A stretch of 64,000 bases of DNA from Lachnospiraceae bacterium (GTDB lineage: Bacteria > Bacillota > Clostridia > Lachnospirales > Lachnospiraceae). Under the pieces are notes generated by a model. That model was not told where the DNA came from, made no database searches, and saw only the letters and a list, made by a program, of their open reading frames with translations. The stretch lies in NCBI GenBank assembly GCA_024403455.1, contig JAKSRR010000006.1:47171-111170 (forward strand), given 5' to 3'. Shown piece by piece: positions 1 to 64,000 of the stretch. The position numbers and the translations under genes were made by a program. Within the stretch, counting starts at the first letter, position 1. The number at the start of each line of letters is the position of its first letter.

Positions 1-1
1 A

Positions 2-1321
2 AAAACTCTTTTGGAAACAAAACAGTATACCAGTCTTAGACAGGCCCTTTCTGAACTGAACGATGCAGATATCGCATTGTTCCTTGGAGAATTGGAAGAA
101 GCAGATATGCTTAAGATTTTCCGAATTCTCCCTAAATCGTTGGCGGCAGATGTATTTTCCTATCTGGAAATGGAGGATCAGCAGTCAATTATTACCAGTC
201 TGTCAGAACGAGAAGCAGGTTCTATTATTGATAATCTGATGGCCGATGATGCGACAGACCTTTTAGAAGAAATGCCTGCTAGTATGGTTAAGCGTTTGCT
301 TGCGGCAGCTTCGCCGGAAACCAGAAGAGATATCAATCATTTGCTGAACTATCCCGAAGACTCTGCAGGTTCCATTATGACGGTGGAGTATGTGGATTTA
401 AAAGAAGATAGTACCGTAGCGCAGGCCATTGAGCGTATCAAAAAAGTGGGGATTGACTCAGAAACTATTAATATTTGTTATGTACTAGATAAGCAGCGTA
501 CCCTTCTAGGTACAGTTGCCTTACGATATTTGTTGATTTCGGATGAGGATGCGGTAATTGGCGATATCATGCACGAGAATGTCGTTGCGATTAATACGCT
601 CATGGACCAGGAAGAGGTAGCCAGGGCATTCCAGAAGTATGACTTTACAGCCATGCCTGTAGTAGATAATGAGCACCGACTGGTTGGTATTATTACGGTC
701 GATGACGTTGTGGACATTTTGCAGGAAGAGGCCACCGAGGATATGGAAAAGATGGCAGCGATTGTGCCGTCAGATAAGCCATACATGAAGATGAGTGTGG
801 TATCTCTTTGGGCAAAACGTATGCCATGGCTCTTACTTTTGATGATTTCGGCAACCTTCACGGGAGGCATTATATCTTCTTTCCAAGATAAACTTGCGAT
901 TTGTGCAATATTAACCGCTTATATTCCCATGCTGATGGATACTGGTGGAAATGCTGGTGGTCAGGCGTCGGTAACCATCATCCGTGGTTTGTCACTAAAT
1001 GAGATTGAGTTTAAAGATTTATTCCGAGTTGTTTGGAAGGAAATCCGTGTTGCAGTGCTGTGTGGGTTTACACTGTCCGTCGCAAATTTTGCGAAGCTGA
1101 TGCTTTTGGATAAGATTGGATTTGCGGCAGCTATTACAGTATGTTTAACCCTGTTTGCGGCAGTGTTAATTGCAAAGATGGTAGGTTGTCTGCTTCCTAT
1201 GCTCGCAAAGAAAATTGGATTTGACCCTGCGGTAATGGCGAGCCCGTTTATTACTACCATTGTCGACGCGCTATCACTACTTGTTTACTTTAGAATTGCG
1301 TCAGCAATTATGGGATTGTAG
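2..1321 (+). CDS. mgtE: Magnesium transporter MgtE (5' end outside window)
   Basis: Homodimeric Mg2+ channel/transporter of the plasma membrane, gated by its own cytosolic Mg2+-sensing domains. The reading frame is open to the first bases of the window. A TTG at 11 could be read as a start, but family members have some 10 more residues and no ribosome binding site is visible, so the true start is probably upstream. In order: helical MgtE N domain (about residues 1-120), paired CBS domains (about 130-250), then five membrane helices to the end. The pore motif DTGGNAGGQAS is near residue 315. It ends 22 bases before thyA, so it may be cotranscribed with thyA-folA. Confidence 0.95.
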   Translation, partial: KTLLETKQYTSLRQALSELNDADIALFLGELEEADMLKIFRILPKSLAADVFSYLEMEDQQSIITSLSEREAGSIIDNLMADDATDLLEEMPASMVKRLLAAASPETRRDINHLLNYPEDSAGSIMTVEYVDLKEDSTVAQAIERIKKVGIDSETINICYVLDKQRTLLGTVALRYLLISDEDAVIGDIMHENVVAINTLMDQEEVARAFQKYDFTAMPVVDNEHRLVGIITVDDVVDILQEEATEDMEKMAAIVPSDKPYMKMSVVSLWAKRMPWLLLLMISATFTGGIISSFQDKLAICAILTAYIPMLMDTGGNAGGQASVTIIRGLSLNEIEFKDLFRVVWKEIRVAVLCGFTLSVANFAKLMLLDKIGFAAAITVCLTLFAAVLIAKMVGCLLPMLAKKIGFDPAVMASPFITTIVDALSLLVYFRIASAIMGL

Positions 1322-1343
1322 AGAATATGGGGGAGAATAACAA

Positions 1344-2192
1344 ATGAGTCAAGCTGATATAACATTTATTAATATGTGTAAGGATATTTTGGAAAATGGC
1401 ACCTCCACGGAAGGAGAGAAGGTGCGTCCTCATTGGGAGGATGGTACCCCTGCCTATACCATTAAGAAGTTTGGCGTGGTAAATCGTTATGATTTGCGCA
1501 AAGAATTTCCTATTATGACGCTTAGAAAGACGGCATTAAAGTCCGCAACAGATGAGATTCTTTGGATCTGGCAGCAGAAGTCCAATAATATTCATGATTT
1601 GCATTCCCATATCTGGGATGAGTGGGCAGATGAAAATGGTTCCATTGGAAAGGCCTATGGTTATCAGTTAGGGGTGAAGCACCAGTATAAAGAAGGGCTC
1701 ATGGACCAGGTAGATCGAGTAATTTATGATCTGAAAAATAACCCATTCAGCCGTCGTATTATGACGAACATCTATGTGCACCAGGATTTACATGAGATGA
1801 ACCTGTATCCCTGTGCCTATTCTATGACCTTTAATGTTACCCAGAGAAAGGGAGAAGATAAGCTTACCTTAAATGCAGTATTAAATCAGCGTTCTCAGGA
1901 TGTATTAGCTGCTAATAACTGGAATGTTGTGCAGTATTCTGTCCTTGTGCATATGTTGGCGCAGGTATGTGATATGTATGTGGGCGAGTTAGTACACGTT
2001 ATTGCTGATGCGCATATCTATGACCGACATGTAGATTTAATTAAGGAGCTTATTAGTAGAGAACCCCTTCCCGCACCAAAATTCTGGCTGAATCCAGAAG
2101 TGAAAGACTTCTACAAATTCACCAGGGATGATGTGAAGGTAGAAGATTATGTGACAGGACCGCAAATCCTTAATATTCCTATTGCCATCTAA
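1344..2192 (+). CDS. thyA: Thymidylate synthase ThyA
   Basis: Converts dUMP to dTMP using methylene-tetrahydrofolate and releases dihydrofolate, which the next gene (folA) recycles. The 282 residues match the somewhat longer ThyA forms of Gram-positives rather than the 264-residue E. coli enzyme. The catalytic cysteine is Cys157 in LYPCAYSMTF. The usual PCH...QF context is altered to PCA...TF, so this is a divergent ThyA subtype. The nucleotide-binding segment RSQDVLAANNWN and the late HIYDRH segment are present. The C-terminus ends IPIAI instead of the common APVAV. A GGGGGAGAA ribosome site precedes the ATG. Confidence 0.95.
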   Translation: MSQADITFINMCKDILENGTSTEGEKVRPHWEDGTPAYTIKKFGVVNRYDLRKEFPIMTLRKTALKSATDEILWIWQQKSNNIHDLHSHIWDEWADENGSIGKAYGYQLGVKHQYKEGLMDQVDRVIYDLKNNPFSRRIMTNIYVHQDLHEMNLYPCAYSMTFNVTQRKGEDKLTLNAVLNQRSQDVLAANNWNVVQYSVLVHMLAQVCDMYVGELVHVIADAHIYDRHVDLIKELISREPLPAPKFWLNPEVKDFYKFTRDDVKVEDYVTGPQILNIPIAI

Positions 2193-2266
2193 AGATATAG
2201 AGAGAACTGCATAAAATCTGAAGGCAGATACGAATGCCATTTGGATTATAAACGAAAGGATAAGCT

Positions 2267-2758
2267 ATGTTCATTGTTGTTGCGGTGGATCAGAACTGGG
2301 CCATTGGTTATGAGAATAAACTGTTAGCCAGTGTTCCTGAGGATATGAAAAATTTTCGAAGAATTACAACAGGGAAGACAGTGATTCTGGGACGTAAAAC
2401 ACTAGAAACTTTTCCCGGTGGTAAGCCACTTCCTAAAAGAAGAAACATTATTTTATCAACCAATACATCTTATGAAGTGGAAGGAGCAGAAGTAGCGCAT
2501 AGCATTGAAGAAATGTGGGAACTACTGAATGGCACATCCACAGAGGATTTATGTGTTATTGGTGGAGCCAGCATTTACAAATTGCTGCTTCCCTACTGTA
2601 ATCAGGCAGTTATTACAAAGTTTGATCGTGCATTTACGGCAGACACCTATTTCCCTAATCTTGATGCTGATTCATCTTGGGAAGTGGTGGAGGAAAGCGA
2701 AGTAAAAGAACACGAAGGATTGGAATTTAAATTCGTAGAGTATAGAAGAAAAGAATAA
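2267..2758 (+). CDS. folA: Dihydrofolate reductase
   Basis: Cytosolic NADPH-dependent reduction of dihydrofolate to tetrahydrofolate. The 163-residue length is typical. Family segments are seen in order: the N-terminal VAVDQNWAIGYENKL substrate loop, the GKTVILGRKTLETFP cofactor segment, the CVIGGASIY glycine turn, and the C-terminal hydrophobic strand EFKFVEYRR. It follows thyA by 74 bases on the same strand, with AAAGGATAAGCT upstream of the ATG, the common thyA-folA pairing. A perfect 12-bp hairpin terminator lies just after it. Confidence 0.97.
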   Translation: MFIVVAVDQNWAIGYENKLLASVPEDMKNFRRITTGKTVILGRKTLETFPGGKPLPKRRNIILSTNTSYEVEGAEVAHSIEEMWELLNGTSTEDLCVIGGASIYKLLLPYCNQAVITKFDRAFTADTYFPNLDADSSWEVVEESEVKEHEGLEFKFVEYRRKE

Positions 2759-2774
2759 TAAAGTTAGCAATGAG

Positions 2775-2808
2775 AAAAGGTCTAGAATTAGCGCTCTAGA
2801 CCTTTTTA
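2775..2808 (+). terminator. Terminator after folA (bidirectional)
   Basis: A perfect 12-bp inverted repeat (AAAAGGTCTAGA, 8-base loop, TCTAGACCTTTT) followed by T residues. The A-rich left arm would also stop transcription from the convergent diguanylate cyclase gene. Confidence 0.9.
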
Positions 2809-2831
2809 ATTTATGGATTTACTTGTTACTT

Positions 2832-3935
2832 TTACTGCGTAATGACACGGTTACGTCCGGTTTCTTTTGCTTTATAGAGATGTGCATCGGCAGTATTGAT
2901 GGTAGCCTCGACACCCATTCGGTCATTAAACTCTTCAACACCAAAACTCATAGTGATATGGAAAGTGTCCTTTGCATACTCGATATTGGTACTTTCGATG
3001 CGGGAACGAAGCTTTTCCAGACTCTGTGCTGCCTGTTTGATATCCATATTTCTGAATACAAGCAGGAACTCCTCGCCACCCCATCTTGCCAAGGGGCCAA
3101 CGCCAGCCATGTGGCTTCTGAAGGTATCAGCAACAACCTTAAGAACTGCATCACCACAATCATGACCACGGGTATCGTTTACGGACTTGAACTTATCAAC
3201 GTCGCCGATTGCAATACAGAAGGGTTTACCGTTACGGTTATATTCATGCACAATAGCCTTTAACTGTTCGTTCATATAACGTCGGTTTGGAAGCTGGGTA
3301 AGAGGATCCAAGGTTGCAGCGCGCTTTAATTCTTCATTGGACTCACGTAACTTATCCTGAGCCTGGTTAAATTTATCGCCGAAGCAAAACGCGGTGGAAA
3401 TCAAGGCAAAAGCAAAGAGCAATACATTAAAGGATTGTACGAAGATACGAGGGGCACCTTCAATGTGTCGCGCATTTGAAAATGCTGAAGAGAACTGTAC
3501 GAGGCACATTGTGTAGGCGCAAATAAACACTGCCATAAAACGTGTAATAGCAGGATGGCTGGATTTATTGTAGAAAAGTAGCAACAGAAGAATGTACAGC
3601 GGCATGTGGTAGTCTAAGTCAAAACCAACAAACACCGTAAGTAGTGAGGGAAAGATAATCAAAACGGCTACCAATAACCCCATTCCAAAATTGGTGTGAT
3701 CTTCGTAAGTACAAATGAAACTTGCCACTAGCATACCAATGGCAGCAATAATGATTAATCCCAAATAATAGTGCTGAAGGAAAGCAACAGAGATACCTGT
3801 TACTAAGTATCCAAATGCAAATACAATATCTAGGAAACGAATGAGGACAGCCTTATCCTTGGTTTCTGATTTGCGGCGTACATCTTGAAAAATAAAACTG
3901 CTTAAACGGTCAAATAAACGTTGAAACATATTCAT
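2832..3935 (-). CDS. Membrane-bound GGDEF diguanylate cyclase
   Basis: Makes cyclic di-GMP from two GTP. The first ~190 residues hold about six hydrophobic helices (an uncharacterised membrane sensor region), followed by a short coiled linker and a C-terminal GGDEF domain. The active-site loop is GGEEF at about residue 286, an accepted active variant. The DPLTQLPNRR start of the domain is intact. The usual RxxD inhibitory site before the loop is not seen, so product inhibition may be absent. The frame extends to 4025, but the ATG at 3935 has AGAAGAG upstream and removes a tail that does not look native. Its targets are unknown; type IV pili encoded about 45 kb away are a common c-di-GMP output. 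Confidence 0.9.
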   Translation of the reverse strand: MNMFQRLFDRLSSFIFQDVRRKSETKDKAVLIRFLDIVFAFGYLVTGISVAFLQHYYLGLIIIAAIGMLVASFICTYEDHTNFGMGLLVAVLIIFPSLLTVFVGFDLDYHMPLYILLLLLFYNKSSHPAITRFMAVFICAYTMCLVQFSSAFSNARHIEGAPRIFVQSFNVLLFAFALISTAFCFGDKFNQAQDKLRESNEELKRAATLDPLTQLPNRRYMNEQLKAIVHEYNRNGKPFCIAIGDVDKFKSVNDTRGHDCGDAVLKVVADTFRSHMAGVGPLARWGGEEFLLVFRNMDIKQAAQSLEKLRSRIESTNIEYAKDTFHITMSFGVEEFNDRMGVEATINTADAHLYKAKETGRNRVITQ

Positions 3936-4078
3936 CCAATCTCTTCTGGTGGGCAGAAGGCCATTCATCTTTGTGGTGTGAGTAAATTCACACAAAAATA
4001 TGAAATAATTATACCATATTTTCAAGGATAGGCAAAGTATAAAAGACCCCGTAATGCCCTATAAATAAAGGCTTTTTC

Positions 4079-4107
4079 TTGACACCATAGGAGTGGGGTT
4101 GTAAAAT
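4079..4107 (+). promoter_or_regulatory. Sigma-A promoter of ilvE
   Basis: TTGACA (4079-4084), 17-base spacer, TAAAAT (4102-4107). Transcription should start near 4114, leaving a leader of about 85 bases. No T-box or leader peptide was recognised in it. Confidence 0.8.
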
Positions 4108-4198
4108 GTTTTAGATAAAAAAACAATAGTGATCAGTACTTCCTTGGTTTTGAAACTTTATAAAATATGTATAGTAGGAAGCACAGAAAGGACAGATT

Positions 4199-5221
4199 AT
4201 GGAAAAGCAGAATATTGACTGGGGTAATCTTGGATTTGGTTATATCCAGACTGACAAGCGTTATGTATCTAACTTCAAGGATGGCAAATGGGATGATGGT
4301 GTGCTTACTGAGGATGCTATGATTACCATGAGCGAGTGTGCCTGCGTTTTACAGTATGCGCAGACCTGTTTTGAAGGATTAAAGGCATATACGACTGAAG
4401 ATGGAAGAACCGTATGCTTCCGCCCTGATTTAAATGCAGATCGTATGTATGATACAGCACTTCGTTTGGAAATGCCCCCTTTCCCTAAGGATCGTTTTAT
4501 TGAGGCTGTAAAGCAGGTAGTTAAAGCTAATGAAAGCTACGTTCCCCCTTTCGGTAGTGGAGCTTCCTTGTATTTAAGACCTTATATGTTTGGTAGTAAT
4601 CCTGTTATTGGTGTTAAGCCTGCAGAAGAGTATCAGTTCAGAATTTTTGCTACGCCAGTTGGTCCTTACTTCAAGGGTGGTGCTAAGCCATTAACCATCT
4701 GCGTTTCTGATTATGATCGTGCAGCACCTCATGGTACTGGACATATTAAGGCTGGTCTTAACTATGCTATGAGTTTACATCCTATTGTAGAGGCTCATAA
4801 GAATGGTTTTGCTGAGAATATGTATTTGGATGCAGCTACTCGTACAAAGGTTGAAGAGACCGGTGGTGCAAACTTCCTGTTTGTTACCAAGGACGGCAAG
4901 GTTGTTACACCAAAGTCTTCCTCCATTTTACCTTCTATCACCAGAAGATCTCTTATGATTGTTGCTAAGGAGTATCTTGGTTTGGAAGTTGAAGAGAGAG
5001 AAGTATTCTTCGATGAGGTTAAGGATTTTGCAGAGTGTGGTCTTTGCGGTACAGCTGCAGTTATCAGCCCTGTAGGAAAGATTGTAAATCACGGCGAAGA
5101 GATTTGCTTGCCTGCAGGTATGGACGAGATGGGACCTGTAACCAAGAAGTTATACGAGACCCTTACCGGCATCCAGCAGGGTAAGATTGAAGATAAGTTC
5201 GGTTGGGTTGTAGAAATCTAA
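4199..5221 (+). CDS. ilvE: Branched-chain amino acid aminotransferase
   Basis: PLP-dependent class IV aminotransferase that interconverts Val, Leu and Ile with their 2-oxo acids using glutamate. The 340 residues fit the larger BCAT subtype. The Schiff-base lysine is Lys184 in GTGHIKAGLNYA. The segment CFEGLKAY near residue 58 and VEETGGANFLFV near 220 are typical. AGAAAGGACAG lies before the ATG. It stands alone between its own promoter and terminator, so it is a single-gene unit. Synonymous codon use looks optimised (many GGT, GTT), consistent with high expression. Confidence 0.96.
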   Translation: MEKQNIDWGNLGFGYIQTDKRYVSNFKDGKWDDGVLTEDAMITMSECACVLQYAQTCFEGLKAYTTEDGRTVCFRPDLNADRMYDTALRLEMPPFPKDRFIEAVKQVVKANESYVPPFGSGASLYLRPYMFGSNPVIGVKPAEEYQFRIFATPVGPYFKGGAKPLTICVSDYDRAAPHGTGHIKAGLNYAMSLHPIVEAHKNGFAENMYLDAATRTKVEETGGANFLFVTKDGKVVTPKSSSILPSITRRSLMIVAKEYLGLEVEEREVFFDEVKDFAECGLCGTAAVISPVGKIVNHGEEICLPAGMDEMGPVTKKLYETLTGIQQGKIEDKFGWVVEI

Positions 5222-5242
5222 TTCATATACCAAGTGATGATA

Positions 5243-5270
5243 AGGGGCGACCGTTAGGCCGCCCTTTTTT
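5243..5270 (+). terminator. Terminator of ilvE
   Basis: GC-rich hairpin GGGCGACC-GTTA-GGCCGCCC with one mismatch, followed by a run of T residues. Confidence 0.85.
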
Positions 5271-5281
5271 AGTGGCGTAAA

Positions 5282-5312
5282 TAAAAAAAGCCCCCGCATG
5301 AGCGAGGGTTTT
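5282..5312 (-). terminator. Terminator of typA (minus strand)
   Basis: On the minus strand CCCTCGC-TCAT-GCGGGGG followed by a T run, six bases beyond the typA stop. Convergent with the ilvE terminator. Confidence 0.85.
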
Positions 5313-5317
5313 CTACT

Positions 5318-7168
5318 CTAGCTATTCTTTGCTTTGTCTGCGGCGCTGATGGCTGCACGCTTTCTCTTTAAGGGATCAAGAATCTTCTTTCTGATACGAA
5401 GACTTTCTGGTGTTACCTCTAAAAGTTCATCGGTGCCAATGAATTCCAAGCACTGCTCCAAAGACATAATCTTAGGCGGTACCAGTTTTAATGCATCATC
5501 AGAACCGGAAGATCGGGTATTGGTAAGATGCTTGGTCTTACATACATTTAATTCGATATCTTCGGTTTTGGGGTTGGCACCAATGACCATACCAGAGTAT
5601 ACCTTCTGGCCGGGACCAATGAATAGAGTACCTCTTTCCTGCGCATTGAAAAGACCGTAAGTAACGGACTCGCCGGTTTCGAAGGAGATTAAGGAACCCT
5701 GTTTACGATAGGTTACTTCACCCTTAAAAGGTGCATAACCATCAAAAATAGTATTCATAATTCCATTTCCCTTGGTATCGGTCATGAACTCACCACGGTA
5801 ACCAATCAGACCGCGGGAGGGAATGGAAAATTCGAGACGTGTATATCCGCCATTAGCCATACCCATAGAACGAAGCTCACCCTTACGCATGGAAAGTTTC
5901 TCGATGACATTGCCGGAAAATTCATCAGGAACATCTACGTAGCAAAGCTCCATAGGTTCTGTTTTCTTTCCGTTCTCATCAGTATGATAGAGAACTTCTG
6001 CTTTACTTACTGCGAATTCATAGCCTTCACGACGCATATTTTCAATCAAAACGGAAAGGTGGAGTTCGCCACGTCCGGAAACTTTAAATGCCTCAGTGGT
6101 GTCGGTTTCTTCCACACGAAGTGATACGTCGGTGTTCAATTCTCTGAACAGTCTGTCACGTAAATGACGGCTGGTAACGAACTTGCCTTCCTGGCCAGCA
6201 AGAGGAGAGTCATTTACGATGAAATTCATGGAGATAGTAGGCTCGGAAATCTTCTGGAAAGGTATAGCCACAGGATTTTCGGGGGAGCAAAGGGTATCAC
6301 CAATGTGGATGTCTGTAATACCAGAGATGGCAACGATGGAACCAATGCCAGCTTCTTTGACTTCAACCTTCTCTAATCCGTCATATTCATAGAGCTTACT
6401 AATTTTAACCTTCTTGCATTTCGTTTCATCGTGGGCATTTACGATAACTACTTCCTGGTTTACCTTAACCACACCATTATCCACTTTTCCACAGCCGATA
6501 CGACCAACGTACTCGTTGTAATCGATGGTGGAAATGAGTACCTGCGTGCCAGCCTCCGGGTCACCTTCCGGAGCGGGAACATATTCTAAAATGGTTTCGA
6601 AAAGTGGCGTCATATCACAGCCCATTTCTTCATCAGAAAGGGATGCAACACCAGTTTTGGCGGAAGCGAAGATGAAGGGGCAATCAAGCTGGGAATCATC
6701 GGCATCCAAATCCATGAACAACTCTAATACTTCATCAACCACTTCCTTCGGCCTTGCTTCAGGACGGTCAATCTTGTTAATGCAGACAATAACAGGGAGT
6801 TTCAACTCCAGCGCTTTGCCGAGAACGAATTTTGTCTGGGGCATGGCACCCTCAAATGCATCAACTACCAGGATGACACCATTTACCATCTTTAGGACAC
6901 GTTCTACCTCGCCGCCGAAATCGGCATGACCAGGAGTGTCAATAATGTTAATTTTTGTGTTTTTATACATTACAGCAGTGTTCTTTGCCAAAATAGTAAT
7001 GCCACGTTCTCTTTCGATATCATTGGAATCCATGACACGTTCAGCAACTTCCTGATTTTCGCGAAATACACCGCTTTGCTTTAAAAGCTCATCCACCAAT
7101 GTAGTTTTACCGTGGTCTACGTGAGCGATAATAGCAACGTTTCGTACATCTTCTCTTTTTTGTCTCAT
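5318..7168 (-). CDS. typA: Translational GTPase TypA/BipA
   Basis: Ribosome-associated GTPase of the EF-G/LepA superfamily, linked to 50S assembly and to growth under stress or cold. At 616 residues it has the usual length. Visible motifs: G1 AHVDHGKTT (residues 15-23), RGITI (55-59), DTPGH (77-81), NKID (131-134), then domain 2, the EF-G-like domains and the BipA-specific C-terminal domain. The start ATG is 7168. The leader is about 118 bases long and contains a long hairpin (7201-7251), which is unusual for a housekeeping gene and may be regulatory. Divergent from hemW. Confidence 0.97.
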   Translation of the reverse strand: MRQKREDVRNVAIIAHVDHGKTTLVDELLKQSGVFRENQEVAERVMDSNDIERERGITILAKNTAVMYKNTKINIIDTPGHADFGGEVERVLKMVNGVILVVDAFEGAMPQTKFVLGKALELKLPVIVCINKIDRPEARPKEVVDEVLELFMDLDADDSQLDCPFIFASAKTGVASLSDEEMGCDMTPLFETILEYVPAPEGDPEAGTQVLISTIDYNEYVGRIGCGKVDNGVVKVNQEVVIVNAHDETKCKKVKISKLYEYDGLEKVEVKEAGIGSIVAISGITDIHIGDTLCSPENPVAIPFQKISEPTISMNFIVNDSPLAGQEGKFVTSRHLRDRLFRELNTDVSLRVEETDTTEAFKVSGRGELHLSVLIENMRREGYEFAVSKAEVLYHTDENGKKTEPMELCYVDVPDEFSGNVIEKLSMRKGELRSMGMANGGYTRLEFSIPSRGLIGYRGEFMTDTKGNGIMNTIFDGYAPFKGEVTYRKQGSLISFETGESVTYGLFNAQERGTLFIGPGQKVYSGMVIGANPKTEDIELNVCKTKHLTNTRSSGSDDALKLVPPKIMSLEQCLEFIGTDELLEVTPESLRIRKKILDPLKRKRAAISAADKAKNS

Positions 7169-7200
7169 ACTCTCTGCCTCAAAATTGATGGTAAGGTCAT

Positions 7201-7251
7201 AAAGCCGTTCTCAGACTCTTATGAGCAAGCTCACTGAGTCTTCAAGGCTTT
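7201..7251 (-). promoter_or_regulatory. Nested inverted repeat in the typA leader
   Basis: Three nested arms face each other in order: AAAGCC / AGACTC / GAGC, then GCTC / GAGTCT / GGCTTT. They form one long interrupted hairpin in the 5' leader of typA. No T run follows in the direction of transcription, so it is not a simple terminator. A role in RNA stability, cold response or translational control is inference. Confidence 0.6.
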
Positions 7252-7292
7252 TGATCTTTGTATCATACATATTAACTAAAAAAACCTTAAAA

Positions 7293-7321
7293 ATTATAGC
7301 ATTTTAGCACAAGGTCTTCAA
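7293..7321 (-). promoter_or_regulatory. Promoter of typA
   Basis: Minus strand: TTGAAG (7321-7316), 17-base spacer, TATAAT (7298-7293) with an extended TGC just before it. It overlaps the region just upstream of hemW, so the two genes are divergently transcribed. Confidence 0.75.
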
Positions 7322-7374
7322 TGCAAAGAAATATAGAAAATAACAATAAAAAGGGCAATTCTTTAGCAATATGC

Positions 7375-7380
7375 TACAAT
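7375..7380 (+). promoter_or_regulatory. Probable extended -10 of hemW
   Basis: TGC followed by TACAAT; no good -35. A start near 7387 would give a very short leader of about 15 bases that still contains the AAGGA ribosome site for the hemW ATG at 7402. Confidence 0.45.
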
Positions 7381-7401
7381 AGAACCATGAATAAGGATCT
7401 T

Positions 7402-8526
7402 ATGCTGTATGTTCATATCCCCTTTTGCGTTCGAAAATGTGCTTACTGCGATTTTCTTTCTTTTGCAGTGACGGAGGATACAAAAGCGAGGTATCTTGCT
7501 GCTCTTCATAGGGAGATAGAGCGAGTATCGGAAGAATACAGAGAATGGATGATTAGCAGCATCTTCATTGGAGGTGGAACACCTTCTCTTTTATCAGGAG
7601 AAGAGGTTAAGGAGCTGATGAAGAAACTAAAGGATCATTTTACACTGCAAGCAGATGCAGAAATAACATTAGAGTGTAATCCGGGAACACTTACTACCGA
7701 GAAAGCGCAGGCTTATAAAATCGCAGGGATCAACCGCATCAGTTTTGGCTTGCAGTCGGCAGATAACGAAGAACTTAAGTTGCTAGGTAGAATCCATACC
7801 TATGAAGAATTTTTAGCAAGTTATCAGCTGGCACGAGAAGTGGGATTTACAAATATTAATATCGATTTGATGGAAGGGCTTCCAGGACAGACAAAAGATA
7901 ACTTTTTATGTACCCTAGAGAAGGTTATTGCATTGCAGCCGGAACACATTTCTATGTATAGCCTGATTGTAGAACCAGGAACCACCTTTTATGAAAAGTA
8001 TGGAGAAGCCGCACCGTTTGAGGGGGAACTTCCTGAAGAAGAGGAAGAGCGCCTAACATACTATGCAGCTAGGGAGTGTATGGAAGCAGCAGGTTTCAGA
8101 CAGTATGAGATTTCCAATTTCGCCAAGACGCAGTTTGCGTGCAGACATAACGTGGGGTACTGGGAACGAAAGGATTATTTGGGCCTTGGTTTAGGCGCTG
8201 CTTCGTTAATCGAACAGAAACGTTTTAAGAATACAACCTCGATTGTGGACTACATGGATGGGAACTGCGATTATGAGGAAGTGCAGGCATTAAGCAAAGC
8301 GGAACAAATGGAAGAGTATATGTTCCTAGGACTACGAAAAACGGAAGGTGTTAGTATAGAGAAATTTAGCAGTCTGTATCATGTGCGAATGCAGGACGTA
8401 TATGGAACGTGGATTATGAGAATGCATGAAGAAGCGCTGCTTCGGACCGAAGGAGACAGAATTTCACTTACAAATAGGGGAATGGATGTCTCAAACTATG
8501 TTTTACAGGGATTCCTGTTGGATTGA
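7402..8526 (+). CDS. hemW: Radical SAM heme chaperone HemW
   Basis: Radical SAM protein related to oxygen-independent coproporphyrinogen III oxidase; members of this subgroup act as heme chaperones. The iron-sulfur motif CVRKCAYC is near residue 11, followed by IFIGGGTPSLL and the NPGTLT and GLPGQT segments of the family. The C-terminal HemN domain follows. The ATG at 7402 is chosen because AAGGA sits five bases upstream and families begin with LYVHIPFC; an ATG at 7387 and a longer frame to 7321 exist but lack a ribosome site. The protein has about 374 residues, as usual. The next gene starts 18 bases downstream. Confidence 0.92.
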   Translation: MLYVHIPFCVRKCAYCDFLSFAVTEDTKARYLAALHREIERVSEEYREWMISSIFIGGGTPSLLSGEEVKELMKKLKDHFTLQADAEITLECNPGTLTTEKAQAYKIAGINRISFGLQSADNEELKLLGRIHTYEEFLASYQLAREVGFTNINIDLMEGLPGQTKDNFLCTLEKVIALQPEHISMYSLIVEPGTTFYEKYGEAAPFEGELPEEEEERLTYYAARECMEAAGFRQYEISNFAKTQFACRHNVGYWERKDYLGLGLGAASLIEQKRFKNTTSIVDYMDGNCDYEEVQALSKAEQMEEYMFLGLRKTEGVSIEKFSSLYHVRMQDVYGTWIMRMHEEALLRTEGDRISLTNRGMDVSNYVLQGFLLD

Positions 8527-8544
8527 GAAAGAGATGAAATAACT

Positions 8545-9999
8545 ATGACAAAATGGATAATGAGAATTGCATACGTATATGTAGCGCTTCCTTTCATTAT
8601 ATTTGCTATCGGTTTTATGCGGTGGTATATAGGCATCCCAGCCGCAGGAGTAGCCATCTTTGGACTAGTTCGTATGTGGATGTCGGCAGAAGAATGTATT
8701 CTGCCGAAAAAAACAAAGAAAAATGTAACGAAGCTAGTACTGGCTGTGCTGTTCATTGGTGTCTGGGTTTATTTATCAGGGATTGGGAAATTTGTATGGC
8801 AGAACCAGGATCATGAATATAGAAACACCATATTTGAAATGCTGGTATCCCATAAGTGGCCGGTTATAAACGGAAATGGACGTGGAATGTCCTATTATAT
8901 CGGATTCTGGTTGCCAGCAGCGGTGTTTGGAAAAGTGTTTGGCATCTCTGCAGGGTTTGTATTCCAGGCGCTATGGGCAGTGCTTGGTATATTTTTAACC
9001 TATTATTTCATTTGTGACCGGATGCATAAATTTACGCTGTGGCCACTACTCATTGTCATTCTATTTAGTGGTCTAGATATGGCAGGCGTGCAGATTCTGG
9101 CAAGAATTCAGGGGTATCAGGGTGCTGTTGTAGATGCAGCGGGGCAAATAGAATGGTGGGCTGGAATCTACCAGTACTCCAGTATGACAACCCAGCTCTT
9201 CTGGGTGTTTAATCAAGCGGTTCCGGCATGGCTAGTGCTAATGCTTCTCTTGAAACAAAAGACGAATAAGTATGTACTAGTGCTTATGGGGGAACTGCTG
9301 TTGTGTAGTGCACTTCCTTTTATGGGGATGGTTCCGATTCTCCTGTATGTTGTTTTTTTCAGAAAATATGAGGGGAACAAAAAAGCTATACAATGGCGGA
9401 ATGATACCCTTACTTTAGAGAATCTTTTGGTGGGTGGTGTCACCGGGATTCTGACATTTCTGTATTATTTTGGGAATGATGCAAGTAAACAATCACAAAA
9501 CGTGGAGAGTATGGGTGGCGTTGTCGCATCGGAACTTTTGGTAGGGATAGGCTTGCTTTCCGTTCTGTTTATCCTGTTAGAAATGCTGGTATATGCTGGA
9601 CTGGTATTTCGATTCCAAAAAAAGAACATTTTATTTTATGTATGCGTTCTCTGGTTATGTATCTGCCCATTTATTAGAATTGGATACTCCTACGATTTTT
9701 GTATGAGAGCCTCCATTCCCTGTTTGTTTGTTCTGATGCTTTATGTGATAGATGCATTAAAAGAAAGCAAAAAGAAGAAAAAATATATCACGTTGGCATT
9801 ACTAATTATTTGTCTTGGTATTGGAGCTATTACACCGATTCATGAGTTTACGAGAACGGTGCAGGCCACGATGGAAGAGGCATCTGGAGTGCGGGAGAAG
9901 GAGACTCGATCGGTAGAGGAAGAAATTGTATTTCATGCGCCAAACTTCTCAATGGACACGAAGCAGAGTATTTTCTTTAACTATATTGGAAAAAAATAA
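8545..9999 (+). CDS. Polytopic membrane protein, GT-C-like, function unknown
   Basis: 484 residues with roughly 11-12 hydrophobic helices and almost no soluble domain apart from short loops. The loop after the third helix carries NQDHEYRN, an acidic position where GT-C glycosyltransferases often keep a catalytic Asp/Glu, and a later loop has many Trp and Tyr residues. No family is recognised with certainty. It probably forms a two-gene unit with hemW, since the spacing is short and no promoter lies between. No terminator follows; the lysine riboswitch leader begins about 20 bases downstream. Confidence 0.8.
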   Translation: MTKWIMRIAYVYVALPFIIFAIGFMRWYIGIPAAGVAIFGLVRMWMSAEECILPKKTKKNVTKLVLAVLFIGVWVYLSGIGKFVWQNQDHEYRNTIFEMLVSHKWPVINGNGRGMSYYIGFWLPAAVFGKVFGISAGFVFQALWAVLGIFLTYYFICDRMHKFTLWPLLIVILFSGLDMAGVQILARIQGYQGAVVDAAGQIEWWAGIYQYSSMTTQLFWVFNQAVPAWLVLMLLLKQKTNKYVLVLMGELLLCSALPFMGMVPILLYVVFFRKYEGNKKAIQWRNDTLTLENLLVGGVTGILTFLYYFGNDASKQSQNVESMGGVVASELLVGIGLLSVLFILLEMLVYAGLVFRFQKKNILFYVCVLWLCICPFIRIGYSYDFCMRASIPCLFVLMLYVIDALKESKKKKKYITLALLIICLGIGAITPIHEFTRTVQATMEEASGVREKETRSVEEEIVFHAPNFSMDTKQSIFFNYIGKK

Positions 10000-10018
10000 A
10001 AGATTTCCTGGTAATACG

Positions 10019-10047
10019 TTGACATTGTGTGGGGCTAGTGTTATTTT
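10019..10047 (+). promoter_or_regulatory. Promoter of the dapA-dapB unit
   Basis: TTGACA (10019-10024), 17-base spacer, TATTTT (10042-10047) preceded by an extended TGT. Transcription should begin near 10054, just before the riboswitch aptamer. Confidence 0.75.
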
Positions 10048-10061
10048 ATACGCATATACGT

Positions 10062-10229
10062 AAGGTAGAGGTCGCGAGGCTTAGGAGTACCATTTCGGAT
10101 GTGACAGGCACAGAGGAAGAAGTGGAAAAGGAAGAATCGCCGAAAGTGCAGAGTACCTGCTATTCTGTAACTTGGGGATGCGAATAAGATTCGTATCACT
10201 GTCATCTTTTTAGAAGATGGAGGGCTATC
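10062..10229 (+). ncRNA. Lysine riboswitch (L box)
   Basis: Senses lysine and controls the downstream diaminopimelate genes. Conserved L-box elements appear in order: GGTAGAGGTCGCG, AGGAGTAC, AATCGCCGAAAG, a helix with CTTGGGG, the CATC...GATG hairpin (10204-10219) and the closing GGAGGGCTATC. The P1 helix pairs GGTAG with CTATC. The order matches the Bacillus lysC leader. An AAAAGA/TCTTTT hairpin and a terminator follow, fitting lysine-triggered termination. Confidence 0.93.
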
Positions 10230-10246
10230 AAAAGAAGAATCTTTTG

Positions 10247-10271
10247 CCGGCTTTCTAAAGCCGGTTTTTTT
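10247..10271 (+). terminator. Riboswitch-controlled terminator before dapA
   Basis: CCGGCTT-TCTA-AAGCCGG followed by seven T residues. It lies between the aptamer and the dapA ribosome site, so it is the expression platform of the lysine riboswitch. It could also stop read-through from the gene upstream. Confidence 0.9.
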
Positions 10272-10309
10272 ATACCTTACAAAAAATATTATTTTTGGAG
10301 GAAAATGAA

Positions 10310-11197
10310 ATGGCAGTATTTGAAGGTGCTGGTGTTGCAATTGTAACACCCTTTAAGCAGGACGGGTCCGTTGATTACGATCAGTTTGCAAAGAACATCG
10401 AGGAACAGATTGCTGGTAACACAGACGCAATCATTGTTTGTGGAACCACTGGTGAGGCATCCACTCTGACACACGAGGAGCACTTGGATGTGATTGAGTA
10501 TTGTGTAAAGCAGGTAAATCACAGAATTCCAGTTATTGCTGGAACTGGCTCGAACTGTACAGAAACAGCAATTTATCTCTCTAAGGAAGCTGAGAAGAGA
10601 GGCGTAGATGGACTTCTTCTTGTTACACCTTATTACAATAAAGCTACCCAGAAGGGATTAAAGGAACACTTTACCTTGATTGCAAATGAAGTAAAGATTC
10701 CTATCATTCTCTACAATATTCCTGGCCGTACAGGTGGCGTAAATATTCTTCCAGAGACTATTGTTAGTCTTTGCAAGGATGTTCCTAACATTGTTGGTGT
10801 AAAGGATGCAACCGGTAACTTGTCTCAGGTTGCGAAGTTAATGGCGTTAGCAAAGGGAACCGTTGATGTATATTCTGGAAATGATGACCAGATTGTACCC
10901 GTTCTTTCCCTTGGTGGTAAGGGTGTTATCTCTGTACTCAGCAATGTAGCACCGAAGCAGACCCATGATATTTGCCAGCTCTACTTTGAAGGAAAAGTGA
11001 AAGAAAGCTGTGCCCTTCAGTTAGATGCATTGGAAGTAATTAATAATTTGTTTATTGAAGTGAATCCGATTCCTGTAAAGAAAGCAATGAATCTGCAGGG
11101 AAATAAGGCTGGTGTTCTCCGTCGCCCTCTGACAGAGATGGAGCCGGAAAATGCCGCTAAGCTTGAAAAGAGCATGAAAGAATTCGGTATTCTGTAA
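10310..11197 (+). CDS. dapA: 4-hydroxy-tetrahydrodipicolinate synthase
   Basis: Condenses pyruvate with aspartate semialdehyde, the first committed step to diaminopimelate and lysine. 295 residues, the usual length. The Schiff-base lysine is Lys165 in VGVKDATGN. Tyr135, the GTTGEAST loop (45-52) and the GR pair at 139-140 are in place. The ATG at 10310 is chosen because GGAGG ends eight bases before it; an in-frame upstream start at 10295 overlaps the ribosome site. It is under lysine riboswitch control and followed by dapB. Confidence 0.97.
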   Translation: MAVFEGAGVAIVTPFKQDGSVDYDQFAKNIEEQIAGNTDAIIVCGTTGEASTLTHEEHLDVIEYCVKQVNHRIPVIAGTGSNCTETAIYLSKEAEKRGVDGLLLVTPYYNKATQKGLKEHFTLIANEVKIPIILYNIPGRTGGVNILPETIVSLCKDVPNIVGVKDATGNLSQVAKLMALAKGTVDVYSGNDDQIVPVLSLGGKGVISVLSNVAPKQTHDICQLYFEGKVKESCALQLDALEVINNLFIEVNPIPVKKAMNLQGNKAGVLRRPLTEMEPENAAKLEKSMKEFGIL

Positions 11198-11221
11198 TAT
11201 TAGGGATTGTTAGTGAATATG

Positions 11222-11244
11222 CTGGCTGCGTAACCCGCAGCCGG
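11222..11244 (+). other. Intercistronic hairpin between dapA and dapB
   Basis: CTGGCTGCG and CGCAGCCGG pair around a five-base loop. There is no good T run, so it more likely protects or processes the message than ends it. Confidence 0.5.
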
Positions 11245-11272
11245 TATTTCTTTAGAAAAGGAGTGAAATTCG

Positions 11273-12028
11273 ATGACAAGAATTATTATGCATGGTTGTA
11301 ATGGCCGTATGGGACAAGTAATTACCGGTATTGTAAAGGCCGATCCAGAGGTAACAATGGTTGCAGGTGTAGATGTATCTGATCATATTCAAAATGAGTA
11401 TCCAGTATTTAAGAATATTGCAGATTGTGATGTGGAAGCAGATGTCATTATTGATTTCTCCAATGCGGCAGCAGTAGATGGTCTTTTAGAGTATTCTGTT
11501 TCCAAGCAAGTTCCTGTAGTTTTATGTTCTACAGGCCTTTCAGAGGAACAGCTTGCAAAAGTTAAAGAGTCGGCGGCAAAGGTTGCGGTACTTAAGTCTG
11601 CCAATATGTCTCTTGGAATTAATCTTCTTATGAAGCTACTAAAGGAAGCAACCGGCGTTCTCTCCCCTGCTGGTTATGACGTGGAAATTGTTGAGAAGCA
11701 TCATAATCAGAAGTTAGATGCTCCTTCCGGTACAGCCATTGCGTTGGCTGATTCTGTGAATGAGGCAGCTGGTGGGAAGTATGAATATGTTTATGACAGG
11801 AGCCAGGTAAGACAGAAGAGAGATGCAAAAGAGCTTGGTATCTCCGCAGTGCGCGGCGGTACGATTGTTGGTGAACATGACGTGTTGTTCTGCGGTATTG
11901 ATGAAGTGATTACCTTCTCTCATACAGCATATTCTAGAAGTGTATTTGCAAAGGGTGCGGTACAGGCAGCTAAGTTCCTCGCTGGAAAGCCCGCAGGTAT
12001 GTATGATATGCAGGATGTGATTGGGTAA
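11273..12028 (+). CDS. dapB: 4-hydroxy-tetrahydrodipicolinate reductase
   Basis: NAD(P)H-dependent second step of the diaminopimelate pathway. 251 residues. The N-terminal Rossmann motif GCNGRMG is at residues 8-14, followed by the STGL segment and the catalytic EKHHNQKLDAPSGTA segment, then RGGTIVGEHDV. AAAAGGAG precedes the ATG by eight bases. With dapA it forms a riboswitch-controlled two-gene unit. The downstream sugar gene rfbF is on the same strand only 55 bases away with no terminator seen, so some read-through into the polysaccharide locus is possible. Confidence 0.97.
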   Translation: MTRIIMHGCNGRMGQVITGIVKADPEVTMVAGVDVSDHIQNEYPVFKNIADCDVEADVIIDFSNAAAVDGLLEYSVSKQVPVVLCSTGLSEEQLAKVKESAAKVAVLKSANMSLGINLLMKLLKEATGVLSPAGYDVEIVEKHHNQKLDAPSGTAIALADSVNEAAGGKYEYVYDRSQVRQKRDAKELGISAVRGGTIVGEHDVLFCGIDEVITFSHTAYSRSVFAKGAVQAAKFLAGKPAGMYDMQDVIG

Positions 12029-12083
12029 TATTTGGCGGATACCCTAGTATATTGATAGATTGTTAAATGATGTGGGGGAATAA

Positions 12084-12863
12084 ATGAAAGTTGTACTTCT
12101 TGCCGGCGGAGCCGGAACACGAATCACAGAGGAAAGCCAGTATCGACCGAAACCGATGGTAGAAATTGGTGGGATGCCCATTTTATGGCATATCATGAAA
12201 GAGTATAGCCACTATGGGTTTAATGAGTTCATTGTTTGTGCCGGTTATAAGCAGGATTATATAAAAGAGTGGTTTAACCAGTATTTCTTATCCTCTAGTG
12301 ACATCACCTTTGATTACACGGAGGGAAGAAATGTCATTGTGCATGAGCAACGTACCGAGAAGTGGAAGGTCACTATCGTGGATACAGGATTAAATACCAT
12401 GACAGGTGGACGTATCAAAAGAGTGCAGAAGTACATTGGGGATGAACCATTTATGCTCACTTATGGAGATGCTGTGTGTGATGTAGATATTCAGGCGCTC
12501 CTTGATTTTCACCATTCACATAGAAAAGTGGCAACGTTAACATCTGTAATTCAAAAACAGGAAAAGGGAGTGCTGGATATTAATGAAGTGGGGGCAGTGC
12601 GGTGTTTTAGAGAAAAGCAGCCTTCCGATGGTACCCCCATCAATGCAGGATATATGGTGCTGCAGCCAGGAATTTTTGATTATTTGGAAGACGATTCCAC
12701 TGTTTTTGAAAAGGTGGCACTGGAAAAGTTAGCAGCAGAAGGGGAATTGATGAGTTATGTGCATAAAGGCTTTTGGCAATGTATGGATTCCCTTAGAGAA
12801 AAGCAGGAATTAGAACGAATCTGGGAACGAGGAAATGCTCCTTGGAAAAAATGGACGGATTAG
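12084..12863 (+). CDS. rfbF: Glucose-1-phosphate cytidylyltransferase
   Basis: Makes CDP-glucose from CTP and glucose-1-phosphate, the entry step to CDP-linked 6-deoxy and 3,6-dideoxy sugars. 259 residues. The nucleotidyltransferase signature LAGGAGTR is at residues 6-13, with RPKPMVEIGGMPILWHIM following and the metal-site LTYGDAVCDV segment near residue 130. GTGGGGGAA precedes the ATG. A hairpin terminator follows at once and rfbH has its own promoter, so it is a separate transcription unit although the three CDP-sugar genes (rfbF, rfbH, rfbG) belong to one pathway. Confidence 0.95.
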   Translation: MKVVLLAGGAGTRITEESQYRPKPMVEIGGMPILWHIMKEYSHYGFNEFIVCAGYKQDYIKEWFNQYFLSSSDITFDYTEGRNVIVHEQRTEKWKVTIVDTGLNTMTGGRIKRVQKYIGDEPFMLTYGDAVCDVDIQALLDFHHSHRKVATLTSVIQKQEKGVLDINEVGAVRCFREKQPSDGTPINAGYMVLQPGIFDYLEDDSTVFEKVALEKLAAEGELMSYVHKGFWQCMDSLREKQELERIWERGNAPWKKWTD

Positions 12864-12870
12864 TGAAAGA

Positions 12871-12893
12871 GAAGCCCAAGCGGGCTTCTTTTT
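12871..12893 (+). terminator. Terminator after rfbF
   Basis: GAAGCCC-AAGC-GGGCTTC followed by six T residues. Confidence 0.88.
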
Positions 12894-12925
12894 TATGGAG
12901 ACTTTTGGTCGAAATAGCCAATATA

Positions 12926-12934
12926 TGGTATAAT
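12926..12934 (+). promoter_or_regulatory. Extended -10 promoter before rfbH
   Basis: TGG immediately before TATAAT (12929-12934); the -35 (TTGGTC, 12905-12910) is poor. It probably drives the long polysaccharide operon beginning with rfbH. Confidence 0.6.
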
Positions 12935-12977
12935 ATTATAGGTTTATTTTGTGGAAATTTCGCTTGGAGAAAATATT

Positions 12978-14318
12978 ATGTCAACTTGGAAGAATGAGGA
13001 AGAGGCGCGTAACCAAATCAAGGAGTTGGTGGCAGCTTATTATCATGAATTTAAAGAAAAAAAGGATGCATTTAAAGAAGGAGATCGCATTTCTTATGCG
13101 GGTCGTGTCTTTGATGAGAAAGAGATGCAGGCTCTTACGGATGCGACACTGGATTTTTGGCTGACGACAGGACGTTTTGCGGATCGGTTTGAAAGTGAAT
13201 TTGGAAAGTGGATTGGCAGCAAGTTTGTCAGCATTGTGAATAGCGGTTCATCTGCCAATTTAATTGCATTCATGGCATTGACCTCTCCGCTTCTAGGTGA
13301 TAGACAGATTAAACGTGGGGATGAGGTAATAACAGTGGCAGGGGGCTTCCCTACCACTATCAGTGCCATTATGCAGTATGGTGCTGTGCCGGTATTTGTG
13401 GATATGACGGTTCCGCAGTATAACATAGATGTTACGCAGTTGGAGGCAGCTCTTTCTGAAAAAACAAAGTGTGTGATGATTGCACATACTTTAGGAAATC
13501 CCTTTGATTTGAAGGCTGTAATGGCTTTTTGTGAAAAACATAATTTATGGCTTGTTGAAGACAACTGTGATGCCCTAGGAACAAAGTATACCATTGATGG
13601 GACTACGAAATTTACTGGAACCTGGGGAGACATTGGTACCAGTAGTTTTTATCCCCCTCACCATATGACTATGGGGGAAGGTGGCGCTGTTTATACAGAC
13701 AATCCCTTATTGAACAGAATCATTCTTTCCTTCAGAGACTGGGGAAGAGACTGCGTATGCAAGTCTGGCCAGGATAATCGATGTGGTCACCGCTTTGATG
13801 GACAATTTGGACAACTTCCGGAAGGATATGATCATAAGTACGTATATAGCCACTTGGGATATAACTTAAAAGTTACGGATATGCAGGCGGCAATAGGTTG
13901 CGCACAGTTGGAAAAGTTTCCATCTTTTATTGTAAAGAGACGACAGAATTGGGATAGACTGCGAAAGGCATTAGAGCCGGTAAGCGATAAACTAATTCTT
14001 CCAGAACCAGCAGAAAGCAGTGAACCGTCCTGGTTTGGATTTTTGATTTCGGTAAAGCCCGAGAGCGGAAAAACAAGAAAAGATGTTACTGGGTACTTGG
14101 AAGAACATAATATTCAGACAAGACTACTCTTTGGTGGCAATATTACAAAGCAGCCCTGTTTTGATTCTATCCGTGGAACCGATGCATATCGGTGTGTAGG
14201 GGATTTGAAGACCACCGACTATATCATGGAAAATGCATTCTGGGTTGGCGTATATCCAGGTATGTCAGATGCGATGATTGATTATATGGCAAAATGTATT
14301 GTTGAGGCAGTTAAGTAA
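12978..14318 (+). CDS. rfbH: CDP-4-keto-6-deoxyglucose 3-dehydrase (E1)
   Basis: PMP-dependent iron-sulfur dehydrase that removes the C3 hydroxyl of CDP-4-keto-6-deoxyglucose on the way to 3,6-dideoxy sugars. It belongs to the DegT/AryC1 aminotransferase fold but has His228-His229 (SFYPPHHMTMGEGG) where aminotransferases have the PLP lysine, the hallmark of E1. Iron-sulfur ligands are visible as Cys259-x-Cys261-x7-Cys269, with Cys197 as a likely fourth. The ATG at 12978 is preceded by TTGGAGAAAA; the frame extends to 12951 from a GTG without a ribosome site. Its partner reductase (E3, RfbI/AscD) is not in this window. Confidence 0.94.
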   Translation: MSTWKNEEEARNQIKELVAAYYHEFKEKKDAFKEGDRISYAGRVFDEKEMQALTDATLDFWLTTGRFADRFESEFGKWIGSKFVSIVNSGSSANLIAFMALTSPLLGDRQIKRGDEVITVAGGFPTTISAIMQYGAVPVFVDMTVPQYNIDVTQLEAALSEKTKCVMIAHTLGNPFDLKAVMAFCEKHNLWLVEDNCDALGTKYTIDGTTKFTGTWGDIGTSSFYPPHHMTMGEGGAVYTDNPLLNRIILSFRDWGRDCVCKSGQDNRCGHRFDGQFGQLPEGYDHKYVYSHLGYNLKVTDMQAAIGCAQLEKFPSFIVKRRQNWDRLRKALEPVSDKLILPEPAESSEPSWFGFLISVKPESGKTRKDVTGYLEEHNIQTRLLFGGNITKQPCFDSIRGTDAYRCVGDLKTTDYIMENAFWVGVYPGMSDAMIDYMAKCIVEAVK

Positions 14319-14360
14319 AGAAACTACAAAAACATTAATGTAGGAAGAGTGTGTAAGCAT

Positions 14361-15965
14361 ATGAACACGAAGATGGAATTGTTAGATTGTACGTTACGGG
14401 ACGGAGCATACATTGTGGATGCTGCATTTGGTGTTGCTGCAATTAAGGGAATCATTAAAAAATTAGAATTGGCACGCGTTGAAATTATCGAATGTGGCTG
14501 GTTAAAGAATACGGAACATAAAGAAGGGACTAGCTTCTATCATGTTCCTGGGGATTTGGAACGTTATCTGCAGGGGAAGAATGAGAACCAGACCTATGTG
14601 GCAATGATTGACTGGGATAGATATGATTTAAGCTTTCTTCCGATATGTGATCATAAGTCGATTGATGCTATACGAGTGGTATTTCCGCAGAATAAATTTC
14701 GGGAAGGAATTGCTGTAGGCGCGCGGATTTTGGAAAAAGGCTACAAAGTCTATTTTCAGGCTGCTAATACCTATGGATATTCTGAAGCGGAGTTAATTGC
14801 TCTTGCAGAAGAAACAAATAAGGTTATGCCGGTTTCTCTTTCGGTTGTAGATACTTTTGGTACGATGTATGAAGAGGACCTGGATCGGATTGTAAGAACC
14901 CTTCACAAGGTGCTTGCTCCCTCCATCAAATTGGGATTTCATTCACATAACAATCAGCAACTATCTTTTGCACTATGTATGCATTTTGCAAAGCTGTGTG
15001 AGGAATTAGGAAGAGACGCTGTTATTGATGCAAGTTTATGCGGTATGGGACGTGGTGCTGGGAATGCAACCACAGAGTTGGTTTCTAGTTTCTTAAACAA
15101 AAAATATAGTGGCAACTATGATATGAATGAAATATTGGATGCCATTGATGTGTATATGGAAGAGTACAAACAGAAATTTACTTGGGGGTATTCAACACCA
15201 TACTTTATTGCTGGTATGTACTGTACCCATGTCAATAATATTGCCTATCTGTTGAATAATCACAGAACAAATGCGAAAGACATGCGTAGTGTGATTGACA
15301 GCATGGCGGCAGAGGATCGCAAAAAATATGATTATGATGTGTTAGAGGAGCATTTTTTAGCATATCAGTCTAGTTTGGTGGATGACGAAAAGACAATCAG
15401 TATGTTAAAGGAATCTTTTAAAGACAGAGAGATTCTTCTTGTATTTCCTGGAACTAGTGCAAAAAAACAACAAGATTGTATTAAAGAAAATGCAAAAGGG
15501 GCGCTAGTGATTGGCGTAAATTCTGTTGTGCCAGGATATGCGTATGACTATATTTTCTTTAGCCGTAATGGTCGTAGTGATTATGCGAAGGAGAATTATA
15601 CGAAACTTTATGAACAGGCAAAAAAAATCATTACCTCCAATATTAAAAAGGATGCAGAAGATGGGGAGTATATTCTGAATTACAATATGCTTATTAAAAG
15701 GGGCTGGGAGCACTTTGATGATTCAGGAATCATGTGCCTGCGATTATTAAATCGTCTAAATGTTAAAAAAGTATATTTGGCAGGGTTTGATGGTTTTGCA
15801 GAAAACTATGAGGATAGTTATGCAGATACGTCCATTCCTCACGTAAATCCAGGAAAAAGCTGGGCAGAATTAAATGCAGAAATTAAAGAGATGCTGCAGG
15901 ACTTCCTAGCGACAGTTGATGGTCGCATGGAAATCAAGTTTTTGACAGAGAGTAAATATCAGTAA
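14361..15965 (+). CDS. DRE-TIM aldolase-like protein with C-terminal MptE/Maf-like domain
   Basis: The first ~300 residues are an HMG-CoA-lyase/4-hydroxy-2-oxovalerate-aldolase-type barrel. LLDCTLRDGAYI gives the metal-binding Asp and Arg, and GFHSHNNQQLS gives the histidine metal ligands. Such enzymes cleave or form C-C bonds next to a 2-oxo acid. The last ~200 residues form a different domain, with LLVFPGTSAKK, YNMLIKRG and VYLAGFDGF, resembling the Rossmann-like MptE/DUF115 or Maf glycosyltransferase fold. That assignment is from pattern only. It starts a tight run of sugar-pathway genes and is followed 11 bases later by the cyclase. The ATG at 14361 is my choice: AGGAAGAG lies 11 bases upstream. 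A GTG at 14349 is too close to that site. Substrate unknown. Confidence 0.82.
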   Translation: MNTKMELLDCTLRDGAYIVDAAFGVAAIKGIIKKLELARVEIIECGWLKNTEHKEGTSFYHVPGDLERYLQGKNENQTYVAMIDWDRYDLSFLPICDHKSIDAIRVVFPQNKFREGIAVGARILEKGYKVYFQAANTYGYSEAELIALAEETNKVMPVSLSVVDTFGTMYEEDLDRIVRTLHKVLAPSIKLGFHSHNNQQLSFALCMHFAKLCEELGRDAVIDASLCGMGRGAGNATTELVSSFLNKKYSGNYDMNEILDAIDVYMEEYKQKFTWGYSTPYFIAGMYCTHVNNIAYLLNNHRTNAKDMRSVIDSMAAEDRKKYDYDVLEEHFLAYQSSLVDDEKTISMLKESFKDREILLVFPGTSAKKQQDCIKENAKGALVIGVNSVVPGYAYDYIFFSRNGRSDYAKENYTKLYEQAKKIITSNIKKDAEDGEYILNYNMLIKRGWEHFDDSGIMCLRLLNRLNVKKVYLAGFDGFAENYEDSYADTSIPHVNPGKSWAELNAEIKEMLQDFLATVDGRMEIKFLTESKYQ

Positions 15966-15976
15966 GGAGAAGGAAA

Positions 15977-17038
15977 ATGAAAAATTTACATATTAAGGCA
16001 AAACTATATGATTATGATGTGGAGTTTACAGATGATTTTTCGAAACAGATAAGTGCTTACTCTGAAAAAACAGCATTTGTTATTGATCAGAATGTTTTTA
16101 AACTGTATAAGGAAAAAATATTAATTCCTAAAGAGCGAGTGTTTTTGATGGATGCGGTCGAAGACAAAAAGAACATGGATACGGTTATGGATATTATTCG
16201 TTACCTAAAAGAACTTGGTGTGCGAAAGGATTGGACAGTAGTTTGTGTTGGTGGTGGAATTACGCAGGATGTAACAACAGTAGCTGCAGATTTATTCCTT
16301 AGAAATGTTGACTGGCACTTGTTTCCAACAACATTACTATCTATGTGTGACTCGTGTATTGGTGGGAAATGTGGTATAAATCTTGATTCGTACAAGAATC
16401 AGATTGGTGTCTTTTATCCACCGAAAAGAATAGTGATTGATACTGCTTTTATCGATACGCTTACGCCTGGAGATTATCTCAATGGGTGGGGGGAGATACT
16501 GAAATTTGCTTTGACAAATGGCGAAGAATTTTTTGATAAGATAGTGTCCGAGAAGTCATTTATTCCATGTGAACGTATAGAAGAATATATTTATGATGGA
16601 TTAAGAGTTAAACAGGCAGTGATTGAAGAGGACGAGTATGAGAGCGATATTAGACGAATCCTTAATTATGGTCATACCTTTGGTCATGCATTAGAAGCAT
16701 ATACCCATCATGTGATTCCCCATGGTAAGGGTGTCATCTGGGGAATTGATGTAGTGAACTACATAGGGTATAAAAAAGGTCTCATTAGCGAATTGTATTA
16801 TTTGGAAATTAAGGATTTAATCAGAAGAGCTTTTTTGCTGGAAGAGATTGTAATTGATGATGCAAGAAAACTGTACGAGATTATAAAAACGGATAAGAAA
16901 GTTAAAAATGGCTCATTGAGTTTTGCGATGTTGGATGCTCGGAGTCATTTAATAGTATATCCTATTGAATTAAACGATGAATTATTCAATTTATTTGTGG
17001 AGTATTTGGTGACAACACATGAATACTATAGCCATTGA
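15977..17038 (+). CDS. Dehydroquinate-synthase-like sugar phosphate cyclase
   Basis: Family of NAD- and metal-dependent cyclases that turn a sugar phosphate into a carbocycle (AroB, 2-epi-5-epi-valiolone synthase, 2-deoxy-scyllo-inosose synthase). 353 residues with family landmarks: VGGGITQD (91-98), FPTTLLSMCDS (116-126), GGKCGIN (129-135), KNQIG (140-144). Likely metal ligands are Glu173 (GWGEILK), His233 (GHTFGH) and His249 (HGKGV). It is unlikely to be the housekeeping AroB, because it sits inside a surface-sugar operon and differs from AroB around DSSVGGKTG (here DSCIGGKCG). AAGGAGAAGG precedes the ATG. The next gene, a kinase, overlaps its end by 20 bases, so the two are translationally coupled. 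Confidence 0.85.
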   Translation: MKNLHIKAKLYDYDVEFTDDFSKQISAYSEKTAFVIDQNVFKLYKEKILIPKERVFLMDAVEDKKNMDTVMDIIRYLKELGVRKDWTVVCVGGGITQDVTTVAADLFLRNVDWHLFPTTLLSMCDSCIGGKCGINLDSYKNQIGVFYPPKRIVIDTAFIDTLTPGDYLNGWGEILKFALTNGEEFFDKIVSEKSFIPCERIEEYIYDGLRVKQAVIEEDEYESDIRRILNYGHTFGHALEAYTHHVIPHGKGVIWGIDVVNYIGYKKGLISELYYLEIKDLIRRAFLLEEIVIDDARKLYEIIKTDKKVKNGSLSFAMLDARSHLIVYPIELNDELFNLFVEYLVTTHEYYSH

Positions 17039-18344
17039 TTGTGGAGCTAGTTTTATCAAAGGGGCGCTGTTTGTAGACGGCAAGATTGTTTTTGAGACCA
17101 AAAGACAGTCTCCAGTGGTGCATGAAAGAAACATTCCGATTATAGAACCCATTCAAGTTAAAGCACTAGAAGAACTGGTGGTGCAAATTCTAAAAGTGTT
17201 AACGAAGCATCTGCCAGATAATAAATACACAGTATGCGTTTCAAATGAAATGCATGGTTTTTTGTTGGTTGATGAATGTGGAGAACCGGTAACAGACTAT
17301 ATTTCATGGCAGGTTTGTTTAGGCGGTGGTTTAGGAAAAAAGTATTTTGAACAGACATGTTTTTATGAAGAGATAAAAAACACAGGGATGCAACTTAGAG
17401 AGGGACTTCCTTTATGTAACTTGTGGGCTCTATTGCACCAAGAATTTCCTCAATATGAAGTATCACAAAAGACAAAGTACAGATTTTGTGATTTGGGAAG
17501 TTATATTATAGAGAGAATAAGTGGTATGAAGATGGAGAGCCATCCAACAAATGCTGGAGGCACAGGGTTATTTGATCTTCGTAGTGGAGAATTTAACAGG
17601 AAACTGATTGACGCAGTGGTTAGTGACACTGGTTATTGCGTAGAGTTTCCGATGATTGGTACTAAAAAGTATGTAGATGGCAATGTAACATATAAGCCGG
17701 CTATTGGGGATCATCAAGCAGCCTTGTTAGGTGCGAACATGAGTGAAAAGGGTCTGTCGTTTAATTTGGGGACTGGAGCACAGGTTGCAGTTGTTAGGCC
17801 AATGTACAATATATCCGATAGATGGCAGGTACAACCTTACTTCGACGGAAAATACGTTCACAGAATTCCGTTTTTACCTTCTGGAAGAGGGCTTAATGTA
17901 TATTTTAGATTTTTTAAAAGTATTTTTGAAGCGGTCAATGTTAGTATAGAAGATTCTTTATTATGGACAGCAATTCAGCGGACATCAGAAAAAACATTGA
18001 ATCCCAAACTGACTGTGGATTTAAGCTTCTTTGAAAATAAAGTTACAGATCATACAGTTGGAAGTATACAGAATATAGGAGAGTATGACCTGACTTTTGA
18101 AAATGTAGTTGTTTCTATTTTATGCCAAATGTCTGAAAACTTTATGGAAGCATCAAGGACTCTTTTAGACGATGAATTAAATACAATACAAGAAATATGT
18201 TTTACCGGAGGGATTGCTGAAAGGTTTAAACGAATAAGAGAAGAAATAGTATCGAATTTCCCGACAGATGTTGTTGTGAGAATGACAGATAAGGAAACCT
18301 TCTTAGGATTAAATAGGTATGCCAATTTAGTAAATGAGGACTAG
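17019..18344 (+). CDS. FGGY-family carbohydrate kinase (sedoheptulokinase-like)
   Basis: ATP-dependent sugar kinase of the FGGY family. 441 residues, slightly short for the family (about 500). The N-terminal phosphate motif is AIDCGASFIKG with Asp7. The sugar-binding strand reads SNEMHGFLLVDECGEPV (75-91), closest by eye to sedoheptulokinase/xylulokinase patterns (SSQMHG). The catalytic Asp is Asp231 in IGDHQAALLG, and the second ATPase motif is LGTGAQ (250-255). It overlaps the cyclase gene by 20 bases and ends one base before the TPP-enzyme ATG. The tight coupling suggests it makes the phosphorylated substrate for the cyclase or phosphorylates its product. The exact sugar is unknown. Confidence 0.82.
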   Translation: MNTIAIDCGASFIKGALFVDGKIVFETKRQSPVVHERNIPIIEPIQVKALEELVVQILKVLTKHLPDNKYTVCVSNEMHGFLLVDECGEPVTDYISWQVCLGGGLGKKYFEQTCFYEEIKNTGMQLREGLPLCNLWALLHQEFPQYEVSQKTKYRFCDLGSYIIERISGMKMESHPTNAGGTGLFDLRSGEFNRKLIDAVVSDTGYCVEFPMIGTKKYVDGNVTYKPAIGDHQAALLGANMSEKGLSFNLGTGAQVAVVRPMYNISDRWQVQPYFDGKYVHRIPFLPSGRGLNVYFRFFKSIFEAVNVSIEDSLLWTAIQRTSEKTLNPKLTVDLSFFENKVTDHTVGSIQNIGEYDLTFENVVVSILCQMSENFMEASRTLLDDELNTIQEICFTGGIAERFKRIREEIVSNFPTDVVVRMTDKETFLGLNRYANLVNED

Positions 18345-18345
18345 A

Positions 18346-20139
18346 ATGAGAATTAAAGTATCAGATTATATTGCTAATTTTCTGTGCGAAAAAAACATAA
18401 ATACAGTGTTTACTGTGGTTGGTGGTGGCGCGATGCATCTAAACGACTCATTTGGACACCACGAACAAATCCGATGTATTTATAATCACCATGAACAAGC
18501 ATGTGCTATGGCGGCTGAAGGATATGCAAAATATACTAATGTGCCAGCTGTAGTTTGTGTTACGAGTGGTCCTGGTGCAATTAATGCTTTGAATGGAATT
18601 GCAGGGGCCTATCAGGATTCGGCTCCGATGTTGGTGTTTACAGGTCAAGTAAAGCGTGCACTTCTTGAGAAAGAAAGTGGTTTGGAATTACGGACTTTGG
18701 GTGGACAAGAGTTTGATATCGTTTCTGCAGTTGGGAAGATGACAAAGTACGCGGAAACGGTCATGGATCCAGAGAAGATTCGGTGCTATCTTGAAAAAAT
18801 GTATTATATGGCAACTACAGGAAGAAAAGGCCCTTGCTTGCTAGATATCCCTATTGATGTGCAGGGAGCATATATTGAAACGGAGTTTTTAGAATCGTAT
18901 GATTTCGATAGAGAGACTCTTAATAATTATGTAGATTGGGAACTACTTGTCGATAAACTAGAACAAGCGGAGCGCCCGATTATTTATGCTGGCAATGGGA
19001 TACGCTATTCTGGAGGAATGGAGTTGTTTCGAGAGCTGATTGAGAAATATCAGATTCCGGTTGTTACATGTTGGGATAGTATTGACCTGATTGAAACTGA
19101 CCATCCTTTATATTGTGGTAGAGCGGGAATTATGGGAGACAGACCCGGGAATTTTGCCGTTCAAAATAGTGATTTTCTTCTGTGTATTGGAAACAGACTT
19201 AGTATATATCAGGTTGGCTATAATATTAGCACGTGGGCAAGAGGCGCATATGTTGTTGCTGTAGATATTGATGAAAATGAGTTGAAGAAGCCGATTATAA
19301 GGGTTGATTTACCAATCTGTATGGATGCAAAGGCCTTTATGGATGCAATGATAGAAAAGATAGAAGGGCCTAGTACTGCAGAAGCGTGGAGAAAACAATG
19401 CCTCATATGGAAAGAAAAGTATCCTGTTGTGATGCAGAAACAGAGGATGCAAAGACAAACAAATGTGTATGCATTTATCGAACAACTTAGTAAGATGTTG
19501 CCAGACAGAGCATGTACTGTTGTGTCAAATGGCTCAGCAAGTGTGGTAGGTAGTGCTGCATATTTTATAGGAAAAGATAGTCGCTTTATTATGAATTGTG
19601 CAATGTCCTCTATGGGATACGGATTGCCAGCTGCTATTGGCGCTGGCATTGCGATGAATGGGAAGCAAGCTGTTGTATGTATTGAAGGTGACGGAAGTAT
19701 AATGATGAATTTGCAGGAACTGGCGACAGTGGTTGCAAATCGTCTTCCAATTAAAATTTTTGTGATAAATAACAATGGATACCATCAAATTCGACAGACT
19801 CAGACAAATATATTCGGAAATGGTCTAGTGGGTGTTGGACCGGAAAGTAAGGATTTGCTTTTTCCGAATTTTGAGAAACTTTCAGAAGCTTTTGGAATTA
19901 TTTATAAAAAAATAGTGGAAAATAGTGAAAGTGATCTTGTTATCAGAGAGATTTTAAGAAATGATGAACCAGTATTATGCGAAGTATTTGTTGATATTGA
20001 GCAGAAGTTTGAACCGAAATCCGCAACGAAGAGGCTTCCAGATGGCTCGCTATATAGCCCACCCTTGGAAGATCTTGCGCCATTCTTATCTAGAGAAGAA
20101 TTGAAACAAAATATGTATATACCGATGATTGAGGAGTAG
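18346..20139 (+). CDS. Acetolactate-synthase-like thiamine pyrophosphate enzyme
   Basis: Full three-domain ThDP enzyme of about 597 residues. The catalytic glutamate is Glu50 (YNHHEQACAMAAEGYA). The central FAD/nucleotide-type domain spans about 195-340. The diphosphate motif is GDGSIMMN (448-455), with NNN at 475-477. It is not the biosynthetic ilvB, as no small subunit gene is adjacent and it lies among CDP-sugar genes. The nearest characterised idea is YerE of yersiniose synthesis, which adds an acyl unit from pyruvate to a CDP-4-keto-3,6-dideoxy sugar. IolD-type ring hydrolases are related too. The ATG at 18346 is preceded by TGAGGAC, so the start 12 bases upstream is rejected. Confidence 0.85.
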   Translation: MRIKVSDYIANFLCEKNINTVFTVVGGGAMHLNDSFGHHEQIRCIYNHHEQACAMAAEGYAKYTNVPAVVCVTSGPGAINALNGIAGAYQDSAPMLVFTGQVKRALLEKESGLELRTLGGQEFDIVSAVGKMTKYAETVMDPEKIRCYLEKMYYMATTGRKGPCLLDIPIDVQGAYIETEFLESYDFDRETLNNYVDWELLVDKLEQAERPIIYAGNGIRYSGGMELFRELIEKYQIPVVTCWDSIDLIETDHPLYCGRAGIMGDRPGNFAVQNSDFLLCIGNRLSIYQVGYNISTWARGAYVVAVDIDENELKKPIIRVDLPICMDAKAFMDAMIEKIEGPSTAEAWRKQCLIWKEKYPVVMQKQRMQRQTNVYAFIEQLSKMLPDRACTVVSNGSASVVGSAAYFIGKDSRFIMNCAMSSMGYGLPAAIGAGIAMNGKQAVVCIEGDGSIMMNLQELATVVANRLPIKIFVINNNGYHQIRQTQTNIFGNGLVGVGPESKDLLFPNFEKLSEAFGIIYKKIVENSESDLVIREILRNDEPVLCEVFVDIEQKFEPKSATKRLPDGSLYSPPLEDLAPFLSREELKQNMYIPMIEE

Positions 20140-20142
20140 ATA

Positions 20143-20883
20143 ATGGGAAAATTATCAGGGAAAGTTGCATTGGTTACCGGTGGAACCTCTGGAATAGGAG
20201 GCGCATCAGTAGAACTCTTTGCGGTGGAAGGCGCGAGTGTTATTGCTGTGGCGAGAAACACTGAGAGAGGCGAACAGTTTGCGAGTGAACTGAGAATTAG
20301 AGGGTATAGTGTAGAATTTTATTGTTGTGATGTGGCGAATAGGTTGGATCTAGAAAAATTGAAGTGTTATATTGAGCAGAAATATGGAAGACTTGATATT
20401 TTGTTTAATAATGCAGGTTTACTTCGAACCGCCGCGTTGGAGGAAATTACGGACGAAGACTGGGATGCGATGTATGATACGAATGTAAAAGCTGTAATGC
20501 ATACTTGCCAGCTTTTTTTTCCTATGTTAAAAGAAGCGAGAGGCGTTGTTTTAAATAATGCCTCTATAAATGGGTTACACTCTTATATAAAAGGTGTAAG
20601 AAGCTATATGTATGCGTCTACAAAATCGGCATTAATTCAGTTTACTAAATATTTAGCTAAGAATTATGCTCCGGATATTCGAGTGAATGCATTATGTCCA
20701 GGGATAACGGTAACAAATCTATTTACTAATAGAGATTTTTCTAGATTTAAAGATTCGAATTTATTAGGTAGAATGGCCGATCCTATGGAAATTGCAAAAG
20801 TTGCATTGTTTTTATGCTCTGATGATTCTTCTTTTATTACAGGGGCGACAATAGTTGCTGATGGTGGAGAAACTATTAAGTAA
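20143..20883 (+). CDS. Classical short-chain dehydrogenase/reductase
   Basis: 246 residues, a classical SDR. Cofactor motif TGGTSGIG (12-19), NNAG (89-92), catalytic Ser141, Tyr157 and Lys161 (YASTK). GAGGAG lies just upstream within the end of the preceding gene, three bases away. In context it should oxidise or reduce a hydroxyl/ketone of the sugar or carbocycle produced by the block. Substrate cannot be read from sequence. 92 bases separate it from the next gene, the largest gap inside the block. Confidence 0.88.
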   Translation: MGKLSGKVALVTGGTSGIGGASVELFAVEGASVIAVARNTERGEQFASELRIRGYSVEFYCCDVANRLDLEKLKCYIEQKYGRLDILFNNAGLLRTAALEEITDEDWDAMYDTNVKAVMHTCQLFFPMLKEARGVVLNNASINGLHSYIKGVRSYMYASTKSALIQFTKYLAKNYAPDIRVNALCPGITVTNLFTNRDFSRFKDSNLLGRMADPMEIAKVALFLCSDDSSFITGATIVADGGETIK

Positions 20884-20975
20884 CAAACATATAGCAATTG
20901 TGAAATATGCAGAAACATATTTACGTAATATGAATCTGGCGTCCGATAAAATGTGTTAGAAAAAGAGATTGATTT

Positions 20976-21887
20976 ATGAATAATGTAATTGTTACCGGTG
21001 CAACATCCATGATTGGAATTGCTACAATCAAAGCACTAATTTTGCATGGCGTTAGGATTTTTGCGATTTCTCGTAAAGATAGTAAGCGAAGATGCGCATT
21101 ACCAACGTCTGAGTTGATTACGTATATTGAGTGTGATTTAGATTCACTCGGGAAGATTAATTTTGAAGAAGCGTGTGATACGTTGTTTCATTTTGGGTGG
21201 GGGTTTACGGATCGAACTACAAGAGATAATCCCTATCTGCAACTGAAGAATGTGCAGTATACGTTAGATGCTGTTGAACTTGCAAAGCGAAGTGGCTGTA
21301 AGGTATTTATTGGAGCCGGCTCTCAGGCTGAATATGGTTTTCAAAATAATCTCATTGATGAGAATGCGCAGGAGCGTCCTACGGTCTGTTATGGTATTAC
21401 GAAATTAGCCGCTGGAAAACTTGCACGAAAACTCTGTGAACAATACGAAATGCTTTGCATATGGACAAGAATATTTAGTGTGTATGGTGTCAATGATTCA
21501 GATAATGTGATGACATCCTATGCAGTGAATCAATTCCTAAAAGGTGAAAAGGCATATTTTTCAAAAGGATTACAAATCTGGAATTATTTATTTGAAGAAG
21601 ATGCTGGGAATTATTTTTATGCTATAGGCGAGAATGCAAAAGAAAGTATGATTCTGAATGTTGCAGGGTGTGAGAATAAGCCACTTCGAGAGTTTGTACA
21701 GGAAATGGTCAAGGCGTTAGGTAAGGATTTTCAGTATGAGTTTAGTGATGAAGAATCGGCATCTTACAATGGAATTGAACCTTGCATAAATAAGCTTGAA
21801 TCATTAACTGGATATGTGCCAACGGTTAGTTTTGAAGAAGGAATTAAACGTATTCTGGAAAGAAGAATAAGTGATGAAAAAAATTAG
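20976..21887 (+). CDS. NAD-dependent epimerase/dehydratase family protein (extended SDR)
   Basis: 303 residues. Extended-SDR features: TGATSMIG (7-14) as the NAD-binding turn, a HFGWGF segment around residue 72, Tyr139-x3-Lys143 (YGITK) and RIFSVYG near residue 158. It resembles the nucleotide-sugar reductases and epimerases of 3,6-dideoxy pathways (RfbJ, RfbS, and YerF of yersiniose), which act on the 4-keto or on the added side chain. A final reduction in this locus is a reasonable role. AAAGAGATTG precedes the ATG. The next gene overlaps its 3' end by 14 bases. Confidence 0.87.
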   Translation: MNNVIVTGATSMIGIATIKALILHGVRIFAISRKDSKRRCALPTSELITYIECDLDSLGKINFEEACDTLFHFGWGFTDRTTRDNPYLQLKNVQYTLDAVELAKRSGCKVFIGAGSQAEYGFQNNLIDENAQERPTVCYGITKLAAGKLARKLCEQYEMLCIWTRIFSVYGVNDSDNVMTSYAVNQFLKGEKAYFSKGLQIWNYLFEEDAGNYFYAIGENAKESMILNVAGCENKPLREFVQEMVKALGKDFQYEFSDEESASYNGIEPCINKLESLTGYVPTVSFEEGIKRILERRISDEKN

Positions 21888-22845
21888 TGTTATTGTTCCC
21901 TGTTACAATGAAGAAGAAAATATTCCTTTTGCATACGCTGCTATAAAAGCGCAGCTGGATTTACTTGGTGACAAATATGATTATGAGATACTTTTTGCAG
22001 ATAATGGATCTTCTGATCGGTCGGAAGAAGTTTTTGAAAAGATTGCTGCCGATGATAAAAATGTAAAAGTAATATTTAATCAGACAAATTTCGGACCAGA
22101 TCGTTCTGTGACAAATTTGTATAAAAGGACCACGGGAGAACTAATTATTGGAATATGCTGTGATTTGCAGGAACCTCCAGAAATGATACCAGAATTTGTT
22201 AAATGTTGGGAAGAGACACATTGTGATGTGGTTTTTGGGCAGAAGACAAAAAGCAGGGAGAATCCGATTAAGTTTCTTTGCAGAAAAATGTATTATGGAA
22301 TCATTGATGGAATGAGTGATTGTAAGCAGTTCCATCAGGTGACGGGATTTGGGCTTATTACGAAAGAAGTCCGAGATATTATTCTACAGGAAAAGAGTCA
22401 GGATCCAGAGATGAATCTTCGGCATATTGTGCCTCAGTATGGATTTGATGTGAAACTTTTACCATATACACAGAGGAAACGAGAACGTGGAAAAAGTTCC
22501 TATAATTTATATAGATATTATGATTTTGCAATTTCCAGTTTGTGTTCTACGTCTATAAAGCCGCTCCGATTGATGACTATTTTTGGCATGACTACATCAT
22601 TTGTTTGTTTTGTTGTAGCCATCGTATATTTCATATATAAATTAACGCATTGGTACACTTTTGATGCTGGGATGGCACCGATTGTGATTGGACTGTTTTT
22701 TATTGCGGGTGTACTGTTGTTATGCATGGGCATCTTGGGAGAGTATGTTAGCATATTGATGCGTAGAGTTACAGACCGTCCTATTGTTGTAGAAAAACGA
22801 ACGCTCAATATGGACGAAGATAGAAAGACTGATGAAGATAAGTAA
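21874..22845 (+). CDS. GT2 glycosyltransferase with two C-terminal membrane helices
   Basis: Polyprenyl-phosphate-sugar synthase-like enzyme of the DPM1/GtrB type. Begins KKISVIVPCYNEEENI. Acidic motifs are ADNGSSDRS near residue 50 and CCDLQEPPEMI near 97, and KRERGKSSYNLYRY is near 206. Two hydrophobic helices near residues 230-255 and 265-295 anchor it to the membrane. It should transfer a sugar from a nucleotide to undecaprenyl phosphate at the cytosolic face. The ATG at 21874 directly follows an in-frame GTG. It overlaps both neighbours, so expression is coupled. Confidence 0.9.
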   Translation: MKKISVIVPCYNEEENIPFAYAAIKAQLDLLGDKYDYEILFADNGSSDRSEEVFEKIAADDKNVKVIFNQTNFGPDRSVTNLYKRTTGELIIGICCDLQEPPEMIPEFVKCWEETHCDVVFGQKTKSRENPIKFLCRKMYYGIIDGMSDCKQFHQVTGFGLITKEVRDIILQEKSQDPEMNLRHIVPQYGFDVKLLPYTQRKRERGKSSYNLYRYYDFAISSLCSTSIKPLRLMTIFGMTTSFVCFVVAIVYFIYKLTHWYTFDAGMAPIVIGLFFIAGVLLLCMGILGEYVSILMRRVTDRPIVVEKRTLNMDEDRKTDEDK

Positions 22846-24079
22846 GAATCCTTACATATGGAATAGCATAGCAGGTATCATTAATGCATCCCAAGCAATC
22901 ATTCTGGGAATGGTTATTACAAGAACAAACGGCTTGGGAGACGCAGGAATTTTAGCACTCGCTTTTTCTTTAGGAAACTTGTTTATGAATGTAGGACACT
23001 TTGGTGTTCGAAAGTTTCAAGTGACGGATGTAAAGAATGAATACTCTTTCTCAGATTATTTTTCTATTCGTATACTTACGGTTGCACTCATGCTTCTTGC
23101 CTGTGGACTATATCTTCTGATTGTAGGGAGAAGCAGAGCTTACGATTTTTCGAAGGTTATTACCATTCTGATGATGTGCTGCATATATGCGATGGAGTCC
23201 ATGGAAGATGTATTTTGGGGATTTTACCAGTTAAAAAATCGACTGGATATAGGCGGAAAAATCTTTTCGATTCGCTGGCTATGCATCATGGGGGCAGTTT
23301 CAGGCGTACTTTATTGGAAGCAGAATTTGCTGTTGGCTTCTGTAGTTGGTGTTGTTGTTAGCGGTCTAGTTCTTTGTATCTCCTTAGCAATAACGTATCC
23401 GTCATTTAGAGAAACAATAAAGTGGAAGACGACAAAACATAGCTTTGGCATTATTAAAGCCTGCTTCCCATTATTTCTTGCTGGTTTCTTGTCTTACTAT
23501 GTAACCAGCTCACCCAAGTATGCCATAGATAAATATTTTAATAGCGAGGTGCAGGCATGCTACAGCTTTGTGTCTATGCCGGTATTCGTTATAGATTTAT
23601 TGAATATGTTTTTGTATATGCCGATATTGGTAAGCATGGCAGGGGAGTGGGAAACTGGCAATGTAGAGGCATTTCTAAAAAGAATAAAAAGACAGGTGCT
23701 TTTTATTGTAGGTATATCAGGAGCTTGTTTGCTTGGCGGATTCTTCTTGGGAATACCAGTGCTTTCCGTGTTGTATGGCGTAGAACTAACTGAATACAAA
23801 GGTGTATTAATGCTTCTTTTAGGTGCAGGTGCATTTTTGGCTTTTTCAGGTTTCTTTGTTACGGTACTTACAATTCTCCGAAAGCAGTTTGTAGCTATGG
23901 GTATTTATGGAATAGCCGCGTTATTTGCGCTACTGTTTATGAACCCGATGATGCAGAAACATGGACTGGAGGGTGGAGTCATATATTATATTCTATTGAT
24001 GGCCGCGATTTCCGTAGCTTATTTAGTATGTATTATCGTATTTATCACCAAAAAGAAAAAAGGGATGCATGATGAATAA
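22832..24079 (+). CDS. Oligosaccharide flippase (Wzx-like)
   Basis: 415 residues with about 12 hydrophobic segments in the MATE/MVF-like arrangement of polysaccharide exporters. It begins with an NSIAGIINASQAIILGMVI segment typical of Wzx N-termini and ends with a short Lys-rich tail. It should flip undecaprenyl-linked sugar or repeat units across the plasma membrane. It overlaps the GT2 gene by 14 bases and the rfbG gene by 11. Substrate specificity cannot be predicted. Confidence 0.88.
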   Translation: MKISKNPYIWNSIAGIINASQAIILGMVITRTNGLGDAGILALAFSLGNLFMNVGHFGVRKFQVTDVKNEYSFSDYFSIRILTVALMLLACGLYLLIVGRSRAYDFSKVITILMMCCIYAMESMEDVFWGFYQLKNRLDIGGKIFSIRWLCIMGAVSGVLYWKQNLLLASVVGVVVSGLVLCISLAITYPSFRETIKWKTTKHSFGIIKACFPLFLAGFLSYYVTSSPKYAIDKYFNSEVQACYSFVSMPVFVIDLLNMFLYMPILVSMAGEWETGNVEAFLKRIKRQVLFIVGISGACLLGGFFLGIPVLSVLYGVELTEYKGVLMLLLGAGAFLAFSGFFVTVLTILRKQFVAMGIYGIAALFALLFMNPMMQKHGLEGGVIYYILLMAAISVAYLVCIIVFITKKKKGMHDE

Positions 24080-25202
24080 TTTTTATAAAGATAAGAAAGT
24101 CTTAATTACTGGTCACACAGGCTTCAAGGGAGCCTGGATGGTGCAGATGCTTACAGATATGGGGGCAAAGGTATATGGATATGCCCTTCCTTCACCAACG
24201 GACCCGGCGCTTTTTAACTTGTTAAAATTGGAAAATAAGATGGAAAGCGAGAAGGGTGATATTCGTGACCTATTTCATCTGATGACTTTCTTTAAAAAGG
24301 TGCAGCCAGAGATTGTAATTCATATGGCAGCGCAACCTATTGTTCGTACATCTTATCAGGACCCCGTTGGAACTTACGAGACCAACGTTATGGGGACAGT
24401 AAATGTCTTAGAATGCATTAAACAGACAGCTTCTGTAAAGTCTTTTGTAAATGTTACAACGGATAAAGTATATAGAAACAATGAATGGGAGCGTGGCTAT
24501 AGAGAAGAGGATGAGTTATGTGGTTATGATCCATACAGTAATTCAAAGTCCTGTTCAGAGCTGGTAACAGATAGTTATCGTAACTCCTTTTTTGCAAGTT
24601 TACGAGAACTACAGGATATAAATGATGGCAATCTGCATTCTATGGATAATTATCCGGCAGAAATATCAGGAAAGAGAATATGTGCTATTTCAACCTGCCG
24701 TGCGGGAAATGTAATCGGTGGCGGTGATTTTGCAAAAGACAGAATTATTCCAGATTGTTTTCGCGCAGTGAAAGTAGGAGATGAGATTGTTGTTAGAAAT
24801 CCACATTCTACCAGACCCTATCAACATGTGCTTGAACCTGTGACGGCTTATTTAAAATTGGCTATGATGCAGTATAGAAATCCAGCACTTGCATCTGCAT
24901 ATAACATAGGCCCAGGGGATAAAGACTGTTTGACAACAGGATCTATTGTGAATCTTTTCTGCCTAAAATGGGAAACATTAACAGGCGAGCCGGCAAGTTG
25001 GAAAAATGTTTCGTTAGAGGGTCCTCACGAGGCAAACTTCCTGAAACTAGATTGTCAGAAGGCCAGAGACAAGTGGCAGTGGTCACCTGTCTGGAATATA
25101 GATAAAGCCATGGATATGGTGGTAGCCTGGTATGCCTATCTTTTAAGAGGTCATGATTTGCAGGAAATAACGAAAAAGCAAATTGAGGAGTATCTAGCAT
25201 AA
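24069..25202 (+). CDS. rfbG: CDP-glucose 4,6-dehydratase
   Basis: Extended SDR that converts CDP-glucose to CDP-4-keto-6-deoxyglucose, between the reactions of RfbF and RfbH. 377 residues, the usual length. The NAD turn is TGHTGFKG (about 14-21). The catalytic Tyr-Lys pair is in YDPYSNSK, and VTTDKVYRN carries the acid-base residues. RTSYQDPVGTYETNVMGT is typical of RfbG. Two adjacent ATG codons (24069 and 24072) can start it. It is the last enzyme gene of the CDP-sugar set and is separated from rfbH by the eight-gene block. Confidence 0.95.
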   Translation: MMNNFYKDKKVLITGHTGFKGAWMVQMLTDMGAKVYGYALPSPTDPALFNLLKLENKMESEKGDIRDLFHLMTFFKKVQPEIVIHMAAQPIVRTSYQDPVGTYETNVMGTVNVLECIKQTASVKSFVNVTTDKVYRNNEWERGYREEDELCGYDPYSNSKSCSELVTDSYRNSFFASLRELQDINDGNLHSMDNYPAEISGKRICAISTCRAGNVIGGGDFAKDRIIPDCFRAVKVGDEIVVRNPHSTRPYQHVLEPVTAYLKLAMMQYRNPALASAYNIGPGDKDCLTTGSIVNLFCLKWETLTGEPASWKNVSLEGPHEANFLKLDCQKARDKWQWSPVWNIDKAMDMVVAWYAYLLRGHDLQEITKKQIEEYLA

Positions 25203-25274
25203 TCGAGGACGTGAAGTCGTCGCATAGGAACGGCTACGTGTATGAAGAAATACGTTCATAAGTCGAAGTAGTAT

Positions 25275-27020
25275 ATGAGTAAAACTAAAAAAAGAAAAAA
25301 GAATATTATTGAATTTCTGATTATTAGTGCTGTGATTATTTTGCTGGAAGGCATTGTGTTCTGCTTTTTTAGTATGGATTTTCGCCTGCCTAATACTTAT
25401 CAAGGGGGCGATGGACTAGCTGAGCTTGCTAATATTAGGAAAATTGTCTATGGAGATGCAGACCGTTTGGGATGGCCTTATCACGAGAACGTTAGTAAGT
25501 ATTCCCCTGTATATAATCTCCCTTATGTAGGATTTATTAAAATTGCTTCTCTTTTTACAAAGGATGTTTTTTTACTTCAGAATTTAGTGACATTTTTAAT
25601 CCCATATTTAAATGTTATACTCTGTTTTTATGTGTTTAAATACTTAAAAGTAAATAGAGTTATAGCTTTGCTTGGAGCCATAGCATTTGGATTTTGTCCT
25701 TATGTACAAGCTCGTTTGTTTCATCATCCGGCTCTTGCGACCGTCGAGTTTATTCCAGTTGTCTTACTCTTATGTATATGGATTTATGAGGATGAAAACT
25801 TTTGCAAGATAAATAAGCAATATTTTAAAGATAAAAGACATATATTTACTCTCGTTATTGCTTTTTTTATCGCAAATAACGGAATGGTTTATTATCCGTT
25901 CTATTCATGTTTTCTACTAGTAGTAACAGGACTGGCAGCAAGTATAAACACCCAAAATATAAAACGTATATTTTCTTCTTTAACAGTATGTGTACAAATT
26001 GGATTTTTCTTGGCACTTGGATTCCTGCCAACGCTTATAGGAATGATGCAGGGATTAGGGAATGTGGCTACGCAAAACGCGGCTTATCGTGACGCGAGAA
26101 GAGCAGCATTTTATGGACTAGATATAAAAGCGATGTTTCTTAGCCCGCACGGATATGGCATTAAACCCTTGGTGTCAAAATATGAGTATTTGTTTGACTA
26201 TACGGCAGAAACTGGATATGCCTATATTGGTATTTTGGGTATTCTTGGCTTTGTTGTTGCCATGATATTTTTAGTTAAGTCCCCAAAACAGGAAAATAAA
26301 AATCAGGTGCGCATACGATTGATGTCGATCCTCATTGTTGCAATCCTTCTTCTTGGTGTTTCGAAAGGATTTGGGGTTATTGTGGCATTGGTTATCCCTA
26401 TGCTAAGTTGTTATGATCGAATCAATCCATTTTTTGTGGCTGCATGTATATTTTCATTAACTCTTTTAATAGAGGAACTTACTGCAAGACAACGAAAAAA
26501 TAAGTTGGTTTTATATACTGTATCAGTTATCGTTGCAGCACTGGCTACTGCTGAGATGAGCTGGTGTTACTTTTATACTAATAAGGCTGCAATGTATAAA
26601 ACAAAAGAACAGGTGGCTAGTGAAAACGCGTTTTTTCAGAATGTTGAAACAGTGGCGGGAGAAGATGGAATGATCTTTATGCTTCCCTATATGCAGTCTT
26701 TTGAAAATGGCTGGGTCTATGATATACAGGATTACGATCATTTACGCGCGTATCTGGCAACAGAAAATCTGCGATTTAGCTATGGAGGAACCAACCAAGA
26801 GAAGAATGATGACTGGTATGCCGAAGTTTCAGATATGGATCTTCCAGATATGATTTCAGAATTAAGGTCACATAAATTTTCAGGTATATATATAAATTTG
26901 AAGGGTTATGCGCAGGAAGATCACAGTTGGATTTTAGATTATTTTGAGAATTACTTCGATAAAGAAGATGCTGTGTCAGATAGTGAAGGTAAACTTTGGT
27001 ACTTTAGTTTAGTAGATTGA
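25275..27020 (+). CDS. Large polytopic membrane protein, GT-C-like
   Basis: 581 residues. One helix near the N-terminus, then a loop with YQGGDGLAELANI whose acidic residue occupies the place of the GT-C catalytic Asp, about ten more helices, and a ~130-residue soluble C-terminal part. It probably transfers sugars from polyprenyl phosphate carriers on the outer face of the membrane, the usual job of GT-C enzymes next to a flippase. No specific family could be named. Ribosome site weak (GAAGTAG). It is distinct from but built like the two other large proteins downstream. Confidence 0.75.
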   Translation: MSKTKKRKKNIIEFLIISAVIILLEGIVFCFFSMDFRLPNTYQGGDGLAELANIRKIVYGDADRLGWPYHENVSKYSPVYNLPYVGFIKIASLFTKDVFLLQNLVTFLIPYLNVILCFYVFKYLKVNRVIALLGAIAFGFCPYVQARLFHHPALATVEFIPVVLLLCIWIYEDENFCKINKQYFKDKRHIFTLVIAFFIANNGMVYYPFYSCFLLVVTGLAASINTQNIKRIFSSLTVCVQIGFFLALGFLPTLIGMMQGLGNVATQNAAYRDARRAAFYGLDIKAMFLSPHGYGIKPLVSKYEYLFDYTAETGYAYIGILGILGFVVAMIFLVKSPKQENKNQVRIRLMSILIVAILLLGVSKGFGVIVALVIPMLSCYDRINPFFVAACIFSLTLLIEELTARQRKNKLVLYTVSVIVAALATAEMSWCYFYTNKAAMYKTKEQVASENAFFQNVETVAGEDGMIFMLPYMQSFENGWVYDIQDYDHLRAYLATENLRFSYGGTNQEKNDDWYAEVSDMDLPDMISELRSHKFSGIYINLKGYAQEDHSWILDYFENYFDKEDAVSDSEGKLWYFSLVD

Positions 27021-27053
27021 ATAAAATGCCACCACTGGTGAAAAAATAGTGTA

Positions 27054-29126
27054 ATGGAGAAAAGAAGAGAGATTAAAGTAACTGCTACGGAAGCAGCATT
27101 TTCTAGCTTTCTTTCAGCGGTTATATATTTAATTTTATATTCCATGGAAGGATATCAGTTTGTAAGTCTGATAGTATTAGCCGTTGCTTTCTTTTTTTAC
27201 TTTATTTCTTTGGAAAAACTGAAGTGTAAAGAGGAATACGGGTATGGTCATTTGGTTATGATTTCAGGGGGGATATTGCTAGCTGCCAGTGTGTATCTGC
27301 TTTGCAATATAAGTGAAGCCTTGGCCTCAAAGAAATTTTACTTTCTTATATCCTGCTGTATGATGATTCTGTTTAATCTTTTTTGCGTGATACGATATAG
27401 AAGAGCCATTATAAAGCAAGTAAAACAGATACGTATTAGGAATGTGTGTAAGAATAATAGTATCATTCTGATGGAGTTATTTGTTTTAACCATCATTTAT
27501 TTTTTTCAGAATAGCAATGTTCAGCCACGCTGGGATAATAGCATTCTGTATCGGATATTGATCAATGAAAACGGTACAGAATTTTTTAATATTAATAAAC
27601 TATTCATAACTACATATCTGCGTTCAGCCTTCTGTATATATAATGCTTTTTGGGCGGGAGTGGTTCCTGATACGCTCTTAGCGATGCATATAGGACAGTA
27701 TTTCGTCTTTGCTATAGGGATTATATATTTTTATAGATTACTAAAGATTATGTTCCCACAGAAAAACAAAAGTGGTATAGCACTTGTAACACTTCTTTAT
27801 GCGGTGAATCCATTCGTGTTGGGAGCATCTTCCAATGTGAACTGGGATTATTATTCCATGCAGTTGTTCTTGCCCGTGTTATATTACTGGATCCAGAAGA
27901 ACAGATATATGCATTCCCTATGGTGTATATTGTTTCTTTTTACGAAGGAAGTTAATGTTATTATATATTTCGGTCTGGTATTAGGAAGTTTTGTGTTGGA
28001 GATAAAACAGAATAGTTTTCGCTGTGCGCTGCGTGAGAGTAGGTATTTTGATGCATTACGCCTAATGATTTCTGCTGCTTTTATTGGGATTATAGGGCTA
28101 TTACACGAGGAAAAAGTGATGGGGGGTGTATTAATTCTCTGGATTGCTTTGATAGCAATCGTATTTGTGTTGGAACGGTGCCGAGCGAGGTTAATAAGAT
28201 TCTTTTCGAAAAAGCAAAATTGTATTTTAATTGTATTTGCATGCACTGTTGTGGTGATTGCGGGTATAGGATTCGCAGTTAGTAGATTTAACAATGGTTT
28301 AGTTGGATGGAATGGAGCGTTTATTCTTCAAAAAATGAAGGTGCTGTTTGTTTTGAACTTTAATTGGCTCCTTAGTCTCTTTGCCATTGGAGGTATAGTG
28401 GTAGCACTAAAGAATCGGCACCTAAAAAAAACGGTTATTTCGATGTTGTGTGCGGATGCTATTTTTGTTGTGTTTTCGTGTTTCTTTTTAACATACAATC
28501 ATCCGCGATATATAGATATACATCAGCCAATTCTTTGCCTATTGGTAGCGATTGCTCTGGTAGCGTATGCGAAAAAGTTGATAGGACCTTTGGTTGGAAC
28601 AGTGTTAGCGGCACTTCTTGGTGTGCAGAATTACAAAACAGTTGATCCGCTAACCCGTGGTGTCTTTTATCAAATAGAGTATGGTGATTCTGTAATTATT
28701 ACTACATCAGATGTGGAACCCATCAGTGATTCTGTAGTATATAACTATGAATGGACGTGGTTTGACAAGACTATAAACCTGGCACTAAGTGAAGTGGTCA
28801 TGAATAACCGGCTATTATTCTTTCCGAAACATTCTTTTTATTTTGAAGGAAACAATATGGTATCTGGAGAACAATACTGGGACCAGAATCGTAACCTGCG
28901 GTTACTTTATGAAAACAAGAGTACGGTGCCGATTCATATTCGGGTGCCAAAAAGTGAGGAAACATTAAAAGAATTGTCAGCGGGCGATCCCTGCTATTAT
29001 TTCTATACGGACTATTACGGAACCGAGTACCGAAACCAATTAGCAGAAGATCAGGTGATTATAGAGGAGAAATCATATAGTAAAGGCGGTTGCAAAATAT
29101 ACCGAGTCTTTTTTTCTTACGAATAG
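27054..29126 (+). CDS. Large polytopic membrane protein, GT-C-like (DUF2079-like)
   Basis: 690 residues, about 13 hydrophobic helices followed by a ~150-residue extracytoplasmic C-terminal domain. The loop after the fourth helix has NVQPRWDNSILYRI, and further on come NPFVLGASSNVNWDYY and LFTKEVNVI. The WD..Y pattern and the soluble tail suggest a DUF2079-like protein, from pattern only. It is one of three consecutive giant membrane proteins in the polysaccharide locus. Possible roles are side-branch glycosylation or polymer modification outside the membrane. The ATG lies 33 bases after the previous stop. Confidence 0.72.
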   Translation: MEKRREIKVTATEAAFSSFLSAVIYLILYSMEGYQFVSLIVLAVAFFFYFISLEKLKCKEEYGYGHLVMISGGILLAASVYLLCNISEALASKKFYFLISCCMMILFNLFCVIRYRRAIIKQVKQIRIRNVCKNNSIILMELFVLTIIYFFQNSNVQPRWDNSILYRILINENGTEFFNINKLFITTYLRSAFCIYNAFWAGVVPDTLLAMHIGQYFVFAIGIIYFYRLLKIMFPQKNKSGIALVTLLYAVNPFVLGASSNVNWDYYSMQLFLPVLYYWIQKNRYMHSLWCILFLFTKEVNVIIYFGLVLGSFVLEIKQNSFRCALRESRYFDALRLMISAAFIGIIGLLHEEKVMGGVLILWIALIAIVFVLERCRARLIRFFSKKQNCILIVFACTVVVIAGIGFAVSRFNNGLVGWNGAFILQKMKVLFVLNFNWLLSLFAIGGIVVALKNRHLKKTVISMLCADAIFVVFSCFFLTYNHPRYIDIHQPILCLLVAIALVAYAKKLIGPLVGTVLAALLGVQNYKTVDPLTRGVFYQIEYGDSVIITTSDVEPISDSVVYNYEWTWFDKTINLALSEVVMNNRLLFFPKHSFYFEGNNMVSGEQYWDQNRNLRLLYENKSTVPIHIRVPKSEETLKELSAGDPCYYFYTDYYGTEYRNQLAEDQVIIEEKSYSKGGCKIYRVFFSYE

Positions 29127-29135
29127 GAGACAAAT

Positions 29136-29684
29136 ATGAAGGAAGATACCCCCACTCTTATCAGTGGTGATACCATGCTATAACGAGAAAAAGTATATAG
29201 AAACGATTGTAGAACAGGTTCTCCAGACGAAGATTCCCCGTATGGAGATTATTATTGTTGATGATTGCAGTACAGATGGAAACCGTGACATCCTGGAAGG
29301 AAAGTTATGCGTCCAATCCTAAAACAAGGAGCAGATGTCTGTTATGGTTCCCGCTTTCTTAAGAGAAATGACAGGGGATATTTGGCTAATTTTCTTGCAA
29401 ATATGTTTTTGACGTGGCTTTCAAATCGATTCACAGGTCAGCATTTGACGGATATGGAGACGTGCTATAAGTGTTTCCGAAGAGAGGTTATTAAAAAGAT
29501 TGTTATAGAGGAAGATCGTTTTGGATTTGAACCGGAAATCACAGCAAAACTGGCAGCAAAGGGAATTCAGATTCGAGAAGTCCCGATTTCTTATAAACCA
29601 CGTACGAAAGAAGACGGGAAAAGCATTGGACTAAAAGATGGATTAAGAACGATATATTGTATTTGGAAGTATAGAAAAGGCTGA
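29136..29684 (+). pseudogene. Decayed GT2 glycosyltransferase (DPM1-like)
   Basis: Remnant of a polyprenyl-phosphate mannose/glucose synthase-like gene. From the ATG at 29136 the frame breaks after KEDTPTLIS. In another frame it resumes with VIPCYNEKKYIETIVEQ and IIIVDDCSTDGNRDI, ending at LEGKL. It then jumps to a third frame at ILKQGADVCYGSRF, reading intact to FGFEPEITAKLAAKG and the stop. The stretch that normally carries the DAD metal motif, about 50 residues, is missing at the second break. Two lesions including loss of the catalytic motif make it non-functional. A good ribosome site (AGGAGACAAAT) remains, so inactivation looks recent. Confidence 0.85.
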
Positions 29685-29692
29685 TTATTCGT

Positions 29693-31735
29693 ATGACGGG
29701 GATTGTAAAAAAAATAATACCGTTTATTGCGCTGATTACGGTGACAACACTTATTGAAGTATTTATTTTTAATGTGTCGCATTGGAAAACTGTTGGCAGT
29801 GACTGTAAAAGTCTTCGTGTAGAAGATGTTCTTTTGGCAACAGATAACCTTTGGCAGGAAGAAACGCAAATAGTAGTTGCGCCAAGTGATAGTGATTCTG
29901 TATTTGTATTACCTGTTCCGTTAGATGCGAAGACGCTTAGTATTACATTTTCGTCAGAAGGAGAGGTATTTGAACGATACTTTAATGTGAAAAAGAGTAT
30001 TACAGAGAAGTATAGGGCAACGAATAATGTTGTTGGGGTAAATATTATCTATAGTAATGCAGAAGGGAAACAGATTTCACAAAAGCAGGAATATTTTATA
30101 ATCGATGAACATAAGGAGAATATTATTCCCATTTCCATGGGGACATCTTATGTTACTGTAGAATTGTTACACGACTCTTATTTTGGGCAGAAGGAAACAT
30201 ATGCAATAAAAACAATTGAAATCAATAAATCGATTTCATTACACTTTTCACTGTTTCGATTCCTGACTGTTGCAGTGGTAAGTATTTTCTTGTTTTGTAT
30301 TCGCAAAAAATCAGTATTGTGGAAAGTGCCTCTATCGAAAAGAAAGTTTCTATGCCTAATTTTACCGCTACTTCTCTTTGGAATTATTCTCTTATGGGAA
30401 TCAAAGAACCCATTTTGGTGGAATGGAAATTGTTTTGTTGACTCTTATGGTGAATTAACAAAAGCATTTGCTAATGGTCAAGTTGCACTGGATATTCAGC
30501 CTAGTGAAGCACTCACTATGATGGATAATCCGTATGACTATTATGAGAGAGAAACGGCGGGGGTGGATTATCTTTTTGATTATGCATATTATGAGGGGAA
30601 GTATTATGTGTATTTTGGTGCCTTGCCAGCAATACTTCGACTACCTGTTTATTTACTTACAGGGAAAATGATTCCCTATCCGGCTTTATTTAATGCGGCA
30701 CTTCTATTATTTTTGGTTGGTCTGGCATTTTGCTTGAAAGCATATGGAGAACGATATTATATCAAAATCAGTGTGTGTGAATATTTAGTACTCTATCTTC
30801 TATGGGTGGTATTGGCATATTTACCATTGCTCTTTTTCGCTGGATTTAATTACACATTACCGCAGATTTATGCCGCAGCTCTTTTGGTGTGGGGATTATT
30901 CTTTTATATTGATGCAGGTGGAAAAGATAATGCAGTCAAGCGGAAGTTAGTTCTAGGATCTTTTTGCATGGCACTAATTACTTTATGCAGACCGCAGCTA
31001 GTGTTAGCTGTAGTTTTAGCGATACCGCTTCTAAAAGACAAAATGTGCAAAAAGGGTACATTAAAGCTGTGGTTATCCTTTATGCTTCCCTTTGTATTGG
31101 TTGCGATTCCAGTTATGTGGTATAACTATGCACGTTTTGAGTCCATTGCAGATTTTGGGGCCTACTACAATTTAACAAATGGGAATATCCATGAAGCGAA
31201 AATGTCGTTCACAACCATTTTAAGGGCTTTTCAGTATTACCTAATGACTGGGTGGAGGGGAAGAGCAGAGTTTCCATTTATGAATCTATATGAGCCAAGC
31301 ATAGTGATTCCAAATGTTTCTGTCACGCAGTTGGTGGCTGGTTATCTCATGACGTTTCCCATTGCTTTGTTGCCTGTATTTTATTGGCCACGTACGAAAC
31401 GAAATCCTCAGAAAAAAGAAAGTAGATTAATGCAGGTGTTCTGTTTGGTATTAACTGCTGTAATGATTTCGGTGGCTACGTTTTATTTCTCGTTTAGATA
31501 TGCATTTGATTTTTCAATTGTTTTGGGATTGGCAGTAATTATAGCATGTACGAATCTTATGGGAAGAAAGTATAGTAAGTTGTTTGGCTTCCTTCTTGGT
31601 GTCATAATTGTAATATCCGCGGCCGTAACCTTCATGGTTGGGTTCACTGATAACATAGATACCCTAAATGTATACTTTTTTAATAGAGATTTTTGGTGGG
31701 AAATGAGACATCTTATTACATTTTGGAAATATTAA
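29693..31735 (+). CDS. Large polytopic membrane protein with extracytoplasmic domain, GT-C-like
   Basis: 680 residues. One N-terminal helix, a soluble domain (about 30-180) rich in beta-like segments, then about 11 helices. A characteristic loop reads YLFDYAYYEGKYYVYFGALPAI, a pattern also seen in large uncharacterised glycosyltransferase-like membrane proteins of Gram-positives. An acidic VDSYGELTKAF loop precedes it. No gene name can be given. It starts nine bases after the decayed GT2 gene and may have been translationally coupled to it. Confidence 0.74.
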   Translation: MTGIVKKIIPFIALITVTTLIEVFIFNVSHWKTVGSDCKSLRVEDVLLATDNLWQEETQIVVAPSDSDSVFVLPVPLDAKTLSITFSSEGEVFERYFNVKKSITEKYRATNNVVGVNIIYSNAEGKQISQKQEYFIIDEHKENIIPISMGTSYVTVELLHDSYFGQKETYAIKTIEINKSISLHFSLFRFLTVAVVSIFLFCIRKKSVLWKVPLSKRKFLCLILPLLLFGIILLWESKNPFWWNGNCFVDSYGELTKAFANGQVALDIQPSEALTMMDNPYDYYERETAGVDYLFDYAYYEGKYYVYFGALPAILRLPVYLLTGKMIPYPALFNAALLLFLVGLAFCLKAYGERYYIKISVCEYLVLYLLWVVLAYLPLLFFAGFNYTLPQIYAAALLVWGLFFYIDAGGKDNAVKRKLVLGSFCMALITLCRPQLVLAVVLAIPLLKDKMCKKGTLKLWLSFMLPFVLVAIPVMWYNYARFESIADFGAYYNLTNGNIHEAKMSFTTILRAFQYYLMTGWRGRAEFPFMNLYEPSIVIPNVSVTQLVAGYLMTFPIALLPVFYWPRTKRNPQKKESRLMQVFCLVLTAVMISVATFYFSFRYAFDFSIVLGLAVIIACTNLMGRKYSKLFGFLLGVIIVISAAVTFMVGFTDNIDTLNVYFFNRDFWWEMRHLITFWKY

Positions 31736-31753
31736 TCAAATACAGGTGGATTT

Positions 31754-33712
31754 ATGAAACAAGAAGAACTTAAATATTTAAAGCAGTTAGCAAAGCGTTT
31801 TCCGAACATTGCGGCTGCATCTACTGAAATAATTAACTTACAGTCCATTTTAAATCTCCCCAATGGTACAGAACACTTTTTGACTGACATTCATGGGGAG
31901 TCAGAACAGTTTAACCATGTACTTAAGAATGGCTCAGGGGCAATTCGCAGAAAAATAGATGAAGCCTTTGGAAATACTCTTTCAGAGAAGGATAAAAAGT
32001 CTTTAGCAACCTTGATTTATTATCCGGAAGAGAAGTTAACTGTGGTTATGGAGCAGGAAGAAAATCTAGACGACTGGTTTAAGATTACCTTGCATCGTTT
32101 GGTTTCCATTACCCAAAGAACTGCTTCTAAATATACGAGATCAAAAGTTAGAAAGGCTCTTCCGCAGGACTTTGCCTATGTTATTGAGGAGTTAATTACT
32201 GAGAAGGAAGAAGTTCACGATAAAGAAGCCTACTATAATGAAATCATAAGAACCATTATAAGAATTGGCAGTGCGCCGGACTTTATTATTGCGCTTTGCA
32301 ATTTAATCCAAAGACTAGTCGTGGATCACCTTCATATTGTTGGCGATATTTTTGACAGGGGACCTGGTCCTCATATTATACTGGATACTCTCCGGGCATA
32401 CCATTCCGTGGATATTCAGTGGGGCAACCACGATGTCAGCTGGATGGGGGCTGCAGCAGGCTGTCCGGCACTGATTTGTAACTGTATCCGTGTGGCTGCC
32501 AGATATGGCAATTTGGATACGTTAGAGGAGGGGTATGGTATTAATCTGATTCCTCTCGCAACCTTTGCCATGGAAGTCTATAAAGATACGGACTGCAGCA
32601 GATTTAAAATCAAATATAACACGGATTATAATACCAAAGACCTAGATCTTGATATGCGTATCCATAAGGCAATTTCCATTCTTCAGTTTAAACTGGAGGG
32701 GAATATTATTATGCGTCGTCCGGAATTTGGTATGGATGATCGACTGCTACTTAATAAGATAAATTTTGATAAGGGAACAATTACCCTAGATGGAAAAGAG
32801 TATCAAATGCTGGATATGGATTTCCCAACGATTGACCCCGCAGATCCTTATAAGCTCACCAAGGAAGAAGAGCAGTTAACCCAGCGTCTGGTACAGGCCT
32901 TTGCGCATAGTGAGAAACTGCAGAAACATGTTCGTTTTTTGTATTCCAAGGGGGCAATGTATAAGGTACATAATTCCAATCTTTTATATCATGGGTGCGT
33001 TCCACTAGCGAAAGATGGTTCTTTTGCATCCATGAAAGTGGATGGGAAAAATTATGCTGGAAAAGCTTTATATGATATTTTGGAATCTTATGCTCGCAAA
33101 GGTTATTACAGTACCAATGACAGACAGGAAAAGAAAAAGGGAGAGGATGTTCTGTGGTATTGCTGGACCGGTCCATTTTCGCCTGTATTTGGTAAGGACA
33201 AGATGACAACTTTTGAACGGTACTTTATTGCGGAAGAAGAAACCCATAAAGAGGTGAAAAATACCTATTATTCCTTGATGGAAGATGAAGATACCCTGAA
33301 TAAGATTCTGACAGAGTTTGGATTAGATACGGAGAAGTCTCATATCGTAAATGGTCACGTTCCTGTGGAAGTAAAGAAAGGGGATACGCCCATAAAATGT
33401 GGAGGGAAGCTGCTGATTATTGATGGAGGTTTTTCGAAAGCCTACCAGGATAAAACCGGAATTGCGGGATACACTTTAATCAGCAATTCTCATGGGATGT
33501 GGCTGGTTGCCCATACACCATTTGAATCCAAAGAAGCTGCCGTACTATCCGAGGCGGATATTGTGTCTGAAACCATTAATGTAGAGACCTATGCCGTAAG
33601 ACATCATGTAGCCGATACAGATATTGGTGTGGAACTGAAAGAGAGTATTTCTGATCTAGAGAAGCTTCTGGAGGCGTTTAGAGAAGGTTCTATTACGGAA
33701 AGACTCCATTAG
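31754..33712 (+). CDS. fbp: Fructose-1,6-bisphosphatase, class III
   Basis: Gluconeogenic hydrolysis of fructose-1,6-bisphosphate by the metallophosphatase-type enzyme of Firmicutes. 652 residues match the ~640-670 usual length. Metallophosphatase motifs appear in order: DIHGESEQFNHVL (about 44), GDIFDRGPGPHIILDTL (about 200), WGNHDVSWMGAAAG (about 226), and VNGHVPVEVKKG plus SNSHGMWLVAH near the C-terminus. AGGTGGA precedes the ATG. It sits directly after the polysaccharide locus and could supply hexose phosphates to it; no terminator separates them. Confidence 0.96.
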   Translation: MKQEELKYLKQLAKRFPNIAAASTEIINLQSILNLPNGTEHFLTDIHGESEQFNHVLKNGSGAIRRKIDEAFGNTLSEKDKKSLATLIYYPEEKLTVVMEQEENLDDWFKITLHRLVSITQRTASKYTRSKVRKALPQDFAYVIEELITEKEEVHDKEAYYNEIIRTIIRIGSAPDFIIALCNLIQRLVVDHLHIVGDIFDRGPGPHIILDTLRAYHSVDIQWGNHDVSWMGAAAGCPALICNCIRVAARYGNLDTLEEGYGINLIPLATFAMEVYKDTDCSRFKIKYNTDYNTKDLDLDMRIHKAISILQFKLEGNIIMRRPEFGMDDRLLLNKINFDKGTITLDGKEYQMLDMDFPTIDPADPYKLTKEEEQLTQRLVQAFAHSEKLQKHVRFLYSKGAMYKVHNSNLLYHGCVPLAKDGSFASMKVDGKNYAGKALYDILESYARKGYYSTNDRQEKKKGEDVLWYCWTGPFSPVFGKDKMTTFERYFIAEEETHKEVKNTYYSLMEDEDTLNKILTEFGLDTEKSHIVNGHVPVEVKKGDTPIKCGGKLLIIDGGFSKAYQDKTGIAGYTLISNSHGMWLVAHTPFESKEAAVLSEADIVSETINVETYAVRHHVADTDIGVELKESISDLEKLLEAFREGSITERLH

Positions 33713-33746
33713 CTATAAAGTTACCACGGACTGGAAAGGGTAATAT

Positions 33747-35249
33747 ATGTTATTTAATTCTTTAGAATTTTTGCTATTTTTTCCCATTGTTGTTTTGGGG
33801 TATTATATCATTCCGAAAAAAGCAAGATATATTTGGCTTTTAATTGGTTCCTATTATTTCTACATGTGCTGGAACGCAGTATATGCGCTTCTTATTTTGT
33901 CATCCACGATATTTACGTATCTCGGCGGCCTCGTGATTGGGAAAACGGCCGTAAAAGAAGGGAATATTGCTGGTAGAAAGAAACATAAACTGATTCTTGT
34001 AATTGTTCTTTTGGTAAATCTGGGAATATTAGGATATTTTAAATATAGCAATTTCCTTCTTGAGATTGTGGAATCTGTTGCCGGTTTATTTGGAAGTACG
34101 CTGACAATCAGAAAAGCAGACATTTTGTTGCCAGTAGGAATCTCTTTCTACACGTTTCAGGCTTTATCCTATTCTATTGATGTATATCGTGGGGACATTC
34201 GTCCGGAGAAAAATTTCTTTAAGTATGCTTTATTTGTATCCTTTTTCCCGCAGCTAGTAGCAGGCCCTATTGAACGGTCAAAGAATTTATTATCGCAGAT
34301 TCAACAGTCTGAAACCATACGTTTTGACAGTCACCGCGTGTGGAACGGGCTTGTTACAATGGTATGGGGCCTCTTTTTAAAGATGGTTATTGCGGATCGT
34401 CTGGCAATTTTGGTGGATAATATATTTGATAAATATTATTTCTTCGGTGGCGTGGAGTTAATTATTGGTGCGGTAGCCTTTGCTTTGCAGATATATTGTG
34501 ATTTTGCAAGTTACTCTACCATGGCAATCGGTGCAGCGAAGGTGCTTGGATTCACCTTGATGGAGAATTTTGATGCACCATATTTTGCTTTAAGTGTTAA
34601 GGAATTCTGGCGAAGCTGGCATATTTCCTTAAGTACCTGGTTTAGAGATTATCTTTATATCCCTCTGGGGGGCAATCGCCGAGGAAAGGCTCGTAAACAT
34701 TTGAATTTACTTGTTACATTTTTGATTAGCGGTCTGTGGCATGGTGCTGGATTAACTTTCATAATTTGGGGAGGGCTTCATGGGCTTTATCAGGTTATTG
34801 GAGATGCATTATTGCCGGAACGCAAAAAAATAGTAAAGAAACTTCATATTAATACGGATTGTTTTAGCCATAAATTCTTGAAAATGTTTATTACCTTTGT
34901 ACTAGTTGATTTTGCGTGGATATTCTTTAGAGCTGATAATGTTTTGGTAGCCTTTGATTATATTCGCAGAATATTTACAGGAATGAATCCTTGGGTACTA
35001 ACGAATGGTGGACTTCTGAAAATGGGGCTTTCTGGGTTGGAGTTCAATATATTGATGGTCGCTCTTGTGATATTATTTGCTGTGGATCTATTGAAGTACC
35101 GAAGAAAAAAGAATATTGCTGATTTTATTTTGGAACAAAATGTGTGGTTCCAGTATCTTTGTATCATCGGCTTGATTATGACCATATTTGTTTTTGGTGT
35201 GTATGGCGCCACGTATGATGCGAAAGCGTTTATTTATTTTCAATTTTAA
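33747..35249 (+). CDS. MBOAT-family O-acyltransferase (AlgI-like)
   Basis: Membrane-bound O-acyltransferase of 500 residues with about 11 helices. MBOAT signature: EFWRSWHISLSTWFRDYLYIPLGG near residue 290, and the catalytic histidine in SGLWHGAGLTF near residue 332. AlgI/PatA/DltB-type proteins pass acetyl or other acyl groups across the membrane to a partner that loads a glycan. The next gene encodes a likely partner, starting 30 bases downstream. AAAGGGTAAT lies before the ATG. The acceptor is probably a cell-surface polysaccharide. DltB is less likely, because no dltA or dltC is nearby. Confidence 0.92.
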   Translation: MLFNSLEFLLFFPIVVLGYYIIPKKARYIWLLIGSYYFYMCWNAVYALLILSSTIFTYLGGLVIGKTAVKEGNIAGRKKHKLILVIVLLVNLGILGYFKYSNFLLEIVESVAGLFGSTLTIRKADILLPVGISFYTFQALSYSIDVYRGDIRPEKNFFKYALFVSFFPQLVAGPIERSKNLLSQIQQSETIRFDSHRVWNGLVTMVWGLFLKMVIADRLAILVDNIFDKYYFFGGVELIIGAVAFALQIYCDFASYSTMAIGAAKVLGFTLMENFDAPYFALSVKEFWRSWHISLSTWFRDYLYIPLGGNRRGKARKHLNLLVTFLISGLWHGAGLTFIIWGGLHGLYQVIGDALLPERKKIVKKLHINTDCFSHKFLKMFITFVLVDFAWIFFRADNVLVAFDYIRRIFTGMNPWVLTNGGLLKMGLSGLEFNILMVALVILFAVDLLKYRRKKNIADFILEQNVWFQYLCIIGLIMTIFVFGVYGATYDAKAFIYFQF

Positions 35250-35279
35250 GTGTACTTTGCGGTTACTTGCGGAGGATAT

Positions 35280-36713
35280 ATGGTTAGAAAAAAGATAGCA
35301 TACATATTAGGATTTATTGCATTGTTTTTCATCTGTTTTCTATGCTTTCACAAAATCTTTTCCTTCAAAGATGGGGATGGAAGCTTTGTTATGAAATCTT
35401 TCTATGAATTAGAAGACAATTCAGTGGATGTTCTGATTCTTGGTACATCGCATGTATTCGAAGGTATCAATCCTGCAATTCTGTGGGAAGACTTAGGGGT
35501 TACGTCCTATGATTTATGTGGATCAATGACACCGATGTGGAATAGCTATTATTATTTGGAGGAGGCGTTAAAAAAACAGACGCCCCAGTTGGTAATACTG
35601 GATGCCTTTTCGCTTGTTCCAGTCTTTGAGGAGTTTTCGCATGCATCCAAATATATTAAAAATACATTCGGGCTCAGACCATCAGAAACAAAAATTAATG
35701 CTATAAAGGAGACCACAGGAGAGGAGTGGGTTTCTTATGCTTTAGAGTATATGCAGTATCATAATCGATATAGTGAATTAAGTGATATAGATTTTTATCC
35801 TTATAGAAATGATGAGCCGATGTTCGGTACATGGCTTGGATATGCAAGAAACTATACTGTTCTTCCCTTTGAAGAACAATATTATGATAATCAGTATATG
35901 TGCATGGATTTGGTTGAGAAGGAAGAGGAATATTATCGAAAGATTATTACACTTTGTCAGGAAGAGGAGATTCCGTTACTCATTATTGCAGTTCCGTATG
36001 CTGGTTATTCTGAGGCTGATATGTACTTTATGAATTCCGGTGCCATGATTGCAGAAGAATTGGGTGTTCCTTTCGTGGATTTTAATTTATATCGTGATGT
36101 TCTTGGGGTGGATGCTAGTACGGATTACGCCGATTTTAATCATTTAAGTTATATTGGAAGTGATCGATTTACGCATTATTTGGCGAGATACCTGGCAGCT
36201 AATTATGTGTTGCCTACGCATAACAAATCGGATGCCAAATATATGAGGTGGAATCAGGCATATGCTTACTATGTAAGGGATAATTTTAATCATGATATTA
36301 GGTTAGTAGAAGATGTAGATAGTTATTGGAATTTGCTGCATTCACTTCCTAATACGTATGAGATAATTATTAATGTTCCAGGAAAATATAATGCAGAAAA
36401 TTCTACCAATGTGAATGATATGACAACGGATAGCGATAATGCTGAGTCATCCACTAAAACGACAGAGGTTTGGCTATTGCGTAGTGGTAATGCTTCGCTA
36501 CTTACGGAAACGAGGTATGGATACTATTATAAAAAACAATTGGGGCATAATGAGCTAGTTGTAGATGAGAATGTCATGTTGTGGAAGAGGGAAGAGATAC
36601 AGTTCCCTTCCCATGCTGGTACGAAGGTCATGGTTTTTGATGTTTCTAATCAGTGTGTTGTGGATGCGGTGGTAATAGAGAAGAATGTTATCTATAGAGT
36701 AACAGAGGAGTAG
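35280..36713 (+). CDS. AlgJ/DltD-like extracytoplasmic acyl-transfer partner
   Basis: About 477 residues. An N-terminal membrane anchor (5-25) is followed by an SGNH-like domain: VDVLILGTSHVFEGINP carries the serine (TSH) near residue 58, and DFNHLSYIGSDRF near 290 carries the Asp-His pair. This matches the AlgJ/AlgX/DltD type that works with an MBOAT protein. The C-terminal ~130 residues are less conserved and include an Asn/Thr/Ser-rich stretch. GGAGG lies just before the ATG at 35280; an upstream GTG at 35250 in the same frame is rejected. Confidence 0.82.
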   Translation: MVRKKIAYILGFIALFFICFLCFHKIFSFKDGDGSFVMKSFYELEDNSVDVLILGTSHVFEGINPAILWEDLGVTSYDLCGSMTPMWNSYYYLEEALKKQTPQLVILDAFSLVPVFEEFSHASKYIKNTFGLRPSETKINAIKETTGEEWVSYALEYMQYHNRYSELSDIDFYPYRNDEPMFGTWLGYARNYTVLPFEEQYYDNQYMCMDLVEKEEEYYRKIITLCQEEEIPLLIIAVPYAGYSEADMYFMNSGAMIAEELGVPFVDFNLYRDVLGVDASTDYADFNHLSYIGSDRFTHYLARYLAANYVLPTHNKSDAKYMRWNQAYAYYVRDNFNHDIRLVEDVDSYWNLLHSLPNTYEIIINVPGKYNAENSTNVNDMTTDSDNAESSTKTTEVWLLRSGNASLLTETRYGYYYKKQLGHNELVVDENVMLWKREEIQFPSHAGTKVMVFDVSNQCVVDAVVIEKNVIYRVTEE

Positions 36714-36722
36714 GTGGCTGGA

Positions 36723-37499
36723 ATGCAATTCAGACCTTGTATTGATATTCATGATGGAAAAGTAAAACAGATTGTTGGTGGAAGTATCGGCGGAGAATCC
36801 TTAAAAGAGAATTTTGTGGCTTCTTCCGGTGGTGACTATTATGCCAAAATGTACCAGAAATATGGCTTGTCTGGAGGACATGCGATCATATTGAATAAAG
36901 TTGGAACTCCGGAATATGAGGCCTCAAAGGAGCAGGCAAGAAAGGCACTAAATGCTTATCCGGGTGGACTCATGGTGGGGGGCGGCGTGCAGCCAGACAA
37001 CGCAGAGGGATTCATCGCAGAAGGCGCAAGCCATGTAATTGTTACCAGCTTTGTATTTCATGACGGACATGTGGATTATGACAGGTTGAATCAAATGGTG
37101 GAAGCAGTTGGAAAAGAACATCTCTGTTTAGATTTAAGTGTGCGTATAAAAGATAATCAGTACTATATTGTTACTGATCGCTGGACGAAGTTTACGGAAG
37201 ATATATTGACACCGCAATTGTTAAAACAGCTGGAAAACTACTGTAGCGAATATCTGATTCATGCAGTTGATGTAGAGGGGAAGTCGAGTGGTATCGATGA
37301 GAGGCTTGTGAAGCTTTTGGCGGACTATCGGCAGGAGGGAATGAATGAAGTAACTTATGCTGGTGGAGTGCATTCCTATGAGGATTTAAAGACGTTGAAG
37401 GAGCAAGGAAATAATCAAATTCATGTGACCATTGGCAGTGCCCTAGATCTCTTTGGCGGCAGTTTAGAACTAACAAAAGTATTGGAGTTATGCCAGTAA
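36723..37499 (+). CDS. hisA: HisA-type isomerase of the eukaryotic subfamily
   Basis: Phosphoribosylformimino-AICAR-P isomerase of histidine synthesis, (beta/alpha)8 barrel. About 258 residues. It starts with FRPCIDIHDGKVKQIVGG, where bacterial HisA has PAIDL..GK.VRL. The segments SGGDYYAKMY, GGHAIILNK and IHAVDVEGKSSGID are features of the fungal/plant HIS6-like subfamily rather than of E. coli HisA. Catalytic Asp candidates are Asp8 and the Asp of HAVDVEGK. GAGGAGTAGG precedes the ATG at 36723. No other his gene is near. It is a lone gene between the acylation pair and the cold shock gene. Confidence 0.87.
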   Translation: MQFRPCIDIHDGKVKQIVGGSIGGESLKENFVASSGGDYYAKMYQKYGLSGGHAIILNKVGTPEYEASKEQARKALNAYPGGLMVGGGVQPDNAEGFIAEGASHVIVTSFVFHDGHVDYDRLNQMVEAVGKEHLCLDLSVRIKDNQYYIVTDRWTKFTEDILTPQLLKQLENYCSEYLIHAVDVEGKSSGIDERLVKLLADYRQEGMNEVTYAGGVHSYEDLKTLKEQGNNQIHVTIGSALDLFGGSLELTKVLELCQ

Positions 37500-37582
37500 A
37501 TTTTTGTTTACTTTATGCGTCCTATGTGCTATATTTATAGGCGTTGTGGGTGACCACAAACACTTTTTTGGAGGTACTTAAC

Positions 37583-37783
37583 ATGCAAGGTACAGTTAAG
37601 TGGTTTAATGCACAGAAGGGATATGGTTTCCTTTCTACTGAAGAAGGCAAGGATGTATTCGTACACTTCTCCGCTATTCAGAATGAGGAAGGTTACAAGA
37701 CCTTAAATGAGGGCCAGGCCGTAGAGTTCGACGTTGTTGAAGGCGCTAAGGGACCTCAGGCAGCAAATGTAATTAAGAAATAA
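37583..37783 (+). CDS. csp: Cold shock protein
   Basis: 66-residue nucleic-acid-binding CSD protein, an RNA chaperone. RNP1 KGYGFL is at residues 15-20 and RNP2 VFVHF at 28-32, with the start [11 protein letters not shown] typical of CspA/CspD of Firmicutes. TTGGAGG lies nine bases before the ATG. The frame can be extended upstream to 37544, but that region has no family similarity. Codons are strongly biased toward abundant ones, suggesting high expression. A long 3' tail (about 110 bases) precedes its terminator. Confidence 0.96.
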
Positions 37784-37893
37784 TTGCTGCAGACTTAGTA
37801 TCGCTGGGAATGTGCTTTAAGATAGATAAAGTAATGCTGTAAAAGTAAGAAATTTATTAGTTGAAGAGCAAGTTCAGAACGTAGTACAAAGTC

Positions 37894-37925
37894 AAAGGGA
37901 ACTGGGAAGCCGGTTCCCTTTTTTC
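37894..37925 (+). terminator. Terminator of the cold shock gene
   Basis: AAAGGGAAC and GTTCCCTTT pair around a 10-base loop, followed by a T run ending TTTTC. Confidence 0.85.
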
Positions 37926-37943
37926 TTACAAAAAAGGATTTAT

Positions 37944-38354
37944 ATGAAAAAAAGAATTTTAGCCTATTTGGCTTATATAGATAAGATTATTAATTACGAG
38001 ATTCCCACGTCGGCTCCATTTTCCTTAGAAGGGGATTATACAGAAAAGAAAATGAAGATGGATGTGGTTCCTACCAGTAAGGATTATGATGCGCTGCTTT
38101 CCAGACATCTAGAGCAGATTGCTTTTTTTCAGCATGAGCGTCTCATTCATCTAATGGTAACTATTTTGTTTGCCATCCTTACCTTTGCCACGTTTTTTGT
38201 AACTGTGATAAACTTTAGTTATGGAATGCTTGGGTTAATGGGGGCACTGCTGGTGCTCTTAGTTCCTTATATTAAACACTATTATCTGCTAGAGAATGGT
38301 GTTCAGAAGATGTATAAACAGTATGATGAGTTAGTAAAGAGAAAACTAAAGTAA
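37944..38354 (+). CDS. Small membrane protein, function unknown
   Basis: 136 residues. A mostly hydrophilic N-terminal half (KKRILAYLAYIDKI at the start) is followed by two hydrophobic helices near residues 74-92 and 95-112 and a basic tail. AAGGA precedes the ATG by about seven bases. The acyltransferase gene starts in its stop codon overlap (TAATGG), so the two are coupled and may act together. No family was recognised. Confidence 0.8.
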   Translation: MKKRILAYLAYIDKIINYEIPTSAPFSLEGDYTEKKMKMDVVPTSKDYDALLSRHLEQIAFFQHERLIHLMVTILFAILTFATFFVTVINFSYGMLGLMGALLVLLVPYIKHYYLLENGVQKMYKQYDELVKRKLK

Positions 38355-39505
38355 TGGCAGCGATGCAGACGAAGGTTATAAAACAGAAGGAAAACTATTT
38401 TCCCGTATTTGTAGTAGTGAAGGTAATAGCTGCTTTTCTTGTTGTTTTGTATCATTTTCAGATTTTTGTAGGTGTTTATTATGGAAGAGGATTTAATCTC
38501 ACCATGATGGACACCTCTTTTCAATATATGACAGGCTTACCCAATCCTGGGGAAGCAAAAGGGTATGGATTTGATTACCAGAGAGTGATAGAACTCTTTT
38601 TTGAAATCTCTGGTTTTCTTGCAATGTATGCCTACTGCAAACATCCCGCGAATGATAAGAAAAAGGCTGTTTTATCGAAGGTAGTTACTCTTTATCCGGA
38701 TGTTTTTGTGACATCGATAGTGATGTGCGGACTAGTGTTTGTTTTTAGAGGAATAACGGGGCAGTGGTTATTTGAGCGAGAGTATGGCGTAGGAAATGTG
38801 CTGGTTTCATTCCTATTTAGTGCAGATTCCGGACTAGGGGGGTATACAGATGGAATTAATTCGCCTCTTTGGTATGTGTGTACATTGGTGCGCTGTTATC
38901 TAGTATTTTATCTGCTGCAACTGCTGAAAAAACAGAGCGTGAAAAGGATAATTTATGCGTTTTTGGCAATAGGCGCAGGGGTATTAGATTATTTTAATTT
39001 GTCACGAAGGATTCCATTGGTAGGAGGATGGGCTTGCAGAGGTTTCTTTGCCTTCTTCGTGGGAGTCTTGGTTTTTGAACTGTCTAGAATGGTGAAAAGG
39101 AAGGGGGCAGTACTAATTGGTATAGTACTATCCTTTATATATGGTATTGTCTGCATAAAGGCGCCTCAATTGAAAGATTTTAAACCTATTGTAAATATAC
39201 TTCTATTTCCTGCCTTTTTATTATTCTTCGGGCAAGAAAAGAAGGTGAAAAATATCAACTTATTAAGAACTTTAGATGGTTTGTCATATTCTATTTATGT
39301 AATTCATGTGCCAGTGATTTTCATCTATGGAATCCTGCAGTATAGAGGCGTGATTGGTAAAGTTAATTTTTACCATCAGTTTTTTGTGCTTTTAATAGTG
39401 ATTATGCTTTCTTTCTTGTATGGGAAATTTGTCACTCCTTTATGGAAAGAACTCTGGAAGAAAATAAGTCAGAAAATGGATGCAAAGAAAAATGCCAGCG
39501 AGTAG
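38354..39505 (+). CDS. Acyltransferase family 3 membrane protein
   Basis: OatA/NodX-like acyltransferase of 383 residues with about ten helices and no extra SGNH domain. The first helix carries FLVVLYHFQIF, giving the family histidine, and FEISGFLAMYAY and SPLWYVCTLVRCYLVFYL follow. Such enzymes O-acetylate surface sugars, lipids or antibiotics. It is translationally coupled to the small membrane protein upstream (the ATG overlaps its stop). The terminator hairpin overlaps the last codons. Confidence 0.87.
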   Translation: MAAMQTKVIKQKENYFPVFVVVKVIAAFLVVLYHFQIFVGVYYGRGFNLTMMDTSFQYMTGLPNPGEAKGYGFDYQRVIELFFEISGFLAMYAYCKHPANDKKKAVLSKVVTLYPDVFVTSIVMCGLVFVFRGITGQWLFEREYGVGNVLVSFLFSADSGLGGYTDGINSPLWYVCTLVRCYLVFYLLQLLKKQSVKRIIYAFLAIGAGVLDYFNLSRRIPLVGGWACRGFFAFFVGVLVFELSRMVKRKGAVLIGIVLSFIYGIVCIKAPQLKDFKPIVNILLFPAFLLFFGQEKKVKNINLLRTLDGLSYSIYVIHVPVIFIYGILQYRGVIGKVNFYHQFFVLLIVIMLSFLYGKFVTPLWKELWKKISQKMDAKKNASE

Positions 39506-39514
39506 CTGGCATTT
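39490..39514. terminator. Shared terminator between acyltransferase and DUF1836 gene
   Basis: AAATGCCAGC-GAGTA-GCTGGCATTT. T residues follow on both strands, so it can serve both convergent genes. Confidence 0.85.
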
Positions 39515-39516
39515 AT

Positions 39517-40173
39517 TTATTTCGTTTTTCTTTTCTTGGGTTTTGCTTTGGGTTTTGGTCTCGGAGGAGCCTCATACACGGGATGCTTCTTAAAATAGTC
39601 ATCGAGTGCTTTTTCCATAATCTGCTTCTTAATCCAGATATCATGATTTAGCAGAGACAGGAGAGTAAATAACTCCAGAAAATCGTCCTTTTCGTCGAGA
39701 GATTGCATGGTAGCATCTACGGCATCTAACTTATGGGATAAATCTTCCTTTATATAATCCTGCTGGCTCTTTTCCGCGTTAGTAATTTCACTATATATTT
39801 TTTCGATGGACACATTTCTGCTCGTATGGAAATGATCTTCAGTAAGTGGACCAAGCAGATTCTGAATATCACTCATGGAAAGTGTATTTTTAAAATAGTA
39901 AATGAAAAGAAGAACAAGAATATGTTCCTTAGAATACTTCTTCCGGTCTGGTGGTGGAAGAAGATCGTTTTTAGCATAGTTATTAATCATGGTTTTCGTT
40001 AAAATCTTATCGGAATCGGGATATCTGGTAGTTCCTTTCAGATATTTATCCATAAAGGTGGTAACCTGGTCCATGTAAAGCGCAATATTGGGAATGGAGT
40101 CTCCATCTACAAATGGGAGATTCTCAATGGCTTTTTCTATGCTGGTTTTCAAATTTGCAATATCTATATCCAT
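39517..40173 (-). CDS. DUF1836 family protein, probable regulator
   Basis: 218 residues. The N-terminal two-thirds is the DUF1836 region, with Firmicutes-typical segments: ILTKTMINNYAKNDLLPPPDRKKYSKEHILVLLFIYYFK. It resembles a MerR-like winged helix that could bind DNA. The C-terminus is a Lys/Pro-rich tail. Such proteins are common in Lachnospiraceae but their role is not established. It runs opposite to its neighbours, convergent with the acyltransferase gene. Confidence 0.82.
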   Translation of the reverse strand: MDIDIANLKTSIEKAIENLPFVDGDSIPNIALYMDQVTTFMDKYLKGTTRYPDSDKILTKTMINNYAKNDLLPPPDRKKYSKEHILVLLFIYYFKNTLSMSDIQNLLGPLTEDHFHTSRNVSIEKIYSEITNAEKSQQDYIKEDLSHKLDAVDATMQSLDEKDDFLELFTLLSLLNHDIWIKKQIMEKALDDYFKKHPVYEAPPRPKPKAKPKKRKTK

Positions 40174-40277
40174 AAAGCTGCCTTTCTTGTGGCTTTCGAA
40201 GATTGTTTTTCGTACTAAATTATATAGTATGCATTACTAGGTGTAAAGAAGTGCAAAAGAGCAGAAGATTATAGAAT

Positions 40278-40310
40278 AAAAAAACTCCAAGGATGACGGG
40301 CCCTGGAGTT
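40278..40310 (-). terminator. Terminator of rpsT
   Basis: On the minus strand AACTCCAGGG and CCTTGGAGTT form a 10-bp stem with one mismatch, followed by seven T residues. Confidence 0.85.
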
Positions 40311-40335
40311 TAAACTTTATATTCCTGCGGTGAGA

Positions 40336-40599
40336 TTAAGCCATCTTATTAACAGCAAGGTTTAATCTGGAAATCTTTCTGGAAGCATTAGCAGCGTGAT
40401 ATACGCCCTTTGTGGAAGCCTTGTCAATAATGCTGGTAGCACTTACAAGAGCTTTGTTTGCAGCTTCTTTGTCACCGCTCTCGATAGCAGCGTATACCTT
40501 CTTAATAGCGGTCTTAACGCTGGAACGAATAGACTTATTTCTCTCAGCACGAATACGGCTTACGAGTACTCTTTTCTTTGCAGATTTAATGTTAGCCAT
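40336..40599 (-). CDS. rpsT: 30S ribosomal protein S20
   Basis: 87-residue basic helical protein that binds 16S rRNA in the 30S body. It starts MANIKSAKKRVLVSRIRAER and ends SRKISRLNLAVNKMA, as in Firmicutes S20. AAGGAGGTG precedes the ATG. It has its own terminator. It runs opposite to the YfhO gene, with 170 bases between the two starts. Confidence 0.97.
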   Translation of the reverse strand: MANIKSAKKRVLVSRIRAERNKSIRSSVKTAIKKVYAAIESGDKEAANKALVSATSIIDKASTKGVYHAANASRKISRLNLAVNKMA

Positions 40600-40698
40600 G
40601 AGACACCTCCTTCGGCAAGATTTTCAAAGCTATTTAAAAACTTTGAATTTACACCTTTGCATCTATAGTCGGACACGGACGATTAGACTGCAAAATAC

Positions 40699-40726
40699 TT
40701 GTATATAATAGGCGAAATGTTATAAA
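40699..40726 (+). promoter_or_regulatory. Promoter of the first YfhO gene
   Basis: TTGTAT (40699-40704), 16-base spacer, TATAAA (40721-40726) preceded by an extended TGT. Gives a leader of about 37 bases. Confidence 0.6.
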
Positions 40727-40769
40727 ATGTCAATAAGATTTGTGAAATTAACATAAAAATGTTAGGAAT

Positions 40770-43223
40770 ATGAGAAAAAAACTGTCTTCCTTTATTGGAT
40801 ATAGAAAAAAAGCATTTCTGGCGGCCATTCTTTCTGGAATTATGGCCGTTCTTATATTTACGTGCAGTGGCATTCTTTTTGGCGGAAGCCATATTTTTTT
40901 GCATGACGATCTGTGGGCATCGTATCCCCCTTTTTATAAACTATATTTTAACACATTATTTTCCAGTGGTTTTACAGGATATTCTTTTTATCAGGGTATG
41001 GGAGCAGGAATTGGTCCAGGAGCCATTCTTGGATGTATTTTGTGTCCCTTCAATTGGATTGCTGTCGTTATAAGAGATTATAATGTGGCATATGCTGTTA
41101 TAACCATTGGGAAATTGATGCTGGCATCCTACTTCTTTGCAAGATTAGCAAAAGAAGTTCTCCGAAAGGAGTCAATGATTTCTGTTGCATTTTCAGTTTC
41201 CTATTCTCTTTGCGGTTATGTTCTCATCTTTTATTATAATGTGCATTTTTTAGAGGGGCTGTATATGCTTCCCCTTTTGGTACGGCTCCTGCATGTGCTG
41301 ATTACACAGGGAAAGTATAAAAAGATGGTATGGGCGTTAGCCTATCTGTTTATTACTGCCTTTTATGAAGGGTATATGATTGGGGTATTCCTTGCGCTTA
41401 TGGTGGTGGCAGGAAGTGCACTATTCTATACGAAAACGGACAATGACGGCTTTAAGAATCGTCTCCATTTTACGTTTTCTAGGACAGGAGAACTCTTTTT
41501 GTCAGCTGTCCTGGCTGCGTTAATCGCGTTTGTTGTATTGTTTCCTACTGCGTATTCTATATTTCATAGTATGGAAGTGGCTTCGGGGAATGAAATCACA
41601 GCGCCTATTTTGCAGAGCGAATCTGTAATAAAAGATTTTTTGGGCGCGTTTACGTTTTGGCAGGGACAGAATCAGGATAGTAATTTGCCTGCAGTTTATA
41701 GCGGCTTAATTACAGTAATCATGGCAATTGTCTTCTTTGCCGTTCCAAACAAAAATGGTAAGCAGAAGATTTTTGTGGGGATTCTCTTTGCATTTCTTTT
41801 GATTTGTACGTTCATTCCTAGGGGCTATGTTGCCATCCATCTATTTGATATGCCAGATGGGTCCCTGTACAGATTTTCTTATTTCTATTCTTTTCTATTT
41901 TGCCTGTGTGGTTTGGAAGGAACCTATGTGCTTTTACAAAATAAAAAATGGAGAGTCATTGGACTTATTGTACCGGCATTGGTGCTTATGGAAACCATCT
42001 ATGGTGGAACCGTGCTAGAAAAGGCGCAGGATCGTGGTGATTATGAAAATGTAGCCCTCTACTCCACATGGAAGGAGGAAGTTGAGGAACTTACAGAGAG
42101 TGTCATGGCTGCAGACCAGGGACTCTATCGGTTCCATTATGAAAATAACTTGCAGGGAAATGATGCCATGTATTTTGGCTATCCATCCGTCACTTATTTT
42201 ACGAATGTAATGAATGAGAATGTGAGACGGGCAAATGAGGCGCTTGGCTACGCATCATCACCGAAGAATCTCTTTGATCAAGGTGGTACACCGGTTACCA
42301 GAATGCTGTATGGACAGAAGTACACTATATTAAATGGAAAGGACGCGGTGAATGGGGATGCTGTTGTTTCCATAAATGATTATGCGCTTCCGTTAGTATA
42401 TACAGCGAATGATGCTATTCGAGACTTTGCATTTGATGGACAGAATGCTTTTGAAAATCAAAATGGAGTACTGTCTGCACTTACTGGAGAAAAGTGTCAG
42501 GTATTTACAGTCGTTAATGATGCATTCTATCCAACTTATATGAATACGAGACTGGGAATGATGGAAGAGGGGTACTATTTTGAATTAGAAGACCCTTCAC
42601 TAGGCAGTGGCGTATTATATTTTGACGTTGAGACCGATGAAGATGTATATGCGCAGATTAAGCAGCCTGAAAGATATATCATCAATGTTGCACCAAAGGT
42701 ATTTGGGGAGCAGGGTTTTGGTAAGCTTGCATACACGGAGTTATATGCCGGTGCTGTAACCCGTTTGATGGAAACAGAAGAGGGAAGCAAACGATTATCT
42801 ATTCTTATACATGAGGATACGATGTCCTATGGAACCTTTGATGACATTGTGTTTTATGCGTATCATCCAGAGGTGCTGCAGGAGGCTTATACAAAACTCT
42901 ATCCAGGACAACTAGAGCATCCTGTATATAAGAATAAAGTAATTACAGGAGACATGAACGTGCCTGAAGGACAGACAACACTTGTTAGTTTTATACCTTA
43001 CGAAGCCGGTTGGCATGTGTATATAGATGGTGTGGAAGTAAAGACTTTTCCTATTTTAGAGGGCGCTTTTTTAGGCGCAGGGATTACACCGGGGGCGCAT
43101 GAGGTGAAAATGGTATATAAGGATCCCATGGGAATGTATTGTCTTCTTGTTTCGTTTATTTGCACAATAGTATTTGCCGCAGTTTGTATAACTACTGGAA
43201 AGAAACGTCATTGTGAAGGTTAG
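40770..43223 (+). CDS. YfhO family membrane protein (paralog 1)
   Basis: 817 residues: about 12-13 helices in the first 500, then a ~300-residue extracytoplasmic domain closed by a last helix. YfhO proteins in Bacilli are GT-C-type enzymes that add sugar to teichoic acid chains. Segments supporting the family are LHDDLWASYPPFY, VHFLEGLYMLPLLVRLLHV, FITAFYEGYMIGVFL and the tail motif VSFIPYEAGWHVYIDGVEV. Ribosome site TAGGAAT before the ATG. The next YfhO gene overlaps its end by 11 bases. Confidence 0.87.
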   Translation: MRKKLSSFIGYRKKAFLAAILSGIMAVLIFTCSGILFGGSHIFLHDDLWASYPPFYKLYFNTLFSSGFTGYSFYQGMGAGIGPGAILGCILCPFNWIAVVIRDYNVAYAVITIGKLMLASYFFARLAKEVLRKESMISVAFSVSYSLCGYVLIFYYNVHFLEGLYMLPLLVRLLHVLITQGKYKKMVWALAYLFITAFYEGYMIGVFLALMVVAGSALFYTKTDNDGFKNRLHFTFSRTGELFLSAVLAALIAFVVLFPTAYSIFHSMEVASGNEITAPILQSESVIKDFLGAFTFWQGQNQDSNLPAVYSGLITVIMAIVFFAVPNKNGKQKIFVGILFAFLLICTFIPRGYVAIHLFDMPDGSLYRFSYFYSFLFCLCGLEGTYVLLQNKKWRVIGLIVPALVLMETIYGGTVLEKAQDRGDYENVALYSTWKEEVEELTESVMAADQGLYRFHYENNLQGNDAMYFGYPSVTYFTNVMNENVRRANEALGYASSPKNLFDQGGTPVTRMLYGQKYTILNGKDAVNGDAVVSINDYALPLVYTANDAIRDFAFDGQNAFENQNGVLSALTGEKCQVFTVVNDAFYPTYMNTRLGMMEEGYYFELEDPSLGSGVLYFDVETDEDVYAQIKQPERYIINVAPKVFGEQGFGKLAYTELYAGAVTRLMETEEGSKRLSILIHEDTMSYGTFDDIVFYAYHPEVLQEAYTKLYPGQLEHPVYKNKVITGDMNVPEGQTTLVSFIPYEAGWHVYIDGVEVKTFPILEGAFLGAGITPGAHEVKMVYKDPMGMYCLLVSFICTIVFAAVCITTGKKRHCEG

Positions 43224-45759
43224 AAATTTTATTAATCAAAGAAAATATGCGTTGGGAGCTGGTTGCCTTGCATCAATTGCGACAATAATTATTCTGCTGA
43301 TTGCAGGACGTTTTTTTGATGGACAAAATCATTTCTTGGTTTCCGATCTTGTAGCGCAGCATATTCCAGCAATTAAAGATTTTCATAGGGCATTGTTGGG
43401 CGAGGAAAGCCTATTTTATTCCTTTTCTATGGGATTAGGAATGCCAACAGCCGCAACTTATGCTTTTGAAGTTTTCAGCCCCTTCAATTTATTATTCTTT
43501 TGGGTGCAAAAACCTGCCTATGCAGCAACATTGGTATATATTGCAAAAGTTTTTGCGGCAGCTTATGCGTTTACCAGATTGCAGGAAGTGTGGTTGGGCA
43601 AAAAGAATAGCACTCATATGGCATTTTCGATATTGTATGCACTATGCGGTTTTGCCGTAGGTGTATACGTTAATCTTCGTTCCTTTGATGCAATTCTCAT
43701 CCTTCCTTATATTGTGCGTGGAATTCTCCTATTAAAAAGAGAAGGAAAGCATCTTTGTTTAATCCTATCCTATGCTTATATATTTATCGTGAATTACTAC
43801 ACTGCCTATATGGTTGGCATTTTTACCTTCCTTTTGTTTGTGTGCTGTTTACTCACGGATGTCGCTATATCGAAAAGGGATAAAGGAAGACTATTTGGGA
43901 AATATGTTATAGATGTAATTATTGCGATTCTTTGCGGAATGGCGGTTCTTTTGCCAGCAGCGGCTTATATCTTCGGAAACTATGCGTCGGATGCAACAAC
44001 GTTTCAGTTTGTGCCAGTGACACCGGCTGTACTGCTAAAGGGATTGTTTGTAGGCGCGTTTCAATCCATGTCTGCAAATCAGCCTCTATTGTATGCGGGT
44101 ATTCTTTCTACGATATGCATTCCCTTGTTCTTCATCACCAAGGAGATAGGAAAGCGCGAGAAAATCATTGCGGGATGTTTGATTCTCTTTTTGCTAGTTG
44201 CAACCTTTGTACCCAGTGTTTATTTGATGATGCATTGTTTTGATGCTCCTGATCAATTTCCCTATCGGTTTGCGTTTTTGTATCCTTTTGTATTTTGCGC
44301 TATGGGTACTTATGCGGTGCATAAGTGCGGTATGAAGGTAGAAAAAAGGGGAAAACTTTCCGTGGGAATAGCGCTACTAGTATATATTTTGTGCTTGGCT
44401 ATAACGAAAGAGTTTGTTGCCGAGAACAGGTGGGTTATTCTGACGAATCTTGCACTTTTGGGATGTTATTTCCTTTTCTTTTTGTTTGTAAAAAAGGAAA
44501 AGGGGAAAGGTCTGCTTATTGCGCTTGCTTTTCTGGAAGTGGTTCTGAATGGCGTATTTACGTTTGGAAGAAGAGCAGGAGAACTCACCCAGGAAATGGA
44601 AGGGTACGGGACGTATTATGAGGCTATGGATGGGGTAGTTATTCCAGAGAAAGAAACAACCCGTGCTTGTGCTTATGATGAATTTTTTGAAAATGACGCC
44701 CAGACCTTTGGATATATGGGAACAGAATTGTTTAGCTCTGTAGAGAATCCTAAAGTTAGAAAATTTTTAAATACTTTAGGAAATGCAACTTCTGTAAGAT
44801 ATGTAACTGACCTTGGGATGACAGATATAACCAAGATGATTCTTTCGGTTGGTTATGAATTGCACCTTGTATCTACAGAAACGGGTTATGAACCAAACGT
44901 GGAGGAACGAGAATATACTTTGCCACTAGCTTTTTTGTGTTCGGAGGATATCTTAGATTTTACTTTTGAAGATGCCAATGCCTTTTATAACAATAATATT
45001 TTGTTGGCGGCAATGATAGGAGAATACCAAGAACCTTATAAACTGTATTTGGGGAAAATATATGTGGATACAGAAAATATGGATTTTTTACAGGATGAGA
45101 GAGGATATTATCTGGAGAGACTAGATTCCAATCTTATGGGAAGGGTGATGTTTTGGACAGATGCAGAAGAAAATGTGTATATGTATTTAAAAAACACCGT
45201 ATCCGCAAATAGTCCCTTCTCAATGCGGATTATAACCACGGATAAACCAAAATGGACGCAGGAAGCTCTTGTAGATATGCCTTCTATTGTTTCTATGGGA
45301 AAGGGTGAACATGGGAATCGGGAAGCGACAATCTGTGCCGATGGAAGCACAGTAAATTCTACGGTATTCACCTCAGTGACATTTGCTACGTTGGATGAGG
45401 ATGTGCTACAAAAAACGTACGAAGAGTTGGCAGCAGGTGGTGCCTATGATGTAGAACGAAAGAATTCGCACATAGCCTTTTCTGTGGATGTCTGCGATGG
45501 TAAAAGCGTACTCTTTATTTCTATCCCCTACGAAGAAGGCTGGCATGTTCGGGTGGACGGAGAAGTGGTTCCTATTTGCCCGCTCTTGGAGAATACGTTT
45601 ATTGGTATCCAGCTAATGGAAGGAACACATAGAGTAGAAATGTATTATTTTAGTAAATATAATCTTTGGGGAATTATCGGGTCGGTTTTAGGTGTCCTAC
45701 TGCTGATTTTTCGCCGAATAACAGAGAAAAGTCAGATGAAACCATATATAAATACTTGA
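43213..45759 (+). CDS. YfhO family membrane protein (paralog 2)
   Basis: 848 residues, GTG start overlapping the first YfhO gene, with no separate promoter. Same plan: helices, then a soluble domain that ends FISIPYEEGWHVRVDGEVV and one closing helix. The family loops include VSDLVAQHIPAIKDFHRALLG, FNLLFFW and NYYTAYMVGIFTFL. It has diverged clearly from paralog 1, so the two may use different acceptors or form a heteromer. The putative catalytic acidic loop at its start reads VSDL where paralogs 1 and 4 have HDDL. Confidence 0.85.
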   Translation: MKVRNFINQRKYALGAGCLASIATIIILLIAGRFFDGQNHFLVSDLVAQHIPAIKDFHRALLGEESLFYSFSMGLGMPTAATYAFEVFSPFNLLFFWVQKPAYAATLVYIAKVFAAAYAFTRLQEVWLGKKNSTHMAFSILYALCGFAVGVYVNLRSFDAILILPYIVRGILLLKREGKHLCLILSYAYIFIVNYYTAYMVGIFTFLLFVCCLLTDVAISKRDKGRLFGKYVIDVIIAILCGMAVLLPAAAYIFGNYASDATTFQFVPVTPAVLLKGLFVGAFQSMSANQPLLYAGILSTICIPLFFITKEIGKREKIIAGCLILFLLVATFVPSVYLMMHCFDAPDQFPYRFAFLYPFVFCAMGTYAVHKCGMKVEKRGKLSVGIALLVYILCLAITKEFVAENRWVILTNLALLGCYFLFFLFVKKEKGKGLLIALAFLEVVLNGVFTFGRRAGELTQEMEGYGTYYEAMDGVVIPEKETTRACAYDEFFENDAQTFGYMGTELFSSVENPKVRKFLNTLGNATSVRYVTDLGMTDITKMILSVGYELHLVSTETGYEPNVEEREYTLPLAFLCSEDILDFTFEDANAFYNNNILLAAMIGEYQEPYKLYLGKIYVDTENMDFLQDERGYYLERLDSNLMGRVMFWTDAEENVYMYLKNTVSANSPFSMRIITTDKPKWTQEALVDMPSIVSMGKGEHGNREATICADGSTVNSTVFTSVTFATLDEDVLQKTYEELAAGGAYDVERKNSHIAFSVDVCDGKSVLFISIPYEEGWHVRVDGEVVPICPLLENTFIGIQLMEGTHRVEMYYFSKYNLWGIIGSVLGVLLLIFRRITEKSQMKPYINT

Positions 45760-45840
45760 ACGAATGATTGCATTATATGTTGAGAAAATAAATATAGTAT
45801 AATAATTAAATGTGAGATTGTAATTTGAAAGGTTATTTGT

Positions 45841-47646
45841 ATGCAGGAACAGATTAGAAACTTTTGTATTGTTGCCCATATAGATCATGGTAAGTCGACA
45901 CTAGCAGACCGCATTATAGAGAAAACTGGATTATTAACAGAACGTGAAATGCAGGAGCAGGTTCTGGATAATATGGATCTGGAAAGAGAGCGTGGTATTA
46001 CCATTAAGGCGCAGACTGTGCGTACGGTATATAAGGCGAAGGATGGCAAAGAGTATATCTTTAACCTGATAGATACGCCGGGACATGTGGATTTTAATTA
46101 TGAAGTGAGTCGCGCTCTTGCAGCCTGTGATGGTGCTATTTTGGTGGTTGATGCAGCGCAGGGAATTGAAGCCCAGACGTTGGCTAATGTTTACCTAGCA
46201 CTGGATCATGACTTGGAAGTTTTTCCTGTCATCAATAAGATTGACCTACCTTCGGCTGAACCAGAGAGGGTTCGAAATGAGATTGAAGATGTGATTGGTA
46301 TCGAAGCGGCAGACTGTCCGCTCATTTCGGCTAAGAATGGTATTGGGATAGAGGAAGTGTTGGAAGCAGTAGTGACAAAGATCCCTTCTCCTACGGGTGA
46401 CGCTGAGGCTCCTTTAAAAGCACTAATCTTTGATTCTGTTTATGATTCTTATAAAGGCGTTATTATATTTGTTCGTATTATGGATGGCCGTGTTCGTAAG
46501 GGAACGAAGATTCATATGATGGCGACAGGTGCTTCTTGTGATGTAGTAGAAGTAGGAACTTTTGGTGCGGGCCAGTTTATTCCCTGTGAGGAATTGGCTG
46601 CCGGTATGGTTGGTTATATTACTGCATCTATCAAAAATGTTAAAGATACGGCTGTTGGTGATACGGTAACGGATGCGGGGAATCCCTGTGAAGAAGCACT
46701 TCCAGGCTATAAAAAGGTGCAGTCCATGGTTTACTGTGGTTTGTATCCTGCAGATGGTGCAAAATATCCGGACCTTAGGGATGCACTGGAAAAACTGCAG
46801 CTGAATGATGCCTCCCTTTTCTACGAACCGGAAACTTCCGTTGCCCTTGGTTTTGGATTCCGCTGCGGATTTCTTGGCTTACTTCATTTGGAAGTGATTC
46901 AGGAGCGACTGGAGAGGGAATATAATCTTGATCTTGTGACAACGGCACCGGGTGTTGTATACCACGTATACAAGACCAATGGAGAAATGATTGCCCTTAC
47001 AAATCCGTCTAATTTGCCTGATCCTTCTGAAATTGATCATATGGAAGAACCTATTGTTAAGGCTGAAATCATGGTGACTAAGGACTATGTTGGTTCTATT
47101 ATGGAGCTTTGTCAGGAGAGAAGAGGTCGCTATCTCTCTATGGAGTATCTAGAGGCCAATAGAGTCTTGTTGAAATATGAATTGCCTTTGAATGAAATTA
47201 TTTATGATTTCTTTGATGCTTTAAAGAGTCGTTCTAAAGGATATGCTTCTTTTGATTATGAACTAAAGGGATATGAGCCTTCGGAACTTGTGAAGCTGGA
47301 TATTCTTATCAACAAAGAAGAAGTGGATGCGCTTTCGTTTATCGTGTTTGAAGGTAGCGCCTATGAGCGTGGCAGACGTATGTGCGAGCGACTTAAGGAC
47401 GAGATTCCAAGACATCTTTTTGAAATTCCAATCCAGGCAGCGGTGGGAGGAAAGATTATAGCCAGAGAAACGGTAAAGGCAATGCGTAAGGATGTGCTTG
47501 CCAAGTGTTATGGTGGTGATATTACCCGTAAAAAGAAGCTACTAGAAAAGCAAAAAGAAGGAAAGAAGCGAATGCGGCAGGTGGGAAATGTGGAGATTCC
47601 ACAGCAGGCATTTATGTCTGTCCTAAAGCTGGATGAAGATAAGTAA
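45841..47646 (+). CDS. lepA: Elongation factor 4 (LepA)
   Basis: Ribosome-dependent back-translocase-type GTPase, a housekeeping protein. 601 residues. G1 HIDHGKST (13-20), the switch [16 protein letters not shown] and NKIDLP are all intact. The LepA-specific C-terminus with [21 protein letters not shown] is present. AAAGG precedes the ATG by about 10 bases. A TATAAT at 45798 may be its -10, but no convincing -35 was seen at the right spacing. Confidence 0.97.
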
Positions 47647-47653
47647 TTTCTTT

Positions 47654-47682
47654 TTGCAATATAGCTATTGGTTTGGTATAAT
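47654..47682 (+). promoter_or_regulatory. Promoter of pilT
   Basis: TTGCAA (47654-47659), 17-base spacer, TATAAT (47677-47682) with an extended TGG. Start expected near 47689. Confidence 0.75.
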
Positions 47683-47727
47683 TTTAGAAATGGGTATTTT
47701 TAATCTTTTTAAGGAAGGTTGGAGGTT

Positions 47728-48798
47728 ATGGCAAAAATTCAAATTAACGACATTTTAGCAACCGCTCTTTCAGCAAAGGCATCAGATATTCACTTAACTG
47801 TTGCTTTGCCACCTATGATGCGAACCAGTAAGGGTTTGATTCCTATGGAGAACTTCCCTGTTCTTCAGGCAGATGACACACTGGAAATGCTTTTATCTAT
47901 TACATCCGATCACCAGCGTGAAATTTTCAACAGCAAAGGTGAGCTGGATATGTCTTTTGCAGTAGACTCACTGGGACGATATCGAGTTAATGCGTTCCGT
48001 CAGCGTGGTTCTGTAGCAATGGCACTTCGAACCGTAAATACGGTCGTTCCTTCTCCTGAATCTTTAGGACTTCCTTCTGCGTTTGTTAACTTATATACTC
48101 GTAAGAGAGGTCTGATTCTGGTAACTGGTCCTACTGGTTCCGGTAAATCTACTTCCCTAGCATCTATTATTAACCAGGTTAATGAGCATCGTAACGAGCA
48201 TATTATTACGCTGGAGGATCCTATCGAGTATTTGCACTTACATAAGAGTTCCATGGTTAACCAGCGAGAAATTGGATTTGACTCCATGAGCTATGATGCA
48301 GCGCTTCGTGCAGCACTTCGAGAAGATCCTGACGTTATCCTCGTAGGAGAAATGCGAGATTTCGAAACAATCTCTACTGCGATTACAGCAGCAGAAACGG
48401 GTCACCTTGTGCTTTCCACCTTGCATACCATCGGTGCAGCATCTACAGTAGACCGTATCATCGACGTATTCCCGCCTCATCAGCAGGCACAGATTAGAGT
48501 ACAGCTTGCTAACGTACTAGAAGCAGTTATTTCTCAGCAGCTGATTCCTTGTACGGATGGTAGAAGCCGTGTTGCAGTATTTGAGGTTATGATTAGTAAC
48601 TCCGCAGTAAGAAACTTAATTCGTGAAGGTAAGTCACACCAGCTTCTTTCTGTTATGCAGACCACCAGAAAGATTGGTAATATTGCTATGGACGAAGCTA
48701 TTATGCAGGTATATCAGGAAGGCAAGATTACTAGAGAGAATGCTATTGAATATGCAGTTGATCCTGAAGGTATGGCTGCAAAACTTAAAACCTATTAA
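47728..48798 (+). CDS. pilT: Type IV pilus retraction ATPase PilT
   Basis: Hexameric ATPase that depolymerises type IV pili (twitching, DNA uptake). 356 residues. The N-terminal PAS-like part has ASDIHLTVALPP, Walker A is GPTGSGKST (134-142), and the Asp/His boxes LEDPIEYLH and ILVGEMRD plus HLVLSTLHT follow. The ATG at 47728 has TTGGAGG six bases upstream. It has its own promoter and terminator, as do the assembly genes farther on. Confidence 0.95.
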   Translation: MAKIQINDILATALSAKASDIHLTVALPPMMRTSKGLIPMENFPVLQADDTLEMLLSITSDHQREIFNSKGELDMSFAVDSLGRYRVNAFRQRGSVAMALRTVNTVVPSPESLGLPSAFVNLYTRKRGLILVTGPTGSGKSTSLASIINQVNEHRNEHIITLEDPIEYLHLHKSSMVNQREIGFDSMSYDAALRAALREDPDVILVGEMRDFETISTAITAAETGHLVLSTLHTIGAASTVDRIIDVFPPHQQAQIRVQLANVLEAVISQQLIPCTDGRSRVAVFEVMISNSAVRNLIREGKSHQLLSVMQTTRKIGNIAMDEAIMQVYQEGKITRENAIEYAVDPEGMAAKLKTY

Positions 48799-48809
48799 TT
48801 TGTTTTTCG

Positions 48810-48844
48810 CAGTGGCTCTGGTCTCCAACAGAGCCACTGTTTTT
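48810..48844 (+). terminator. Terminator of pilT
   Basis: Perfect 11-bp stem CAGTGGCTCTG / CAGAGCCACTG, eight-base loop, then five T residues. Confidence 0.92.
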
Positions 48845-48944
48845 GGTTCTTAAAATTCTTCGCAAAGTTCTGCGTTTTTTTCATGAATTAATATGATGGC
48901 ATAAAAGCATAAGCTTTTGTTTTGGTGCCGAAAAAGGAGAAATA

Positions 48945-50498
48945 ATGGTAGCAAAAACAATGACTGGCGCAATCCGAGGGATTGATTGCGTTCTTATTTG
49001 TGTGGAAATTGATGTGTCCGGCGGACTTCCCTGCATGGATATGGTTGGTTCCTTAAGCAGCGAGGTACGAGAAGCTAAGGAAAGGGTGCGGGTTGCACTT
49101 CGTAATGAGGGGATTTCACTACCGCCATTAAGAATCACTGTGAATATGTCTCCAGCAGATCTCAGAAAAGAAGGAACTGCCTATGACTTACCTATCGCCG
49201 TCGCATTATTAGAGGCGTTAGAAGAAATTCCGGCAGGAACGGGAGCGATGTATCTGATTGCAGGAGAACTGGGGCTTTCGGGAGAAATTAAGGGCGTAAA
49301 AGGTATTTTACCGATGGTCTTAGCAGCAAAGAGTCAAGGAATTAGAACCTGCATTGTACCTTTGGAAAATGCAAGGGAAGCAGCGGTGATCGAAGGAATG
49401 GAAGTGATAGGTACAAATCATATCCATGAATTGCTTCGATTTTTGCGTAAAGAAATCGATATACAGCCTGTGAAGATGAATGCGAGAAAAATGTTTGAAG
49501 AAAGATGCATGGAAGGGTATCCGGACTTTGCAGATGTTGCTGGACAGAACTTTGTGAAAAGGGCAATGGTAATTGCGGCGGCAGGGTTTCATAATTTGCT
49601 AATGATTGGACCTCCGGGGGCGGGGAAGACCATGACAGCAAAACGATTGCCATCCATATTAACACCCATCTCTTTCGAAGAAAGTATGGAAGTATCAAAG
49701 ATATATAGTGTATGCGGTTTACTTCCGAAGGGAGAACATATGGTGATGAAGCGGCCATTTTTAAGTCCCCATCACACAGTATCTGATACAGCAATGGCAG
49801 GCGGTGGAAGGGATCCAAGACCAGGAATTATTTCTAGAGCGCATAAGGGAGTTCTGTTCTTGGATGAAATTGCCCACTTCTCATCCAAGACCCTTGAGAT
49901 ACTTAGACAGCCTTTGGAGGATAAAGAACTACAAATATCTCGTGTTGGAGGCAGCCACACTTTTCCTGCAGAATTTATGTTGTGCGCAGCAATGAACCCT
50001 TGTCCTTGCGGGTACTATCCAGATAGAACAAGATGTAACTGTACGCCAGATATGATTGAAAAATATATTGGTAAAATTTCAGGACCGATTTTAGATCGCA
50101 TTGATTTATGCGTAGATGTCCCTGCGGCAAGACCTGAGGATTTGAAAGGTAAAGGAGTGTCTAGTGAGGAAATGCGAAGCAGTGTTATAAAAGCAGTGGA
50201 GTTGCAGAGAAGGCGATACGAAAGAGAAGAAATAAGGTTTAATGGACAATTAACACCGAAATTAATGCAGAAATATGTGACTTTGAATGCGGCGCAAGAG
50301 AAAATGATGAATGATTTATATGCTTCTATGAACATGTCCTTGCGCGGATATCACAGATTGCTGAAGGTTGCGCGTACTATTGCTGATTTGGATGAAAAAG
50401 AAGATATCGAAGAGAAACACATCATGGAAGCGGTATGTTTTCGCGGGGTAGAAGATAAGTATTGGAGGAGTGGATATGAAAGCCGTAAGAATATCTGA
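48945..50498 (+). CDS. comM: YifB/ComM-type AAA+ ATPase
   Basis: Mg-chelatase-like AAA+ protein. In transforming bacteria ComM is a branch-migration helicase that helps integrate foreign DNA. 517 residues. An N-terminal Lon-protease-like fold (about 1-190) begins KTMTGAIRGIDCVLI. Walker A is GPPGAGKT near 221, Walker B LFLDEIAHFSSKTLEILRQ near 302, and a cysteine-bearing loop NPCPCGYYPD near 346. The ATG has AAAAAGGAG eight bases upstream. It overlaps the dprA start. Confidence 0.94.
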   Translation: MVAKTMTGAIRGIDCVLICVEIDVSGGLPCMDMVGSLSSEVREAKERVRVALRNEGISLPPLRITVNMSPADLRKEGTAYDLPIAVALLEALEEIPAGTGAMYLIAGELGLSGEIKGVKGILPMVLAAKSQGIRTCIVPLENAREAAVIEGMEVIGTNHIHELLRFLRKEIDIQPVKMNARKMFEERCMEGYPDFADVAGQNFVKRAMVIAAAGFHNLLMIGPPGAGKTMTAKRLPSILTPISFEESMEVSKIYSVCGLLPKGEHMVMKRPFLSPHHTVSDTAMAGGGRDPRPGIISRAHKGVLFLDEIAHFSSKTLEILRQPLEDKELQISRVGGSHTFPAEFMLCAAMNPCPCGYYPDRTRCNCTPDMIEKYIGKISGPILDRIDLCVDVPAARPEDLKGKGVSSEEMRSSVIKAVELQRRRYEREEIRFNGQLTPKLMQKYVTLNAAQEKMMNDLYASMNMSLRGYHRLLKVARTIADLDEKEDIEEKHIMEAVCFRGVEDKYWRSGYESRKNI

Positions 50499-51444
50499 TG
50501 CTGATTATCCTGCACGATTAAGGCATATATCATCTCCACCACAAACCTTGTATTATGAAGGTGAAATTCCAGGGATGGATAAACCGGCAGTTGCCATCGT
50601 TGGTTCAAGAGCTTGCAGTAGTTATGGGATGGAAATGGCAAAAATATATGCTCATTATCTGGCAAGCCATGGCGTTTATATCATCAGCGGTATGGCAAGG
50701 GGAATTGATGGGGAAGCGCAAAGATCAGCTCTTTTGGCAGGAGAAAAGTCCTTTGGTGTTCTTGCCTGCGGGGTGGATATCTGTTATCCGAGGTCAAATT
50801 ATGCTTTATATGAAGGATTGATAAAACAGGGAGGGATTGTATCGGAACACCCACCAGGAACCCAGCCTTTATCCGTCTTCTTTCCGTCTAGAAACCGAAT
50901 TATCAGCGGGTTAGCGAATCTGGTGCTTGTGGTGGAAGCTAAAGAAAAAAGTGGAACTGGTTATACGGTGCGTATGGCGCTTGAACAGGGCAGGGAAGTA
51001 TATGCTATCCCAGGTCGCGTAACTGACCCTATGAGTAAGGGGTGTAATCGGCTGATTGCAGAAGGTGCGGGGATGGCGGAGTGCCCAGAAGTAGTTTTGG
51101 AAGCTGCTAATCACGCCTGGCAGATGGAGAAAATGGACGAAGATGTACTAAATCACACGCGTGAAATATCCATGGCTAAGAAAAATGCGAGAGCACATGT
51201 GCAAAAGGCGAAAAGAGAAGAATATATAATTCCAGCACTATATGAGAGAATTAAAGGACTGTCGGGTTGTGAGCAGAATATTATAACCTATCTATTACAA
51301 AAGGAAAGAACTGTGGATGAATTATTAGATCATTTTTCACAAGTCTATTCCTCAGTTTCGGAGTTACTCATTTGTTTGTTACAAATGGAGCAAAAGGGCT
51401 ATATAGAAAATATAGGTGGATTCTACTTTAGCAAAGTTGTATGA
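50476..51444 (+). CDS. dprA: DNA processing protein DprA
   Basis: Loads RecA onto incoming single-stranded DNA in transformation. 322 residues. Rossmann-like core: VGSRACSSYG near residue 44, ISGMARGIDGEAQ near 74, GVLACGVDICYPRSN near 98, then FPSRNRIISGLANLVLVVEA. A winged-helix-like C-terminal domain follows. The ATG at 50476 has GGAGGAG five bases upstream; an upstream GTG at 50470 overlaps that site. It begins inside the end of comM, so the two are translationally coupled. Confidence 0.95.
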   Translation: MKAVRISDADYPARLRHISSPPQTLYYEGEIPGMDKPAVAIVGSRACSSYGMEMAKIYAHYLASHGVYIISGMARGIDGEAQRSALLAGEKSFGVLACGVDICYPRSNYALYEGLIKQGGIVSEHPPGTQPLSVFFPSRNRIISGLANLVLVVEAKEKSGTGYTVRMALEQGREVYAIPGRVTDPMSKGCNRLIAEGAGMAECPEVVLEAANHAWQMEKMDEDVLNHTREISMAKKNARAHVQKAKREEYIIPALYERIKGLSGCEQNIITYLLQKERTVDELLDHFSQVYSSVSELLICLLQMEQKGYIENIGGFYFSKVV

Positions 51445-51533
51445 AACAGTATTTGCGTGTTTATTGAAATTGTATAATCTCGTTTCTTTTTGTGCAAAAA
51501 TACAGAAAAATGATTTATTTTTCACGTAAATTA

Positions 51534-51542
51534 TGGCATAAT
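51534..51542 (+). promoter_or_regulatory. Extended -10 before pilB
   Basis: TGG directly before CATAAT (51537-51542), no clear -35. The leader contains hairpin ATGGTGG...CCACCAT (51551-51573) and a TGCC/GGCA pair before the pilB ribosome site. Confidence 0.5.
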
Positions 51543-51617
51543 AGCAAGGAATGGTGGGGCATTGTGCCACCATTAGAGTACTGCCTATTGTGTGATGGCA
51601 GATTGGAGGGTTAGTAG

Positions 51618-53366
51618 ATGGCACTTTTTGGCGAGAAAAAACGTCTCGGTGATATGCTGGTTGATGCGGGAAAGATTACCCAGGATCAGCTTATGCAGGC
51701 GCTTGCACAGCAGAAGGAACAGGGAACGAAGCTTGGTGAGACCTTGATGGCCATGAACTTCATTTCCGAGGATGAATTTGCGGATTTTTTATGTAATGAT
51801 CGTGGTTACCAGAGAGTAAGTGTGGATCAGATTAAAGCATATGATCCCAGAGCAATTGAAATCGTTGGTGAAGATACGATTAAGCATCATGAAGTGCTTC
51901 CTTTTGGCTTTGATCCTGACAATATTAACGTAATCTATGTTGCTATGTCGGACCCCATGAACCTTGGTGCCATTGATGATATAGAGATTTCTTCCGGTAT
52001 GGAAGTGAGACCTTTCTACATCAACCAGAAAGCAATCTCCGTTGTAATTGATAAATTATACGGAAAGAAAGCTACTATGGAGGCTGCACAGCTGTTTGAA
52101 GCGGAGCATGCCGACGAATTTAGAGATGAAGAAAAAGAGGAAGATGATGCTATCGGCGAATCGCCTATCGTAAAGATTGTACGTGGTATCTTGCAGACGT
52201 CTGTTCGTGAAGGCGCTTCCGATATTCATATCGAGCCTATGGAAGATCGTGTTCGAGTGCGAAGCCGTGTGGATGGTATGTTGCAGGAAGATTCCACCTA
52301 CTCTACCAACATGCTTGGTGCAATGACAGCGCGTATCAAGATTATTTCTGGTCTTGATATTTCTGAGAAAAGAAAACCACAGGATGGACGAGCAACTTAT
52401 GTGGTAGATGGCGTAGAGTTTGATATCCGTGTATCTATTCTTCCTACTGTATATGGCGAAAAGACCGTTATGCGACTTACGAAGAAGCAGGGCTTAAGTC
52501 AGGAAAAGAAGTATTTGGGTCTGTATCCTGATGATGAAGCAAAACTGGACGGTATTATGAATAACCCTCATGGTATCATTCTAGTAACAGGACCTACTGG
52601 TTCCGGTAAGTCTACGACCTGTTATACTGTACTCAATGAATTAAATAAGCCGGATGTAAATATTATTACCGTAGAGGACCCTGTCGAAGCAAATATTGCA
52701 GGTATCAGTCAGGTACAGGTAAATGTAAAAGCAGGACTTACATTTGCGTCAGCACTTCGTTCTATCTTGCGACAAGACCCGGATATCATTATGATCGGTG
52801 AGATTCGAGACAGTGAGACGGCACAGATTGCGGTGCAGGCATCTATTACGGGTCACCTTGTTATTTCTACATTGCATACGAACTCAACGTCTGCATCTAT
52901 TACGCGACTCATTGATATGGGTGTGGAACCTTATATGATTGGTGATGCGGTAGTTGGTATTATTGCGCAGCGTCTGGTTAGAAGACTTTGTCCGAAGTGT
53001 AAGGTGGCGCATACAGCAACACCTCAGGAGAAGGTAATGCTTAAGTATACCGGTAGTGAAGATATTCAGGTATATGAACCAGTAGGTTGTGAATCCTGCG
53101 GTACTGGGTATAAGGGCAGAAAGGCTATTTATGAGATTATGCCTATCTCTGCTAATATTCGTCGTGTGCTTCATGATACAGTAACTGCTGAGATTATAGA
53201 ACAGACTGCAGTAGATGAAGGTATGAATACACTGCAGATGTCTGGTGCTAGAAATGTTTTAGAAGGTACAACTTCTATCGCAGAGATGGTTCGTGTTGCA
53301 TACGATATGGATGCACAGACAGAAGCAAATCAGATGTCACTCTCTGAGAATAGCCAGGAAGCTTAA
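51618..53366 (+). CDS. pilB: Type IV pilus assembly ATPase PilB
   Basis: GspE/PilB-type ATPase that powers pilus extension. 582 residues. N-terminal MshEN-like domain (about 1-150) begins KKRLGDMLVDAGKITQDQL. Walker A GPTGSGKST is at 325-333. The Asp box VEDPVEANIAG, Walker B IMIGEIRDSET and the tetracysteine zinc knuckle CPKC...CESC are all there. TTGGAGGG precedes the ATG by about eight bases. It is followed at 53 bases by pilC. It is 38% longer than PilT by virtue of the N-terminal domain. Confidence 0.96.
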   Translation: MALFGEKKRLGDMLVDAGKITQDQLMQALAQQKEQGTKLGETLMAMNFISEDEFADFLCNDRGYQRVSVDQIKAYDPRAIEIVGEDTIKHHEVLPFGFDPDNINVIYVAMSDPMNLGAIDDIEISSGMEVRPFYINQKAISVVIDKLYGKKATMEAAQLFEAEHADEFRDEEKEEDDAIGESPIVKIVRGILQTSVREGASDIHIEPMEDRVRVRSRVDGMLQEDSTYSTNMLGAMTARIKIISGLDISEKRKPQDGRATYVVDGVEFDIRVSILPTVYGEKTVMRLTKKQGLSQEKKYLGLYPDDEAKLDGIMNNPHGIILVTGPTGSGKSTTCYTVLNELNKPDVNIITVEDPVEANIAGISQVQVNVKAGLTFASALRSILRQDPDIIMIGEIRDSETAQIAVQASITGHLVISTLHTNSTSASITRLIDMGVEPYMIGDAVVGIIAQRLVRRLCPKCKVAHTATPQEKVMLKYTGSEDIQVYEPVGCESCGTGYKGRKAIYEIMPISANIRRVLHDTVTAEIIEQTAVDEGMNTLQMSGARNVLEGTTSIAEMVRVAYDMDAQTEANQMSLSENSQEA

Positions 53367-53419
53367 TAAGTTGATTTTAAGAGCGATGCTCTAAAATAAT
53401 AAAGAAAAGGTGGGTAGAT

Positions 53420-54628
53420 ATGGCACAGTTTCAATATCGGGTTATGACCCCGCAAGGAAAGGAAAAAAAGGGCCATTTGGAAGCAAAAACCAAAGAAGCC
53501 GCAATGAGCTTGCTCCGAGGAGAAAAGAATACAATTATCTCTTTGGAAGAAGCGACAGGATTAAAGAAAGGATTTAGTTTAAGCCGAGCAAAGAAAATTA
53601 CGGCACGAGATCTTTCTGTATTTTGTCACCAGTTTGAAGCAATTAATAAGGCCGGTGTAAGCGTTGTAGATTCCTTCTACATGTTAGGTACCCAGACGGA
53701 GAATCCGGCACTGGCATCAGGTATTAAGGCTGTACATGCAGATATTTCCAAGGGTGAATCCTTAAGCCGTGCTATGAGAAAGAGAAGTGGTATCTTCCCT
53801 GAAATGCTTATCAACATGGTCGAAGCAGGTGAAGCTTCCGGTTCCTTGGATGTTGCATTTAACCGTATGGCAATTCAGTTCGAGAAGGAAGCAGCTCTTG
53901 CCCAGGCAGTAAAAAAGGCTGTTACCTATCCTATCATCCTGGTAGTCGTAATGATTGCGGTAGTGCTTGTCGTTATGTTATTCGTTATTCCTACCTTCAT
54001 GGATATGTTCTCTGATTTGGGTACAGAACTACCTAAGATTACAATGTCCATTGTAAACTTAAGTAACTTCCTGCGGAAATGGTGGTGGTTACTTGCGCTC
54101 ATTGTTGTGGTTATCGTGGTGGCGATTAAGATTTGGAAGACTACGGATGCAGGTAAAGAGATTTTGTCTAATCTGGCAATTAAGATGCCAGGTCTTGGAC
54201 CTGTAAAAACGAAGTCTGCCTGCGCGCGTCTTGGACGTACTCTTTGCACCCTTTTGGCAGCCGGTGTTGCCATGACGGATGCTCTGGAAATCACTGGTAA
54301 GAGTATGGAAAATACGATGTACAAAAAAGCAATGAAGGAAGCCAGAGATCAGGTTATGCGAGGCGTTCCGCTTTCTAGACCATTAAGAAGCTGTGGACTT
54401 TTCCCGGACATGGTTGTACATATGGTATCTATTGGTGAAGAAACTGGTAACATTGAGACCATGCTTGAGAACGTGGCAACCTACTATGAGGATGACGTAG
54501 AACTTGCTACCCAGCAGATGATGACCATTATGGAACCTGCCATTATCGTTGTTATGGCGGTAATTGTTGGTTACTTAGTAATCGCAATCTTAAGTCCTAT
54601 GATGACCCTTTACGATTCCATTACCTGA
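53420..54628 (+). CDS. pilC: Type IV pilus inner-membrane platform protein PilC
   Basis: 402 residues, two T2SSF repeats: the first around 65-190, the second around 270-395, each with glycine-rich EAGEASGSLD or SIGEETGNIE turns. Three hydrophobic helices are placed at about 168-192, 215-240 and 370-395. It anchors PilB and feeds pilins into the fibre. The start is preceded by AAAAGGTGGG. Cotranscribed with pilB, ended by a strong terminator that separates it from the pilin gene. Confidence 0.95.
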   Translation: MAQFQYRVMTPQGKEKKGHLEAKTKEAAMSLLRGEKNTIISLEEATGLKKGFSLSRAKKITARDLSVFCHQFEAINKAGVSVVDSFYMLGTQTENPALASGIKAVHADISKGESLSRAMRKRSGIFPEMLINMVEAGEASGSLDVAFNRMAIQFEKEAALAQAVKKAVTYPIILVVVMIAVVLVVMLFVIPTFMDMFSDLGTELPKITMSIVNLSNFLRKWWWLLALIVVVIVVAIKIWKTTDAGKEILSNLAIKMPGLGPVKTKSACARLGRTLCTLLAAGVAMTDALEITGKSMENTMYKKAMKEARDQVMRGVPLSRPLRSCGLFPDMVVHMVSIGEETGNIETMLENVATYYEDDVELATQQMMTIMEPAIIVVMAVIVGYLVIAILSPMMTLYDSIT

Positions 54629-54650
54629 TGTGGAAAAAAGAACAATACAG

Positions 54651-54678
54651 AGCCCCGGCAGTGCCGGGGCTTTTTTTT
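54651..54678 (+). terminator. Terminator of the pilB-pilC unit
   Basis: AGCCCCGGC-AGT-GCCGGGGCT, perfect 9-bp stem followed by a run of T residues. Confidence 0.95.
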
Positions 54679-55099
54679 GAAATTTTCTTTACTAATACAC
54701 TTTTGTGCAAAGAATTTCATAATTCGTGAAAAGGTCTTATAACAATTCGATTAATCAATCAATGCTCTTTGAAAACATAGTAGCGCAAAGACTGCAAGCA
54801 GCGGAACATTAATTATATTTTTATGAATTCTTGCATCAAGATAAAAAATACGAAATTGATTTTCTGGCAGTAAAACGAAGAAAACTATGTAGATTGAAGT
54901 ATAATCTTCAAATAACAGATCACATAAATCAAAGGGTAGGCATATTGACAAAAATCAGCTAAAGGTAGAAGTTATATGTTTCGGAGGCAGGGTATATTTT
55001 TTAAATTGTGTGAAGAAATTATAAACAAACGGTGAATAACTAAAATATTTGTGCATGAATTATAAAAGATTGAATTATAAATAATTTATAAAAAAAAAG
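54679..55099. other. AT-rich noncoding stretch before the pilin gene
   Basis: About 420 bases without a credible gene; the one 66-codon frame on the minus strand (54751-54951) lacks a ribosome site and family features. It is more AT-rich than its surroundings. A GGAGGCAGGG sequence near 54983 is not followed by a usable frame. I do not see a recognised riboswitch. It may hold upstream activating sequences for the pilin promoter. Confidence 0.6.
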
Positions 55100-55128
55100 T
55101 TTACATGGTTTTAGGTATGCGATAAAAT
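55100..55128 (+). promoter_or_regulatory. Promoter of the prepilin gene
   Basis: TTTACA (55100-55105), 17-base spacer, TAAAAT (55123-55128). The short leader contains a GCTACG-AA-CGTAGC hairpin (55146-55159) near its 5' end, which may stabilise the message. Confidence 0.8.
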
Positions 55129-55187
55129 ACAAGTATCAAATAAGGGCTACGAACGTAGCAAAATCAAAACAAAAAAGGAGAATGGAA

Positions 55188-55652
55188 ATGAAGAACAACA
55201 AAGGTTTTTCCCTCGTGGAACTCATCATCGTAATTGCTATCATGGCAATCTTAGTAGGTGTACTTGCACCTTCACTCATCAAGCAGCTTGAGAAGGCTAA
55301 GGTTTCCTCTGATGCTACTGTATGCGATACTGTAGCACTTGCATTTACCACTGCTATCAATGACTGCGCTACTCTTCCTCAGTCCGCTCAGTCTGCAACC
55401 TACACTAGTGTAGAGGCTGGTACTGATCTTGCTTCCTTAGCTAATGCAGACTCTCTTTCTGCATCCTTTATGCAGGTTCTTGGTGTAACTGCTTTTAGTG
55501 ATGTAGCTTCTTCTCTGAAGTCTTCTGGTGCAACTGCAATTAGTATTCAGGTTGATTCCCTTCAGAACGTTAAGGTTTGGATTCCTAACACTGACTCCAC
55601 CGGTTCTAAGGGTAAGGGTACTACTGCAATTAATGTTATCTCTGTAGACTAA
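55188..55652 (+). CDS. Type IV prepilin-like major pilin
   Basis: 154 residues. Short basic leader MKNNKG is followed by FSLVELIIVIAIMAILVG, the class III signal and N-terminal helix of type IV pilins, cleaved by PilD-like peptidase before Phe7 with Glu5 of the mature protein present. The mature part has a Ser/Thr/Ala-rich head and a single cysteine. The ATG at 55188 has AAAAAAGGAG seven bases upstream; the ATG at 55182 is too close to it. Codon use is highly biased, and it has a strong promoter and terminator of its own, fitting an abundantly made major subunit. No prepilin peptidase gene is in the window. Confidence 0.92.
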   Translation: MKNNKGFSLVELIIVIAIMAILVGVLAPSLIKQLEKAKVSSDATVCDTVALAFTTAINDCATLPQSAQSATYTSVEAGTDLASLANADSLSASFMQVLGVTAFSDVASSLKSSGATAISIQVDSLQNVKVWIPNTDSTGSKGKGTTAINVISVD

Positions 55653-55674
55653 TCAAAAGTTTAGGAAACACTTT

Positions 55675-55704
55675 AAAGCGGATGCTGATAGCATCCGCTT
55701 TTTT
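55675..55704 (+). terminator. Terminator of the pilin gene
   Basis: Perfect 11-bp stem AAAGCGGATGC / GCATCCGCTTT around TGATA, then a T run. Confidence 0.93.
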
Positions 55705-56117
55705 GTTGTATTTATAAGTGGTAACTATAGGAATTGCAGTAGATATTATAAGATAACAGAGTAGTGTTCTTTGATGGATAATACTTCTTAGCTCAAATGA
55801 ATCAGTTATTGATAGAATATACCCCCTGAGAATCAAGTTTAAAATAAATATTTGATAAAGTAGCTAATAAGTAAAATGTACAATACAACATAAGTTTTTA
55901 TCGCTCGCGTTTCGTAGTTGTATGAGTAGGTATAACAATATTAATACTGGAAAAGATAATGTATGCTGTTTCTAACTAAGAAATCAGTATTTTGCGTGTG
56001 TGATTAGAAGAGGTTAGAGTTCTATTTTTAATTAATTGTTAGTCAGTATGTGTAATAATGGTGAATATACTAACTATGTCGTGGAAACCGCAGCAAGAGT
56101 AATAGAACCCTTAATAG
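55705..56117. other. Noncoding AT-rich stretch
   Basis: About 410 bases between the pilin terminator and that of the minus-strand YfhO gene. No credible gene, RNA or repeat was recognised. Confidence 0.6.
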
Positions 56118-56147
56118 AAAATCCCCTACCATCAGATAGGGGATTTT
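56118..56147 (-). terminator. Terminator of the minus-strand YfhO gene
   Basis: AAAATCCCCTA / TAGGGGATTTT around an 8-base loop, ending with T residues on the minus strand. Confidence 0.8.
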
Positions 56148-56168
56148 GGCTGAAATTGATATGAACTA

Positions 56169-58886
56169 TTATTTACGTATTTTCTTAATTCTGTCATAGG
56201 CAATCATTAACAGATAAAGTCCTATACTGCATATGGACATAATAGCACCCTTAGCTGCACCTTTCGGTTCATAAGTAAGGATAACTGTATGTTCACCAGC
56301 AGGGAGCACAAGCCCACAGAAGGCATCTTCTACAATAGGATATACATTTGCCGGCATGCCATCTACAGTAGCCTTCCAGCATTCATCATAAGGAATCGAG
56401 GTAAAGAGAACAGGCCGCTCTTCACTAGAGATGACGGTTCCTTCAATTCTATCCTCTGAAAAACTGGTAATGTTCCAAATATTTTCTGCTAAATCTTCAT
56501 AAGCCGCTTTTTCTATTCCTTTTTCATAGGAAGCAATGTACAGATTATTGAATCTGGCATGCTTGATTCCTTCTGAAAAAATTACTTCAATGATGTCATT
56601 ATATTCGCCTGTCAATTCATTTAATCTGGTAAAACCGAGCTGGATGTTTCCAAGACTCATATAAGGAGGCTTATCGATCCCCATGTTTTTAGATAAAAAT
56701 ACGGGGGAGTAACTATCGAATGAAGGCGCATCTACGGTAAATACGGCATATAGAGATTTGCTATCGTTGTGGGGACTAAATATGGCGTATATTCCGCCCT
56801 CGATAGAAGAAGATATGGTTGACAGTGTATTCCATTCAAAAGCTTTGTTGTAAGAAACATTTTCTGCGGAAATATTAGGTTGGTTTATATAGTCAAAAAG
56901 CCTATACTCTTTACCTGTCATGCAATAAAGAAGGAAGAGCTGATTTTCAAATGGATTATCAGAATTTTCGGTTGTAAAGTCTTTAATCAGCCCGCTAACC
57001 ATATATCCTAAAGGAAGCGCACATGGATTGCATTCAATAGATGTTTCTTGAATGCTGTAGGGATTAGCAGTTTCATCCTTTTCTTCCTCACCAACGACAT
57101 ACATAACATCAGCACTGTCGGGAAAATGTACCGTGTATTTTGTGGCAAAAAGCATGTCGGTTACAGGGGTTGCACCTGTGGAAAGTAGAGCTCTGTTAGC
57201 TGCGCCGTAACCAAGCTTCCAGAGGAGCATACGCAGGTTGTAGTCATCTGATGACGAGAAGGTAGTGATGGAAGGGTAATCAAAGAAGCAGCCTGCATTA
57301 TATACGTGTTCATTAGTTGTCTTAATTCGATAGAAGGAGGAATCCTTCTCTTTGATGGAGGCAATGGCATTACCTTCTTCAGTCTGCCACGTGGTATAGT
57401 CATCTTCTGACCAAAAAACGAGACCACCATTGGGACAATTATATCCATTGAGCCATAATTCAGAAACAAGCAATACTGTTGCGAATATCGAAGCAATACG
57501 TTTGGCTTTCATGCGGTGCTTATTTGCGATAAACAATCCCCAGATAAAGAGATAGAGGAGGTTGATGACAAATAATGTTTGTGTATTGGTTCGTTCATCG
57601 TAGGCTCTGTCCATATACTTAAAGGGAATTAATGCAGAATAAAGGATGGCCAATCCAGCAATATACCACATAAGGTGTTTCAAGTTGTAGGAACCATTTT
57701 CAACAAATTCTTTTGCGGCAATAGCAACAAGTATAAAGGAAATAATAAAACTATAGCGAAATGCATAGTAGTTAGGATAATCAAAGGCATGCATAAACTT
57801 GTAGATAGGAAGAAAACACATGCTGATTAAATAAAAGATTAGTAGACCGCCGATAAAGAGTTTTTCTTTTAAGGAACGTTTTTTATTCAGAAAATAAAAC
57901 GGCACTAATAGCAGAACAGGAAGCCCGCAGTATAGAAATGGTAAGGTATTATTTAGTGATCCTGACTGGCCAATAAACATGGCGTTCAATATTTCAGGCA
58001 GATAAGCTGTCAGCTGATCAAAATCAAAATTATCAGGGGCTGTATGGGAGTAAAGGAAGAAAAAGCAGGGGAGTAGCACGGCTGCGCATATGGCCGCTCC
58101 CAAAATAACAGCAAATAGAAGTTTGAAAGATTTACGCAGAACTCTTCGAATCCATCGTTTCTTCTCATCAAATGTTTCACAGTAGAATATGTATAGAAGA
58201 AAAACCATGGCAGCAAAGACGCCAACCATGAATCCCATATAAAAGTTTGTTATAAAAAGATAGGCAAATGCCGGAACAATGCTGAGAAACTTTCCAGTCT
58301 TAACGTACTTCATAATCAGGTATGTAATGATAGGAAGCATATATACCGCATCTAGCCATATAAGGTTGAAGTATAGGGTAGTGACAAAAGCACATAAAGC
58401 ATAGCACTGGGAGAATAGGATGGTAACTTTTGCCTCTCTTTTGATAACTTTTTGGAGGAAAAATTCCATGGTTCCCGCGGCTAGAGCAATTTTTAACGTA
58501 ATGATTATGAGAATGATGGTAGAAGGATCAATGCCTTCTATGAGCATAAGAAGATTGAGGGGGCACAAGGTGTAATAAGCGTAGGTGAGGATGGCACCAC
58601 TTCCGAAGTAGGAAGAGAATGTATACCAGAAACTGGATTCGCCCTTTATCCATCTTTTGAACATCTGCAGAAAACTCATATACTGCATCTCTAAGTCGCC
58701 CTGTAAGATTGTATTATTGCCTTTTCCAAGAACTTTAAAGGATGCCATAAGTAAGAGGAAGATGACAGCAGCCAAAAGAGAGGCCAAGAGAGGATACAAT
58801 CTAGGGGGAATGTTTCCCTTTTTTCTAGTTGAGGATTGCTTAGCGGAGAAATTGGTATTCGTGGATGCAGATAAAGTATTATTCAT
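56169..58886 (-). CDS. YfhO family membrane protein (paralog 3)
   Basis: About 905 residues. A polar N-terminal tail with Thr/Ser/Asn precedes the first helix (about residue 30-50). The family loop reads LQGDLEMQYMSFLQMFKRW, and further segments are TLYFNLIWLDAVYMLPIITYLI and TNFYMGFMVGVFAAM. The C-terminal soluble domain ends FTSIPYDECWKATVDGMPA and one closing helix. The ATG at 58886 has CAGGAG five bases upstream; a longer frame runs to 59054 without a ribosome site. It is convergent with the pilin gene and divergent from paralog 4. Confidence 0.86.
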   Translation of the reverse strand: MNNTLSASTNTNFSAKQSSTRKKGNIPPRLYPLLASLLAAVIFLLLMASFKVLGKGNNTILQGDLEMQYMSFLQMFKRWIKGESSFWYTFSSYFGSGAILTYAYYTLCPLNLLMLIEGIDPSTIILIIITLKIALAAGTMEFFLQKVIKREAKVTILFSQCYALCAFVTTLYFNLIWLDAVYMLPIITYLIMKYVKTGKFLSIVPAFAYLFITNFYMGFMVGVFAAMVFLLYIFYCETFDEKKRWIRRVLRKSFKLLFAVILGAAICAAVLLPCFFFLYSHTAPDNFDFDQLTAYLPEILNAMFIGQSGSLNNTLPFLYCGLPVLLLVPFYFLNKKRSLKEKLFIGGLLIFYLISMCFLPIYKFMHAFDYPNYYAFRYSFIISFILVAIAAKEFVENGSYNLKHLMWYIAGLAILYSALIPFKYMDRAYDERTNTQTLFVINLLYLFIWGLFIANKHRMKAKRIASIFATVLLVSELWLNGYNCPNGGLVFWSEDDYTTWQTEEGNAIASIKEKDSSFYRIKTTNEHVYNAGCFFDYPSITTFSSSDDYNLRMLLWKLGYGAANRALLSTGATPVTDMLFATKYTVHFPDSADVMYVVGEEEKDETANPYSIQETSIECNPCALPLGYMVSGLIKDFTTENSDNPFENQLFLLYCMTGKEYRLFDYINQPNISAENVSYNKAFEWNTLSTISSSIEGGIYAIFSPHNDSKSLYAVFTVDAPSFDSYSPVFLSKNMGIDKPPYMSLGNIQLGFTRLNELTGEYNDIIEVIFSEGIKHARFNNLYIASYEKGIEKAAYEDLAENIWNITSFSEDRIEGTVISSEERPVLFTSIPYDECWKATVDGMPANVYPIVEDAFCGLVLPAGEHTVILTYEPKGAAKGAIMSICSIGLYLLMIAYDRIKKIRK

Positions 58887-58977
58887 ATTGACTCCTGATA
58901 AAATCGCTTTAGAGGTATATAAACACATGCTCGCAAATTTCGGTTTTAACATGGTATTTGTTTCATAAACTATCCTA

Positions 58978-59006
58978 ATTATATAATCAGATGATGCTAA
59001 ATTCAA
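58978..59006 (-). promoter_or_regulatory. Promoter of the minus-strand YfhO gene
   Basis: TTGAAT (59006-59001), 17-base spacer, TATAAT (58983-58978) on the minus strand. Leader of about 85 bases. Confidence 0.8.
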
Positions 59007-59017
59007 TGAACGTGGTG

Positions 59018-59026
59018 TGCTATAAT
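59018..59026 (+). promoter_or_regulatory. Extended -10 of YfhO paralog 4
   Basis: TGC directly before TATAAT (59021-59026). A start about 7 bases downstream would coincide with the GTG start codon at 59034. Confidence 0.55.
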
Positions 59027-59033
59027 TAGTAGT

Positions 59034-61622
59034 GTGAAAAGAAAGAAAAAACAATTGTGGAAAGATTATAAATTCTGTTTTGTGGCTGCCGGATTAACTT
59101 TCAGCCTGTTTTTTCTTGTTTTTTTAATCTGCGGTCGAATTCTTGTAGGAGAAGGCGTGTTTATGCACGATGATCTGTTAGGTACATGTGCCCATGGTAG
59201 TCTAAGAGATTTCTTCGTTAATGGATATTCGGCATATACCTTCACATCTGCCATGGGGATGGATGCTATTCAATCGTTGCCCAGTCCCTTTCTGCTCTTT
59301 GTTTTACTTTTCAAAAACCTGAACGTTGGGTATTTTCTTGCGATTTCATTAAAATTATCCCTAGCATCTTTCTTTTGCGAGTTCTTTTTGGAGAAACATA
59401 TCTTTAAGAAAAACACTCGACAGGCAGTTCCTTTTGCTGTTATGTACAGCCTGTGTGGCTATTGTATGATTTATTATTACAATCAGCATTTTCTGGAAGG
59501 TGTGTACATGCTTCCTTATCTTATGAGCTGTGAATTGTTTGTCTTGAAGGAGAAGACGCATAGGAAAAGACTGGTTCTTGCATTAACATATTTATTTCTG
59601 ATTACCTATTATGAGGGGTACATGGTAGGCATATTCCTGGCGTATACCACCTTCCTATATGGATGCATCTATATGCAAGAACAAAGATTGAAAAGGACGT
59701 TATTATCCTTATTGGAACTATTAGCAGAAGCGATATTCGCAGCTGGTTTATCGGCCGTCATTCTGCTTCCTCTAGGTATAGGACTTTTTTCGACAGGAGC
59801 CATTGATTCTGTCGAGAAGACTATTATTTTCAAGCCAAGGGTGAATGATGTAGTAGCTGGATTATTCGTATTCTCGAAGAAAAATCAAGATGCAACTATA
59901 CCCGCTTTTTATACGGGACTTTCACTCGTGATTTTGATTTCAGCTGCCCTTGGGAATTTGAAAGCATATAAGAAACAGATTGGATTCTTTGCTGGATGTT
60001 TGGCTTTCTTTGCTTTATGTACATTTGTTAAGCCATTCTATTATGCAATTCATATGATGAACTATCCAGATGGATCTTGGTATCGTTTTGCCTATATGGT
60101 ATCCTTTGTAGCGTGTGTGTTTGGCGCATATATTTGGAAAGAAAACGCTTTTCGCAGGAAAACTGTAATATGCAGTGGTGTGGGATGGATAGTGGTATAT
60201 CTGATACTAATGTTTGTCCAGAGTAAAAATTCTGATTACGAGATGCTTTCTATCAGTAGATTTTTGATGAATGCAGCACTAATTACTGCGTATTGTTTTC
60301 TTATTTTGATGAGACAGAACAAGAAAATGGTATTTGAAAAAGTATTTTTTGTACTAGTGATGGCAGAAATTCTTGTGAATGGTGTATTTATTACAAAAGT
60401 GCAGTCACGTGGCGATAATGAAGCAAGAAATCATTATGAAATGTGGTATGCGAAGAATGAAAACGCATTAAAGCATATTTTGGAAGATAAAAGTCTTTAT
60501 CGTGTGCATCATGAAAATGTGCTTAATTATAATCAGGCATCTTATTTCGGATATAATTCTATTTCCGTATTTACGCCAGCAATTAATCCTAGCGTGAAAA
60601 GAGCCTTGTCAAATTTAGGATATGCTACAGGAACGAAGTTGCTTCATTGCGCGGGCGGCAGCCCCGTGTCGTCTTCGCTTCTTGGGGAGAAGTACTCTAT
60701 TCGTTCGGATCTTTTGGGGATTGGAGAGTATTATGTTATTGAGAATCAGACGGCAATGCCCTTTGCATATGCGTCAAGTTCATATATAAAAGACTTTTCT
60801 ATGTTAGATACTAATGCCTTTGATAATCAGAATGGTTTACTATCGTGTTTAACTGGAGAGGAAAGTGTTCTATTTCAGCCAGTCAGAGGAGAGGTTATAA
60901 ATAATTCGACAGAGAATACGCTGATTTACTATGACCAAGAGCGTGAGAGTTATCTTTTGGTTCTGGCAAATGAAGAACTAAAATCTAAGTGGATATTTAC
61001 CGTACAGCCACACGAATTGCCAGTGTATGTGCTTTTCGAACAGGTGGCTTATGAGTATGACAGGGAGGCTCCGCATATAGAGACATTGATGCCCTATGGC
61101 CAATATGAAGATCTAACCCTTTACCTCGGCAATTTAATTCCCTTAACGCCCGATGAGAATGGTGTCTCCGAAGTTTCCATTGTATTTAACAAAGATATGT
61201 CGGGTGGTGGTCTCTTAAAGAACTTCCTTGCTTATACCTATGATGCCTCCGTTTGGGAACGGGCCTACGAGAAATTAAAAGATGGACAGATGCGTAATAT
61301 CACTTGGGATGGCACAACACTTACGGGAGATATTACAGTAGGAGAGGATCAGGCAGTTTTGTTTACCAGCATTCCCTATTCAGAATACTGGAAGGTAACT
61401 ATCGATGGAGAGGTAGTTACGACATATGCTACCTTAGATGGAGCGTTTCTTGCTGCAGACATAACGCCCGGACAGCATCAGGTAGAAATGAGTTATCATA
61501 ATAAGATGCAGATGGTTGGTGGTATTATTTCTGGTATCAGCGCTGCGGCATACGTTACCTGGTGTATCCTTGCAGCAAAACGTAAGAAGAAAGCTGCTTC
61601 TAAAATAATGGTAGAAGACTAG
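59034..61622 (+). CDS. YfhO family membrane protein (paralog 4)
   Basis: 862 residues, most like paralog 1 of the four: MHDDLLGTCAHGSLRDFF, NQHFLEGVYMLPYLMSCELF, LITYYEGYMVGIFLAY, and the tail FTSIPYSEYWKVTIDGEVV. About 12 helices, the soluble domain, then a last helix and a Lys-rich tail. The only early start codon is the GTG at 59034, with no ribosome site in front of it and a likely transcription start next to it, so it may be read from a leaderless message. Divergent from paralog 3 across 147 bases. Confidence 0.85.
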   Translation: MKRKKKQLWKDYKFCFVAAGLTFSLFFLVFLICGRILVGEGVFMHDDLLGTCAHGSLRDFFVNGYSAYTFTSAMGMDAIQSLPSPFLLFVLLFKNLNVGYFLAISLKLSLASFFCEFFLEKHIFKKNTRQAVPFAVMYSLCGYCMIYYYNQHFLEGVYMLPYLMSCELFVLKEKTHRKRLVLALTYLFLITYYEGYMVGIFLAYTTFLYGCIYMQEQRLKRTLLSLLELLAEAIFAAGLSAVILLPLGIGLFSTGAIDSVEKTIIFKPRVNDVVAGLFVFSKKNQDATIPAFYTGLSLVILISAALGNLKAYKKQIGFFAGCLAFFALCTFVKPFYYAIHMMNYPDGSWYRFAYMVSFVACVFGAYIWKENAFRRKTVICSGVGWIVVYLILMFVQSKNSDYEMLSISRFLMNAALITAYCFLILMRQNKKMVFEKVFFVLVMAEILVNGVFITKVQSRGDNEARNHYEMWYAKNENALKHILEDKSLYRVHHENVLNYNQASYFGYNSISVFTPAINPSVKRALSNLGYATGTKLLHCAGGSPVSSSLLGEKYSIRSDLLGIGEYYVIENQTAMPFAYASSSYIKDFSMLDTNAFDNQNGLLSCLTGEESVLFQPVRGEVINNSTENTLIYYDQERESYLLVLANEELKSKWIFTVQPHELPVYVLFEQVAYEYDREAPHIETLMPYGQYEDLTLYLGNLIPLTPDENGVSEVSIVFNKDMSGGGLLKNFLAYTYDASVWERAYEKLKDGQMRNITWDGTTLTGDITVGEDQAVLFTSIPYSEYWKVTIDGEVVTTYATLDGAFLAADITPGQHQVEMSYHNKMQMVGGIISGISAAAYVTWCILAAKRKKKAASKIMVED

Positions 61623-61750
61623 CATCATAAGTTGTAATAAAACCTGACGAGCTTTAAGCTAAGAATAAGTGAGATCGATTGCATAAGGAGAGCACTATAA
61701 AGAGCAAAGATACGCTAGGATGATTAGTCAATCCAAAAGAAAACAAACTA

Positions 61751-61796
61751 AAAAATCCCCCACCAATATCAATCAAATTTGATAAGGTGGGGATTT
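61751..61796 (-). terminator. Terminator of the FliD-like gene
   Basis: AAATCCCC(C)ACC and GGTGGGGATTT form a long stem with one bulge. T residues follow on the minus strand; it may also stop the YfhO gene from the other side. Confidence 0.75.
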
Positions 61797-61857
61797 GCAT
61801 TTTCAGTTTACCAACCAAGTGGCATCTATCGGGAATGCCAGGTGTTACGCTAAAGCC

Positions 61858-62571
61858 TTACAGCATCACCTCATAGGTGCTTCCCTGACTGTAGTCGCGG
61901 TTAAAAGCACCATTGCTTGTATAAGCAGTAGCGCTGCTTCCATTCGTCTGTGCTAAAGAATACATCTGCTCTGCCTTATAAGCGACCTTGGATGAAAAAT
62001 TACCAATACCATTGCCGAAGAGATCACGCAAATCATCCAAGTTAGCGGATGCTAACGTATCCTTGTTGACACTGAACTTACTATCGGAACCAATGGTGAT
62101 GCCAACCTGAGAGAGAAGATCAGAGTACTGTTTACTCATGTTATCCATCCATTTTCCGCGCTGCAGAACGCTCTTGATATCAGAATCAAAGGCATTATCA
62201 ACAGTTTTGTTATATGCTTTTACAAAATCTTCAACGCCTTCTGTAATCTTGTTACGGTTGTCCTCGGTGTATTTCATGTCCGCCAGTGCATCAGCGGCAG
62301 AAGAGAGAGACTCAGAAGCAGTGGCCAGTCTCTGGTTCTTTAATAAGGGATTCTTTGCGGCATTTGTGCCTTCCGCATCTGGCTGATAGTAATTCTTCAT
62401 CAGCTTATAGTAGCTACCCTTCTTAAGCGCGGCATAGTTGGAAAAATCAATGCCTAAAGTGCCTGCCTGGTTGTTTGAAGAAGGCAGGGAAGAAAATAAT
62501 ATATTATTGTTAGAAGAAGGGGAATTATTATTTACACCAAATAGTGTAGAAAGAGTATTAATATTGTTCAT
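61858..62571 (-). CDS. Orphan protein resembling the FliD C-terminal region
   Basis: 237 residues. The first ~60 are Asn/Ser-rich and low in complexity. The rest is helical, with TEGVEDFVKAYNKTVDN and the stretch VGITIGSDSKFSVNKDTLASANLDDLRDLF. The latter parallels the end of flagellar cap protein FliD (a hydrophilic beta strand, D...L, then a helix ending in LF). It is much shorter than FliD (450 residues or more), lacks its N-terminal part, and no flagellar gene is nearby. It could be a secreted or cell-surface structural protein. AAGG lies about five bases before the ATG. Confidence 0.7.
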   Translation of the reverse strand: MNNINTLSTLFGVNNNSPSSNNNILFSSLPSSNNQAGTLGIDFSNYAALKKGSYYKLMKNYYQPDAEGTNAAKNPLLKNQRLATASESLSSAADALADMKYTEDNRNKITEGVEDFVKAYNKTVDNAFDSDIKSVLQRGKWMDNMSKQYSDLLSQVGITIGSDSKFSVNKDTLASANLDDLRDLFGNGIGNFSSKVAYKAEQMYSLAQTNGSSATAYTSNGAFNRDYSQGSTYEVML

Positions 62572-62639
62572 ACAAACCTTGTATGCTAATTAAGAAGCAA
62601 AACTGCATACGTTCCTTTCATTTTTCTCTAACGTGGTTT

Positions 62640-62840
62640 AATACATATTCAGATGCTGTGGACTATTGATTTCTAACCTGTAGCTTGACTACTCAACTGG
62701 AGTGTATTGCCGCTACTTTTATCTGAATTGTTTATCAGCTGGATGTTGCCGGAGCTTTGCTCAGAGTACTTATTTCAATCAAGTCTACGATGATAATTGT
62801 TGGTGGATATCACGGTATCAGACTTTATGAAAGGGAGGTA
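62640..62840 (+). ncRNA. Possible bridge RNA region of the IS110 element
   Basis: Noncoding left end of the element. Members of the IS110 group express a bridge RNA from this position that pairs with target and donor DNA. Visible stem-loops are CTC/GAG (near 62693-62703), CTGA/TCAG (62723-62738) and GAGC/GCTC (62752-62762). Boundaries are guesses and pairing loops are not resolved. Confidence 0.35.
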
Positions 62841-62847
62841 CAACCTC

Positions 62848-64000
62848 ATGATTTATGTAGGCATTGATATTGCCAAACTCAACCATTTCGCCGCTGCGAT
62901 CTCTTCGGAGGGCGAGATACTCATCGAGCCGTTCAAATTTACTAATGACTATGATGGCTTCTATCTGCTGCTTTCTAATCTGGCACCACTTGACCAGAAC
63001 AGCATCATCATAGGTCTTGAATCAACGGCACACTACGGTGACAACCTTGTTCGTTTACTTATTAGCAAGGGCTTTAAAGTGTGTGTTCTAAACCCTATCA
63101 AGACTTCGGCTATGCGTAAAAATAACGTACGCAAAACGAAGACTGATAAAGTCGACACGTATGTTATTGCTAAAACCCTTATGATGCAGGATTCCTTAAG
63201 GTTTATTACCATAAAGGACCTTGACTACATTGAGCTTAAAGAGCTCGGTAGATTCCGCCAGAAGCTTGTGAAGCAGCGTACTCGATTAAAAATACAGCTG
63301 ACTTCTTATGTTGATCAGGTATTTCCTGAACTGCAGTATTTCTTTAAATCTGGTCTGCATCAGAATTCTGTTTATGCCGTCCTTAAGGAGGCACCGTCGC
63401 CTAATGCCATTGCCTCTATGCATATGACTCATCTTGCTCATATCCTCGAAAACGCTTCCCACGGCCATTTCGATAAGGATAAAGCTAGAGAATTAAGAGT
63501 TCTCGCACAGAAGTCTGTCGGTACTAGCGACACTTCTTTATCACTACAAATAACTCAGACTATTGAACAGATTGAGTTATTAGATAGTCAGTTGTTTAAC
63601 ACAGAGCTTGAAATAGCAAATATAGTCACCTATCTGCACTCTGTGATTATGACCATTCCCGGCATTGGCTGCGTGAATGGTGGAATGATTCTTGGTGAAA
63701 TAGGCGATATTCATCGCTTCTCTACGCCAGGTAAACTGCTTGCATTTGCAGGACTAGATCCATCTGTTTATCAGTCTGGTAATTTCCAGGCCAAAAGGAC
63801 TCGTATGTCCAAAAGAGGATCTCGTGTACTTCGTTACGCCCTTATGAATGCAGCACACAATGTTGTTAAAAATAATGCGACTTTCAAAGCTTATTATGAT
63901 GCCAAGAGAGCCGAAGGCCGGACTCACTACAACGCCCTAGGGCACTGTGCCGGCAAGCTTGTCAGAGTCATCTGGAAGATGCTCACTGACGAAGTTGAAT
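62848..64000 (+). CDS. IS110-family transposase (3' end outside window)
   Basis: At least 384 residues, read to the window edge without a stop. The N-terminal DEDD catalytic domain is recognisable: Asp7 (VGIDIAK), Glu58 (GLESTAHYG), Asp100 and Asp103 (KTDKVDTYV). The C-terminal transposase_20 region has [34 protein letters not shown] and [18 protein letters not shown]; the Ser of YQSG is a candidate for the family's catalytic serine. GGGAGG precedes the ATG. IS110 enzymes recombine a circular intermediate into a target guided by a bridge RNA. It appears intact in the visible part. Confidence 0.93.

Follow-up and report, generated by a model that had tools for sequence, protein, structure and literature searches.

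A Lachnospiraceae gene cluster that probably builds a branched surface sugar with a long carbon side chain

Introduction

The closest described relatives of the locus reported here are pathways in which a ThDP-dependent enzyme attaches a carbon branch to an activated sugar. In the yersiniose A pathway of Yersinia pseudotuberculosis, passages of PMC12247030 describe YerE as branching CDP-4-keto-3,6-dideoxyglucose at C-4. The same passages report that ErwE, the YerE-like enzyme of the erwiniose pathway in Pectobacterium atrosepticum, prefers hydroxylated long 2-oxo acids, namely 4-hydroxy-2-oxo acids, as donors, and that MMAR_2332 from Mycobacterium marinum is said to be similar; more than 200 YerE-like enzymes are predicted, the vast majority of them without an identified sugar structure. 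Caryophyllose, the sugar with which MMAR_2332 is associated, carries a 1,3,4,5-tetrahydroxyhexyl side chain (PMC5706390). The word 'dehydroquinate' is absent from the main text of the mycobacterial LOS-cluster papers searched, the passages of which give no full gene list. Among the matches listed, chiefly from the open literature, no paper treats an AroB paralogue alongside rfbF/G/H and a ThDP enzyme; a Burkholderia pseudomallei paper found by the literature search lists unrelated genes. Burkholderia caryophylli is a further source of caryophyllose, whilst bradyrhizose and caryose are ring-bearing sugars of a two-part kind.

The locus described here is a new version of the YerE-type branched-sugar pathway. 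In addition to the yersiniose A functions it holds an aldolase fusion, an AroB paralogue, a kinase and a second short-chain dehydrogenase (SDR). Donors of the kind favoured by ErwE can be made by an HMGL aldolase, and we know of no AroB paralogue or kinase in the erwiniose pathway. The gene set is conserved, and its host is a relative of gut and rumen bacteria. Its probable product is an unusual surface sugar with a branch: a long carbon side chain, in the making of which a relative of an enzyme of aromatic amino-acid synthesis takes part, is grafted onto an activated deoxy sugar.

Gene content of the locus

The window, a 64,000-nucleotide stretch of a Lachnospiraceae genome, contains 11 closely packed genes on the + strand between positions 12084 and 25202, with overlaps at five of the ten gene junctions. 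A first-pass annotation had drawn the locus from 12978, the ATG of rfbH, to 25202, the rfbG stop. The genes it named there (rfbH, rfbG, an aldolase-like fusion, a DHQ-synthase-like gene, an FGGY kinase, a TPP enzyme, two SDRs and a GT2) are all present on the + strand. The block also includes rfbF, which lies just 5' of that start.

Three genes encode the CDP-sugar enzymes, each scoring above its curated cut-off: rfbF (12084..12863), glucose-1-phosphate cytidylyltransferase (TIGR02623, 349 bits, cut-off 300.25); rfbH (12978..14318, with a possible in-frame GTG start at 12951), CDP-4-keto-6-deoxyglucose 3-dehydrase (NF011936, 713 bits, cut-off 423); and rfbG (24069..25202), CDP-glucose 4,6-dehydratase (TIGR02622, 438 bits, cut-off 278). 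RfbH contains the stretch PPHHMTMGEGG, in which His replaces the usual PLP Lys.

ALD (14349..15965) combines an HMGL-type pyruvate aldolase domain (residues ~1-344; HMGL-like, 63.6 bits) with a C-terminal domain (~345-538). It scores 79.7 bits against 4-hydroxy-2-oxovalerate aldolase NF006049, below the cut-off of 229. A DmpG-type fold including the helical domain is seen, as are the metal-binding residues; the fold search hardly covered the C-terminal domain. The latter matches an MptE-like cluster weakly (hhalign probability 40%, E 3e-4); a HMMER profile built alongside was polluted by a fusion at locus L024, where ALD and CYC form one 898-residue ORF. KIN (17019..18344, overlapping CYC by 20 bases) is an FGGY-family kinase (PF00370, FGGY_N, 48.6 bits) whose best NCBIfam match is gluconokinase (37.9 bits, far below cut-off) and whose sole PDB match is gluconate kinase 3gbt (32.8 bits). 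Kinase motif patterns were matched in 18 and 25 of 31 sequences, and no conclusion is based on them.

SDR1 (20143..20883; PF13561, 177 bits) is a classical SDR and the proposed partner of CYC, whilst SDR2 (20976..21887; PF01370, 108 bits) is an extended SDR proposed to act as branch ketoreductase. GT2 (21871..22845) resembles the polyprenol-phosphate glycosyltransferases PgfS (165 bits) and ArnC (118 bits), both below cut-off, and has two hydrophobic segments near its C-terminus in sequence. The 'flippase' of the first-pass annotation exists as a membrane protein gene (22832..24079) with about eight hydrophobic segments and relatives in loci L024 and L034; Pfam and NCBIfam profile searches gave no match for this putative flippase. 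Beyond rfbG, on the + strand, lie three large membrane proteins (25275-27020, 27054-29126 and 29693-31735) with 10-12 hydrophobic segments each, GT-C-like by look only and without a match in Pfam and NCBIfam searches; that they belong to the same system is a guess.

The ThDP enzyme

TPP (18334..20139) contains three TPP_enzyme domains, and resembles a characterised YerE-like enzyme more closely than it does acetolactate synthase (AHAS). Its best PDB match is 8rph (379 bits, E 3e-112), with which it has the C-terminal tail in common, as against 235 bits for the best AHAS. PMC12188165 identifies 8rph as JanthE, a YerE-like enzyme. Against the acetolactate synthase model TIGR00118, TPP scores 365 bits, below the cut-off of 538, and a separate ilvB-like gene (31% identity) lies elsewhere in the genome. 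The tail pattern is found in 42 of 47 ThDP sequences including that of the window, using a pattern widened after inspection (13/47 with the narrower first version); of the five sequences without it four look by eye like variants, and the fifth, at L078, is ilvB-like. The pattern for the ThDP Glu motif matched 30/47 sequences, and that for GDG 22/47, or 42/47 in a separate GDG count; nothing is concluded from these figures. With RfbF, RfbG and RfbH encoded in the same cluster, the first-pass proposal of a CDP-dideoxy-sugar pathway with TPP-dependent C-branching gains support.

The AroB paralogue

CYC (15977..17038) has DHQ_synthase and DHQS_C domains. Its best NCBIfam family is TIGR04425, AroB-related putative sugar phosphate phospholyase (cyclizing), a name that no paper among the matches listed was found to use. 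The score of 323 bits lies below the cut-off of 400, and that against AroB itself (TIGR01357, 246 bits) is likewise below its own cut-off of 305. The relative at L044, which adjoins an SDR and lies near a PseF-like gene, passes the TIGR04425 cut-off with 447 bits.

Residues were compared in 78 CYC sequences, drawn from the best 80 of 108 relatives: 76 cluster members, the window and, from the fusion at L024, its CYC portion. The number is 78 because CYC of L053, L059 and L076 dropped out through the greedy choice of ORFs, and because the fusion did not group with the CYC cluster. With names and numbers as in Aspergillus DHQS, the metal and substrate residues R130, D146, K152, N162, E194, K250, R264, N268, H271, H275, H287 and K356 are identical in 78/78. 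The K197 position is His in 21, and the L267 position Phe or Met in 20. Cys127 occurs in all 78, whereas 14 of 15 AroB sequences have Ser here and one has Ala; the AroB set of the first comparison omitted one of six loci, L089, for which there was no sequence. The EEVS ValA has 14 active-site fingerprint residues, according to PMC4426668. In printed alignments inspected by hand, ValA has M, D and P at three positions where CYC has K212, N230 and H237, and it is on these three positions only that an EEVS-like (sedoheptulose 7-phosphate cyclase) reading of CYC is disfavoured.

Could CYC simply be the housekeeping enzyme for DHQ synthesis, with TPP acting as acetolactate synthase and both lying here by chance? 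No PF01761 gene other than CYC was seen in this genome, which is 82% complete and does contain chorismate synthase. Elsewhere, however, a separate and stronger PF01761 match is present in 9/9 genomes of one set and in 4/5 distinct CYC genomes of another. None of ALD, KIN, TPP, SDR1, SDR2, GT2 or the rfb genes was found in 15/15 neighbourhoods of true AroB, 13 of them in genomes where CYC is present too and two (G335, G004) not; side clusters c8-c18 were sought there with one representative each, so that distant members could be missed. On these separate copies, the AroB neighbourhoods and the ilvB-like gene, the housekeeping reading was rejected as extremely improbable.

Gene neighbourhoods in other genomes

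A contig scan was carried out on the best 80 of 108 CYC relatives; three of the loci, L025, L028 and L029, are from the same genomes as G330, G379 and G163. The gene set recurs, and its grouping is more than a chance one: CYC, KIN and ALD accompany TPP in loci of Bacillota, and loci of other phyla combine CYC with TPP and an SDR. An SDR1-like gene directly adjoins CYC in 65/79 loci, whilst in the window SDR1 follows TPP instead. Fisher p-values computed for the tallies that follow are too small, since loci of one phylum are related.

Among the 60 CYC loci of at least 15 kb, 34 have TPP only, 19 a PseF-like cytidylyltransferase only, one (L063) both and six neither. Outside this set, at L167, a TPP enzyme occurs with a PseF-like gene and two ALD-like ones. 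The exchange between TPP and PseF-like genes is thus near-exclusive, but not strict. Exactly one pyruvate/PEP-condensing family accompanies TPP in 33/35 loci of this size, these families being unrelated to one another (HMGL 16, HpcH 9, NeuB 8); none of the tallied families occurs in 2/35 TPP loci and 8/20 PseF-like loci. A YhcH/NeuAc-anomerase-like gene is present in 13/20 PseF-like loci and 0/35 TPP loci. KIN co-occurs with HMGL or NeuB in 23/26 loci, and with the cluster-c15 HpcH in 0/26.

A further 20 TPP loci were hand-picked, mostly from the top of the list, from 123 TPP genomes, three of them being shorter than 10 kb. Of these, 19 lack CYC and none has KIN, whilst SDR2-like genes occur in 15 (14 of them without CYC), GT2-like in 13 and rfbF-like in 11.

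A proposed pathway and its alternatives

The first-pass annotation had held that the cyclase and kinase lie outside the yersiniose pathway. This is borne out, and the two look like parts of a separate module. Its further suggestion, that they deliver a ring-shaped building block, is not supported so far. The three interchangeable condensing families and the near-exclusive TPP/PseF-like exchange lead us to read the module's product as a 2-oxo acid, and AroB-type ring closure at C2 would destroy the keto group needed by TPP.

By family, RfbF, RfbG and RfbH supply CDP-4-keto-(3),6-dideoxyglucose. ALD may join pyruvate to a short aldose, giving a 3-deoxy-2-ulosonic acid on the far end of which KIN would place a phosphate. 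CYC might then expel this phosphate by the oxidation, beta-elimination and reduction of an AroB-type enzyme, ring closure not being kept, with SDR1 trapping the resulting ketone to leave 3,7-dideoxyhept-2-ulosonate. TPP would decarboxylate this acid and add the acyl anion to the C-4 ketone of CDP-4-keto-3,6-dideoxyglucose. Reduction of the new ketone on the branch is attributed to SDR2, and transfer of the branched sugar to polyprenyl phosphate, for export, to GT2. The best-fitting product would be a caryophyllose-type C12 sugar, with a side chain such as AroB-like phosphate elimination without a lasting ring, followed by reduction, would give. By our own reading, the six-carbon side chain of caryophyllose equals decarboxylated 3,7-dideoxyheptulosonate, although the caryophyllose systems differ from the window in host, glycan and gene cluster. 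The carbon counting for erwiniose and the DHQS chemistry drawn upon are likewise general background or our own reading.

This scheme, a CDP-activated, C-4-branched 3,6-dideoxyhexose with a long caryophyllose-type side chain, passed by GT2 to polyprenyl phosphate and exported, is put forward tentatively, at a little short of even chances. Against it, the full DHQS active site of CYC leads one to expect ring closure, 2,6-diketo acids undergo cyclisation readily, a Fer2-type reductase partner for RfbH was looked for and not found, and SDR1 is not beside CYC in the window. Enzymes of the AroB family normally cyclise. This, with the retained DHQS residue set, recommends a product in which the carbocycle is kept, KIN and CYC making a cyclitol ketone or aldehyde for the side chain, for example as aldolase acceptor, and the outcome being a two-part, ring-bearing sugar of the bradyrhizose or caryose kind. 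A Gfo/Idh dehydrogenase gene, best matched in NCBIfam by inositol 2-dehydrogenase (below cut-off), is present in 22/80 CYC loci of the best 80 of 108 and speaks for the same product. Ring closure would consume the carbonyl, whereas what the module supplies seems to be a 2-oxo acid, and CYC is DHQS-like rather than EEVS-like at the three hand-read positions. Retention of the ring is therefore less favoured than the caryophyllose-type reading, and on the whole unlikely.

Somewhat less probable still is a different order of events leading to the same class of end product, in which CYC and SDR1 deoxygenate the end of an aldose phosphate before ALD adds pyruvate. A 4-deoxytetrose and pyruvate would yield the same donor, and GmhA-like phosphosugar isomerases occur in 20 of the 60 loci that reach 15 kb, in no case with TPP; an acid substrate for CYC is, however, a better fit to the ALD-CYC fusion of L024, the weak gluconokinase match of KIN and the DHQS-type residues. 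A further alternative is that the branching is of the plain yersiniose type, with pyruvate as the donor, and that ALD, KIN, CYC and SDR1 serve a separate sugar of the same glycan. Such an arrangement recalls the 9/20 sampled TPP loci that have TPP with SDR2-like and GT2-like genes and neither ALD nor CYC. It accords poorly with the 25 close-relative loci, where CYC lies near TPP in 23 and the other two (L026, L030) hold a PseF-like gene, and is considered improbable.

Wider relevance

The neighbourhoods suggest how the donor of a YerE-like enzyme might be predicted from its neighbours: no aldolase would indicate a two-carbon branch, an aldolase only, for example, a four-carbon branch, and an aldolase with kinase, AroB paralogue and SDR a six-carbon branch or a carbocycle. 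A concrete, testable role is also proposed for the wide family related to AroB, which bears only a putative name in the NCBI model. It is conceivable, if rather doubtful, that this family as a whole (TIGR04425 and related AroB paralogues, across many phyla) consists of redox-neutral, phosphate-eliminating deoxygenases and not cyclases. Acting with an adjacent SDR and an enzyme that condenses pyruvate or PEP, they would produce terminally deoxygenated 2-oxo-3-deoxy acids, which ThDP enzymes would attach to CDP-keto sugars or which would be activated to CMP sugars.

Caryophyllose-like loci were also sought in Actinomycetota, where CYC relatives (E up to 1e-50) were found in 5/296 genomes, one being the query's own (G401). 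No module gene accompanies the relative at L123 in G412, which starts like a shikimate kinase by eye, or the third PF01761 copy of G405 (L124). Locus L122 of G606, by contrast, contains rfbH, rfbF, rfbG, CYC, TPP and the c15 HpcH.

Conservation of the gene block

The block (12084-25202) lies downstream of dapA and dapB and is encoded entirely on the + strand in the order rfbF, rfbH, ALD (an HMGL-type aldolase fusion), CYC (an AroB paralogue), KIN (an FGGY kinase), TPP (a ThDP enzyme), SDR1, SDR2, GT2 (a glycosyltransferase), a membrane protein and rfbG, with overlaps at five of the ten junctions. RfbF, RfbH and RfbG pass curated cut-offs, while the remaining enzymes can be clearly assigned at superfamily level only. 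TPP is YerE-like; its closest solved relative is JanthE, with which it shares a C-terminal tail absent from the genome's other ilvB-like protein. These assignments support the branched product proposed in the first-pass annotation.

Scanning contigs with a four-cyclase alignment gave 108 relatives, the best 80 of which were kept. The gene set is genuine, is conserved and is not a chance grouping. In 25 loci, mostly labelled as Bacillota, CYC is 55–67% identical; although several of these contigs are cut short, TPP is present in 23, KIN in 22 and ALD in 20, and the two loci lacking TPP (L026 and L030) both carry a PseF-like gene. A second pattern, in other phyla, combines TPP, SDR, CYC and rfb genes with an HpcH/HpaI-like aldolase (cluster c15) or a NeuB-like synthase (c18). 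An actinobacterial locus identified in a separate search (L122) likewise unites rfbH/F/G, CYC, TPP (32% identity) and c15. In the third, found in many Bacteroidota and others, CYC accompanies an SDR, a GmhA-like isomerase, IolG-like and PGDH-like dehydrogenases, a YhcH/NeuAc-anomerase-like protein, a PseF-like cytidylyltransferase and sometimes an HpaI-like aldolase, all except YhcH and CYC scoring below NCBIfam cut-offs. In 65 of 79 loci CYC has an SDR1-like gene as its immediate neighbour, an arrangement that the window lacks. In L024 (8360-11056) ALD and CYC form a single ORF of 898 residues.

Of 60 loci measuring 15 kb or more, one (L063) has both TPP and a PseF-like gene, 34 have TPP only, 19 the PseF-like gene only and six neither. 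The 35 TPP loci carry HMGL (16), HpcH (c15; nine), NeuB (eight) or none of these families (two), never two together. KIN occurs with HMGL in 15 of its 26 loci, with NeuB in seven, with both in one and with none in three, and never with c15. The 20 PseF-like loci contain HpaI-like c16 (nine), no tallied family (eight) or others (three). Fisher p-values for these co-occurrences exaggerate the association because loci within one phylum are related.

The C-terminal domain of ALD (14349-15965; residues ~345–538) belongs to no clear family, and weakly resembles MptE-like proteins encoded separately in some Bacteroidota-type loci. Four loci with the window's type of TPP (L011, L015, L025 and L029) all contain glyoxalase-like and FkbM methyltransferase genes, and three a radical SAM/SPASM gene.

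CYC is distinct from housekeeping AroB

That CYC might be the housekeeping AroB was considered and rejected. It scores 246 bits against an AroB cut-off of 305, and a separate, stronger PF01761 match was found in all nine CYC-bearing genomes in one check and in four of five distinct genomes in another (G397, G398, G399 and G330, identical to G400), the exception, G163, being 87% complete. CYC is the sole PF01761 match seen in the window's own genome, yet chorismate synthase is present; we take this as incompleteness of the assembly (2.23 Mb, 82% complete). On a phylogenetic tree, five AroB sequences separate from the CYC relatives with support of 1.0. In 15 of 15 AroB neighbourhoods ALD, KIN, TPP, SDR1, SDR2, GT2 and rfb genes were not seen, one (L114) giving a weak 2-hydroxyacid-dehydrogenase match. 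CYC retains the residue set of DHQS but differs consistently at one position: Cys127 occurs in 78 of 78 CYC sequences, where AroB has Ser (14 of 15) or Ala (one).

Proposed chemistry

2-Oxo-3-deoxy acids arise when HMGL or HpcH aldolases, or NeuB synthases, condense an aldehyde with pyruvate or PEP; YerE-like enzymes use 2-oxo acids as donors. Other loci, with their PseF-like and anomerase-like genes, likewise suggest a 2-oxo acid, and together these considerations indicate that the module product should retain the keto acid. The carbocycle of the first-pass annotation would accord with cyclisation, the normal outcome for DHQS-type enzymes, but given the expected keto acid an open-chain branch of the caryophyllose type is the likelier product. 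To yield such a branch, CYC could carry out AroB-type phosphate elimination on 3-deoxyheptulosonate 7-phosphate without lasting ring closure, a proposal made because it is compatible with both the kept DHQS residues and the kept keto acid. An SDR would reduce the resulting ketone to 3,7-dideoxyhept-2-ulosonate, and if ALD acts before CYC, KIN would come between the two; a phosphorylated aldehyde could render KIN needless in c15 loci. After loss of CO2 this predicted donor would match the six-carbon side chain of caryophyllose, given as 1,3,4,5-tetrahydroxyhexyl in PMC5706390. According to PMC12247030, ErwE prefers long hydroxylated 2-oxo acids; MMAR_2332 is described there as similar. The locus represents a YerE-type branched-sugar pathway extended by a predicted donor module containing an AroB paralogue.

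RfbH (12978-14318) requires a reductase partner, the usual E3 type being a Fer2-domain protein. None was found in the window's genome or in five of six relatives (G330, G398, G399, G407, G408 and G409), G408 giving one partial match; G330, from the same family as the window's organism and one of the five, has no rfbH seen in its locus.

Putative core and extensions

At E <= 1e-100, 123 of the 397 genomes from the window's family encode a TPP enzyme of this type, so sugars with C-branches could be common across the family. Close CYC relatives (E <= 1e-60) occur in four of the 397. Twenty TPP loci picked by hand contain SDR2-like (15), GT2-like (13), rfbF-like (11) and ALD-like (six: L157, L160, L167, L170, L172 and L174) genes, CYC once (L170, alongside ALD, 35% identity), SDR1-like once (L172) and KIN in none. 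From these frequencies, the core appears to comprise TPP, the rfb genes, SDR2 and GT2, to which ALD would be a first addition and KIN/CYC/SDR1 a second. One locus, L167, counts against a strict exchange of TPP and PseF-like genes, since it has a PseF-like gene (30%) as well as TPP and two ALD-like genes.

Possible export and surface-polymer genes

GT2 contains two hydrophobic segments and resembles PgfS and ArnC, each match being below cut-off. Together with the multi-pass proteins encoded at 22832-31735, this suggests that the sugar may be passed to polyprenyl phosphate, flipped and attached outside. Downstream genes (33747-43223) suggest further surface-polymer functions: an MBOAT protein (33747-35249; DltB match below cut-off), an acyltransferase (38354-39505) and a YfhO-like protein (40770-43223).
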